Shown here: positions 1-41,643 of the stretch, in pieces
Layout of the letters: each line of letters opens with the position of its first letter
Numbering within the stretch: position 1 is the stretch's first letter
Virus record (IMG/VR): IMGVR_UViG_3300032241_002223
Location: 1-41,643 of that record
From: a virus
Direction: 5' to 3' (one strand)
Length of the DNA: 41,643 nt
Made by a program: the position numbers and the translations under genes
The notes under the pieces: generated by a model
What the model saw: only the letters and a program-made list of their open reading frames with translations
What the model was told of the DNA's origin: nothing
The model's database searches: none

Positions 1-1176
1 ATCGGTTTCGGCTGTCTTGCTGGCAATCTGTTGTTCCAGGTTGTTTAAGGTAGCTTGATGTTGTATGGCATCGGATTCTTTATCGTAGAACATTTTGGGT
101 GGTTTGCCTAGCGTGCCCAAGGCGGTGTGGGCAGTCTCCAGCTCTGATAAGAGGGTGCCATGTTCTGCGCAGCTCGCTCGCGCCGCTTCCAGATCACTCT
201 GCTTACCCGCCAACACCTGTTTGTGCTTACTATCGTGGAAGGCCTGGCCACACGTATGACACTCATGATTTTGGAGTGTTTCAATTTCTTTTGATAGTTT
301 GGCAACCAGCTTGTCCTCCCGGCTGATGTCCAGTTTCGTTCTACTGATTTGTGACGAAAGTTCGTTGAGGTCCTTGCGTTTTTGATCCCATTCCTTATGA
401 TCCTTGTGCGCTTGAATCTCCACTTCAATCTGTATATTCTGTAACGACGATAGGGCCTTCTCAAGTTCCGTGATATCTTCTTCATGCTTATTCACCCACA
501 ATGTTTGTCTACGTTTAAGCGATTCTATTTGTTCGTCAATCCGCTTGTTGGCTTCCTGTACAGCACGAATTCTAAATTCTTCCTGTTGTATGGCATCCTT
601 GGTTTCTTTGTTGAGTTCTTTGATACGATCGGCACGTTCGCTCAGCTGCGTAATGCCCAACAACTGTTCAATGATTGTGCGTTGATCGTTGGCTTTAAGA
701 CTCAAAAACGGTTCTGTATAGGTATTCAGCGCCATGATATGCTTGAACATGTCGTGGCTGAGTCCTAAAGTAGTTTCGATTGCTTCTTGGGTTTCTCTGC
801 TATCGCCCTGTGCTTCGTCAGTAATGACTTGTTCTTGATTGTTTACATAAAACTTCAGTATATTGGGTTTACGTCCGCGCTCAATTTTGTAAGTTTGATT
901 GCCAGCAACAAAATCCAACGACACCATCATGCCCTTGCCGTTGGTCTTGTTGACCAAGTTGTCTTTGCGGATATTGCTAAGTGCTGTGCCATACAAGGCA
1001 TAGCTGAGTGCATTAATGATAGTGGTCTTGCCTGTGCCGTTACGGCTACCATCACCGCCCAGGTCCAAGTTTTCACCCAGGACCAAGGTCAGGTCTTGCC
1101 GGTCAAAGTCAATGGCCTGTGTGGTATTGCCCACACTCATAAAGTTTTTTACAGTGAGATTTTTTATTCGGATCAT
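1..1176 (-). CDS. 46: gp46-like recombination endonuclease, large (ATPase) subunit, Rad50/SbcC family; 3' end outside window
   Basis: The ATP-binding subunit of the phage Mre11/Rad50-type complex works with gp47 to resect DNA ends for recombination and replication. The first 392 residues are visible. The N-terminus MIRIKNLTVKNFMSVG is followed by a P-loop at about residues 34-52 (GENLDLG...GTGKTT), then a Q-loop-like stretch near residue 151 (LNTYTEPFLSL). A long charged coiled coil runs from about residue 165 to 300, and a zinc hook CHTC lies at residues 306-309. The returning coil is cut by the window edge, so the signature, Walker B and C-terminal half are not seen. The ATG overlaps the gp47 stop in an ATGA arrangement, indicating translational coupling. 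The identification is secure from the motif order and the gp47 neighbour. Confidence 0.95.
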   Translation of the reverse strand, partial: MIRIKNLTVKNFMSVGNTTQAIDFDRQDLTLVLGENLDLGGDGSRNGTGKTTIINALSYALYGTALSNIRKDNLVNKTNGKGMMVSLDFVAGNQTYKIERGRKPNILKFYVNNQEQVITDEAQGDSRETQEAIETTLGLSHDMFKHIMALNTYTEPFLSLKANDQRTIIEQLLGITQLSERADRIKELNKETKDAIQQEEFRIRAVQEANKRIDEQIESLKRRQTLWVNKHEEDITELEKALSSLQNIQIEVEIQAHKDHKEWDQKRKDLNELSSQISRTKLDISREDKLVAKLSKEIETLQNHECHTCGQAFHDSKHKQVLAGKQSDLEAARASCAEHGTLLSELETAHTALGTLGKPPKMFYDKESDAIQHQATLNNLEQQIASKTAETD

Positions 1177-2189
1177 AGGTTCTGATAGATCTTCAACAGG
1201 AGTTTGGGATCGTAGAATTCACTTTCAATATTGGTCAACTGGTCAGTTACAATCTGATCTACACTTTCAAATTTGACTTCGCCCGGGGCCATATCGATAT
1301 CTATGTCGGTACGTTTGCTGGGTATCAAGGCCATTTCTCTTAGATTATGATCTCGGATAAATGTTTCTTTGATAAAGTTGGCCTCTTCGTACGAAATATC
1401 AATGTCCAGTTCCACACGCACATGCATGTTGGGCTTTAAGATAGCAGCACCCTTGTCGATGGCTTCACTCAGTTTCATCACACGATAAAGTGGTTGTCCT
1501 GGCCAGGCTAGATACTCTTCGGGTTGACCCCATTCTAAAATCATCATGCCACGAGCTTCATCGCCGGCGTCAGCAAAGTTGTGCGGAAAGCAGTTGCCAA
1601 TGTAGTTGATGTTTTTCTTGCTTTGTCTTAGATGGAAATGTCCAGAGAATACCGATTCAATACCGCCAAATGATTCTACCTTGACTTCACCGTGGTCGGG
1701 CATTTCTACCATGGCATTCATTTTGAAGTGTGGTAACTCAAAGTGTCCAAACATGTATTTGGACTTCATTTTATGTAGCTTTTTATGATCGTCGCCGACT
1801 AACCAGGGCGCAATGATCACATCGCCTTGTTGGAACCAGTCGTTGACCACAGTAATATTGGGCAAGTGCTGTGCCCATTCGGCACCGTGTATGTCACGCT
1901 TGTCACGATAGTATAGGTCGTGATTGCCGGGAATAAAATAAAACTGTTCAAAGGCCGCCGAAAGTTTTTGTAGGCTACGCAGGCTAAAGTGTAAGGTTTG
2001 TAGGTTGATCGAAGCTCGATGATGATGCCAGTCGCCTAAAAACATGCCGGTTTCGCAACCTTGCTCTCGGGCCGTGGCTATAAACCAGTCAATGAATTCT
2101 TCGCAGTCCTGATTGTGTTGTAGACTGTTTGATTTCAATCCAAAATGTATGTCGGTACAGACAGCTGCCTTGCGGAATAGATTTGTCAT
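1173..2189 (-). CDS. 47: gp47-like recombination endonuclease, small (nuclease) subunit, Mre11/SbcD family
   Basis: The metallophosphoesterase nuclease partner of gp46. The Mre11 motifs occur in order from the N-terminus: TDIHFG, GDWHHHR, GNHD, GHFELP and GHFH. These supply the Asp, His and Asn ligands of the two-metal site. The protein is about 338 residues, matching T4 gp47 (about 340). The chosen start is the ATG at 2189, which gives MTNLFRKAAVCTDIHFG and places the first catalytic Asp near the N-terminus as in the family. A TTG at 2225 would add 12 residues of no family character. No strong Shine-Dalgarno is visible before either start. It lies 45 bases downstream of gp55 and overlaps gp46 by four bases, so the three genes form one leftward operon. 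Confidence 0.94.
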   Translation of the reverse strand: MTNLFRKAAVCTDIHFGLKSNSLQHNQDCEEFIDWFIATAREQGCETGMFLGDWHHHRASINLQTLHFSLRSLQKLSAAFEQFYFIPGNHDLYYRDKRDIHGAEWAQHLPNITVVNDWFQQGDVIIAPWLVGDDHKKLHKMKSKYMFGHFELPHFKMNAMVEMPDHGEVKVESFGGIESVFSGHFHLRQSKKNINYIGNCFPHNFADAGDEARGMMILEWGQPEEYLAWPGQPLYRVMKLSEAIDKGAAILKPNMHVRVELDIDISYEEANFIKETFIRDHNLREMALIPSKRTDIDIDMAPGEVKFESVDQIVTDQLTNIESEFYDPKLLLKIYQNL

Positions 2190-2234
2190 AGATTGTAGTT
2201 TACACGAGCAATCGAGCGATTGCAACCGGTATGG

Positions 2235-3149
2235 TTAAGCTTCGTAGTCTTCGCCGGCAGTGATAGTAACAACTGCGCCAAAGTTAGGATCTTTCTTTCC
2301 GGCGTTCTGGCGTGTCCAGCTAGGATTGAGTCCGGCCTGCTCTAACATGTCGTCGCGAATATTTTGATTTTTCTTTTCCAGGTTCAAGATACGAGTAAAA
2401 CTGTTGGTAATAGCGGCAGTGTAGTAAGCAAATGGATTTTGGCTTTTAGACTCATCGAACTGTAGGCCAATTTGACTTAACTGTAGTAAGGCTTGTCCGC
2501 GCATTTCTTCATTGTAAGTGTATCCGCGCCAGTTGCTACGAGTAGCATAGCGTTCACACAACTTCATGTACATTGTGGCCAAGGTTCTAGTTGTTTGTCC
2601 GTGATCCTTGCAGAATTCGCCGTGTTCTAAATCGCCCTTCCAGTGGCTCTTGCCTACTAGGAACGGTTCTTTGGCCTCATTTAAACGATAGTGATAAAAT
2701 GGTGGAAAGTTTAGGCGTATGTGTTTGACGTCCAACACAGGTTCATCAATCAAATCAGCCAATGGATCGTCATCTTCAAACAGATCCAGCTCCAGCATGT
2801 CTTCAATCTTGCGTTTTTTACCTGTTACTTTTGGTGCTTTTTTAGGTGCCATGGGTATGTGTTCCCAGCAGGTGATGCGGAATACCAAATCAGTATTGGC
2901 AATCTTTTTTGGGTCTATTACCACACCGGTTTCGCGTTTGATGCGATCTGCCCTGTTTCTACGGGCTTCGGCAATGGTCCTTTGGTTGATTTTAAGCACA
3001 GTGGGCAAGATAATATCGTACTGATGATCGTTTACTGGATCCAAGTACGAACAATATGTGTTCTTGCTAAGGTGTATTTGTTTGAGTATGTCTCGGTTGT
3101 TGAGGTAATTCTTGGGTGTTATGATCTTGGGGGCAAATTGTGTAGCCAC
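2235..3149 (-). CDS. 55: gp55-like late-transcription sigma factor with a long N-terminal extension
   Basis: It probably redirects host RNA polymerase to late promoters. Residues about 190-275 match the T4 gp55 core: LCERYATRSNWRGYTYNEE, then GLQFDESKSQNPFAYYTAA and a basic helix (FTRILNLEKKNQNIRDD). T4 gp55 has the parallel RFNFSGYTQSW and FDETKYKNPHAYIT. At 304 residues it is far longer than T4 gp55 (185); residues 1-185 are an added region with its own conserved look (KNTYCSYLDP, RTIAEARRNRADR, FRITCWEHIPMAP). An acidic linker holds ELDLF at residues 120-124, resembling a sliding-clamp-binding motif. The C-terminus lacks the hydrophobic clamp-binding tail of T4 gp55. Start is GTG at 3149, supported by AGGAG at 3158-3162 (minus strand) with an 8-base spacer; no in-frame ATG fits as well. 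Confidence 0.88.
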   Translation of the reverse strand: MATQFAPKIITPKNYLNNRDILKQIHLSKNTYCSYLDPVNDHQYDIILPTVLKINQRTIAEARRNRADRIKRETGVVIDPKKIANTDLVFRITCWEHIPMAPKKAPKVTGKKRKIEDMLELDLFEDDDPLADLIDEPVLDVKHIRLNFPPFYHYRLNEAKEPFLVGKSHWKGDLEHGEFCKDHGQTTRTLATMYMKLCERYATRSNWRGYTYNEEMRGQALLQLSQIGLQFDESKSQNPFAYYTAAITNSFTRILNLEKKNQNIRDDMLEQAGLNPSWTRQNAGKKDPNFGAVVTITAGEDYEA

Positions 3150-3169
3150 AGATGAATCTCCTAATAGTA

Positions 3170-3177
3170 TATTTATT
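3170..3177 (-). promoter_or_regulatory. Late-type promoter motif (AATAAATA) upstream of gp55
   Basis: On the minus strand the sequence CAATAAATATAC lies about 20 bases upstream of the GTG of gp55. It resembles the T4 late promoter core TATAAATA. It is followed by the AGGAG ribosome-binding site at 3158-3162. It faces away from a similar motif at 3239, so both operons may respond to the same late sigma factor. This rests on motif similarity only. Confidence 0.45.
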
Positions 3178-3238
3178 GTAGCACAAAAACCACATGTGTC
3201 AACCTCTTAATCATTATCTGGGCAGATTATTTTTGCGG

Positions 3239-3244
3239 TAAATA
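3239..3244 (+). promoter_or_regulatory. Late-type promoter motif (GTAAATATTATAC) for the baseplate operon
   Basis: TAAATA lies 22 bases before the first ATG of the structural operon, with AGGA at 3251-3254 as a possible ribosome-binding site. The 117-base divergent gap at 3150-3266 contains no other recognisable gene; it holds this motif and the oppositely directed one at 3170-3177. Assigned by likeness to the T4 late core TATAAATA and by position at the head of a late operon. Confidence 0.45.
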
Positions 3245-3266
3245 TTATACAGGACAAATTGAAATT

Positions 3267-4574
3267 ATGGCAGACGACAACATAGATTACAGTGCGACAC
3301 CCGTGGGCGACGAAGATCCCTACGCAACCGAAGAACAAGCATACGCCAACGACCTGTCCGGCGACGGCGTATCTGTTACCTCAATTGTAACTACTCCAGA
3401 ACCTGTGGGCCCTATGCAAGACCCAGAAGTTGCCCAAGATTTTGAAAACGGTAAATCTCAACAGCCGTCGGATAGCGAGGTCCAAACCAGCGCCGGTCCT
3501 GTTCCTATTTTGCAAGCAGGCACGTACGATGCCAACGGAAATCGTGTAAACATTTCGCCCGATGGAACCATTACTAATGCTAACGCCAACGGTAATGTAA
3601 TTTCTAAATCTGGGACCAGCCAAGATCCTTTAGCAGCCGCCATAACTGCCGCAACCGGTGTAGCCAATGGCGGAACTTTTACAGGTGCCCTGTTTGATCT
3701 CAATGCATCATCGGGTGCTATAAATTCTGCACTACAGGCACAGATCAACAATGCTAGATCTCAACAAACTTATGCAGATCAACAACGCCAGGTCAACAGT
3801 AACGATTGGCGTGTTAGACTCAGTTTAGCTCCGCAGAGCAACTATCTGTACAACGTACAGCCAGTGGGATCTGCAGGTATCTTAGAACCCTTGCGTGGTA
3901 CCAATGGCGTTATATTTCCTTATACACCAGCAATTACCACAGCATATCGTGCCAACTATACGCCGTATGATCTCACACATTCCAACTATCGTGGTTACTG
4001 GTATCAAAATAGTTTTGTGGATGCTGTCAACATTACAGCTACCTTTACTGCGCAGAATACCCAAGAGGCCAATTACCTCTTGGCAGTGATACATTTCTTC
4101 CGTAGTGCAACCAAAATGTTTTATGGCCAGGATGCTGAACGCGGATCGCCTCCGCCTGTTGTGTATCTATCGGGCCTGGGCGAATATCAATTCAATAAAC
4201 ATTCCTGTTTGATTTCAAACTTCAACTATACCTTGCCAGCTGATGTAGACTACATACGTGCCGGCAGCACTAACAATCTACAGTTGAATCAAGATCTTTC
4301 TAGACCAAAAACTGGTGTCAGTATCAACAGCAACTTTGGCAGTTTACAACGCCTGGCCACAGCTATCCTGGGCAATGGACAAAAACCCACAGTTGGTGCC
4401 ATATCCAATGTGTTCGCTCCTAGTAACCTACAGGCCAATAACCCAACCTATGTGCCAACCAAGATTGAAATACAGTTGACCTTGATGCCGGTACAAAGTC
4501 GCCAGCAGGTCAGTACACAGTTTAGTGTCAAGAACTTTGCCAACGGTAATTTATTGCGTGGAGGATTCTGGTAA
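3267..4574 (+). CDS. Baseplate/tail-tube junction-type structural protein (gp48/gp54-like role proposed)
   Basis: 435 residues. The first about 175 residues are low-complexity, acidic, and rich in Asn, Gly and Ala, and look disordered. From about residue 180 a compact domain begins (NDWRVRLSLAPQSNYLY), followed by VIFPYTPAITTAYRANYTPYDL, the conserved-looking block LLAVIHFFRSATKMFYGQD, then PPPVVYLSGLGEYQFN and YTLPADVDYIRAG. Such blocks recur in myovirus structural proteins at the tail-tube/baseplate junction, so a tube-like fold near gp48 or gp54 is plausible, but I cannot assign the T4 number with certainty. It is the first gene of the baseplate operon, with a TAAATA motif upstream, and its stop overlaps the next start (TAATG). 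Confidence 0.7.
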   Translation: MADDNIDYSATPVGDEDPYATEEQAYANDLSGDGVSVTSIVTTPEPVGPMQDPEVAQDFENGKSQQPSDSEVQTSAGPVPILQAGTYDANGNRVNISPDGTITNANANGNVISKSGTSQDPLAAAITAATGVANGGTFTGALFDLNASSGAINSALQAQINNARSQQTYADQQRQVNSNDWRVRLSLAPQSNYLYNVQPVGSAGILEPLRGTNGVIFPYTPAITTAYRANYTPYDLTHSNYRGYWYQNSFVDAVNITATFTAQNTQEANYLLAVIHFFRSATKMFYGQDAERGSPPPVVYLSGLGEYQFNKHSCLISNFNYTLPADVDYIRAGSTNNLQLNQDLSRPKTGVSINSNFGSLQRLATAILGNGQKPTVGAISNVFAPSNLQANNPTYVPTKIEIQLTLMPVQSRQQVSTQFSVKNFANGNLLRGGFW

Positions 4575-4873
4575 TGGCCACTTACGATTCAACCAGTCCG
4601 TACTACACCACAGGTTATAGTCAATTTTTTCTGGATGTCATGGTCAATAGGCCTATCCCTAAACAACCAGACGATCAACTAATGGTAATCAACCAAACTT
4701 ATCAGTACAGACCAGATCTCCTGGCATTTGACTTGTATGGCAATTCGGCCTTATGGTGGGTATTTTATCAACGCAATCCCAATACCTTGACCAAACCGCC
4801 GTTGGATTTCACAGTCAACACTTCCATATACCTGCCCAAGATTACTACCTTAAAAACAGTGCTAGGATTCTAA
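4574..4873 (+). CDS. Small baseplate wedge protein, gp53/LysM-like
   Basis: 99 residues. The central segment YQYRPDLLAFDLYGNSALWWVFYQRN has the LysM-like pattern seen in T4 gp53 and related short baseplate proteins: a substrate-free LysM fold in which a YR.DLLA..LYG...LWW helix is followed by NPN and a final IYLPK strand. In T4 the gp53 LysM-like domain joins neighbouring wedges around the hub. The gene starts inside the stop codon of its upstream neighbour (TAATG) and ends one base before the next ATG, as expected for co-translated baseplate subunits. T4 gp53 is 196 residues, so this would be a reduced version containing little beyond the LysM-like part. Confidence 0.72.
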   Translation: MATYDSTSPYYTTGYSQFFLDVMVNRPIPKQPDDQLMVINQTYQYRPDLLAFDLYGNSALWWVFYQRNPNTLTKPPLDFTVNTSIYLPKITTLKTVLGF

Positions 4874-4874
4874 C

Positions 4875-5984
4875 ATGGCTGTAACCTACGTAGCAACAGA
4901 TGATGCCTTTACTAATGAAGCCCGTAGAACCTTGGCACAAACTCAGGCTACCCCGCCGGCTGATCCTAACAACAACGCAGGATTCTACAACGATTCAGAA
5001 TTCAGTGCTCAAACAGCACCGCAGAACGCTGGCGTAGGTGCTGCTGGAGATGACGGTACTGCGCCCAACAACACCGTTACACAGTCAGTGGTCAATGCAT
5101 CAGCTGGACAACGCATCAATCCAGAACCCAATGTGCTGGACGCCTATGCCAGTTATGCCTATGCAATTTCGTGGTACATGTTGACCCCAACACAATATAA
5201 TTCACTCAGTCAAACAGGACAAAAAAATATCAGTTCTTGGAGCCTGTTGATGCAGGACGGTGGTGCACAACTGACTCCGGGCAACAATGCCGGAGGTCGT
5301 AACAGTTATTTTACCATGGACTACTACATGGACAATTTAGAAATTGAAACACAATTACTGGGCAAATCATCTGGCGGTCCCAACAATACCACTGCCATGA
5401 GCTTTACAGTGACCGAACCCAATGGATTTACGTTAATTGACAACTTGCATCACTCGGCCATAGATCTTTTCAAACAAAATAGCTTGCCACCACTTAGTTC
5501 TTGGCAACAAATACAGTATTGCCTGGTCATACAATTTTATGGATACGACAGCAACGGCAATTTGCAAGCGCCAGCACGCGGATCAATTACCAACAATGCC
5601 GGCGGCGCTGGTGGCGCAGTGATACAAAAATATTTTCCCTTCGTGATTACTAATCTAACTACACGCATAGTAAACAAACAGGTTGAGTATAAAATCTCCT
5701 GTGCTCCTATACCATACAAAACTGGCACCAGCTCGGCCCGAGGAAGTATACCATTTAACTATGAATTTTCTGGCAAGACCATCGGAGAAATCCTAAACGG
5801 TAAACCCGGCAGTGGCGTCGCAGCAACCAACAAAACCTTAGATGGACGAGTCAGCACATCGGATATTCCTGCAGGACCTGTTAATTTCACAGCTCAAGCC
5901 GACAGTTCGCAGACAGCGGCCTTGTTTAATGACAGTACCGGTTATACACCCGGCTATGATCCCAATGCAGGATGGAGTGCATAA
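4875..5984 (+). CDS. Putative baseplate hub-associated structural protein
   Basis: 369 residues. The first about 90 residues are low-complexity and rich in Ala, Asn and Thr. The ordered part begins near residue 95 (SYAYAISWYMLTPTQYNSL). It contains IETQLLG, a FTVTEPNGFTLID strand, QYCLVIQFYGYDSNGN, KYFPFVITNLTTRIVNKQVEY and IPFNYEFSGKTIGEILNG. The pattern of a FYGYD strand followed by paired beta strands is common in baseplate hub proteins of large myoviruses. The position, just before another hub-like protein and the spike, supports a hub role, with the gp27 or gp48 class as candidates. I cannot name a T4 equivalent. The Gln-, Asn- and Ser-rich C-terminal 50 residues look flexible. Confidence 0.62.
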   Translation: MAVTYVATDDAFTNEARRTLAQTQATPPADPNNNAGFYNDSEFSAQTAPQNAGVGAAGDDGTAPNNTVTQSVVNASAGQRINPEPNVLDAYASYAYAISWYMLTPTQYNSLSQTGQKNISSWSLLMQDGGAQLTPGNNAGGRNSYFTMDYYMDNLEIETQLLGKSSGGPNNTTAMSFTVTEPNGFTLIDNLHHSAIDLFKQNSLPPLSSWQQIQYCLVIQFYGYDSNGNLQAPARGSITNNAGGAGGAVIQKYFPFVITNLTTRIVNKQVEYKISCAPIPYKTGTSSARGSIPFNYEFSGKTIGEILNGKPGSGVAATNKTLDGRVSTSDIPAGPVNFTAQADSSQTAALFNDSTGYTPGYDPNAGWSA

Positions 5985-7675
5985 TGCCGGCCAATAGACA
6001 AAATGTAAACGGAGGTAGTTTTTTTAGTTTGCCGCAGAGTTTTAGTGCGAGCCAACGTACCACATCGGCTCAGCGCGATGCCACATCGGCACCAGCGGCA
6101 CAGGCCGCGGCCCCTACCGACCCCAATGCAGCACCTCCCAATGCAACAGCCGCTCCAACTGGTTCAAATCCAGCACAACAGTTTACAGGATTATGTGAAG
6201 CACTCAATGCCTGGCAACAAGGCCTGGTCAAAGATGGTACTTACAAACGTGCTGATCAGTACGAAATAGTTTTTGCACCGGCCACCATGGCCAATGCCAC
6301 AGTGAAAAAACCCGGCGATACCAACAAGGATCGCACGCCCATGCAACAACCGACCAATGCCAAAACTGCCGTGGATCCCAACACCAACAGCACCAATACT
6401 TCAGGTCGTTTGGTCAGCGTAACTGCTGGAACACAGATAGTTCAGTTTATTGATCAGACTTTACGAGCCAGCAGTTATATCAGTGATCAACAGACCTGGG
6501 TCATTGATGAGGAAACTCAAAAAACAGTAAAAAACACCACAGCAGGAAAAAATGTGGCCTGGTATAAAATCACTGTGATTGCCACAAGTCTTGGACCTGA
6601 TGCAAATCGCAACGACCAAGCCTACAAGATAACTTATCTAATTACACCCTACGCCATCAACGAAACGCAAAGTCAATATTTTCCTCAGACTGCATTTCGC
6701 GGTGTACACAAAAGTTATCGTTACTGGTTCACAGGAGAAAATACTTCTGTTTTAAATTACGAACAGGATATCAACAGCACATATCTGTTGGCCGTTAGCG
6801 GTGCATTACCAGCACAACAACAGTATGTTGAAACCAATAGCACAGTGTTGTACAAACGTAGTTTTCAGACTCGTAGTGATCAGAGCGATCAAGGCGCCAG
6901 TGGTAAAACTTTAGAACCAGCAGCCAACCTGGCTGACTATCTGTATAACCCAGCAGACTTTGCCACTGTGACATTAAAAATTGTTGGTGACCCTGCTTGG
7001 TTGCAACAAGGTGAAGCATCCAGCACGGTTAATGCCAGCAATTTTAGTTTTGCACCCTTCAACAGCGACGGTGGCATAAACTTTGATGCCAGCGAAATAT
7101 GTTTTGATGTGATTTGGAATCAGCCCGAGGATTACAATTTTAGTACAGGCTTGACCGAAGTCAACAACAATCAAAAAAACAGCAACGGAACATATACTCG
7201 CAACCACCCACAACAGAATCAAACTTATCGTGCGGTATCATGTACCAGCATGTTCAGTAAGGGTAGTTTTACGCAGACCTTGAAAGGTACCTTGTTGACC
7301 ACAGTACCAGGACAGGGAGCACCGGTTGCTACCACACAATCGGTAGCCGGCAATGGACGTCCGGCTGCAACACCAAGTCTGGTAGGAGCCAATACCAACA
7401 CAGGAACTCGTCAACCCTCGACTGGATCAATCACCGATACGCTTGGCAACACATACAAAACTGTCGACGGTATATTACAAGCACCCAATACCAGTTCGGT
7501 ATCTGAAACCACAGTGGGACCTGAGGACGCTGGCAATCCAAACCCACAACCAGCTGCGCCTCCAGAAGATCCAACCAGCAACGGTGACGTAAGTGTGGCT
7601 GATAGTTTAGGCCCAGGCGAAGAAATAGTAAGCGACAACAACAATGGCGCACAAATAATTGCACAGGATGATTAA
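5984..7675 (+). CDS. Putative baseplate hub protein (gp27-like role proposed)
   Basis: 563 residues from the ATG at 5984. This start is preferred over the in-frame ATG at 5972 because GGAG at 5974-5977 sits six bases upstream and because TAATG overlaps are the rule in this operon. After a Pro/Ala/Asn-rich N-terminal tail comes an ordered block (LCEALNAWQQGLVKDGTYKRADQ). Next come VQFIDQTLRASSYI, WYKITVIATSLG, DQAYKITYLITPYAIN and FRGVHKSYRYWFTGENT. The run of beta strands with a YWFTG.NT..L.YEQ.IN segment is of the type seen in hub proteins that hold the central spike. The last about 130 residues are again low-complexity. The spike gene follows directly, supporting a hub assignment by synteny, but no T4 protein is matched over its length. 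Confidence 0.62.
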   Translation: MPANRQNVNGGSFFSLPQSFSASQRTTSAQRDATSAPAAQAAAPTDPNAAPPNATAAPTGSNPAQQFTGLCEALNAWQQGLVKDGTYKRADQYEIVFAPATMANATVKKPGDTNKDRTPMQQPTNAKTAVDPNTNSTNTSGRLVSVTAGTQIVQFIDQTLRASSYISDQQTWVIDEETQKTVKNTTAGKNVAWYKITVIATSLGPDANRNDQAYKITYLITPYAINETQSQYFPQTAFRGVHKSYRYWFTGENTSVLNYEQDINSTYLLAVSGALPAQQQYVETNSTVLYKRSFQTRSDQSDQGASGKTLEPAANLADYLYNPADFATVTLKIVGDPAWLQQGEASSTVNASNFSFAPFNSDGGINFDASEICFDVIWNQPEDYNFSTGLTEVNNNQKNSNGTYTRNHPQQNQTYRAVSCTSMFSKGSFTQTLKGTLLTTVPGQGAPVATTQSVAGNGRPAATPSLVGANTNTGTRQPSTGSITDTLGNTYKTVDGILQAPNTSSVSETTVGPEDAGNPNPQPAAPPEDPTSNGDVSVADSLGPGEEIVSDNNNGAQIIAQDD

Positions 7676-9177
7676 TGGAAAATATAGACCGTAATAGGGG
7701 ACAACCGCAAGGTTACAAATTTGATCGAGCAGGAACGTCAGCTGAATTTGGCCCGTTTGTGGGCGAAGTGATGAACAATGTGGATCCCACACGTGGTGGA
7801 CGACTGCAGGTGTACATTGAACAGTTTGCTGGCCCTAATAAAACTGACAAGAGCCTATGGCGCACAGTGAATTATGTTCCGCCATTCTATGGAGCCACCC
7901 CTAAACAAGGCAGTAGTGGAACTGGAACTTTTCTACAAGGTAATCAACAAAGCTATGGCATGTGGTTTACCCCGCCTGACATTGGAACTCAAGTGTTGTG
8001 TTTCTTTGTAGCTGGAGATCCTAACCAGGGCTACTATTTAGGATGTATACCTTTCCAAGGCGTCAATCACATGATTCCGGCTCTTGGTTCTGCACCCACA
8101 GCACAAGCCAAAACACAAAATCAAAATCAAGCAACTTATTTTGCTGGATCCAAACAGTTGCCTGTGACCGAAATCAATGTTGACAATGTCAAGATCAACG
8201 AAAACCCTAAATTCTTTACAGAACCCAAACCAGTACACAGCTATGTGGCTGGGGTACTGTTTCAACAAGGTCTTAACAACGACACAGTTCGCGGACCAAT
8301 CCTAAGCAGTAGTCAAAGAGAAAGTCCCAGTCAGTGCTATGGTATTTCAACGCCGGGTCGCGCAATCTATCAAGGTGGCCTGGATGACAGCAACGGAGCA
8401 GCTTCGTCGCAAGTGGCTGGAGAAAAGTTAGCCGACATCAAAGTTATTGGACGCAGAGGCGGCCACAGCTTTGTGATGGACGACGGTGACCTTGACGGCA
8501 AAGACAATCTTATACGTATTCGCACAGCCAAAGGACATCAAATCACCATGAGTGATGATGGCAACTGTTTTTACATTTGTCATGCCAACGGGCAAACCTG
8601 GGTTGAACTGGGCCAAGAAGGCACCTTAGATGTGTTTAGTACCAATAGTATTAATCTACGTACCGAAGGCACTATCAACTTGCATGCTGACCAGGATGTC
8701 AACATCTATGCTGGCAACAAGATGAATTTAAAAAGCAAGGCCGGAACCAGTTTACAAAGCGATGCCAAGTTAGATGTGGCCACCAAGGCAGCACTAACCC
8801 TGTTTGGTAGCAGTGTTGGAGTTAAAAGTAAAAGCACCTTGGCTCTCAAAGGTACAGCAACCAGCGTAGAAAGCGGAGGGCCATTGATATTAAAAGGACT
8901 TCCAATCAATTTAAACGGCGTTCCGGGATTTCCAGTATCCACGCCCACAGGTATAACCAAATATCTAAATCCAGATGTACAATTCGACAGCAGTGTAGGT
9001 TGGACGGTAAAACCCACCGGAACCGAAAGTATCTGCACAAGGGCACCCACACACGAACCGTATCCTTATCACAATCAAGGCGTACAGGACAGTGTAAGTT
9101 TAGAAAAAGGTCAGCCTGGTTCACCTCCAGGTGCTCCGGTATTACCAGATGATGTTTCAATAACCAAAACAGAATGA
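7675..9177 (+). CDS. 5: Central baseplate spike protein, gp5/VgrG-like, no lysozyme domain
   Basis: The trimeric membrane-piercing spike at the tail tip. Residues about 25-130 form an OB-fold-like domain: FGPFVGEVMNNVDPTRGGRLQVYI, then WRTVNYVPPFYG, MWFTPPDIGTQVLCFFVAG and GYYLGCIP. This is the gp5/VgrG N-terminal pattern. A linker of about 120 residues contains GRRGGHSFVMDDGDLDG, typical of this family. From about residue 265 to 410 short repeated strands (SINLRTEGTINLHADQDVNI and similar) predict an intertwined triple-stranded beta-helix. T4 gp5 carries a lysozyme domain between the OB domain and the helix; none is visible here. The C-terminus is proline-rich (GSPPGAPVLPDD). Start overlaps the previous stop (TAATG) and the end overlaps the next gene (ATGA). 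Confidence 0.88.
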   Translation: MENIDRNRGQPQGYKFDRAGTSAEFGPFVGEVMNNVDPTRGGRLQVYIEQFAGPNKTDKSLWRTVNYVPPFYGATPKQGSSGTGTFLQGNQQSYGMWFTPPDIGTQVLCFFVAGDPNQGYYLGCIPFQGVNHMIPALGSAPTAQAKTQNQNQATYFAGSKQLPVTEINVDNVKINENPKFFTEPKPVHSYVAGVLFQQGLNNDTVRGPILSSSQRESPSQCYGISTPGRAIYQGGLDDSNGAASSQVAGEKLADIKVIGRRGGHSFVMDDGDLDGKDNLIRIRTAKGHQITMSDDGNCFYICHANGQTWVELGQEGTLDVFSTNSINLRTEGTINLHADQDVNIYAGNKMNLKSKAGTSLQSDAKLDVATKAALTLFGSSVGVKSKSTLALKGTATSVESGGPLILKGLPINLNGVPGFPVSTPTGITKYLNPDVQFDSSVGWTVKPTGTESICTRAPTHEPYPYHNQGVQDSVSLEKGQPGSPPGAPVLPDDVSITKTE

Positions 9178-11033
9178 GCATATTCAAATACACCCTTCCA
9201 TCCGGTTCTAAATTTACCATGACTGCTCCTGCAGGAACTACTCAGGCGCAAGCTGATGCAATTTTTTATGGACAGGTAGCTGCAGGAACCTTTGTGGGTT
9301 ATAGTGCTGGGCAAACCTTGACCAGTACCGCTTCTAACACAGCTAAATTTGCGTTGAGTCGCTTGGATCGTGGTACAGCCGGAGTTGACGAGCAGGCAGT
9401 ATTGGCCATAGTAAACAATATACCCAACATCACAGGCATTCCGGCCTTGACTCATGTACCCTTGACTAATGCTATCAGTCAAGCCGATTTAATAATGATC
9501 AATAGCGGATCCAAAGCAATTGGGCCCTTAAACGATTCTCAGGTACAGGGTCTTATGGCCCAGGTGGTAAATTTAGTAAGTCAACCAGCCAATGTTGCTA
9601 CCAACGATCGTGGAGCCGGACAATATGGATTGTTTTGCCAACAGTTAGAGCAGGCCGGCTATGTCAAGCCTGGAACTTATCAACGTTTTATTTTTGGACA
9701 TATGAATCTTGTAGATGTCTTGAATGTTGATTCTGTTTGGACCGGACTCAACGGTGTTTATAGTTTACAAGATTTTTTAAACAACACCGACGCACAAAAT
9801 TCTGCACAACAAACATTGATGCAAGGCAGTTACGATGGATTAACGGCTGCAGGAGTAATTACACCTGTGCCAGAACCCTCAGTTACCGCAGTACAAGGTC
9901 AAGTATATACTGATAGTGGATTACAAGCTGTATCAACCTTGAGTATTGCAACAGGTAGTAGTTTGTCTGTTTCTCCAGAAATTGCTGCTGCCCTAGCCGG
10001 TACAGCTATAGCCGGGTTGTTGAGCACACCTATTACCAATTTGGCTACTATTGGATCTGGAGCAGTAGGATCATTGAGCGGTGCTGCCACTGCCCTGTAC
10101 AACACTGCCAGTTCGGCTGTGACCAATGCAGTTGGGGCCTTGATCAACAATGGTACTACTTTTGGAACATCAGCAACTGCTGCCTGGGCCAGTCTAGGCA
10201 ATGTGTCGCTGGGATCCATTGGTACGTTTGCATCCAATGGATTAACTTCGTTGGAGAACAACATCGAAGGTGGTATTAAAAATCTAGCCTCGGGTGCAGA
10301 AAACTTAATTCAAAACGGTTACAGTGGTATTTCGTCGGCCTTGTCTAATCTGCCCGGTAGTCTGAGTGGCTTGGCCAGCGGTCTAGACATTACTGGTAAG
10401 GCCAGCAGTTTTGCGACAGCATTTAGCAATCCGTTATCAGGACTATCAAATCTAGGTGGCTTTAATGTCAGTAGTCTTGGACTAGATAATATAGCGGGGC
10501 TAACTACAAATTTAAGTAGCCTGGGTAATCTGGGCAGTTTAGGCAGTATCAGTAGCCTAGGTAACCTGGGCAGTTTAACAAATCTATCCGGCAGTTTAGG
10601 AAGCCTGGGCAGTTTAGGCAGTTTAGGAAGCTTGGGCAGTCTTGGAAGTTTAGGTAGCTTGGGCAGTCTTGGAAGTTTAGGTAGCTTGGGCAGTCTTGGA
10701 AGTTTAGGTAGCTTGGCCAGTTTGGGTGACTTAGGTAGCTTGGGCAGTATCGGCGGCCTGTTTGGTGGTGGTGGCGATGAATTAGTATCCGGCACTCAGG
10801 TAGCAGCAGGATTTAGTAACACAGTAAATCGTGCCACAGTCGACAGCGCACTGAAAAGAATTCTAGGCAGTGGCAAAATACCAACACCCAAATATGAATA
10901 TCCGTCAACAGCATCACAAGGACCTTCTGCAGATGTTGCCCAGGCACAGACTATTTTGGGAAGTCAAAGTTCTACAAGTGATATACCAGTTTTTAGCTCA
11001 TCTCAGGTCAATCAGATAATCACCCTAAGTTAG
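9174..11033 (+). CDS. Tail-tip structural protein with Gly-Ser-Leu tandem repeat; function unknown
   Basis: 619 residues. The N-terminus (FKYTLPSGSKFTMTAPAGTT followed by QAQADAIFYGQVAAG) forms a small domain. Near residues 143-205 an ordered block holds GQYGLFCQQLEQAGYVKPGT and VWTGLNGVYSLQDFLNN. The middle is rich in small residues (Ala, Ser, Thr, Gly, Asn). Residues about 447-529 are an almost uninterrupted GSL repeat, ending in GGLFGGGGDE. No signal peptide is seen and no enzyme motif is recognisable. Lying between spike and gp25, and starting within the spike stop codon (ATGA), it is probably a hub or tail-tip component. It could bind the spike or act as a flexible extended protein released on infection. 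Function is inferred from position only. Confidence 0.65.
   Translation: MSIFKYTLPSGSKFTMTAPAGTTQAQADAIFYGQVAAGTFVGYSAGQTLTSTASNTAKFALSRLDRGTAGVDEQAVLAIVNNIPNITGIPALTHVPLTNAISQADLIMINSGSKAIGPLNDSQVQGLMAQVVNLVSQPANVATNDRGAGQYGLFCQQLEQAGYVKPGTYQRFIFGHMNLVDVLNVDSVWTGLNGVYSLQDFLNNTDAQNSAQQTLMQGSYDGLTAAGVITPVPEPSVTAVQGQVYTDSGLQAVSTLSIATGSSLSVSPEIAAALAGTAIAGLLSTPITNLATIGSGAVGSLSGAATALYNTASSAVTNAVGALINNGTTFGTSATAAWASLGNVSLGSIGTFASNGLTSLENNIEGGIKNLASGAENLIQNGYSGISSALSNLPGSLSGLASGLDITGKASSFATAFSNPLSGLSNLGGFNVSSLGLDNIAGLTTNLSSLGNLGSLGSISSLGNLGSLTNLSGSLGSLGSLGSLGSLGSLGSLGSLGSLGSLGSLGSLGSLGSLASLGDLGSLGSIGGLFGGGGDELVSGTQVAAGFSNTVNRATVDSALKRILGSGKIPTPKYEYPSTASQGPSADVAQAQTILGSQSSTSDIPVFSSSQVNQIITLS
10629..10709 (+). 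repeat. Three perfect tandem copies of a 27-bp unit within a GSL-coding tract
   Basis: A 27-base unit starting AGCTTGGGCAGTCTTGGAAG and ending TTTAGGT occurs three times without a mismatch, at 10629-10655, 10656-10682 and 10683-10709. A diverged fourth copy follows. The whole tract from about 10513 to 10760 is built of 9-base Gly-Ser-Leu units. Identity at the nucleotide level shows recent expansion by slippage or recombination, and copy number is likely to vary between relatives. Confidence 0.95.
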
Positions 11034-11049
11034 AAAGAGTAAATACAGA

Positions 11050-11424
11050 ATGGCTACTTTTATTGGATTTAATACTATCAATCAAAACAAGTATTTTACA
11101 GCCGTTGATTTTGACCTAATCAAAATTGACCTATTAAATGCTTTCAACATACGACAAGGTCAATTGCCAGGACGTCCTGGATATGGTACAACCTTATGGG
11201 ACAACCTGTTTGAAACACAAACACAAGAAACTTTACAAACAATCTATACTGAGGTGCAACGTGTGTGTGCCGGGGATCCTAGAGTATTTTTAAAAGATAC
11301 TCAAGTATTCCCACAAGAAAATGGCATACTCATACAACTGGAAATAACCACGGTCAGCAGTACAGATGCACAGATATTGGGAGTATTTTTTGACCAATCA
11401 CAACGTGTGGCTACCTACGTTTAA
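11050..11424 (+). CDS. 25: Baseplate wedge protein gp25
   Basis: 124 residues against 132 in T4 gp25. The GPW/gp25 family pattern is clear: an N-terminal strand region, the turn LPGRPGYGTTLWDNLFE (residues 39-55), an amphipathic helix (TLQTIYTEVQRVC), then AGDPRVF. DPR at residues 76-78 corresponds to the family's EPR core motif. The C-terminal strands follow (QLEITTVSSTDAQILGVFF). In T4, gp25 sits at the inner baseplate, links the wedge to the hub, and helps start sheath assembly. AAAGAG just upstream may serve as ribosome-binding site; a TAAATA at 11040-11045 overlaps the spacer. It is followed by gp6, the same neighbour as in many T4-like phages. Confidence 0.92.
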   Translation: MATFIGFNTINQNKYFTAVDFDLIKIDLLNAFNIRQGQLPGRPGYGTTLWDNLFETQTQETLQTIYTEVQRVCAGDPRVFLKDTQVFPQENGILIQLEITTVSSTDAQILGVFFDQSQRVATYV

Positions 11425-11444
11425 CTACGTAGTTTATTTTACCC

Positions 11445-11452
11445 ATAAATAA
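11445..11452 (+). promoter_or_regulatory. Late-type promoter motif (CATAAATAATAC) upstream of gp6
   Basis: ATAAATAA lies in the 46-base gap between gp25 and gp6, about 20 bases before the gp6 ATG. The gap is one of the few in this operon, consistent with an internal late promoter. The gap also holds a 12-base perfect palindrome, AACTACGTAGTT, at 11423-11434, overlapping the gp25 stop. The assignment rests on similarity to the T4 late core and position. Confidence 0.4.
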
Positions 11453-11470
11453 TACAAATTGGAATAACAC

Positions 11471-14400
11471 ATGGCCACAACTGCAAGACAAACCTATGTT
11501 TTTGGAATCGAAGACTGGAAGCGCATCTATCAAACCTATAGAGAAGCTGACTTCCAGAGTTACGATTTTGAAACCTTACGCAAGACATTTGTAGATTATC
11601 TGCGCCTGTATTACCCCGAGACCTTCAATGACTATATTGAAAGTTCAGAATTTATTGCCTTGTTAGACGTTATGGCTTTTATGGGCCAAAGTTTAGCATT
11701 CCGCTCAGATCTCAACAACAGAGAAAATTATCTCAGTACAGCAGAACGCCGAGACAGTGTGATTAAATTGGCCAATTTGGTCAGTTATGTTCCTTTGCGC
11801 AACACCGAAGCCTCGGGATATCTTAAAGTTTTTAGCGTCACTACCACAGAAAATGTCACAGACTACAACGGTATTGACCTAGCCAACATCACTGTAAACT
11901 GGGCTGATCCTACCAATTTGGATTGGCAAGAACAATTCAATACCATTGTTAACGCTGCTCTAGTCAACACACAACGAGTAGGCCGCCCAGGCGCCAGTCA
12001 AGATATTTTAGGCGTAAACACACAAGAATACACAATAAACCTAGTACCTGGATACATTCCGGTAGTACCATACACCTCCAACGTCAATGGTGTAAACATG
12101 CCATTTGAAGTGGTAAATTCTACCAGCACCGGCGAGACCTATGTGTATGAACCACCTCCTCTCCCCAACGGACAGTTTAACATTTTGTTCCGTAACGATC
12201 AGTTGGGCTTTGCCAGCGCCAATACAGGATTCTTTTTCTTGTTCAAGCAAGGAATTTTACAAAATCAAGATTTTAACTTGACCGAGCGTATTACCAATCG
12301 CGCGGTGGACATCAACATTGAAGGTATTAACAATAGCGACGTGTGGTTATATCAACTTGACAACGTGGGCAACATTTCTAGCTATTGGCAAACAGTACAA
12401 AATATCTATGCAGCCGCAGTAGAACAGTTGGCCGGTAACACACAAGACATCTACAGTATCAGCAGTAGGACCAACGATCAAATTACTCTTAACTTTGGCG
12501 ATGGCATTTTTGGTAGTATTCCTGTGGGCACATTTAGAACTTATGTTCGAGCCAGCAACGGCCTGACCTACATTGTCAACCCAGCCGAAATGCAAAGTGT
12601 AAGTGTTCCTATCAGTTATGTAAGTCGCACTGGCAGCATTGAAACTATTACTTTTGTCTGTGGTATCACCGAACCAGTGACCAATGCACAGGCACGTGAA
12701 ACCATTGACGAAATTAAACAGCGTGCCCCAGCTCAATACTATACACAAAATCGTATGGTCAATGGTGAAGACTATAGTAATTTTCCGTTTACACAATACA
12801 ACAGTATTTTAAAAAGCACAGCGGTAAATCGTGCGTCTATTGGCACCAGTCGTTATCTTGATCTAGTCGACGGCACAGGCAAATATTCAAGTACCAACAC
12901 TTTTGCCAGTGACGGTGCCTTATATGAAGCCAACACTTTACCAGCTTTCAGATTCAGTTGGATCACCAGCAACGATATTGCCAACGTGGTTTACAATCAG
13001 ATCAATCCCTTGTTGGCCAAGGCTGGATTAAAGCAATTCTACTATGCCAACACCATTAGACCCAGTCTTGCTTCATTAAACTTGACCTGGCACCAAAGCA
13101 CAGTAATAACCAACGAGTGTACTGGATATTTTCAAGACAGCACAGGTACAGCAATAGCAGTTGGTATCTATGCCAGTAACAATGCTCGTTACATACAACC
13201 TAGCAGTTTGATATTGTTCACAGCTCCTGATGGTTATTACTTTGATGAAAATAATCAATTACACGCAGGAGTCCCAACTGCTCCTGGACAACATCTTACT
13301 ATTTGGGCCAGTCCTACAGCAGTATATCTAAACGGTACAGCTCAGGGCTTGGGCAATCTTCCATCAGGCGTAGGGCCAGTGGTTTTAAACACCTTTGTGC
13401 CCACTGGAGCAATACCACTGTTAGTAATTCCGGTCTTGGTAACTGACCTTGGTACTACCCTAGAACAAGAAATTGTAAATCAAATTTATCTCAATCAAAA
13501 TTTTGGTCTAGGCTACACCAGCGTAGGTGTATACGACAAAAATAATAATTTAGTGTACCCAGCGCAGTCCTGGTATCTGATCACTGCTACAAATTTGGCT
13601 GTAAATGCAACCTACAGTACCAATGGAGCAGGAGATACTTCTGGAACCAATCAAGATGCCAGCTGGTTCATCCAGTGTACCACTAATGGAACCAACTACA
13701 CTGTAGAATCTAGATCACTCAACTACTATTTTGGTAGCGTGGCACAAACAAGATTTTTCTTCTACAGCAATCAACCAATCTATGACAGTCGCACTGGCAC
13801 AGTGGTTAGAGACTTTGTAAACGTGTTAAAGATAAACAGTCGTCCTGACAGCAACTATCCGTTACCTGGTGACAACATTTTAAACATTATTGATCAACCT
13901 GTGTTGAGCGATGGTCTAACCGACGACTTCCAAGTTGAAGTCAGTTTCAGTTATGGCTATGGAGAAGCAATTCCGTCAAACCCAGATTTTTTCAATGACA
14001 TTGTAGCTCCATCAGTTAACCCCACTACCAAGTTGGTATTCTTTCAACAAACTGTGGACTTTGACAATTTACAAAGATATCTCATGTTGAACCAAGGTGT
14101 GGTCAACAGTGATTTCCCAACTCAAAGTGCTATCTTGTTGAGCTTGACTCAATACAACATAGGACAAGTATTTTATGCCTACACTGAACAGGTGTTCTAT
14201 GTATTAACAGTCAATAGTAGCGGAAATCAAACACTCACAGTAGACAATAGCTATCTGGCCTTGACTGGTCGACAAGATCTTTATTTCCAATATCGTCATA
14301 ACAGTCCGTTGTCAAGTCGTATTGACCCTGGATCTACAAACATCATTGACGTGTACATAGTGACCAACGAGTACTACACCGCCTACAACAACTGGCTTAA

Positions 14401-14911
14401 AGATACCACAGGCACAGTAACAGAACCTACACCGCCCACAATCAATGATCTAACTACAACCTATTCAACGTTGCAAGATTACAAAATGATCAGCGACAAT
14501 ATGATTTTGAACAGCGTAGAATTTCAGCCCTTGTTTGGTCAAACGGCCGATGCAGCCTTGCGTGCCACTATCAAAGTGATTCGTAGTACACAGAGCACTG
14601 CCAGTACCAGTGAAATTACAAATCTTGTTGTGGCCAACATGGATGCATATTTTAATCTTGCTGCCTGGGACTTTGGACAAACATTCTATTTTTCAGAGTT
14701 GGCCGCTTACATACATCAAAACATTGGCGATGTGGTCAGCAGTGTGGTGTTGGTTCCATTAGATCCACAAAAGAGTTTTGGAGATCTTTACGAAATTCGT
14801 TGCGCACCCAATCAAATATTTGTCAACGGTGCCACAGTAAACGATATCGAAGTGATCACTGCATTGACCAGTAACAATTTACAAACTGCCTCTGGTAGCG
14901 GAGTAATCTAA
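11471..14911 (+). CDS. 6: Baseplate wedge protein gp6
   Basis: A core wedge subunit that dimerises to form the continuous inner ring of the baseplate. The N-terminus is highly characteristic: EADFQSYDFETLRKTFVDYL, then YYPETFNDYIESSEFIALLD, MAFMGQSLAFRSDLNNRENY and AERRDSVIKLANLVSYVPLR (about residues 24-112). A Baseplate_J-like middle follows (ITLNFGDGIFGSIPVG near residue 340; QRAPAQYYTQNRMVNGEDYS near residue 420). The C-terminal part has DFQVEVSFSYGYGEAIP and ends with ELAAYIHQNIGDVVSSVVLV. At 1,146 residues it is nearly twice T4 gp6 (660); the extra sequence lies mainly in the second half. The stop overlaps the next start (TAATG). Confidence 0.93.
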   Translation: MATTARQTYVFGIEDWKRIYQTYREADFQSYDFETLRKTFVDYLRLYYPETFNDYIESSEFIALLDVMAFMGQSLAFRSDLNNRENYLSTAERRDSVIKLANLVSYVPLRNTEASGYLKVFSVTTTENVTDYNGIDLANITVNWADPTNLDWQEQFNTIVNAALVNTQRVGRPGASQDILGVNTQEYTINLVPGYIPVVPYTSNVNGVNMPFEVVNSTSTGETYVYEPPPLPNGQFNILFRNDQLGFASANTGFFFLFKQGILQNQDFNLTERITNRAVDINIEGINNSDVWLYQLDNVGNISSYWQTVQNIYAAAVEQLAGNTQDIYSISSRTNDQITLNFGDGIFGSIPVGTFRTYVRASNGLTYIVNPAEMQSVSVPISYVSRTGSIETITFVCGITEPVTNAQARETIDEIKQRAPAQYYTQNRMVNGEDYSNFPFTQYNSILKSTAVNRASIGTSRYLDLVDGTGKYSSTNTFASDGALYEANTLPAFRFSWITSNDIANVVYNQINPLLAKAGLKQFYYANTIRPSLASLNLTWHQSTVITNECTGYFQDSTGTAIAVGIYASNNARYIQPSSLILFTAPDGYYFDENNQLHAGVPTAPGQHLTIWASPTAVYLNGTAQGLGNLPSGVGPVVLNTFVPTGAIPLLVIPVLVTDLGTTLEQEIVNQIYLNQNFGLGYTSVGVYDKNNNLVYPAQSWYLITATNLAVNATYSTNGAGDTSGTNQDASWFIQCTTNGTNYTVESRSLNYYFGSVAQTRFFFYSNQPIYDSRTGTVVRDFVNVLKINSRPDSNYPLPGDNILNIIDQPVLSDGLTDDFQVEVSFSYGYGEAIPSNPDFFNDIVAPSVNPTTKLVFFQQTVDFDNLQRYLMLNQGVVNSDFPTQSAILLSLTQYNIGQVFYAYTEQVFYVLTVNSSGNQTLTVDNSYLALTGRQDLYFQYRHNSPLSSRIDPGSTNIIDVYIVTNEYYTAYNNWLKDTTGTVTEPTPPTINDLTTTYSTLQDYKMISDNMILNSVEFQPLFGQTADAALRATIKVIRSTQSTASTSEITNLVVANMDAYFNLAAWDFGQTFYFSELAAYIHQNIGDVVSSVVLVPLDPQKSFGDLYEIRCAPNQIFVNGATVNDIEVITALTSNNLQTASGSGVI

Positions 14912-17900
14912 TGGCTGATAATGTACGTTCGGTAGATTTTCTTCCTGAAATATTTCAGACACCGACTAACAAACAGTTTCTAGCTGCTACTTTAGATCAG
15001 TTAATACAAGAGCCAGCATTTAAAAAGAGCCAAGGATTTATTGGTCAACGTGTAGGTCCAGGCGTCAATGCCAACGATGGGTATGTGGTTGAGCCAACTG
15101 CATCACGTCGTGACTATCAATTAGAGCCTGGTGTTATTCAAATTAACCCGGCCAATACACATCAGGTTGTTGATGCTATTACCTATCCTGGAATCAACGA
15201 TGCCTTGTCGGTCGAAGGCGCCAATGTCACAGATCCTAGCAGTCTTTACAAGAGTGACTATTATGCCTGGGACCCATTTGTTGATTTTGACAAGTATATC
15301 AACTATGCTCAGTACTACTGGTTGCCATTTGGCCCATTACCAGTCACAGTAACATCTGGGGGCGTATCTCTTAGCGAAGATTATACAGTAACAAGAAACA
15401 ACGGTTATTATACATTCTCTGGAGTAAACGGTAATACTCCTAATTTAAATTTAGTACGTGGTGGCAGTTACAATTTTAACATAGCCCAAACCAACCAAGC
15501 CACTGTTCAATATCGTGTGACCAATACAGGTACTGCAAACTGGAACATTGACTATGAATCAAATCCAACATTAACGCTGACACGGGGCAATATCTACACA
15601 TTCAATTTAAGTCAAACAGCACCACTTAAATTTTATATCAAGACCGAAGCCAGCCTTGGAACAGTTAATCTCTACAACAACGGAGTCAATAACAATGGTG
15701 CCAGCGAGGGACTTGTTACGTTTACTGTTCCACAAGATGCTCCAGATACCTTGTATTATTCCAACGATGTTGAATTTAACTTGCGTGGAAAGATCAACAT
15801 TGTTAGTGCCACCCCGGGTACAGGTCCCGGATTTTGGATTCAAACCGATCCCGGAGTTAATGGCCGCATACCAGCAACACCCAACATCAGCAGTAGAGGA
15901 GTAGCAGGAGTAGTCAACAATGGTGTTGATCTCGGCACTGTTACGTTCAATGTTCCACTTAAAACTGACCAAGATTTTTATTATACTTTACCAAAATTTC
16001 CACCCGAACAACTCAACGGCACAGGCGGAACTGTTGATTTGGTAACCACACTGGCGTTTGATCAAATTGACGGAAAAAAAGTTTCAGATTTTTTAGCAGA
16101 AAATCCGCAAGGTATTGACGGTACAACCCAGTTAAAAAATCGCACACTGATATTTGCTGGCAGCAACAATGTAGACCCTAATCTCTACAATGTTTGGCTG
16201 ATTAGTTATGTAGGCACAGGTGCAGATCAACGATTAAAATTAGACATAGTATTTTATGTAGACAACCTGTCGCAGACCAGTATCCTGTTTGGCAACACGT
16301 ATAACAGTACTAAATGGTACAAAACAGCCGAGGGCGTATTTGAACAAATACCCTTGTTGAGTGCTACTCGCAACATACTGTACTACCAGGATGGTACCGA
16401 CCCTGCTATGTTTGGCACTATAACTTTGGTTGATCAAGCTTCACCAGCCTTGGATGTTTCTCAAATACTGGGCAGTAACACATACACCAGCCCTAACAAC
16501 GTGGTCTTTACCAATGGCATGATAGTGACCTTCCGCGGCGATACTGTTCCTGCCAGTTATCAAAACAACAGTTATTTTGTTGAAGGTGTAGGCACTGCTA
16601 TTACTCTGTCGCCTGTACAAAATTTTATCACACCAGAAACTTATACTGAAAATGCCACAATACCTTTTTCTAGTGCGCTGTTTGATCAAAACCCATTTGA
16701 CGGAATATTAAATGCACCACTGACTCCGGATTATCTTACCGTTAATCGTGCTGCCTTGGATCGCAATGCCTGGAGTCGTAGCAATCGTTGGTTCCATATT
16801 GATGTAATCACTGCGTCAGCCAAGTACAACAACACAGTTGCAATTTATGACAACAATTTTATAGCACGCAGACCTATTTTGGAATTCCGTGCTGGCACAA
16901 GATTGTTTGATTATGGAACCGAGGGGTTACCAGCAGTCAATATTATAAATTTTGATCAGACCAATGCCTTGCGCACGGTCAATGGATCTATTGGATTCAG
17001 CACCGATGGCTATACCTTGTTAAATGGTAGTACTATCATTTTTGCTGGCGATAACGACAATCAAGTTCGCAATCAAATTTATCAAGTTGAATTTATCAGT
17101 CCAGACACAGTGCAGCCTTTAATTGCAGAACCGGTGATCAACCTGGTTCCTATCTATACAGTTCTAGCTGATCAGAACACGGTTTGCATTGACGGTAATA
17201 CCTTACAGGGATTTTCCTACAGGTACGATGGGCTAGAGTGGATCAAGTGCCAACAAAAAACCAGTATCAATCAACCTCCAAATTTTGATGTGTTTGATCC
17301 TAACGGTGTTAGTTTTGGCGATCGCATCACTTATCCTAGTTCAACATTTACTGGCAGTCCCTTATTCAGCTATGCGCTTGGCAACGGCATAACAGATCCT
17401 GTCTTGGGATTTCCACTGGCCTATTTGAGCCTGACCAACATCGGCGACATTAAGTTTCAAAATAATCTTTACACCGACACATTCAATTATACCATTAACA
17501 ATCAAGGATATGTGGTAGATATCAGTACTGGGTTTGTGCGCGAGTATCAAGACCGTGTGATCTTCAAGAAAGAAATTGGTTGGCAATCAGCCGTAACACA
17601 GAGTCAGATGCGTCAGCAGTTCCAGTTTGTATACGACGGAAATCCACTACAACTAGATATTCTTGTGAATACAAATTCTGTAGTTCCTGCTGTACAAGTT
17701 TTTGTCAACGCCATGTTCCAGGAAAGTTATAACTATACTGTAACTAGGAATACCAACAACAACACCACCACAATCACTCTGTTGACCACCTATGTTCCGG
17801 GTGACCTGATTGAAGTGCAGGTCCTAAGCGATCAAACCAGTGCTACAGGTTTTTATCAAGTTCCTATCAACCTAGAAAACAACCCACTCAATGGCAACAG

Positions 17901-20900
17901 CAACTATTTTACATTGGGCACAGCAAGAAATCACTACAATACCATTGGTGAAAATTTAATTGGGCTTGAAGGGCCGATTATCGGTCCTAACAACACCAGA
18001 GATTTAGGTAACATTGTTCCTTATGGCCTACAGATACTACAGCAAAGTGCACCATTGACCCTGGCTGGATACTTCTTGCGTAGTACAGAATTTAATATTT
18101 TTGAAAGTTTAAACTACAACAGTCGCGAATACATTAAATTTAAATCACAACTGTTGAACACTGTGATTAGCAACGATTGGGGTACAAAAACCATACCAGA
18201 AATTTTAGATGCTGCCATGCTACTCATGAATGCAGGCGATACCAAACTGAGTCCGTTTTATTGGAGTGACATGTTGCCGTCTGGTAGTGTGTATAGTTCC
18301 AACAGCTACACTGTTAATGCCATCACTACCAACGGATTCAACACAATACAGACTTATGATTTTACCACGTCAAATTATTTGGGATTATTGGTTTATATCA
18401 ACGGCGTCCTGCTGACACGCAATATAGAATATGTAGTCAGTACAGACACTCCAATATTGACTATTTTGGTACCACTCAACGTAGGTGATGTAGTAACCAT
18501 TAACGAATACAACAATACCACCGGCAACTATGTGCCTAACACTCCGACCAAGTTGGGCCTGTACCCTAAATATCGTCCTGAGTTTTATCTTGACAAGACT
18601 TATTTAAACCCAACATTTGTAATACAAGGCCACGACGGTAGTACCACTGTGGCATTTGGTGATTTGAGAGATCAAGTTCTATTGGAGTTTGAAACACGTA
18701 TCTATAACAACTTGAAGAATGATGGTAATCCGGTACCGTTAACCAGCGAAGATGTAATTCCGGGATTTTTTAGAACCACAGACTACAGTCTTGAAACTAT
18801 TAATCAAATACTCGGCGAAGATTTTTTAGCATGGGTTGGCTACAACAAACTAGATTACACCGCACAAGATTACTTGCCAGCAGATGAATTTACCTACAAC
18901 TATTCTGGGTCTGGAATTAAGTTAGTGAATGGTGCAATCAGCAACGTTAACGAATCGGCCTTGACACAGGGCGCCTGGCGCGGCATTTATCGTTACTTCT
19001 ATGATACCTTTACACCCGACACAACTCCGTGGGAAATGTTGGGCTTTACAGAACAACCTACCTGGTGGGCCGGACGATACGGTCCTCTGCCTTACACCAG
19101 TGACAACTTGGTGCTGTGGGGTGACCTCGAAGCCGGCTATGTGGCTGACCCTGTGGCACCTTATATCAATCCAAAATATGCAAGACCTGGACTTACTTCG
19201 GTAATTCCTGTTGATGATCAAGGCGTACTAATGCCACCATTGGAATCGGTAGTGGGACTATATGATCCTAACAATTTTAAACGTAGTTGGAAAGTTGGCG
19301 ACGGTGGACCAGTGGAAGCGTCTTGGTGGATGAGTTCCAGTTATCCGTTTGCAGTCATGCGCCTGTTGGCCCTGACCAGACCTGCAGAATTTTTCAGCCT
19401 GTTTGCAGATCGAGATCTATACAGATACAACACAGATTTAGACCAGTATCTTTACAACAATCGTTATAGATTAAACAGCAACGGATTAGAAATTTATGGC
19501 AATGGCGTCAGCAAAGCCAGCTACATTGATTGGATTGTAGATTACAATCAGCAACGTGGTCTTAACAGTACCGACATCTTGACACAAGATCTAGCCAACT
19601 TGGATGTACGACTGTGTTATCGCATGGCAGCCTGGACAGCACAAAATTATCTTGAAATATCGTTAGAGAAATCCAGCCCAGAAAGTCAAAATCAAAGCCT
19701 GTACATTCCGCCCGAAAGTTATAATCTTTTGGTCTATAAAGATCAACCCTATGATCGAATCACTTACAGTGCTGTAATTGTCGAACGAGTTGCTGACGGG
19801 TATGCAGTGTACGGCTACAGCAATACCAATCCTTATTTCCCAGTACAGGTCAGCTCGCCCAACGGTGTTTATCAAACTGTTTCGGCCGGCGGCACATCGG
19901 TACAAGTACCAGCACAATATACCGATTCAGTAACCTACATACCCTATGGTTATGTGTTCAACAACACAACCATGGTGGTTGACTTTTTGTTGGGCTACGG
20001 GCAATATCTAACTGCACAGGGACTTACATTTACCTACATTGAAAATGGTTATGTAGTGAATTGGGCGCAGATGGCCCAGGAATTCTTGTATTTTTCACAG
20101 CAGGGCTGGAGTGACGGTACTATTATCAATCTCAACCCTGGTGCCAATCAGCTGACTGCGTATCAAGTTGGCGCTGTAGTAGACAACATCATCAGCTACG
20201 GTCCTGCAAATCAACTGTTGGATCAAAATCGTCAGACCTTTGCCACTAGAGACTTAGTAATACAACGCTACGGCGACACATTTACCATACAGCCTGGTCC
20301 AAGCACAAGTCAAGCAATCAGTTTCTTAGATTTAAAATTTACTGATTATGAAAACATGATCGTGTTTGACAATGTAGACGTATTCTTGGATTTGATTTAC
20401 GATCCTATCACTGCAACACGTCAAAATCGCCTGTACCTGGATGCTTTCAACAGCACCGAATGGGATGGCACGCTAAATGCCCAAGGATTTATACTCAACT
20501 ACAATGATGTTGAAGCCTGGTCCAGCACACAACGCTATACCAAGGGCGAGATTGTTCAATACAAAAACGGCTACTGGCAGGCTGCCGGCCTAGTACAGCC
20601 CAAAGCGCAGTTTGACTACAATGACTGGTACAAGAGCAACTACGCCATGATTGATCAAGGCCTATTGCCCAACTTGGCCAACAAGGCCGACCAGTTGGCC
20701 AATACCTACAACACACAAACAGCCAATCTCAACAGCGACAACGATCTCCTGGCCTATAACCTGATTGGCTTCCAGCCACGTCAATACATGGTTGATTTAA
20801 ACTTGGATGATGTGAGCCAGATCAATCTGTATCAACAGTTTATCAAGACCAAAGGTAGCCTGCGTGCTGCAGAATTATTGACACAGGCACAGTTCACCAA

Positions 20901-23900
20901 AGAAACTGGACAATACAATATCTATGAAAACTGGGGTGTGTTGGTTGGAACCTATGGTGCCAATGCCAACCGTAGCTACTTTGAAGTACTTCTTAATCAG
21001 GCCAATTTGACCAGCAACCCCAGCACAGTGCAGATCATCTATCCAGGTGAAACCAGCCAGGCCGATCAGACAGTCTTACTGCAAAATATTTGGAGTTCAA
21101 GTTATAATATTCCTTCTCCCGATATCTTGCCTACTACCTATATAAGCAGTACAAATACTGCATTACCGTCGGCTGGATATGTCAATCTTGATGATGTAGA
21201 TATCACTGTATTCAGTCTGGACGATCCGTCCAACATAGCCAGCCAAATCAACACAATTGGAACTGGTACCAGTATCTGGGTGGCCAAGGATAACAGTTAC
21301 AACTGGAACGTATATCGTTGTACCCAAATTCCAGGACGCATTACTCAGGTAACCGACAATCTCAACGGCACCAGTCTGGTAACACTGAGCCAGACCACTG
21401 GTCTTGCTGTGGGTGATCTAATTATTGTACGTTATTTTGCCACCGGAATCGATGGTGTTTATCGTGTCCTGGCCACGCCATCTATAAACTCTATTGTGGT
21501 TTCCTACTCGTTTACCAGTACCAGTCAAACTACCATTTACAGCAACGGCAACGGTCTAGTATGGCGCCTGCAAACCATGCGAGTCGCACAACCAAGTGAC
21601 GTGGCCTCCTTGCCATATGCCGGCGAGTTAGTGGCCGGTGCTAGAGCCTGGGTTGATAACAACGCATCAGGCTATTGGGAAGTTTTAGAAAAAACAGATC
21701 CTTACACTCAAGTAAGTACCTTAAATGCATCGCCTACACAGATCGATGATTTATTTGGCACCAGTGTCACACAACCCAGTGATAACAGTACCATCCTGAT
21801 AGGAACACCTGGATACGATGGCTCTGGATCTATTGACAGTTATTATCGTGCCGAAGGTGGTACCTATGTAAAAGGATCAGTAATAACAATCAATGCAGTA
21901 GATACCGTAGGCTTTGGCCAGGTAGTAACGTATGGCAATCAAAACTGGATCGCAGTAGGCGCACCACTCAGTAACGACAACAAAGGTTATGTAACAGTAC
22001 TCAATCAAGACAAGGTAAGCAATCGCCTGTTGACAACACAACTGATAGCATCTCCGGAATACTATCTAAACACACTGGGCTTTGGTACAGCAGTCAAAAT
22101 CAGTCAGGACGAACAGTGGTTGTACATCACCGGCCCAGGCCATAATCGTGTATATGCCTATACTCAAACCGACGAACCTTTACAGTCAGTTGAATATATT
22201 ACTGATGGTTTTTCGATTGTGTACAACTGGGCCAATTCAATCAAGGCCAATTATCAAAATCCAGAACAGTTTATAGTAACTTTAAATAATCGTGGACTGC
22301 AATATCAAGTTGATTATTCTATAACACCAAATGCAATACAGTTGTTTAAACCACCAGAATCCGGACAATTACTAACAATCAGTCGTAGAGCCACGATAGT
22401 TCTGGAAGGCGATGGATCTACCAGCGCCTTTAACTTGTCAGCATATCTTTACACCGTGACCAATATAGATAGTTTTACTGTCACTGTGAATGGCGTGTTG
22501 CAACGGCCTTACATTGATTACATTTATAATACTGGCAGCCAGGAAAATTTAGTCACGCTCGAAGGCGAATATTTACACACCGACTCAGGACAACAATTTG
22601 TAGTTAACTCAGCCAACACCGGATTGTTATTCACAGTGGCCCCATCTGCAGGTGCACAAATTTCAATTTTTGCTGGTACCTATTGGAACTATGTCACTAT
22701 CATTCCAACTGCTGGACTTGGGTTGGTAACTGGATCTAATTTTGGTAGTAGTCTAGACATCAGTGCCGATGGACGCACCTTGTTGATTGGTGCCGACAAT
22801 GTTGATACTACTGATGCCGAAGGCAACACTGTACCGCATGCTGGTGCAACCTATGTGTTTGATCGCAGTGTTATTAGATACATTGTCAACGATGTCACAC
22901 AAAAGATTTACCCAATGACTGGACCAATCAATGATCCAGTACAGGTCCTGTTGAACGGAACTTACTTGACCAACGTAGACTCGGTGATCAATGGTCAATT
23001 TAGTGTCGTAGGAACCAATGTCATACTGTCTGACTCGGTTACTTTAAATATCGGCGACGAGTTAGAAATCAATACCAATCAGTTTCAATTCGTACAAAAA
23101 TTATCGGCTAATACTCCAATTGACGAATCCTTGTATGGTGCGTCGGTTGCCCTGAGCCCAGACAGCGCCAGTGCGTACATTGGAGCTCCATACGATAGCA
23201 ACATATTCACGCAGGCTGGATCCATACAACATCAGGTCAATCAAAGTGTCAAGTATGGTGTGATTGTAAGCGACATAGCCAATCCCACTTTAAACCCAGG
23301 TGATACTATACGCATCAACAATGTCGAAGTTGTTGTTCCGTCTAGTCCAAACAACAACATAGCAGGATTAGCAGCGGCCATTACACCGTCTGAGTGGGTC
23401 AGTCAGCAGACCTACTATACCAACGATCGTGTGATATATCAAAATAATTGTTATGTTGCATTGACCAGTAGCACAGGACAAAAACCAGCTGGTACAAAAA
23501 TCAGCGCATCATTCTGGAAACTTAGTTTTATTATACCAAATGTTTCTGCTACATTGACCAGTAATCTTACATTTACTGGTAATGCAATCAACAAGGTATT
23601 TGATATTGGAAACTTATACTCATCGGCCAAATCCTATACCACAGTGGTATATGTTGACGGAGTATTGCAGACCAATGGAGTAGACTACACTTATAACAAT
23701 ACCACTCAACAGATTTTGTTTGTATCTCCACCGGCTGACTCGACTGTAATCACTGTGTTTGCAGGTCGTTTGATATTGAGTATAATCGATTCTAACACCA
23801 TACCACGATACAACAAACTTTCAGTATTGCCGGGCACAGTTGGCACAACATTCTATGACGTTGGATTTACCACTTATATCTATGCACAAACTGTGTACAG

Positions 23901-26900
23901 TCCAAACCCAGTCAACTACGGAGGATTTGGAGCCACGCTGGCTATTAGTACCGATTCTCAAACAGTAATAGTAGGGTCACCAAATGGCAATGCGTACGAA
24001 CGCATGGTATTTGACGGTGGTCATACCATATTTGATGAAAACAGTACTATTTTTAGTAATCCAGTTACTAACTCTGGAGTAGTGTACACATTTGACCTGT
24101 TGAGCAGTTCCAATCAATCAGCAACCAACCAAGCTCAGTTAGTGCCCGGCCAGCAGATTTACACCAACTCATTAGCAACAGGTGATAGATTTGGAACCGG
24201 CATAAATCTCACCAATGGACGATTAGTAGTAGGTGCACCCGGCGGAATCAGCTACGGAACAGCCACAACTTTTGACAACTTGCAAAATCTACCGGCCTGG
24301 AGACCAGTGCATGTACAACAACCAGTGGTTGATGTGAGTTTGATCAATTCTGTCTACTCATTTGACAAATTGTTAAGCAGTACACAAACCTATTATGATT
24401 TCATTGATCCATTGCAAGGCAAAATCTTAGGAGCAGCTCGCAGCAACATTGACTACATAGGTGCCGTGGATCCTGCCAGCTACAACAAGGGCACAGTACA
24501 TAATAATGGAACCACATGGGGAGCAGATCATGTGGGTGAAATTTGGTGGGATACCAACTTGGTACGATTTGTCAATCCAAATCAAGATGATATTGTGTAT
24601 GCCAGCCGTCGTTGGGGACAAACATTTCCAGGTAGTCGGGTAGACATTTATCAATGGATTGAAAGCTCAGTTCCGCCTGCACAGTACACAGGTCTGGGTA
24701 CTCCGTTGAGTACTGTCAGTTATACAGTAGGATCTGTTCTAGGACTCAACGGCCTGTTCTCGGCCACATACTATTATTGGGTAAGAAACATACCCACCAC
24801 AGACAGTGGCAATGGTAAAACATTAAGCACCACAGCCATTGCCAGTTACATTCAATACCCGCTTAATAGTGGCATTCCTTACATAGCACCTTTAAACGCC
24901 AGTACTGTGGCCCTGTACAACACCATATCAAACAATTTGATCAGTGCCAACAACACAGTGTTACACGTTGAATTTGAACGTCAAGCCGCAGGTGCCAGCA
25001 ACAACATACATCAGGAGTATGCGTTTATCACGGATGGTCGTGCAGAAAGTTTTTTAAACAACAGCCTGTACAGAAAATTGCAAGACAGTTTGTGTGGTGA
25101 GGACACCGCAGGTAATCCTGTGCCAGATCCATTCTTAAGTCCGGGGCAACGCTATGGAGTTGAATTCCGTCCAAGACAAAGCATGTTTAGTGATCGGTAC
25201 TTGGCCTTAGAAAATTATTTGACCAGAGTCAATACTATTTTAGCCCAGTATCCAATCGGTGAAACACGCAATTTTAGTTTGTTAAACAGCGCAGAGGCAA
25301 TTCCTACACCTGTGGTTTCCACAGCTACTAAATCCAACATACAGGGAGATCTGTTGACTCTGGGCGGCACAATAACAGGTTCCTTTGAAATTGGCATGAC
25401 CTTGTCTGGAAATGGCATTCCTCCATTTACCACTATCAATGGACTGGGTCCTACCGCAGGAACCTATATTATAGATACCAGTTTAAATTTGGACAGCGTG
25501 AATCTTACTGGAACAGCCGGTTACAACGGGCAAGTACCCACACTAGAAGTGCTGGGCTATCAAGACCTGTATGTAGTGCCACTGGGATACCTGTATCTAG
25601 TTGAGTCGGATTCTAGTCAAAATGGTCGCTGGACTGTGTATGAAGTAACACTTGACAGCACTGGATTTAACCGCACTACACAGCTGGTACGCATACAAAA
25701 TTATGACACACCACTCTATTGGAATTATATCAACTGGTATCTTCCTGGATACAACACTGACACACAACCGGTGGCACAGGTGCAAAACTCCGGAGATTTA
25801 TTAAGTTTAAGTTTGATCCAAGCACCAATTGGCAGTAGCGTGCAAGTGACCAACTACGGCAGTCGCGGTCTGTGGGAAATATTCCTGCGTACAGCTGGAG
25901 ATTTGACCATATCAGACTGGACACGAGTTGGCCTACAAAACGGCACCATTGCATTCAGCGAAAAGCTGTGGGACTACTCAGTGGGCCAATACGGATTTGA
26001 TGCGCAGGTATTTGATGTACAATATTTTGACCAGGAACCTGTGATTGAAACAAGAAATATCATACAAGCAATCAACGAACAATTATTTGTCGATGATCTG
26101 TTGATATTCCGTAATCAGTGTTTGATCTTGTTGTTTAATTTTGTTTACAGCGAATTTACAGCACCGGACTGGTTGATAAAGAGCAGTTTCATTGATGTAG
26201 ATCACAAGTTACGCGGCCTGTATCCATACCAGTTGTATCAAAAAGACAATCAAACCTTTGTGGAAGATTATATAAATGAAATCAAACCCTACCACGTACA
26301 AACTCTAGCATTTAATTTAATTTACGACGGGCTAGATACATACGGCGGCGAAATTAGTGATTTTGATTTGCCAGCCTATTGGAAAACAGATTTACAAATT
26401 CCACAATTTGTCAGCCCAGTCCTGACTCCGTACACACTGTCAGGAAGTCTGATTGAATCAATCAACAGCGACACCGCATCAAATGCCGCCGTGTGGTCAG
26501 AGTGGCCTTGGTCCGATTGGTTCAACAATTATACCCTGGAGATTGAGTCAGTAGAAGTGGTCAATGGCGGTAGTGGGTACACAGTGCCACCTACTATAGT
26601 TGTTACTGGTAATTGCATTGAGCAGGCCACTATGGAAGCAGTGATCAGTAATTCTGGTCGAGTGATAGGTGTAAATGTTTTAAATCCTGGAAAAGGATAT
26701 TTAAGCACAGCCATAATCACACTGTCAGGTGGCAACGGCACAGGTGCACAGGTAGTGGCAGTCATGAACAATAACCTGGTGCGCAGTTTCAAAACCACAA
26801 TAAAATATGATCGTTACCAGTATGCATCCACTATTCATGAATGGCAAGCTGACGTGACTTATACCGAAGGCAGTCAGGTACGTTGGAACAATGTAGTTTG

Positions 26901-29607
26901 GTCATCCAACTCCACTCAAAGTTCTACGGTGTTTGACCCAATGCAATGGACTCGTGTACAAGCCAATAGCCTTAGCGGGGTTGATCGTACCATGGGCTTT
27001 TATGTACCAGGAGTCAATCAGCCAGGCCTTAGTTTGCCCTTGTTGATCGATGGAGTTAGTTATCCAGGCGTCCAGGTTCAAGCACCAAGCTATAATCAAA
27101 ATACTGGGTTTGATGTGGGCAACTATGACATCAATCCGTTTGACAATATTTCATATGATGCAGAAGGACGTTACACCTATGATCCAAGAATTCTAGATGC
27201 TATATATTCCAGTAGTTACTTGGATTTTTATCTAGGCACAAGACCCACAGATATCAATGTTGATGGCGGTGGATACATAGACACATTCAGCAGTTATGCT
27301 CCAGAGGAATTGGTTCCAGGTAGCGAATTTGATACCCTAGACATGCGTGTGTACACTACCCCGGGCGCCGATTGGCAAGGTCGAGGTCACGGATTCTTAG
27401 AAGTATTTGAAAAATTTGTATTTGATCCATTATTGCCAACTAGAAGTTTTGCCATGTTGGTACCATATCCTGCCCAGGTTCGAGTCAGTAACCAAACACA
27501 ACAGATAGATCTAGTCGAAGGCGTAAATTACACAGTGGATTGGGCCAATCAGACTATAACTGTAACCAATGCTAGACCTGGCGACCTTATAGTCGTTGCG
27601 GCTTTTGAATTGGGCGGCGGCAATCAGATATACAAAAATGTTTACAATGGTGGCGAATTACCTACCATCACAATCGGAACTACAACTCACAGTTATGTGA
27701 TATTGCCAGTGGAATATCTGCAGGCCAACGGTGTTGCCAACATAGAAGAAATGGCAATCTTTATCAATGGAACATTGACCACCAGTTATTCCTATACCGT
27801 TGATGGATACAATCAAACTCGTGTGACATTTACTGACCAGTTGACCAGCAGTGATTTTGTAAGTTTATTTGTGTTGTCACCCACAACAATCAATGGTGTA
27901 ACAACAGATTACAGCTGGAGCACTCCACTAACACAAGTTATAACAGCCACAGGTACCAACAGTTATGTGCTGGACAACAGCATGGCCTATACCAATCCTA
28001 ACAATTTGATTGTATCGGTCAACGGTGCCAGAGCCAGAATGAGTGGTGGCGCCAGTTATACTGGAGACAATTATACTACACAATTTAGATTGCCTGACCG
28101 TTTGGGCGTTACTCAAAGTAGCATAAACAGTGCTGCAGTAACAGTATACATCAACGGACAACCGTTGACCAGCGATCAATGGACACTGTCCCCAGTGGTC
28201 GGCGAATCAACACGTTATGTAACCTTACATACAGCGCCAGTTTCTAAATCAACTGTACAGGTTTATGTACAGGCCAATCCACAGTGTGTAGTAAGCGATG
28301 GCGTATTGACCTTTGTTCCTGGTGCCGGTCTGGTTCCACCTGCTGGGTCAACCATTGCTGTAACATCGTGGAATGATACAAGACAACAAGGCTTATTAAC
28401 ACAGTTGTTTGTTGGCCCTATTGTTACTGGAGTTACAGTATCAGAAGGGTTTGACGATACCAACTTTGATCCGTTGTTTGTTGGTGAAATACAATTGGCA
28501 GATGTTCCTGGACCATTTACATCTGACACGTTGACCATAGGCAAACTTTATCAAATTTACATAACAGGCAATACCAACTGGATCTTGTGCGGTGCACCCG
28601 ACAACAATCCTGGAACCACATTTGTGGCCACAGGTACAGCACCAGGCACAGGCCAGGCCTATGCAATCGAGTATGTACGCAGTGATGCTGACAACGGATT
28701 TAATGGTGAACCTGGATCGTTTGATCGTCAAGTAGGCGAAACTGCCCTGACCAACGCTATTGATCTTGGAGTTCAAATAACCAATCCAGATCGCTTATGG
28801 GTATATTTTAATGGTAAACGTTTGTTCAACGGCAATGGATACACATTATCTGGCCAATTTTTAATTTTAAGTTTGGGCACAATGCGCCCAACAGACCAAC
28901 TTATAGTCACACAGTTTACCAACTATGTGGTTCCAGAAGCCATGGTATTCCGCATATTCCAAGACATGCGCGGAGTACAGGCCACATATCGTATAACTGC
29001 CGATACTACTACAACCTTGACAATGTCTGTGGCACAAACTGATGATGTTATCAATGTGGCCAATGCTGCTGCACTGCCTGCTCCAAATCTTTCTGCAGAT
29101 ACCTGGGGAGTAGTGACCATTGATGCTGAACGTATCATGTATCGTTATCGCGACACAGTAAACAATACCATTAGTGGTCTGTTACGTGGCACAGCAGGAA
29201 CTGCCTGTGCTCCGCATGCAGCAGGAACAGAAGTTTATAGCATGGGTCCGGGTCAGTTGTTGTACTCAGAATATCAAAATTACGTGGTCAGTGACACTAC
29301 ATTGGCCAACGGAACCCAAACTGTATTTGTGGCCAGCAATATCAATGTTAGTGATCTTTCTGTAACTCAACAATCAGAGGCTGTACAAGTATATGTAGGT
29401 GGAATTCGGGTACAATCTGGCTATACATTAACCAACAACAATCCTGCTACTGTAACATTTACTACCGCACCACCCGAAGGTGTAGACGTTACTATCCTGG
29501 TACAACGCGGAGTTACCTGGTATGCACCAGGCCCAGGCACTGCCAGCGACGGAAATTCGTTGCAGGAAACCAACACTATACCTGCAAGGTTTTTACAGGG
29601 GCATTAA
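14911..29607 (+). CDS. Giant gp7-like baseplate wedge/tail-fibre structural protein, 4,898 residues
   Basis: A single uninterrupted frame of 14.7 kb. The N-terminus has the gp7-type block found in aquatic T4-like phages: VRSVDFLPEIFQTPTNKQFL, QGFIGQRVGPGVN, DYQLEPGVIQIN, VDAITYPGIN and YYAWDPFVDFDKYINYAQYY (residues 5-145). A cupredoxin-like segment lies at about 220-290 (TFTVPQDAPDTLYY), probably without metal ligands. Later parts hold three carbohydrate-binding-like modules, seven FG-GAP-type blades, a GGSGY/GKGY beta region near 3880-3955, and about eleven VYVNG-type repeats, mostly in the last 900 residues. T4 gp7 has 1,032 residues. GGAG at 14900-14903 and a TAATG overlap fix the start. 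It probably forms the wedge periphery and surface-contact structures; an adhesive role is inferred from the modules. Confidence 0.85.
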   Translation: MADNVRSVDFLPEIFQTPTNKQFLAATLDQLIQEPAFKKSQGFIGQRVGPGVNANDGYVVEPTASRRDYQLEPGVIQINPANTHQVVDAITYPGINDALSVEGANVTDPSSLYKSDYYAWDPFVDFDKYINYAQYYWLPFGPLPVTVTSGGVSLSEDYTVTRNNGYYTFSGVNGNTPNLNLVRGGSYNFNIAQTNQATVQYRVTNTGTANWNIDYESNPTLTLTRGNIYTFNLSQTAPLKFYIKTEASLGTVNLYNNGVNNNGASEGLVTFTVPQDAPDTLYYSNDVEFNLRGKINIVSATPGTGPGFWIQTDPGVNGRIPATPNISSRGVAGVVNNGVDLGTVTFNVPLKTDQDFYYTLPKFPPEQLNGTGGTVDLVTTLAFDQIDGKKVSDFLAENPQGIDGTTQLKNRTLIFAGSNNVDPNLYNVWLISYVGTGADQRLKLDIVFYVDNLSQTSILFGNTYNSTKWYKTAEGVFEQIPLLSATRNILYYQDGTDPAMFGTITLVDQASPALDVSQILGSNTYTSPNNVVFTNGMIVTFRGDTVPASYQNNSYFVEGVGTAITLSPVQNFITPETYTENATIPFSSALFDQNPFDGILNAPLTPDYLTVNRAALDRNAWSRSNRWFHIDVITASAKYNNTVAIYDNNFIARRPILEFRAGTRLFDYGTEGLPAVNIINFDQTNALRTVNGSIGFSTDGYTLLNGSTIIFAGDNDNQVRNQIYQVEFISPDTVQPLIAEPVINLVPIYTVLADQNTVCIDGNTLQGFSYRYDGLEWIKCQQKTSINQPPNFDVFDPNGVSFGDRITYPSSTFTGSPLFSYALGNGITDPVLGFPLAYLSLTNIGDIKFQNNLYTDTFNYTINNQGYVVDISTGFVREYQDRVIFKKEIGWQSAVTQSQMRQQFQFVYDGNPLQLDILVNTNSVVPAVQVFVNAMFQESYNYTVTRNTNNNTTTITLLTTYVPGDLIEVQVLSDQTSATGFYQVPINLENNPLNGNSNYFTLGTARNHYNTIGENLIGLEGPIIGPNNTRDLGNIVPYGLQILQQSAPLTLAGYFLRSTEFNIFESLNYNSREYIKFKSQLLNTVISNDWGTKTIPEILDAAMLLMNAGDTKLSPFYWSDMLPSGSVYSSNSYTVNAITTNGFNTIQTYDFTTSNYLGLLVYINGVLLTRNIEYVVSTDTPILTILVPLNVGDVVTINEYNNTTGNYVPNTPTKLGLYPKYRPEFYLDKTYLNPTFVIQGHDGSTTVAFGDLRDQVLLEFETRIYNNLKNDGNPVPLTSEDVIPGFFRTTDYSLETINQILGEDFLAWVGYNKLDYTAQDYLPADEFTYNYSGSGIKLVNGAISNVNESALTQGAWRGIYRYFYDTFTPDTTPWEMLGFTEQPTWWAGRYGPLPYTSDNLVLWGDLEAGYVADPVAPYINPKYARPGLTSVIPVDDQGVLMPPLESVVGLYDPNNFKRSWKVGDGGPVEASWWMSSSYPFAVMRLLALTRPAEFFSLFADRDLYRYNTDLDQYLYNNRYRLNSNGLEIYGNGVSKASYIDWIVDYNQQRGLNSTDILTQDLANLDVRLCYRMAAWTAQNYLEISLEKSSPESQNQSLYIPPESYNLLVYKDQPYDRITYSAVIVERVADGYAVYGYSNTNPYFPVQVSSPNGVYQTVSAGGTSVQVPAQYTDSVTYIPYGYVFNNTTMVVDFLLGYGQYLTAQGLTFTYIENGYVVNWAQMAQEFLYFSQQGWSDGTIINLNPGANQLTAYQVGAVVDNIISYGPANQLLDQNRQTFATRDLVIQRYGDTFTIQPGPSTSQAISFLDLKFTDYENMIVFDNVDVFLDLIYDPITATRQNRLYLDAFNSTEWDGTLNAQGFILNYNDVEAWSSTQRYTKGEIVQYKNGYWQAAGLVQPKAQFDYNDWYKSNYAMIDQGLLPNLANKADQLANTYNTQTANLNSDNDLLAYNLIGFQPRQYMVDLNLDDVSQINLYQQFIKTKGSLRAAELLTQAQFTKETGQYNIYENWGVLVGTYGANANRSYFEVLLNQANLTSNPSTVQIIYPGETSQADQTVLLQNIWSSSYNIPSPDILPTTYISSTNTALPSAGYVNLDDVDITVFSLDDPSNIASQINTIGTGTSIWVAKDNSYNWNVYRCTQIPGRITQVTDNLNGTSLVTLSQTTGLAVGDLIIVRYFATGIDGVYRVLATPSINSIVVSYSFTSTSQTTIYSNGNGLVWRLQTMRVAQPSDVASLPYAGELVAGARAWVDNNASGYWEVLEKTDPYTQVSTLNASPTQIDDLFGTSVTQPSDNSTILIGTPGYDGSGSIDSYYRAEGGTYVKGSVITINAVDTVGFGQVVTYGNQNWIAVGAPLSNDNKGYVTVLNQDKVSNRLLTTQLIASPEYYLNTLGFGTAVKISQDEQWLYITGPGHNRVYAYTQTDEPLQSVEYITDGFSIVYNWANSIKANYQNPEQFIVTLNNRGLQYQVDYSITPNAIQLFKPPESGQLLTISRRATIVLEGDGSTSAFNLSAYLYTVTNIDSFTVTVNGVLQRPYIDYIYNTGSQENLVTLEGEYLHTDSGQQFVVNSANTGLLFTVAPSAGAQISIFAGTYWNYVTIIPTAGLGLVTGSNFGSSLDISADGRTLLIGADNVDTTDAEGNTVPHAGATYVFDRSVIRYIVNDVTQKIYPMTGPINDPVQVLLNGTYLTNVDSVINGQFSVVGTNVILSDSVTLNIGDELEINTNQFQFVQKLSANTPIDESLYGASVALSPDSASAYIGAPYDSNIFTQAGSIQHQVNQSVKYGVIVSDIANPTLNPGDTIRINNVEVVVPSSPNNNIAGLAAAITPSEWVSQQTYYTNDRVIYQNNCYVALTSSTGQKPAGTKISASFWKLSFIIPNVSATLTSNLTFTGNAINKVFDIGNLYSSAKSYTTVVYVDGVLQTNGVDYTYNNTTQQILFVSPPADSTVITVFAGRLILSIIDSNTIPRYNKLSVLPGTVGTTFYDVGFTTYIYAQTVYSPNPVNYGGFGATLAISTDSQTVIVGSPNGNAYERMVFDGGHTIFDENSTIFSNPVTNSGVVYTFDLLSSSNQSATNQAQLVPGQQIYTNSLATGDRFGTGINLTNGRLVVGAPGGISYGTATTFDNLQNLPAWRPVHVQQPVVDVSLINSVYSFDKLLSSTQTYYDFIDPLQGKILGAARSNIDYIGAVDPASYNKGTVHNNGTTWGADHVGEIWWDTNLVRFVNPNQDDIVYASRRWGQTFPGSRVDIYQWIESSVPPAQYTGLGTPLSTVSYTVGSVLGLNGLFSATYYYWVRNIPTTDSGNGKTLSTTAIASYIQYPLNSGIPYIAPLNASTVALYNTISNNLISANNTVLHVEFERQAAGASNNIHQEYAFITDGRAESFLNNSLYRKLQDSLCGEDTAGNPVPDPFLSPGQRYGVEFRPRQSMFSDRYLALENYLTRVNTILAQYPIGETRNFSLLNSAEAIPTPVVSTATKSNIQGDLLTLGGTITGSFEIGMTLSGNGIPPFTTINGLGPTAGTYIIDTSLNLDSVNLTGTAGYNGQVPTLEVLGYQDLYVVPLGYLYLVESDSSQNGRWTVYEVTLDSTGFNRTTQLVRIQNYDTPLYWNYINWYLPGYNTDTQPVAQVQNSGDLLSLSLIQAPIGSSVQVTNYGSRGLWEIFLRTAGDLTISDWTRVGLQNGTIAFSEKLWDYSVGQYGFDAQVFDVQYFDQEPVIETRNIIQAINEQLFVDDLLIFRNQCLILLFNFVYSEFTAPDWLIKSSFIDVDHKLRGLYPYQLYQKDNQTFVEDYINEIKPYHVQTLAFNLIYDGLDTYGGEISDFDLPAYWKTDLQIPQFVSPVLTPYTLSGSLIESINSDTASNAAVWSEWPWSDWFNNYTLEIESVEVVNGGSGYTVPPTIVVTGNCIEQATMEAVISNSGRVIGVNVLNPGKGYLSTAIITLSGGNGTGAQVVAVMNNNLVRSFKTTIKYDRYQYASTIHEWQADVTYTEGSQVRWNNVVWSSNSTQSSTVFDPMQWTRVQANSLSGVDRTMGFYVPGVNQPGLSLPLLIDGVSYPGVQVQAPSYNQNTGFDVGNYDINPFDNISYDAEGRYTYDPRILDAIYSSSYLDFYLGTRPTDINVDGGGYIDTFSSYAPEELVPGSEFDTLDMRVYTTPGADWQGRGHGFLEVFEKFVFDPLLPTRSFAMLVPYPAQVRVSNQTQQIDLVEGVNYTVDWANQTITVTNARPGDLIVVAAFELGGGNQIYKNVYNGGELPTITIGTTTHSYVILPVEYLQANGVANIEEMAIFINGTLTTSYSYTVDGYNQTRVTFTDQLTSSDFVSLFVLSPTTINGVTTDYSWSTPLTQVITATGTNSYVLDNSMAYTNPNNLIVSVNGARARMSGGASYTGDNYTTQFRLPDRLGVTQSSINSAAVTVYINGQPLTSDQWTLSPVVGESTRYVTLHTAPVSKSTVQVYVQANPQCVVSDGVLTFVPGAGLVPPAGSTIAVTSWNDTRQQGLLTQLFVGPIVTGVTVSEGFDDTNFDPLFVGEIQLADVPGPFTSDTLTIGKLYQIYITGNTNWILCGAPDNNPGTTFVATGTAPGTGQAYAIEYVRSDADNGFNGEPGSFDRQVGETALTNAIDLGVQITNPDRLWVYFNGKRLFNGNGYTLSGQFLILSLGTMRPTDQLIVTQFTNYVVPEAMVFRIFQDMRGVQATYRITADTTTTLTMSVAQTDDVINVANAAALPAPNLSADTWGVVTIDAERIMYRYRDTVNNTISGLLRGTAGTACAPHAAGTEVYSMGPGQLLYSEYQNYVVSDTTLANGTQTVFVASNINVSDLSVTQQSEAVQVYVGGIRVQSGYTLTNNNPATVTFTTAPPEGVDVTILVQRGVTWYAPGPGTASDGNSLQETNTIPARFLQGH
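20512..20640 (+). other. Carbohydrate-binding-like module 1 in the giant protein
   Basis: Residues about 1868-1910 read AWSSTQRYTKGEIVQYKNGY and continue to a final Asp-x-Trp. The spacing W...Y..G..V.Y....W followed by a closing tryptophan is that of small chitin/cellulose-binding modules of the CBM5/12 type, which use exposed aromatic residues to bind glycans. Two further copies occur in the same protein. Assigned by pattern only. Confidence 0.5.
21740..24250 (+). other. Seven FG-GAP-type blades, a probable beta-propeller in the giant protein
   Basis: Seven segments start with an aromatic-Gly motif and continue to an I/V-G-A/S-P type strand: LFGTSV (about 21751), GFGQVV (21907), GFGTAV (22075), NFGSSL (22735), LYGASV (23128), GFGATL (23920) and RFGTGI (24184). 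Several carry the paired strand, for example NWIAVGAP, TLLIGAD, AYIGAP, TVIVGSP and LVVGAP. Seven is the number of blades in an integrin-type propeller. Blades 3-4, 4-5 and 5-6 are separated by inserted VYVNG-type modules and one carbohydrate-binding-like module. Confidence 0.65.
23392..23526 (+). other. Carbohydrate-binding-like module 2 in the giant protein
   Basis: Residues about 2828-2872 read EWVSQQTYYTNDRVIYQNNC, continuing through YVALTSSTGQKP to FWKLS. The W...Y..ND.V.Y....Y...........FW pattern matches CBM5/12-type modules. It is inserted between propeller blades 5 and 6, where it would project from the propeller surface. Confidence 0.5.
26839..26960 (+). other. Carbohydrate-binding-like module 3 in the giant protein
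   Basis: Residues about 3977-4017 read EWQADVTYTEGSQVRWNNVV, then WSSNSTQSS and a closing FDPMQWTRV. The aromatic spacing and the DP..W ending are the same as in the other two modules. It directly follows the GGSGY/GKGY beta region at about 26545-26770. Confidence 0.5.
27475..29520 (+). repeat. VYVNG-type beta modules in the C-terminal part of the giant protein
   Basis: A diverged module of about 45-55 residues recurs: a strand V.V.VNG.., a YTV turn, a strand with F or V, then P..GD.I.V. Copies in this region include AIFINGTLTTSYSYTV, LIVSVNGARARMSG, VTVYINGQPLTSDQWTL, LWVYFNGKRLFNGNGYTL and VQVYVGGIRVQSGYTL. Further copies lie upstream near 17700, 18390, 22470, 22940 and 23645. They are protein-level repeats with no evident nucleotide identity, so the duplication is old. 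Confidence 0.7.
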
Positions 29608-29623
29608 TCTAGCTAAATAAATC

Positions 29624-29773
29624 ATGACTCAGAATAACCAGCAACAACCTGCACCCGAAGTAACAAAAACTCCACAAAAGCGTCCCAACGAAACCGGAAC
29701 TATTAGTGTACAGGGCTTTGTAAAGATTTTTGATCCTAACACACAAGAAAAATTTGTGGAGAAACGAGCATGA
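29624..29773 (+). CDS. Mini-protein of 49 residues, partial paralogue of the next gene's N-terminus
   Basis: A short frame starting ATG at 29624. It opens with a Gln/Pro-rich stretch (MTQNNQQQPAPEVTKTPQKR) and ends ISVQGFVKIFDPNTQEKFVEKRA split over the final residues. The second half parallels the N-terminus of the following protein: GFVKIFDPNTQEKFVEK against GFVKITDPNTGEVLVDK. It sits in the 16-base gap after the giant gene stop and overlaps the next ATG (ATGA). A TAAATA lies five bases before its ATG and no Shine-Dalgarno is visible, so it may be weakly translated or be the remnant of a duplicated gene. The parallel to its neighbour argues it is or was coding. Confidence 0.6.
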   Translation: MTQNNQQQPAPEVTKTPQKRPNETGTISVQGFVKIFDPNTQEKFVEKRA

Positions 29774-30390
29774 TGATTCAACCTGGACTGGCCCGAATTG
29801 AAGGCTTTGTAAAAATTACAGATCCTAACACTGGCGAAGTGTTGGTAGATAAAAAGAACGCCATACATTACGAAAATATCAGTATTGCCATGGCTTGTAC
29901 CTTGAGCAACAGAACTTCTGCGCAGGGCGGTGGTTGGATCTATGCCATGGCCTTTGGTAACGGCGGCAGTGCAGTAGATCCTACTGGTGTTATTACCTAT
30001 TTGCCACCTAACACTACCGGGCAAAATGCCACCTTATACAACCAAACCTACGCCAAAATAGTTGACGATAACTCGGCTACTGATCTAGATCCGGCCAACA
30101 ACTATATGACTGTTCTGCACACATCAGGACAACCCTATACAGATATTGTAGTTACTTGTACCCTGGACTACGGTGAGCCAACTGGTCAACAGGCCTTTGA
30201 TAACAGCACCAATTTTAATGGTGAATACGTGTTTGATGAGCTGGGTCTACAGACTTACGGAACCAGTGCTGCAGATTTGATGTTGATCACCCATGTGATT
30301 TTTCATCCAGTACAAAAGAGTTTAAACCGCCAGATACAGATTGATTATACCCTGCGGATACAGACTTTGACAAATTTAAGTGCCGCATAA
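29770..30390 (+). CDS. Tail-tip/baseplate structural protein, unknown exact role
   Basis: 206 residues. It begins MMIQPGLARIEGFVKITDPN, followed by IHYENISIAMACTLSNRTSA, WIYAMAFGNGG and a beta-rich remainder (YTDIVVTCTLDYGEP; EYVFDELGLQTYG; LLITHVIFHPVQKSLNRQIQ). The FGNGG turn and the EYVFDELGL segment are typical of short virion structural proteins in aquatic T4-like phages that join fibres to the baseplate. No T4 protein can be named; a gp8- or gp10-like role is possible from position after the gp7-like gene. ATG at 29770 or 29773 are both possible; GGAG at 29758-29761 gives an 8-base spacer to 29770, which also makes an ATGA overlap with the mini-protein. Confidence 0.72.
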   Translation: MMIQPGLARIEGFVKITDPNTGEVLVDKKNAIHYENISIAMACTLSNRTSAQGGGWIYAMAFGNGGSAVDPTGVITYLPPNTTGQNATLYNQTYAKIVDDNSATDLDPANNYMTVLHTSGQPYTDIVVTCTLDYGEPTGQQAFDNSTNFNGEYVFDELGLQTYGTSAADLMLITHVIFHPVQKSLNRQIQIDYTLRIQTLTNLSAA

Positions 30391-30418
30391 ATATGAGTAT
30401 ATTAATGTACGGTAAATA
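30387..30418 (+). promoter_or_regulatory. Two late-type promoter motifs in the gap before the fibre-like gene
   Basis: ATAAATAT at 30387-30394 overlaps the upstream stop codon and GTAAATACA lies at 30412-30420. Both resemble the T4 late core. The second lies about 23 bases before the ATG at 30441, with CGGAG at 30427-30431 between them as ribosome-binding site. The 50-base gap is otherwise empty. Confidence 0.42.
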
Positions 30419-30440
30419 CAACAAGACGGAGTAAGAAAAC

Positions 30441-31721
30441 ATGTCATACACAATTAACCTAACTGATGGCGCTATATTTGCTGTCATTCCTGACGGTACA
30501 ATAAACACCAGCAGTAGCATGACGCTGGTGGGCAAAAACTATGCCGGTTACGGTCAATTCTTAGACACCAATTTTATACAACTGTTAGAAAATTCATCCA
30601 ACACTACTCCTCCTGGAGCACCGCTTACAGGTCAGTTGTGGTGGGACAGCGGAAACAGTCTATTACAAGTTTACAACGGATCACAGTGGAAAACAATTAG
30701 TAGTGCTACATCCAGCTCAACAGCACCAACAAACAACGTCCAGGGCGATCTTTGGTATGATAGCGGACAACAACAATTAAAAGTTTGGACAGGAACCACA
30801 TGGTTATTGGTTGGTCCTAACTACAGTAGTGGTACTGGTGTCACTGGAGCATTTGCCAGCGTAATCGTCGACAATGCTACCATCAGTCACAAGGTAATTG
30901 AATTGGTTGTAAACAATGCTGTCATCGGTATTGTCAGTGAAGATGCATCATTTGTTCCACAAAGTACTATTCCAGGTTTTGCCAACGTAAATCCTGGCAT
31001 ACAGTTGGCCAGTACAATAGGCGGTCAAACTCCACAGTTCTGGGGCAATTCAAGTGGCACCAATCAGTTGAACGGATTGACCAGTAGTCAATTCATGCGT
31101 GCCGATATCAATACACAGACCACAGGTACACTTGGTGTTGTTAACAACACTGGATTAACGGTAGGAGCAGGACAAGACTTTAGAGTCAGCGTAGCCAATA
31201 CCAATGTTACAGTGGCCAATCAAACGTCAGGCGGCAACATTGCCTTTGTAGTAAACGTAGCAGGAACACCTACCACAGCAATGACTATTTTTGGTGCCAA
31301 CGGTACAATCCAAGGCACACAGATCACAGCGCAATATGCTGACGTTGCTGAACGCTTTGAAGCCGATGCTGTTTTGGAAGCAGGTACAGTGGTTGAACTG
31401 GGCGGCTCTGCAGAAATTACTCAAAGTACTACGGAATTGAGCGACAAAGTGTTTGGGGTCATAAGTACGCAAGCAGCATATCTAATGAACAGCTCAGCTG
31501 GTTCCGATGCAACACATCCAGCAGTGGCCATGACCGGACGAGTTCCTGTAAGAACCATTGGTGCAGTACGCAAAGGCGACAGATTAGTTTCGGCTGGCAA
31601 CGGCCTAGCTCGAGTGGCTCAGCCAGGAGAAGCTACAGCGTTTAACGTGATTGGTCGTGCGCTCAAAGACAAATTGGATAGTGGCATAGGTACTGTAGAA
31701 GCCATAGTCACAATCAAATAA
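30441..31721 (+). CDS. Tail fibre-like protein with possible C-terminal self-cleaving chaperone-type domain
   Basis: 426 residues. The N-terminus has two copies of a short module common in fibre proteins of aquatic myoviruses: GQLWWDSGNSLLQVYNGSQW (about residues 63-82) and GDLWYDSGQQQLKVWTGTTW (about 102-121). The middle is beta-rich and repetitive. From about residue 297 a distinct domain begins (QYADVAERFEADAVLEAGTV), continues KVFGVISTQAAYLMNS, and has VAMTGRVPVRTIGAVRKGDR near the end. This order (YA...E.FE, GTVV.L, GVIS, GRVPV...G.V..GD.L) resembles the Peptidase_G2/intramolecular chaperone domains at fibre C-termini that help trimer folding and may cleave themselves off. Cleavage here is not demonstrated. 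CGGAG supports the start. Confidence 0.75.
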   Translation: MSYTINLTDGAIFAVIPDGTINTSSSMTLVGKNYAGYGQFLDTNFIQLLENSSNTTPPGAPLTGQLWWDSGNSLLQVYNGSQWKTISSATSSSTAPTNNVQGDLWYDSGQQQLKVWTGTTWLLVGPNYSSGTGVTGAFASVIVDNATISHKVIELVVNNAVIGIVSEDASFVPQSTIPGFANVNPGIQLASTIGGQTPQFWGNSSGTNQLNGLTSSQFMRADINTQTTGTLGVVNNTGLTVGAGQDFRVSVANTNVTVANQTSGGNIAFVVNVAGTPTTAMTIFGANGTIQGTQITAQYADVAERFEADAVLEAGTVVELGGSAEITQSTTELSDKVFGVISTQAAYLMNSSAGSDATHPAVAMTGRVPVRTIGAVRKGDRLVSAGNGLARVAQPGEATAFNVIGRALKDKLDSGIGTVEAIVTIK

Positions 31722-31735
31722 CACAGGAATAAAAA

Positions 31736-32746
31736 ATGACATACGTCTCAACTGGATTAATACAAGCTGCCGACTATAACGGTTTTGTAAGTACCAACTC
31801 GGGTGCCAACGTAAATGCTGCCTGGGGAACACCCACTGCAACAGGCGGATACGGTCAAGGCAACATTGCCACTGTAGCCGGCGGTACCACTGTAAATGCT
31901 ACACAGTGGTCGGGTCTATTTGGCATCATTGCCAACATGGCTGCACACCAAGGCACAGGCATTACCAGCCGTACACCTTATCCGGTCGCTGGCAACACCA
32001 TCTACGCCAATGCTGCTGTAAACACCGATATTACTAACTGCTATACCAACCGTGCCAATGCTGCTTCTATAGGTACTCAGTATACAACCTGGACCGGCAC
32101 CAGTAGTAAAACAGGATCAACAGGTTCTGGCGGTGGCGCATGGTCTATCACATTTACACACACCATTACTTTTCCTAACAACGCAGCCTACTACAGTTTC
32201 TTCAACTCAGGTGGTTATCTCAAGTGGCAGGTCAATAAGCAATCAACTGGCACAGTTGCTGATACTGAATGGAACGCATTTGTTGGGTCATCCGGCAACG
32301 GTGGTAGATGTGCAGGCACAATCGTTTTAACCGGAGTCGGTGCTTCTAAAACCATCAACGGTTCAACATATTATGGAACCAATACCATTAACGGATCAGG
32401 AAGCCCCAGTACATATCTAACAGGTACAGGTTGCAATCAGTACACCACTACACCTACTACCATTTATCAAATATACGACACTGGAGCTGCCTACACCAGT
32501 AACTACGTGCGAGTCAACGCATCAGTTGACAGCAACACTGCACCAACTACCATTACCCTGACCACTGTGTGGTATGATAACGGTGACGGAAATACAGGTT
32601 CTACTGCACAGATCAACGGCGGATCGGCCACTTCAGGTATTTCATTTGGATCAGCACCGAGTACAATCGTAACGTATTTTAATCCAGAAACAACGTACAT
32701 TACCAACACCTGGGGTACTCCGACTATTTCAGCTTCTACGGCTTAA
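31736..32746 (+). CDS. Tail-tip or fibre structural protein, Gly/Thr/Ser-rich
   Basis: 336 residues. The N-terminus (TYVSTGLIQAADYNGFVS) and NVNAAWGTPTATGGYGQG are followed by a helix-prone stretch (WSGLFGIIANMAAHQGTGIT) that may trimerise or attach to the baseplate. The rest is a beta-rich, Gly/Thr/Ser/Asn-dominated domain: ITFTHTITFPNNAAYYSFFN, GYLKWQVNKQ, then WNAFVGSSG and VNASVDSNTAPTTITLTTVW. No enzyme motif is seen. It is the last gene before a strong hairpin, so it closes the baseplate operon; receptor binding or a distal fibre role is plausible. AGGA upstream of the ATG supports the start. Confidence 0.72.
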   Translation: MTYVSTGLIQAADYNGFVSTNSGANVNAAWGTPTATGGYGQGNIATVAGGTTVNATQWSGLFGIIANMAAHQGTGITSRTPYPVAGNTIYANAAVNTDITNCYTNRANAASIGTQYTTWTGTSSKTGSTGSGGGAWSITFTHTITFPNNAAYYSFFNSGGYLKWQVNKQSTGTVADTEWNAFVGSSGNGGRCAGTIVLTGVGASKTINGSTYYGTNTINGSGSPSTYLTGTGCNQYTTTPTTIYQIYDTGAAYTSNYVRVNASVDSNTAPTTITLTTVWYDNGDGNTGSTAQINGGSATSGISFGSAPSTIVTYFNPETTYITNTWGTPTISASTA

Positions 32747-32767
32747 TCGGTAACTCCAGCTTTACCA

Positions 32768-32787
32768 AAAGCCCCGAAAGGGGCTTT
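32768..32787 (+). terminator. Hairpin terminator ending the baseplate operon
   Basis: AAAGCCCC, loop GAAA, GGGGCTTT: a perfect 8-bp stem with a stable GNRA-type tetraloop, 21 bases after the last structural stop. The run of T inside the descending arm is short (CTTTACC), so termination may be incomplete, but the position between two gene blocks fits well. Confidence 0.85.
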
Positions 32788-32813
32788 ACCTTATGCACTT
32801 TTTGTAGTATAAT
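32785..32813 (+). promoter_or_regulatory. Sigma70-like promoter for the accessory operon
   Basis: TATAAT at 32808-32813 is a perfect -10 hexamer. TTTACC at 32785-32790, 17 bases upstream, is a moderate -35. It lies between the terminator and the ATG at 32820, only seven bases from the -10, so the transcript would start at or near the start codon. This differs from the TAAATA motifs of the structural operon and suggests separate, host-type or early control. Confidence 0.5.
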
Positions 32814-32819
32814 AAACCT

Positions 32820-33128
32820 ATGGATACTGAAAAACTTGTAGCACATGCTCGCACCCGTTTTGATCACGCAGCCGCCCGGCGAGTACTCAAAGAAAAGTAC
32901 CAAGCCAAATTAACTTTTGCCTATCGCGGAGGCATGTGGCAGGCTGGCCCTGAATTGCATTCAACCATCTTTACATGCGGACGTATGGGAGAAGTAGTGT
33001 TGCTGGACTTATACAAAAATCCAATTAAAATTGATACCAAAGAACTGATGGCATTAAGTCAAGAACGCTTTAACGAGCAAATGAATGCCTGGTTTATAGA
33101 ATACGAAGAATTAAATCAAAATAGATGA
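32820..33128 (+). CDS. Small conserved-type phage protein, function unknown
   Basis: 102 residues, soluble and mostly helical: TEKLVAHARTRFDHAAARRV, then LKEKYQAKLTFAYRGGMWQA, a central strand (EVVLLDLYKNPIKID) and a C-terminal amphipathic helix (LMALSQERFNEQMNAWFIEY). I recognise it as similar in style to short hypothetical proteins of T4-like cyanophages but know of no function. No Shine-Dalgarno precedes the ATG; with a -10 box ending at 32813, a leaderless message is possible. The stop overlaps the next ATG (ATGA), so it heads the accessory operon. Confidence 0.75.
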   Translation: MDTEKLVAHARTRFDHAAARRVLKEKYQAKLTFAYRGGMWQAGPELHSTIFTCGRMGEVVLLDLYKNPIKIDTKELMALSQERFNEQMNAWFIEYEELNQNR

Positions 33129-33889
33129 CCACTGGTGCTTTGATCTTTGCGTTTAATAATGCACATGTTGATTATGAAGCCATGGCTCGCTGGTCAGCCG
33201 GCAACATTGAACGGCACCTTGGCATACCTACAAGAATAATCACCAATCAAGATCTTGATCCAGTTACTGGCCCTTTACGCACCTTTCAGGATCTCCCCGG
33301 ACAAGTAACCTGGTACAATTTTAATCGAGTTGATGCATATCGACTGACTCCGTGGGATCGTACTTTGTTGTTAGATGCCGACTATGTAGTGGCCAGCGAT
33401 CAATTGAAACCGTTGTTGGAGCTGGATCAAGATTTTGTAGCACACAAAACAGCATACGACGTTACCAACAAAGACAACTTTGATGAACTCAACACATTTG
33501 GTCGTAACTGCATGCCCATGTGGTGGGCTACTGTGGTAATGTTTAGGCGTAGCCAGCAGGCCGAATTAATATTTGATTCAATGCAAATGATCAGAAACAA
33601 TTGGCAACACTACTGTGCTCTGTATGGCATTTCCAGGTCAACCTACAGAAACGACTATGCGTTGAGTATTGCCTTGGGCATAGTAAATGGGCATGTCTTA
33701 AATCATGCTGACATTCCATGGTCGTTGGCCACAGTTACACACGAACATCAACTAACACAGTTGGACCAGGACCAATATCGAGTTGACTGGATTGATCGAG
33801 ATCAACGTGCTCGTTGGATCAAAATCAATCATGACTTTCATGCCATGGGCAAAGGATATTTAGGAGCAATAGTTGCCAATCACAGCTGA
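33125..33889 (+). CDS. Glycosyltransferase-like protein (GT-A type) 1
   Basis: 254 residues. It starts with TGALIFAFNNAHVDYEAMAR, a first strand and helix as in nucleotide-sugar-binding folds. TWYNFNRVDAYRL is followed by TLLLDADYVVASD; the DAD at residues 84-86 corresponds to the DxD metal-binding motif of GT-A enzymes that use a nucleotide-sugar. A middle segment MPMWWATVVMFRRS resembles the acceptor-side region of GT8-type proteins, and the C-terminus has INHDFHAMGKGYLG, where a His and Gly/Lys could help bind diphosphate. Donor and acceptor cannot be read from the sequence. It overlaps both neighbours (ATGA upstream, 17 bases downstream), so it belongs to one operon with the next transferase. 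Confidence 0.7.
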   Translation: MTTGALIFAFNNAHVDYEAMARWSAGNIERHLGIPTRIITNQDLDPVTGPLRTFQDLPGQVTWYNFNRVDAYRLTPWDRTLLLDADYVVASDQLKPLLELDQDFVAHKTAYDVTNKDNFDELNTFGRNCMPMWWATVVMFRRSQQAELIFDSMQMIRNNWQHYCALYGISRSTYRNDYALSIALGIVNGHVLNHADIPWSLATVTHEHQLTQLDQDQYRVDWIDRDQRARWIKINHDFHAMGKGYLGAIVANHS

Positions 33890-34601
33890 ACGTGGATATC
33901 TTATACCGGCCATTGGTGATACCTATGTGACCTGTGCCAACAGGTTGCGCGATAGCATATTAAAACATCATCCTACAGCCGAAGTAACTATTGTGACCAA
34001 AGACTCCTTGCCCTACGGAGACCTGGGCGGATTTGCTAACGACTGGCAGATGTTCGCAATTAGTCCGTACCGCCAAACCATTAAACTAGAAGCCGACATG
34101 ATTGCTGCCAGCCCAATCGATCATTGGTGGACCTTGTTTGAACAACGCGATGTAGTAATCAGTCAAGGTTGTAGAAACTACTATGATCAACCTGGACTAT
34201 CGCGTAGATATCGAGCAATATTTGACAACAATTATTTGCCGGATGTTTACAATGCTGTTACCTATTGGCGTCGTAGTCAAACAGCCAAAGAATTTTTTGA
34301 TCTAGTGCGTGAAATTTTTACCAACTGGGATCGGTATAAGGTACTGTTGCGATTTCCAGACGACGTAGCAACAACCGATGTAGTCTATGCTATGGCAACA
34401 ACAATCATCGGAGTTGAGCAGGTCACGTTACCGTTGGGTATGGGGCCAAGCATAGTGCATATGAAACAGCACATGATTGGCACTGTCACTGACAATTGGA
34501 CCAAAGAGCTAACATGGGAACAAGATCCTGTTAGAATCAACACAGTAGCACAGTGGGGATTAGTACACTATCACATTAAGGAGTGGGCAAATGAGCAATG
34601 A
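33873..34601 (+). CDS. Glycosyltransferase-like protein (GT-A type) 2
   Basis: 242 residues starting with TTG at 33873. AGGAG at 33862-33866 with a 6-base spacer selects this start; no ATG is available nearby in frame. The N-terminus RGYLIPAIGDTYVTCANRLR is a strand-helix unit. RQTIKLEADMIAASPIDHWW holds EAD at residues 73-75 in the place of the DxD motif. The rest (VYNAVTYWRRSQTAKEFFDL; TTDVVYAMATTIIG; GPSIVHMKQHMIG) follows the same plan as the preceding protein, so the two are probably distant paralogues. Substrate is unknown. The TTG start inside the upstream gene suggests coupled and perhaps reduced translation. Confidence 0.68.
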   Translation: MPITAERGYLIPAIGDTYVTCANRLRDSILKHHPTAEVTIVTKDSLPYGDLGGFANDWQMFAISPYRQTIKLEADMIAASPIDHWWTLFEQRDVVISQGCRNYYDQPGLSRRYRAIFDNNYLPDVYNAVTYWRRSQTAKEFFDLVREIFTNWDRYKVLLRFPDDVATTDVVYAMATTIIGVEQVTLPLGMGPSIVHMKQHMIGTVTDNWTKELTWEQDPVRINTVAQWGLVHYHIKEWANEQ

Positions 34602-34875
34602 ACAAGATAAAATCAAACACAAAACACGTATGCACCGTGCGTGGACCGCAATTAAAAAACAACTTGGCATCATCAAACAGCGAAAACATTTTGGTGATGC
34701 AAGCCGTCGCATTGATGAAGCACAACCACATCGCCTGGCCAAAAAACACGCCATGGATTGTGGACAACCTGGATGTGTAATATGCGGTAATCCACGACAC
34801 AACAAGTTTCACAAAGGTAAAGATCAATTGACCATTCAAGAACGCAAGGCTTTACAGAAAAAAGATGACGAATAG
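34591..34875 (+). CDS. Small basic protein with a Cys/His cluster
   Basis: 94 residues, strongly charged and basic: KTRMHRAWTAIKKQLGIIKQ, then AQPHRLAKKHAMDCGQPGCV and ICGNPRHNKFHKG. The arrangement C-x4-C-x2-C followed by two His residues could bind one zinc ion. The RLAKKHA.DCG...C..CGNPR stretch occurs in short hypothetical proteins of bacteria and phages whose function I do not know. AAGGAG about 8 bases upstream of the ATG is one of the best ribosome-binding sites in this operon. It overlaps the transferase before it by 11 bases and the next gene by 11. It could be a nucleic-acid- or partner-binding protein. Confidence 0.72.
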   Translation: MSNEQDKIKHKTRMHRAWTAIKKQLGIIKQRKHFGDASRRIDEAQPHRLAKKHAMDCGQPGCVICGNPRHNKFHKGKDQLTIQERKALQKKDDE

Positions 34876-35203
34876 TACCGACGACAATTTCTGGTTAGCA
34901 TGGTCTCAGCAGGTCCCGCTAGAAATCAAACCACCATCTTATCGAATGTACTACGACGAGTTAGGTGATCCGCTATTTTTCAGTATGGAGGATTTGCCAG
35001 GTAACTATGTAGAAGTCACGCCGGAGATGTTTGCGGTTGGCGCCACAAATTGTCGTGTAATTGACGGCAAGTTGGTTGTATTTAAAACAACAACAGATCC
35101 ACACAAATTGGTACCCAGTGACACAGGAACTGCCTGCCATCCGCAGGATGTCTGCATCGTAGTAGACGAATCAGAACCACACGTAAAATGGAGTTTGAAA
35201 TGA
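34865..35203 (+). CDS. Small conserved-type phage protein, function unknown
   Basis: 112 residues, acidic. DNFWLAWSQQVPLEIKPPSY leads into a compact beta domain: YYDELGDPLFFSMEDLPGNY, then VEVTPEMFAVGATNCRVIDG and KLVVFKTT. The MEDLPGNYVEV and RV.DGKLV pattern is one I associate with short hypothetical proteins of large aquatic phages, without a known function. The N-terminus overlaps the Cys/His protein by 11 bases and its stop lies inside the next start (ATGA), so it is translated together with the following glycosyltransferase. It may be an accessory subunit of that enzyme. Confidence 0.72.
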   Translation: MTNSTDDNFWLAWSQQVPLEIKPPSYRMYYDELGDPLFFSMEDLPGNYVEVTPEMFAVGATNCRVIDGKLVVFKTTTDPHKLVPSDTGTACHPQDVCIVVDESEPHVKWSLK

Positions 35204-36135
35204 TAATGCAGGTAACCGGAGTAGACGTAGCAGACCTAGACTGCATATATCTCAGCTATGATGAACCCAACAAAGAAGAAAACTGGGTGCGTATCAAAAA
35301 CATGGTGCCCTGGGCACGCAGAGTGGATGGTGTCAAGGGTAGTGATGCCGCACACAAGGCAGCTGCGGCTGCCAGCGCCACTGATCGATTTGTTTTGATT
35401 GACGGCGATAACATTCCAGATGAAGCATTTTTCAATGAACGTCTGGTACTAAAAGCCGATGATCATCGCGGAGTATTTCGTTGGCGTGCCCGCAACACAA
35501 TCAACGGACTCATGTACGGCAATGGCGGATTATCATGCTGGACCAGAGAGTTTGTACAAAACATGCGCACACACGAAAACACAGACGGCTCTGCAGCCAA
35601 CGATGTGGAGTTTTGTTTCTATCCTGATTATCATGCCATGTACAACTGCTACTCAACAACTTATCCCAATGCCACACCGTTTCAGGCCTGGCGTGCCGGA
35701 TTCAGAGAAGGTGTCAAAATGTGTCTCAATCAAGGTGTTCGCCCTACTGTGGCCGAATTCCAAGAGCGTGTACATCATCGTAACCTTGATCACTTGACTA
35801 TCTGGCACAATGTGGGTCGTGACGTAGACAATGGTATCTGGGCCATAGCTGGCAGCAGAATGGGCACCTATATGACCATGCTGACCGACTGGGACTATCG
35901 TTCAGTGCAGGACTTTGATGCACTGGAACGCTTGTGGTCTACTGTGGCTGATAGCAATCCAGAACTCCTGGCTGGACGTGTGGCCGAAGATCTTGCTACA
36001 CAACTGGGTCTGCCTATCAATTTGATGTTGGAAAAAGAAAGTGCCTTTTTCAAACACCACTATCGTAGCAACTGGCAAAATCGTCATTTCATGACCAAAG
36101 AAATTGATGTGATCAGAAGCCAAGAGGGCTGGTAA
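35200..36135 (+). CDS. Glycosyltransferase-like protein (GT-A type) 3
   Basis: 311 residues from ATG 35200, chosen over the in-frame ATG at 35188 because GGAG at 35190-35193 has a 6-base spacer and because it gives the ATGA overlap usual in this operon. DLDCIYLSYDEPNKEENWVR and PWARRVDGVKGSDAAHKAAA are followed by RFVLIDGDNIPDEAFF; DGDN at residues 68-71 is the DxD-type metal site. RVDGVKGSDAAHKAAA may line the nucleotide pocket. A mid-region GLMYGNGGLSCWTREFV and the C-terminal FFKHHYRSNWQNRHFM are further family-like blocks. The style matches hypothetical sugar transferases in cyanophages. Donor and acceptor are unknown. Confidence 0.72.
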   Translation: MIMQVTGVDVADLDCIYLSYDEPNKEENWVRIKNMVPWARRVDGVKGSDAAHKAAAAASATDRFVLIDGDNIPDEAFFNERLVLKADDHRGVFRWRARNTINGLMYGNGGLSCWTREFVQNMRTHENTDGSAANDVEFCFYPDYHAMYNCYSTTYPNATPFQAWRAGFREGVKMCLNQGVRPTVAEFQERVHHRNLDHLTIWHNVGRDVDNGIWAIAGSRMGTYMTMLTDWDYRSVQDFDALERLWSTVADSNPELLAGRVAEDLATQLGLPINLMLEKESAFFKHHYRSNWQNRHFMTKEIDVIRSQEGW

Positions 36136-36140
36136 CTACC

Positions 36141-37523
36141 ATGAGTTCTAAATTTATGAGCAGTGCCGAAGATATGAAAACTGCGCTAGGCCCTGCTATG
36201 TGTTTGGCCAAATGGAAACAGGTCAGTCTACACTTGCCCACAGGTCTTAACAACTCATGTTATCATCCGCCCTTGCATGAAATACCAGCCGACCTGTTGA
36301 CTGACAATCCCAGCGCACTGCACAATACACCGCACAAGAAACAACAACGTAAGATCATGTTGCGGCAGGAACGTCCTACGGAGTGTAGTTATTGTTGGGC
36401 CATGGAAGACAACGGCAAGTTAAGTGACAGACACTACCGCTCGGGCGAGCCCTGGGCCGCAGTAGATTTTGAAACCATAATGAATTCCTCAGGAGATGAA
36501 AATGTTGTTCCTAGTTATGTTGAAGTTAATTTTAATCACGCCTGTAATTTGGCTTGTAGTTACTGTAGCCCGCAGTTTAGCTCAACTTGGCAAGCAGAAG
36601 TTGATAAATGGGGTGGATATCCTACTGGCACTATACACAATGATCCTAGCCACTTTACTGGGCGCAATCGTCCTATCCCCGTTCGTGAAGATAACCCTTA
36701 TGTAGAAGCTTTTTGGTCTTGGTGGCCTACCCTGTATCCAGAACTCAAACACTTTAGAATGACCGGTGGTGAACCCATGCTGGACAAGAACACCTATCGT
36801 GTGTTTGACTATGTGTTGGCCAATCCCAAGCCGGACCTGCATTTGAATGTTACTTCAAACTTTAGCGTGGATGAAAAGTCATGGCAACGATACAAGGGCT
36901 ATGTAAAAGAACTGTGCAAAGGTGAGCAGATTGAACACTTCATGCAGTATGTGAGTTTAGATTCGTGGGGCGCACAGGCCGAATATATTCGTCACGGTTT
37001 AGATTTTAATCTCCTATGGGATCGCGTAAATCAGTTTTTAACAGAGATTCCAGGTCGTAACAGCATCACGTTTATTGTTACTATGAACAACTTGTCGGTC
37101 ACCAATCTCAGTAGCTTGTTTGCTGGCATCTTGGGGTTGCGCAAGTTATACTCAACAACATATCAGCGAGTATGGTTTGATACTCCTGTACTACGTCAGC
37201 CCACCTGGCAGAGTCTACAGATCTTGCCCGACAGTTATGCAGAACAATTAGAACACCTATGGGCCTGGATGATACGTCAAATTGAACAGGAAGATGATCC
37301 TTTCCATGGCTTCAAAGATTACGAAATAGCCCGACTGGATCGCGACATAGCCTGGATGCGCGATGGACAGAAGCTTGATCCAGAATATGTTGCTCGTAAC
37401 AAAGCCGACTTTTATAGATTTTTTTCAGAAGCTGATCGCCGCCACGGCACAGATTTTCTAAAGACCTTCCCAGAGATGACCACCTGGTGGGCAGAATGCG
37501 AGTATCATGCTAGGCAATCGTAA
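36141..37523 (+). CDS. Radical SAM protein with N-terminal cysteine (twitch-like) cluster, copy 1
   Basis: 460 residues. The radical SAM motif CNLACSYC (C135, C139, C142) binds the [4Fe-4S] cluster that cleaves S-adenosylmethionine; TGGEPM (GGEP at 209-212) contacts SAM. Before the core lie four further cysteines: MCLAKWKQVSLHLPTGLNNS with C21, then C40 in SCYHPP, and ECSYCW with C82 and C85. They suit a second iron-sulfur cluster in an N-terminal twitch-type domain. Most SPASM/twitch proteins carry it after the core. The C-terminus ends with FFSEADRRHGTDFLKTFPEM and a tryptophan pair. A radical reaction on a sugar or peptide is expected; the substrate is unknown. It shares the full cysteine pattern with copy 2 at 38561. 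Confidence 0.9.
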   Translation: MSSKFMSSAEDMKTALGPAMCLAKWKQVSLHLPTGLNNSCYHPPLHEIPADLLTDNPSALHNTPHKKQQRKIMLRQERPTECSYCWAMEDNGKLSDRHYRSGEPWAAVDFETIMNSSGDENVVPSYVEVNFNHACNLACSYCSPQFSSTWQAEVDKWGGYPTGTIHNDPSHFTGRNRPIPVREDNPYVEAFWSWWPTLYPELKHFRMTGGEPMLDKNTYRVFDYVLANPKPDLHLNVTSNFSVDEKSWQRYKGYVKELCKGEQIEHFMQYVSLDSWGAQAEYIRHGLDFNLLWDRVNQFLTEIPGRNSITFIVTMNNLSVTNLSSLFAGILGLRKLYSTTYQRVWFDTPVLRQPTWQSLQILPDSYAEQLEHLWAWMIRQIEQEDDPFHGFKDYEIARLDRDIAWMRDGQKLDPEYVARNKADFYRFFSEADRRHGTDFLKTFPEMTTWWAECEYHARQS

Positions 37524-38580
37524 GTTAGTTGTAGACACATTCAGTGAAATATCTGATTTGATTCAGCCCTGTATTGATGCAGAGTTTTGGGATTTTGCCC
37601 AGCATGATATTGTTCCAGGTGCTATCTATGTGATTGGTCGAGAACAGTTCTGTCTCAATCGCGACCGTATAGTAGATCTTATACAGGATCAAATCATTGA
37701 TGTTGTTTTTAGCAATCCAGCCGAGGGCTCTGAAACAGTAATGACCCATTGTGAATTTGGATTGAAAGTCATGCATCTGCTGGAGCAAGAACGCCTGCCA
37801 ATCATCACCGGCGGTGCTATACCAGATCAGTATCCGCATCTGTTGTACGAAAGCTTCTTGCCCAAGTTGCTGGACTACGATGAAAATCTTGAAGCGGCAA
37901 GACAATATCAAGATCAGTATACCACACAACGTCCTTACAAGTTTTTATTTTTAAATGGACGACGACGCGAACATCGTGCTCAAATGATCAGTTTGCTGAC
38001 ACCAGTACTGGATCAGGCCTTGTGGACCAATCTAGATAGTGGCAACGGGCCAGTGCAACTATTGCCCACAGGCTATGAACCCGACACATTTGACTTGACT
38101 GTGAATACTGCATCTTCAGTTGGCCTGATCAAGAATCAACTGTTCCGTGGTATCTGGGGTGAAATATATCTCAAAGCACGTCCTTATCAGGAGACCTACT
38201 TTAGCGTGGTTACTGAAACGGTTCACAGATATCCCCACAGTTTCAGAACAGAAAAAATATGGAAACCCATAGCTATTGGACATCCGTTCATAGCTGTAGC
38301 CAATCGCGGATTTTATCGAGACCTGCACAATCTAGGATTCCAGACATTTGCACACGTGATCGATGAATCATTTGACTTGATTGATGATAACCATGCTCGT
38401 ACTGTGCGATGTGCCGAAGTGATACAGGATTTGTGTCAACAAGATCTTGCAAGTTTCCTTGACGAGTGCTATAATGTATGTAAATACAATCAGCAACATC
38501 TCGCAGACATGCGGCTACAAGTCCGTGCCGAATTTCCTCAACGCTTTGAAAAATTTATACGTGAACGATTTAGAGTTTAA
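37507..38580 (+). CDS. Glycosyltransferase-like protein (TEKxxKPIxxGHPFI signature) 4
   Basis: 357 residues. The middle has YKFLFLNGRRREHRAQMISL (144-163), a strand and basic helix. The C-terminal half has YFSVVTETVHRYPHSFRTEK and then IWKPIAIGHPFIAV (251-264), followed by LGFQTFAHVIDESFD. The combination S.VTET...F.TEK..KPI..GHPFI and a final GF.TF..IDES.D is shared by many phage and bacterial proteins thought to be fucosyltransferase-like or exostosin-like sugar transferases of GT-B type. Specificity is unknown. It starts 17 bases before the stop of the first radical SAM gene and itself overlaps the second, so it is translationally coupled to both and probably acts in the same pathway. Confidence 0.75.
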   Translation: MLGNRKLVVDTFSEISDLIQPCIDAEFWDFAQHDIVPGAIYVIGREQFCLNRDRIVDLIQDQIIDVVFSNPAEGSETVMTHCEFGLKVMHLLEQERLPIITGGAIPDQYPHLLYESFLPKLLDYDENLEAARQYQDQYTTQRPYKFLFLNGRRREHRAQMISLLTPVLDQALWTNLDSGNGPVQLLPTGYEPDTFDLTVNTASSVGLIKNQLFRGIWGEIYLKARPYQETYFSVVTETVHRYPHSFRTEKIWKPIAIGHPFIAVANRGFYRDLHNLGFQTFAHVIDESFDLIDDNHARTVRCAEVIQDLCQQDLASFLDECYNVCKYNQQHLADMRLQVRAEFPQRFEKFIRERFRV

Positions 38581-39901
38581 ACAACAGGTCCTAGACCCAA
38601 AAAGCGCCAGCTTCTGTGCAGCCAAATGGTACAATGCTACCATCTGGTTGGGATCGGGCCAGACCACCTCGTGTCATCATCCACCGGCACATGCCATCGA
38701 CGCGGAAGAAATCAAAACACGTCCCAGTGCCATACACAACACAGTACAAAAGAAAATAGATCGACTTAACATGCAGTTGGGCAATCGTCCTCGCGGTTGC
38801 GAATACTGCTGGAAGATCGAAGACATGGGTCGCGATGCTGTAAGTGACCGCGTGTACAAGAGTAAAATTTATCCCCTGGAGGCCTTAAATGAAGCATACA
38901 CAAAACCACACCAAGAAGACGTCAATCTTCGCACACTTGAAATCGCATTCGATCGCACTTGCCAATTTGCTTGTAGCTACTGTAACCCTGCTTTCAGTAG
39001 CACATGGGTTCGCGACATACGATCCAACGGTGCCTATGACGGCTTGGTGTCTGATGGGCGTGGCCACTTTACTCATGCTCACGATAGCAGTCAACTATAC
39101 CGCTTTGGCGAAACGAATCCCTATGTTGAAGCGTTTTTTCGTTGGTGGGAAACAGATCTACATCAGACTCTTCAAGAATTAAGAATCACCGGTGGGGAAC
39201 CATTGATGTCAGGCGAAACCTGGAAGCTCCTGGACTGGTTCAAACAAAACAAAGGTCGTAGCACTACAAGACTTGCTATCAACAGCAATCTTGGCGCCGA
39301 GGTAGATATTGATCGCTTGTTGTCTAGTATAGAAGGAACCGAGGTAGATATCTATACCAGTAACGAAAGCGTAAGTTCACAAGCAGAATATATTCGCGAC
39401 GGATTAGACTATTCTGCTTGGTTGTCAAACGTTCAACGCTTATTAGATTCTCCCAACATCAGAGCTGTACACTGTATGGCCACCATCAATGCCCTGTGTT
39501 TGATTGGCTTGCCCGACTTGTTGGATCAGTTGGTCGAGTTTAAGAAAAAGTACGGTCGTGAACGAGTAAGTTTTACATTGAACATATTGCGTTTCCCCAG
39601 CTTCCAAAGCCCGTTAATTTTGCCTAGCTATCTCCGCCGCACATTTGAATTAAATCTACGTGAGTGGAGATCAAATCATCTAAATAGTCGATTGATGCAC
39701 GAACACGAGCTCGATCATTTACAACGATTAATTGACTACTTGGATGTGGTCAAGACGCCGCACAGTGACGCATTTGAAATGCCCGAGCTACACAACGACT
39801 TTAGACAATTTTTTACACAGTACGATCACCGTAGAAATAAAAACTTTACAGAAACATTTCCTTTATTAGCCAACTGGTACAATGACATACAAATACAATA
39901 G
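38561..39901 (+). CDS. Radical SAM protein with N-terminal cysteine (twitch-like) cluster, copy 2
   Basis: 446 residues from GTG 38561. The frame is open further upstream (TTG at 38447), but that would overlap the preceding gene by 134 bases. GTG 38561 aligns with the N-terminus of copy 1; TTG 38546 is an alternative, and neither has a clear Shine-Dalgarno. Cysteines match copy 1 almost position for position: C19 and C38 (FCAAKWYNATIWLGSG; SCHHPP), C80 and C83 (GCEYCW), then CQFACSYC (C134, C138, C141) and TGGEPL (GGEP at 211-214). The end, RRNKNFTETFPLLANWY, parallels copy 1. The two are tandem paralogues separated by a transferase gene and probably share a type of chemistry, on unknown substrates. 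Confidence 0.88.
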   Translation: MNDLEFKQQVLDPKSASFCAAKWYNATIWLGSGQTTSCHHPPAHAIDAEEIKTRPSAIHNTVQKKIDRLNMQLGNRPRGCEYCWKIEDMGRDAVSDRVYKSKIYPLEALNEAYTKPHQEDVNLRTLEIAFDRTCQFACSYCNPAFSSTWVRDIRSNGAYDGLVSDGRGHFTHAHDSSQLYRFGETNPYVEAFFRWWETDLHQTLQELRITGGEPLMSGETWKLLDWFKQNKGRSTTRLAINSNLGAEVDIDRLLSSIEGTEVDIYTSNESVSSQAEYIRDGLDYSAWLSNVQRLLDSPNIRAVHCMATINALCLIGLPDLLDQLVEFKKKYGRERVSFTLNILRFPSFQSPLILPSYLRRTFELNLREWRSNHLNSRLMHEHELDHLQRLIDYLDVVKTPHSDAFEMPELHNDFRQFFTQYDHRRNKNFTETFPLLANWYNDIQIQ

Positions 39902-41138
39902 CGCAGATTTAGTACAACCAGTAGAGCTAACAGAACGTGAAGAATTCTTATTAAAAGATTCAAAAACGTTTTGTATCTACCCATGGATACACCTACACGC
40001 TTACCCTACAGGTGAAGTATATCCTTGCTGTCATGCCGAAATGGCATATCCTGTAGGCAACTGTCATTACAAGAGTCTTGAAGAAATATATCGCGACGCA
40101 CCCATGCGAAAACTTAGAAAAGACATGCTGGCCGAAAAGCCAAACCCTGCTTGCGGCCGTTGTTATGAACAGGAAGAATCAGGATTCTTCTCGGGTCGCC
40201 GCAGTGCCAACAAACACCACGGACATCATATCAAACGCATTGATGATGACCAATTCCAAATGAGCTATTGGGATATACGTTTCAGTAACTTGTGTAATCT
40301 TAGTTGCCGTAGTTGCGGACATATCTTTAGTTCAAGTTGGTATCAAGATCAAGTGACCCTAGCTGGTCCTGTCTGGGCTGCTGAAAATAAACCTCTCAAC
40401 ATTGCCGGGCGTAATAAACAAGACATGTGGAAACAGTTAATTCCACACCTGGATTATGTAGAACAAATATACTTTGCTGGTGGTGAGCCGCTTATGATGG
40501 AAGAACACTACAACATTCTTGATGAGCTAGAGCGTCGTGGACGTTTTGATGTACGTTTAATTTACAATACCAATTTTACACACACTCGATTAAAAGACCG
40601 CACAGTATTTGATTACTGGAAACGATTTAAAAAGGTAGCAGTTGGCGCCAGTTTGGATGCCATGGGCCCACGTGCTGAATACATACGCAAAGGAACTGAT
40701 TGGGATCAAGTAGAACGGAATCGTTACAAAATGTTAGAAATCTGCCCAGACGTTGATTTTTATATAAGTCCGACTCTCAGTATAATGAATGCCTTGCACC
40801 TTCCGCAGTTTCATCAAGACTGGACTAATCGTGGACTAATTCGTGCGCAAGACTTAAATGTAAATATCCTACAAGACCCCGCACATCTGCGGATCGACAT
40901 TGCTCCTATCAAATATAAACAACGCATACGGCAGGCCTATACAGAACATTTAGAATGGTTGCGTCCCCAAGATCCTCTACAGCGTGCCACGGTAGGATTT
41001 GAAAGTGCTATCAATTTCATGATGGCCACAGACAATACTGCGTTAATTGATCGTTTTTGGTCAAAAACGAATGAACTCGATGCTATCAGATCCGAACAAG
41101 CACTAGATGTTATTCCAGAATTAGAAGCATTACTATGA
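39882..41138 (+). CDS. Radical SAM protein with N-terminal twitch/SPASM-like domain, copy 3
   Basis: 418 residues. The N-terminal domain is of the other subtype: FCIYPWIHLHAYPTGEVYPC with C31, then C49 and C50 (PCC), C61 (GNCHYKSLEEIY) and CGRCYEQEESG with C91 and C94. This is the cysteine layout of a SPASM/twitch domain placed before the core. The core has CNLSCRSC (C138, C142, C145) and AGGEPL (GGEP at 200-203). The protein starts 20 bases inside copy 2 and its stop overlaps the start of copy 4 (ATGA). Families with the PW......G...PCC block before CxxxCxxC are annotated as twitch-domain radical SAM proteins; some modify peptides or sugars. The substrate is unknown. Confidence 0.9.
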   Translation: MTYKYNSADLVQPVELTEREEFLLKDSKTFCIYPWIHLHAYPTGEVYPCCHAEMAYPVGNCHYKSLEEIYRDAPMRKLRKDMLAEKPNPACGRCYEQEESGFFSGRRSANKHHGHHIKRIDDDQFQMSYWDIRFSNLCNLSCRSCGHIFSSSWYQDQVTLAGPVWAAENKPLNIAGRNKQDMWKQLIPHLDYVEQIYFAGGEPLMMEEHYNILDELERRGRFDVRLIYNTNFTHTRLKDRTVFDYWKRFKKVAVGASLDAMGPRAEYIRKGTDWDQVERNRYKMLEICPDVDFYISPTLSIMNALHLPQFHQDWTNRGLIRAQDLNVNILQDPAHLRIDIAPIKYKQRIRQAYTEHLEWLRPQDPLQRATVGFESAINFMMATDNTALIDRFWSKTNELDAIRSEQALDVIPELEALL

Positions 41139-41643
41139 AAATACCACACGATAAATTCTGTGTACTTCCTTGGGTCAGTTTAGAAACCAGTCCTATCGGA
41201 ACGGTACGGCCTTGTTGTCTAGCCGAAGATGAATTAACCGACGATACAGGAGAAAAATTCAATCTAGCTTCCGCCAAATTCAGCACCATACAAAACAGCG
41301 TCAGTATGCGTCGATTGCGTGAACAGTTCTTGGCCGGTGAACAGCCTCAAACCTGTAGAAAATGTTGGCGGGAAGAACGTAGCGGTCGCACCAGTAAGCG
41401 TATGCACACTCTGGATAGACTTAAACACATGCTGGATGATACCGACTGGACTGCCAACGCTAAACCACTTATGTTCCTGGATCTTAAGTTGGGCAATATC
41501 TGCAATCTAAAATGTCGTATCTGCGGTTCATGGTCCAGCAGTAGCTTTGCCATTGAAGAACTGGCTGACCTAGAACCTGGCACAGATAAAAAATCTAGTT
41601 TTCATTATCAGATGTTGCGTAACGGTGCATGGCCTAGAGAAAA
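41135..41643 (+). CDS. Radical SAM protein with N-terminal twitch/SPASM-like domain, copy 4; 3' end outside window
   Basis: The first 169 residues are visible. FCVLPWVSLETSPIGTVRPC (C9, C27) and C28 repeat the layout of copy 3, followed by SMRRLREQFLAGEQPQTCRK with C74 and C77. The radical SAM motif CNLKCRIC (C123, C127, C130) comes next. Copies 3 and 4 are thus paralogues of one subtype and copies 1 and 2 of another. The GGEP motif and C-terminus lie beyond the window edge. The ATG overlaps the upstream stop (ATGA). The operon continues to the right, so its end and any further genes cannot be described. Confidence 0.9.
   Translation, partial: MKIPHDKFCVLPWVSLETSPIGTVRPCCLAEDELTDDTGEKFNLASAKFSTIQNSVSMRRLREQFLAGEQPQTCRKCWREERSGRTSKRMHTLDRLKHMLDDTDWTANAKPLMFLDLKLGNICNLKCRICGSWSSSSFAIEELADLEPGTDKKSSFHYQMLRNGAWPRE

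Follow-up and report, generated by a model that had tools for sequence, protein, structure and literature searches.

Contractile-tail triggering is governed by baseplate wedges. In phage T4, the inner baseplate contains the (gp6)2-gp7 heterotrimer, in which gp6 has 660 aa and gp7 has 1,032 aa. Cyanophage genes that follow gp6 and are annotated as gp7 ("baseplate wedge initiator") encode proteins of 4,446 aa in P-HM1, 3,007 aa in S-SSM7, and 6,619 aa in S-SZBM1, and 71 virion peptides of the S-SZBM1 protein were detected by mass spectrometry (PMC9146016). The phage S-SSM7 carries two giant genes (15461–24484 and 25550–32189) with one smaller gene between them, both annotated as gp7.

The closest described relatives of the protein studied here belong to PHROG 10938, which includes RaK2 gp465, PA5oct gp355, Atu_ph07 gp180, and 121Q gp582. 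These proteins share with it the same full-length collinear core. Orthologues of 3,323–4,555 aa that align along this core were found in eight isolated jumbo phages. PA5oct gp355 is a virion protein according to its ESI-MS/MS annotation. CBB_236, which adjoins the gp6 gene CBB_237 and is assigned as an orthologue by gene position alone, yielded 21 peptides from virions (PMC5259590). Earlier records already cover the family of the giant protein, its gene position, its size class, and its presence in virions; what is new is that a predicted propeller occurs clade-wide and that the VYVNG units have been identified. A dedicated account of giant baseplate proteins, or of FG-GAP repeats in phage baseplates, was not found in the literature searched, which lay mostly outside subscription journals.

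The window analyzed in this study is a virus record of 41.6 kb (IMGVR_UViG_3300032241_002223), which is probably a genome fragment. The giant ORF is one uninterrupted ATG-to-stop frame of 4,898 codons, occupies 35% of the record, and has an ATG that overlaps the stop codon of the preceding ORF. The coordinates, strand, and length reported in an earlier sequence-only reading were exact. That reading also described the protein as nearly five times the T4 size. The length is correct, and the precedent was understated, as cyanophage gp7 proteins of 4,446 and 6,619 aa are annotated and the larger one is found in virions. The length and position of the giant are ordinary within its own family, and the protein is large and informative, yet not unprecedented. 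The features of the locus are listed in Table 1.

Table 1. Positions of the annotated genes and protein regions in the window.
Feature	Position	Strand	Basis
gp53-type wedge gene, collinear with RaK2 gp455 and PA5oct gp348	4574..4873	+	tblastn: PA5oct 46%, also RaK2, 121Q, Munch
gp5-type hub/tail lysozyme gene	7675..9177	+	PHROG 13211 E 5e-38; tblastn to PA5oct gp350
gp25-type wedge gene	11050..11424	+	tblastn E 9e-12 to 3e-14, gp25-position gene of RaK2, PA5oct, others
gp6-like wedge gene, 1,146 aa	11471..14911	+	PHROG 10646 E 2.5e-271; PHROG 219 E 2e-22
Giant wedge-position structural protein, 4,898 aa	14911..29607	+	PHROG 10938 E 1e-277
N-terminal block, residues 1–140, conserved in all family members	14911..15330	+	Alignments
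Clade insert, residues 180–580	15448..16650	+	Absent or poorly represented in RaK2-like phages
Conserved core, residues 581–1860, with two VYVNG modules (926–975, 1157–1203)	16651..20490	+	Alignments
CBM5/12-like (chitin-binding-domain fold) module, residues 1865–1913	20503..20649	+	AlphaFold model, VIA-align
gp7-like helical "KGT" motif (QFIKTKGS), residues 1949–2000	20755..20910	+	hhalign against gp7 motif profile
Seven FG-GAP repeats, residues 2281–3143, VYVNG modules between blades	21751..24339	+	Pfam FG-GAP_2 E 7e-15, above cut-off
Conserved core block, residues 3146–3480	24346..25350	+	Found in all named orthologues
Conserved core block, residues 3541–3880	25531..26550	+	Alignments
Variable tract of VYVNG (T7-fibre-anchor-like) modules, residues 4188–4672	27472..28926	+	Largely missing in L013
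Tail-hub/baseplate-type beta module, residues 4695–4782	28993..29256	+	VIA-align Z 10.2 to JBD30 baseplate chain b
Last VYVNG module, residues 4823–4868, ahead of conserved C-terminus	29377..29514	+	Module profile, fold matches
Conserved virion-locus gene, 206 aa	29770..30390	+	PHROG 11259 E 1e-75; 38–54% identity, 8/8 named phages
Separate fibre-like protein with IMC auto-processing-type (Peptidase_G2) domain	30441..31721	+	Pfam PF11962, 28 bits, cut-off 25

The gene order gp53-...-gp5-...-gp25-gp6-giant was the same as in RaK2-like phages (tblastn). The PHROG 10938 phages share the placement of the giant gene directly after gp6, and the gp25-gp6-giant order is also that of the cyanophages P-HM1, S-SSM7, and S-SZBM1. 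The gp6-like protein matched TIGR02243 with an E-value of 3e-12, under the cut-off of the model. Among the complete IMG/VR loci, a gp6-like ORF of approximately 1,140–1,200 codons lies directly upstream of the giant nearly without exception. The Salicola phage SCTP-2 is an exception to this order, as its giant gene and gp6-like match are not adjacent. Its giant gene (9771–21194) has a very large 9.3-kb ORF as upstream neighbor instead of gp6, and the gp6-like match is located approximately 90 kb away.

The profile of PHROG 10938 matched the giant along the core in four stretches (E = 1.3e-277). Alignments showed that a common core of approximately 3,300 residues runs across the family and makes up the whole protein in RaK2. 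Residues 180–580, 1861–1920, 2160–3120, and part of 4200–4680 are absent or poorly represented in the named phages. Both termini are conserved among relatives (LPEIFQT in the N-terminal and ARFLRG in the C-terminal sequence). The sequence-only reading had listed cupredoxin-like, propeller, carbohydrate-binding-like, and VYVNG-type modules. The propeller, as seven FG-GAP repeats, and approximately 10 VYVNG copies were recovered, and the carbohydrate-binding-like module was recovered at the fold level, whereas neither Pfam nor PDB profiles confirmed the cupredoxin-like block. For residues ~180–580, there was no PDB profile match, and Pfam gave only weak matches to other families. One Cys is kept in several members of this region, and the canonical copper-ligand set was not seen by eye. 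PDB profile searches with the full giant and with the propeller returned nothing useful. The CBM5/12-like module was closest to the baseplate chain P1 of phage Milano (Z 7.1) and was followed by the chitin-binding domains of chitinases and deacetylases (Z 5–6, VIA-align). This fold match spans 45 residues at Z 5–7, with a Pfam score under the cut-off.

The seven FG-GAP repeats imply a predicted seven-bladed propeller at residues 2281–3143. FG-GAP_2 was found in all 23 members scanned, and exactly seven repeats were present in 40 of 47 clade proteins. The named phages of PHROG 10938 have no FG-GAP propeller (0 in 8/8) and only 0–2 VYVNG modules, whereas the giant has seven repeats and approximately 10 VYVNG modules.

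The VYVNG profile matched phage tail or fibre adaptor proteins and one depolymerase N-terminus in the PDB, with E-values from 1e-5 to 1e-3. Phage_T7_tail was matched at E = 1e-7 by the copy of one relative and at 0.0074, under the cut-off, by a copy in the window. VYVNG shares its fold, and in some copies its sequence, with the N-terminal domain of T7 gp17-type fibres and with podovirus tail adaptors. The difference is that VYVNG occurs approximately 10 times in one wedge-position protein, with some copies between propeller blades. The AlphaFold model of the C-terminal region (pLDDT 83) matched the N-termini of T7-like fibres (Z 8–9) and also resembled baseplate chains of phiKZ, P1, and phi812; cyanophage wedge initiators were among its fold matches as well. 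Most of these matches had Z <10, and each covered one module of approximately 70 residues. Residues 4695–4782 superposed on JBD30 chain b with an rmsd of 2.0 over 78 residues, and Rcc01698_C was matched at E = 0.0035. The resemblance of the VYVNG modules to T7-type fibre anchor and adaptor domains suggests docking rather than receptor binding.

We consider it probable that the giant is the gp7-position wedge protein of a jumbo myovirus related to RaK2 and Atu_ph07, with a core that pairs with the gp6-like protein and added modules that lengthen the arm and dock fibres. The core of approximately 3,300 residues would pair with the gp6-like protein in the baseplate wedge, the role of gp7 in T4. 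We infer this role from the gene order, the presence of relatives in virions, and the weak interior gp7 motif. The clade has extended the core by insertion of an N-terminal beta-rich insert, CBM5/12-like modules, the predicted seven-bladed FG-GAP propeller, and approximately 10 small beta sandwiches resembling the T7 fibre anchor. These additions most likely form a longer wedge arm and fibre-docking surfaces at the baseplate rim. The occurrence of giant gp7-position proteins in both jumbo phages and cyanophages points to module accretion as a widespread route to larger wedges, and the fibre-anchor character of VYVNG leads to the testable idea of docking sites for extra fibres. A bolder and doubtful picture is a large undescribed clade of jumbo phages in which a single wedge chain of approximately 5,000 residues, carrying an integrin-alpha-like propeller interrupted by fibre-anchor modules, would extend outward from the gp6 ring at the center as far as the rim where fibres dock, serving at once as a scaffold, an arm, and an organ of adhesion or docking.

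The gene position makes the gp7 label plausible, since the giant follows gp6 directly in the wedge operon, as gp7 does in T4. The likeness to T4 gp7 consists of this place after gp6, the status of a wedge component by position, and possibly a weak KGT motif; the length differs (1,032 vs. 4,898 aa). The Pfam families Gp7_helical, Gp7_5th, and Gp7_6th all matched T4 gp7, and none of them matched the giant, either whole or in pieces. Comparison of whole blocks of the giant with gp7 by hhalign (T4 and X1 references) gave nothing significant. PHROG 2885, a wedge family of 4,179 positions, had a weak match to T4 gp7. The conserved gp7 helical motif DFYxSKGTxxSxxxLF was used as the reference. The best window for the motif profile (11 proteins, DFYxSKGT) was residues 1949–2000, with a score of 23.1 and an E-value of 0.0026, and the best reversed decoy was close at 20.7. 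The alignment spans 52 columns and is centered on the KGS/KGT motif. An N-terminal LPxxF motif was rejected as the gp7 start, the N-terminal window being outside the top profile matches. The N-terminal gp7-type block proposed earlier is not supported by the profile comparison, and the sole gp7-like signal is interior and weak. The cyanophage giant gp7 proteins differ in this respect, as they start with a recognizable gp7 helix and the DFYxSKGT motif; no FG-GAP repeats were found in them, and no full-length homology to the giant in the window was detected. The AlphaFold model of residues 1560–2190 had a mean pLDDT of 68, with the gp7-like helices at low confidence. Its Foldseek and VIA matches mostly concerned the CBM-like module or were sandwiches of a general adhesin type, and no gp7 chain was among the matches listed for this low-confidence model.

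The giant may instead be an unrelated peripheral structural protein encoded after gp6, with the true gp7-like core located elsewhere, for example, in the gp6-like protein, whose 1,146 aa are almost twice the length of T4 gp6. The lack of a significant gp7 sequence or domain match also speaks for this explanation. We regard it as unlikely, as the place directly behind gp6 is conserved, the cyanophage giant in that place is annotated as gp7, and the gp7 motif is the top-ranking window of the giant.

The sequence-only reading had further proposed that the wedge protein absorbed short-fibre or receptor-binding functions. A giant in the wedge position built by module accretion is supported by our results; the absorbed role is not supported. 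Under that proposal, the propeller and the variable C-terminal modules would touch host ligands and replace short tail fibres. The added modules (propeller and VYVNG tracts) evolve approximately twice as fast as the core. The propeller and the C-terminal modules are the fastest-evolving parts of the giant, with gains and losses in the C-terminal tract. Together with the CBM-like folds, this would fit contact with the host. On the other hand, the VYVNG modules match anchor and adaptor domains and not fibre tips, the fibre-like gene downstream is separate, the CBM-like module is also a chain in the baseplate complex of phage Milano, and the RaK2-like relatives lack the propeller and have few VYVNG modules. 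We regard absorbed receptor binding as unlikely, although the propeller may still bind a receptor. The separate fibre-like protein was similar to proteins of the named phages at its N-terminus or C-terminus (tblastn).

Relatives of the giant are encoded in 80 IMG/VR loci, of which 66 contain the entire ORF; in these, the giant is kept as a single ORF of 4,368–5,112 aa (median 4,753), and 58 of the 66 are shorter than that of the window. The comparison of the window with L010, L013, and L022 gave pN of 0.05–0.35 and pS mostly of 0.6–0.8 in every domain, with dN well below dS over the full length. An assembly- or sequencing-derived fusion of at least two genes, for which nothing but the unusual length speaks, is extremely improbable because relatives carry the same gene as one ORF, isolated phages have collinear full-length orthologues, and dN stays well under dS throughout.

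The comparison of the window with L010 showed that pS was 0.30–0.46 at 20491–21390 (residues 1861–2160) and approximately 0.73 elsewhere in the gene. This drop points to recent recombination in the stretch that holds the CBM and KGT features.

Other observations were made in the window. The ORF 9174–11033 matches a hub/lysozyme PHROG and contains a 27-bp tandem repeat of the GSLGSLG type (10590–10748) with a weak collagen-like Pfam match. Three closely spaced radical-SAM-type ORFs are located at 36141–37523, 38447–39901, and 39882–41138, the last of which matches NCBIfam N_Twi_rSAM (E = 8e-116). Radical SAM genes are also present a short way downstream of the giant in Atu_ph07 and Phosso.

Follow-up and report, generated by a model that had tools for sequence, protein, structure and literature searches.

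A conserved cassette of N-twitch radical SAM genes in T4-like jumbo phages and its possible role in tailoring a surface glycan

We show here that radical SAM genes of five subtypes (A to E), all belonging to the family NF033640 (N_Twi_rSAM), occur in near-constant order in a large lineage of uncultured jumbo phages, with a glycosyltransferase (GT)-like gene, X, between A and B. The feature was first seen in a single phage record, as four such genes in tandem, and is real but was understated by the first-pass annotation: in relatives there are five members, the GT-like gene lies inside the set, and the set is near-constant in the lineage. We suggest, as the best explanation though a tentative one, that the block is a glycan-tailoring cassette in which A–E and the neighbouring GT-like genes act on a surface glycan. 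This suggests, without amounting to proof, that phages rebuild a sugar coat by radical chemistry.

Results

Genomic setting

The DNA analysed (hereafter the window, all 41,643 bases of it) comes from IMG/VR record IMGVR_UViG_3300032241_002223. Its left part carries SbcCD-like genes, a late sigma factor and T4-like baseplate and tail genes, and the cassette follows the tail and baseplate genes on the same strand (Table 1). Since the gp6-like baseplate protein is nearest to those of Agrobacterium phage Atu_ph07 and of 121Q-like and RaK2-like jumbo phages (~33%), in agreement with the size of relatives of 315–353 kb, we most likely have before us part of the genome of a T4-like jumbo phage. The T4 late promoter TATAAATA had 0 matches, which weighs neither way. 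About one-third of the window is occupied by a single ORF (14911–29607, 4898 aa) that matches the virion structural family phrog_10938, and a fibre-like protein (30441–31721) has, towards its C-terminal end, a match to the autoproteolytic domain Peptidase_G2.

Table 1. Position and main properties of the cassette genes and their upstream neighbours in the window
Feature	Position	Strand	Length (aa)	Properties
P31	31736..32746	+	336	Conserved between tail region and GT-like genes; 76 contigs
G1	33125..33889	+	254	GT8-like candidate (weak)
G2	33873..34601	+	242	GT8-like candidate; phrog_1903
s1	34591..34875	+		Small gene; phrog_4499; ~20 relatives
s2	34865..35203	+		Small conserved gene; 98 contigs
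G3	35188..36135	+	315	Upstream neighbour, conserved; GT2-like by a weak match to PF13641 (E 0.0024, below cut-off)
Radical SAM A	36141..37523	+	460	NF033640 E 7e-90; auxiliary C21-x18-C40-x41-C82-x2-C85; core C135xxxC139xxC142
Auxiliary cysteine segment of A	36201..36395	+		All four Cys in 104/104 orthologues
X	37507..38580	+	357	GT-B-like glycosyltransferase candidate between A and B; not radical SAM
Radical SAM B	38561..39901	+	446	GTG start overlaps X stop; NF033640 E 5.5e-83; Cys pattern of A
Radical SAM C	39882..41138	+	418	N-terminal SPASM-like domain C31, C49C50, C91, C94; core C138/C142/C145; NF033640 E 7.6e-116; PF13186 E 5.4e-11
Radical SAM D, 5' part	41135..41643	+	169 of ~405 (~40%)	Open at contig end; C9, C27C28, C74, C77; core C123/C127/C130; NF033640 E 5e-40; PF13186 E 1.1e-5

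Four radical SAM genes do lie within positions 36141–41643, as first annotated, but the row is broken by X, which separates the first two copies. The overlapping stops described along A/X/B/C/D are real and range from 4 to 20 bp (A/X 17 bp, X/B 20 bp, B/C 20 bp, C/D 4 bp), the start of B having been reset to a GTG inside the end of X, which gives the orthologue length.

We regard G1, G2, G3 and X as weak glycosyltransferase candidates. The predicted model of X (pLDDT 90) found almost exclusively GT-B enzymes in Foldseek (best E 1.9e-4, TM only 0.3–0.5); X had no sequence or profile match in NCBIfam or the PDB, a Pfam B12-binding match far below cut-off, and no relative among isolated phages. 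The combined G1 and G2 profile matched glycogenin weakly (E 0.026), PDB sequence searches with the X and G3 profiles returned nothing useful, and no family match was obtained for the neighbours F and P31.

A to E as one N-twitch family

All four window genes score in NF033640, with A (302 bits), B (279 bits) and C (387 bits) above the cut-off of 170; D reaches 138 bits because it is truncated, its complete orthologues scoring ~330–350 bits. At the N-terminus, C and D additionally score against PF13186, the SPASM family (43.1 and 26.1 bits; gathering threshold 21.5 bits), whereas A and B have no match. The cysteine patterns proposed earlier were recovered: each of the four ORFs carries CxxxCxxC behind a cysteine domain, with C-x18-C-x41-C-x2-C in A and B, and FC..PW......G...PCC followed by C-x2-C in C and D. 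The two subtypes drawn from these patterns hold as two cysteine styles within one twitch-type family, since the A/B and C/D/E profiles align over 408 columns (E 2e-36).

In every subtype the auxiliary cysteines precede CxxxCxxC, a further conserved Cys lies in or behind the core, and the CxxxCxxC and GGE motifs by which the radical SAM superfamily is recognized are invariant. The auxiliary domain (C..C..CxxC, as in NF033640) is N-terminal to the core in all orthologues, and its cysteines are invariant in 104 (A), 96 (B), 97 (C), 88 (D) and 78 (E; C11/C29/C30/C82/C85) orthologues; being conserved in all orthologues of A–D, they are not a chance occurrence, and they are candidate ligands of a putative auxiliary [4Fe-4S] cluster. 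The predicted model of C (pLDDT 88.7, pTM 0.88) matched radical SAM enzymes of the PDB mostly over the core, and also full-length proteins from Vibrio phage KVP40 and uncultured Caudovirales. We found no N-twitch member with a known reaction in the literature and solved structures searched, and NF033640 itself carries no assigned reaction.

Conservation across phage contigs

Scanning viral contigs twice yielded ~107 distinct IMG/VR contigs, in which the recurrent order is P31-s0-G1-G2-s2-G3-A-X-B-C-D-E-F-H; within it A-X-B-C-D-E is the commonest arrangement, with occasional X-like or C-like insertions. What follows D, at the point where the window ends, is in relatives a fifth N-twitch radical SAM gene, E, and downstream of it H, a NodU/TobZ-type carbamoyltransferase (PF16861 E 1.8e-47, phrog_1601 E 7.5e-89). 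The carbamoyltransferase-like gene at L006:16116–17585 is conserved and lies two genes past E. In some phages C is duplicated (L010:9581–12600 and similar), and some C genes have N-terminal extensions. Because the ~107 contigs had been chosen for A or C, the upstream structural gene at 29770–30390 was used as an independent marker: A was in place in 43 of the 50 marker contigs with enough downstream sequence, and some of the other 7 may have A beyond the flank. The four genes thus fall neither into unrelated families nor among unlinked singletons: they are one family, and the linked set is kept throughout the ~107 contigs. Subtype order and mostly overlapping stops persist down to ~54–62% identity, and median dN/dS values of 0.06–0.10 for A, X, B, C, D and E indicate strong purifying selection. 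Among isolated phages, the only relatives approaching the set were Vibrio phages K566/K567 and a short marine fragment, at ~24%.

The source virus is related to T4-like jumbo phages of 300+ kb in which further NF033640 members are scattered. Eighteen large relatives contain 7–21 matches each (E up to 0.001), and the 12 records of 315–353 kb contain 11–21 each, at a threshold that also fires in control genomes, none of whose matches passes the family cut-off. Above that cut-off, and among the matches listed, there are at least 14 in one of these genomes (G002) and at least 11 in another (G012); in both, taken in full, five members form the cassette and the others are scattered. Mostly, the other family members in these phages are singletons beside unrelated genes. 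A-type Fe-S carriers (PF01521; for example G002:C1:291782–292099) occur in 12/12 large relatives, mostly two each; in one case the carrier gene stands two genes ahead of one of the scattered N-twitch radical SAM genes.

Bacterial relatives

Of 192 sampled genomes from the phylum to which an Oligoflexia MAG belongs (treated here as Bdellovibrionota), 54 had NF033640 members above cut-off, often with many copies each; the phylum of a Bacteroidota MAG gave 2/198. In Bdellovibrionota (L213–L242, L267–L280) N-twitch radical SAM genes are unusually numerous, and often have members of other radical SAM families and GDSL-type proteins as neighbours. Identity to bacterial proteins reaches 52% for B and 48% for E. 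One bacterial genome (G027) has genes of E, D-like, B (two) and A type adjoining, and one of C type ~11 kb off; GT2, nucleotidyltransferase and GDSL-type genes neighbour this cluster. Strong B was also present in five of the six genomes with strong E (hypergeometric 4e-7, or 2e-4 among family-positive genomes, p-values that related MAGs inflate).

In a tree made by a quick method, with many long branches, A–E form five groups. Bacterial sequences branch together with B and with E at 100% SH-aLRT support, and with A and with C at weaker support, while D is without a clear bacterial sister; A and B are nearest each other, yet each stands beside bacterial relatives. Tandem duplication within the phage, for which a phylogeny had been proposed as the check, is therefore not supported for the whole set, A, B, C and E falling beside separate sets of bacterial relatives.

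Considering that the divergence of the five subtypes long predates the cassette, and that the many family matches in large relatives are mostly scattered, the five could be a loose collection from an expanded family, each catalysing a separate single-step reaction and made neighbours by history rather than by a pathway. We think this improbable, although it deserves weight: order and mostly overlapping stops are kept across the ~107 contigs despite their divergence, each subtype is strongly selected, and B and E occur together in bacteria too. The same co-conservation and co-occurrence help the earlier proposal of a multi-step radical pathway, which we infer from them; the idea of one pathway is weakened by most other family members being scattered singletons.

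Glycan genes in the neighbourhood

In 14 bacterial regions, picked for several family members or A/E types, the Bdellovibrionota neighbours included 8/77 glycosyltransferases (6 GT2, 2 GT1-type) as opposed to 0/68 in the control (Fisher p 0.007), a comparison in which a single control GT could be hidden because only the 25 commonest control families were listed. Counted against the same 25 families, DegT proteins made up 2/77 bacterial neighbours and none of the 68 control proteins, and other radical SAM proteins 13/77 and 0 of 68; since the latter outnumber the GTs, the bacterial setting is not purely a glycan one. Bacterial relatives adjoin GT2, DegT aminotransferase and ABC-2 exporter genes; G3 homologues, like X-like genes, are also present near bacterial N-twitch genes. 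In Vibrio phage K566 a distant, independent cluster has the order radical SAM-GT8-radical SAM-radical SAM-GT4-like, with another GT8, PagP and LpxC. The company kept by these genes in Bdellovibrionota, and in Vibrio phage K566 with its GT8, LpxC and PagP, points to the biosynthesis of surface glycans. The K566 locus itself (L166, 145584–178750), with its radical SAM, GT8, GT4-like, PagP and LpxC genes, is likely an LPS-remodelling island.

Discussion

If the block is a glycan-tailoring cassette, the GT-like proteins G1, G2, G3 and X and the radical SAM enzymes A–E would work jointly on a surface glycan, to which in relatives the NodU/TobZ-type carbamoyltransferase would add carbamoyl groups. 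The core [4Fe-4S] cluster of each radical SAM enzyme would generate a 5'-deoxyadenosyl radical able to abstract hydrogen from a sugar or a sugar-linked position, while the N-terminal auxiliary cluster may hold the substrate or accept an electron; the outcome could be oxidation, epimerization, deoxygenation or cross-linking. The purpose would probably be an altered host surface polysaccharide or LPS during infection, or decorated tail fibres. In a stronger form of this proposal, which we consider doubtful, the five radical SAM enzymes of the phage lineage would make up one fixed pathway, paralleled in Bdellovibrionota, whose product in infection is a new kind of surface glycan, radical-modified and probably carbamoylated.

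Against a glycan substrate stands the fact that SPASM/twitch enzymes often act on peptides, and that the Foldseek matches of C include peptide maturases. The solved SPASM relatives are in fact largely peptide or protein maturases (the sactipeptide thioether enzyme 5wgg, anSME, SkfB, SuiB), and the position of the cassette after the tail and baseplate genes would suit A–E acting on a virion protein, such as a tail fibre or the giant upstream structural protein, in the manner of RiPP systems with several maturases per precursor. Such a role is nevertheless unlikely, given that no gene stands out as a precursor (only ~20 contigs have s1, while s0 and s2 are at most candidate precursors), that bacterial and Vibrio-phage relatives lie among glycan genes and that in relatives E is followed by a carbamoyltransferase of the sugar type. 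Hypermodification of phage DNA can be the work of carbamoyltransferases and glycosyltransferases, and viperin comes out on top for the radical SAM core in a profile search of the PDB (E 8.6e-5), but a role in making hypermodified bases or viperin-like nucleotides is very improbable, since the 12 large relatives contain no gene of the thymidylate synthase/hydroxymethylase family, which rejects a route via hydroxymethyl bases, and the viperin matches are confined to the core, the best to prokaryotic viperin (NF038283) reaching 22 bits against a cut-off of 180.

Returning to the glycan-tailoring cassette, it has partial parallels among known systems. NF033640 accommodates all four window genes; what is particular here is that its members come as five constant subtypes in a single conserved cassette. 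BtrN, which oxidizes an aminocyclitol (PMC9012708), and MoaA likewise have one auxiliary-cluster domain besides the core; in these enzymes, as in anSME and PqqE, the domain is C-terminal, in keeping with a review that describes SPASM/twitch domains as C-terminal extensions (PMC9012708), whereas in A–D it is N-terminal. In the Vibrio phage K566/K567 island, too, distant N-twitch radical SAM genes form a cluster with glycosyltransferases in between, but at ~24% identity, without the A, B and E subtypes and with LpxC and PagP in addition. A T4-like environmental genome, TARA_ERS488813_N000010, resembles our phages in combining many radical SAM genes (12) with an A-type Fe-S carrier, and differs in being that of a marine phage of 183 kb and in that the passage on it gives the radical SAM count without a conserved cassette or glycan link (PMC5332604). 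In pelagimyophages, the host-recognition region contains radical SAM cassettes and glycosyltransferases, yet the cassettes there are variable, while ours is fixed and belongs to another lineage, one of jumbo phages (PMC7029224). Because T4-like phages with many radical SAM genes had already been reported (PMC5332604, PMC7029224), what is new is the fixed cassette, together with its counterpart in bacteria; the family and such phages are known, and the fixed cassette seems undescribed, no description of it having been found in the open-access literature searched.

Finally, a cassette near-fixed across a wide jumbo-phage lineage, bacterial counterparts and a nearby carbamoyltransferase together narrow the question of the substrate to something testable. 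If the glycan-tailoring proposal is true, it would mean that phages remodel glycans through radical chemistry.
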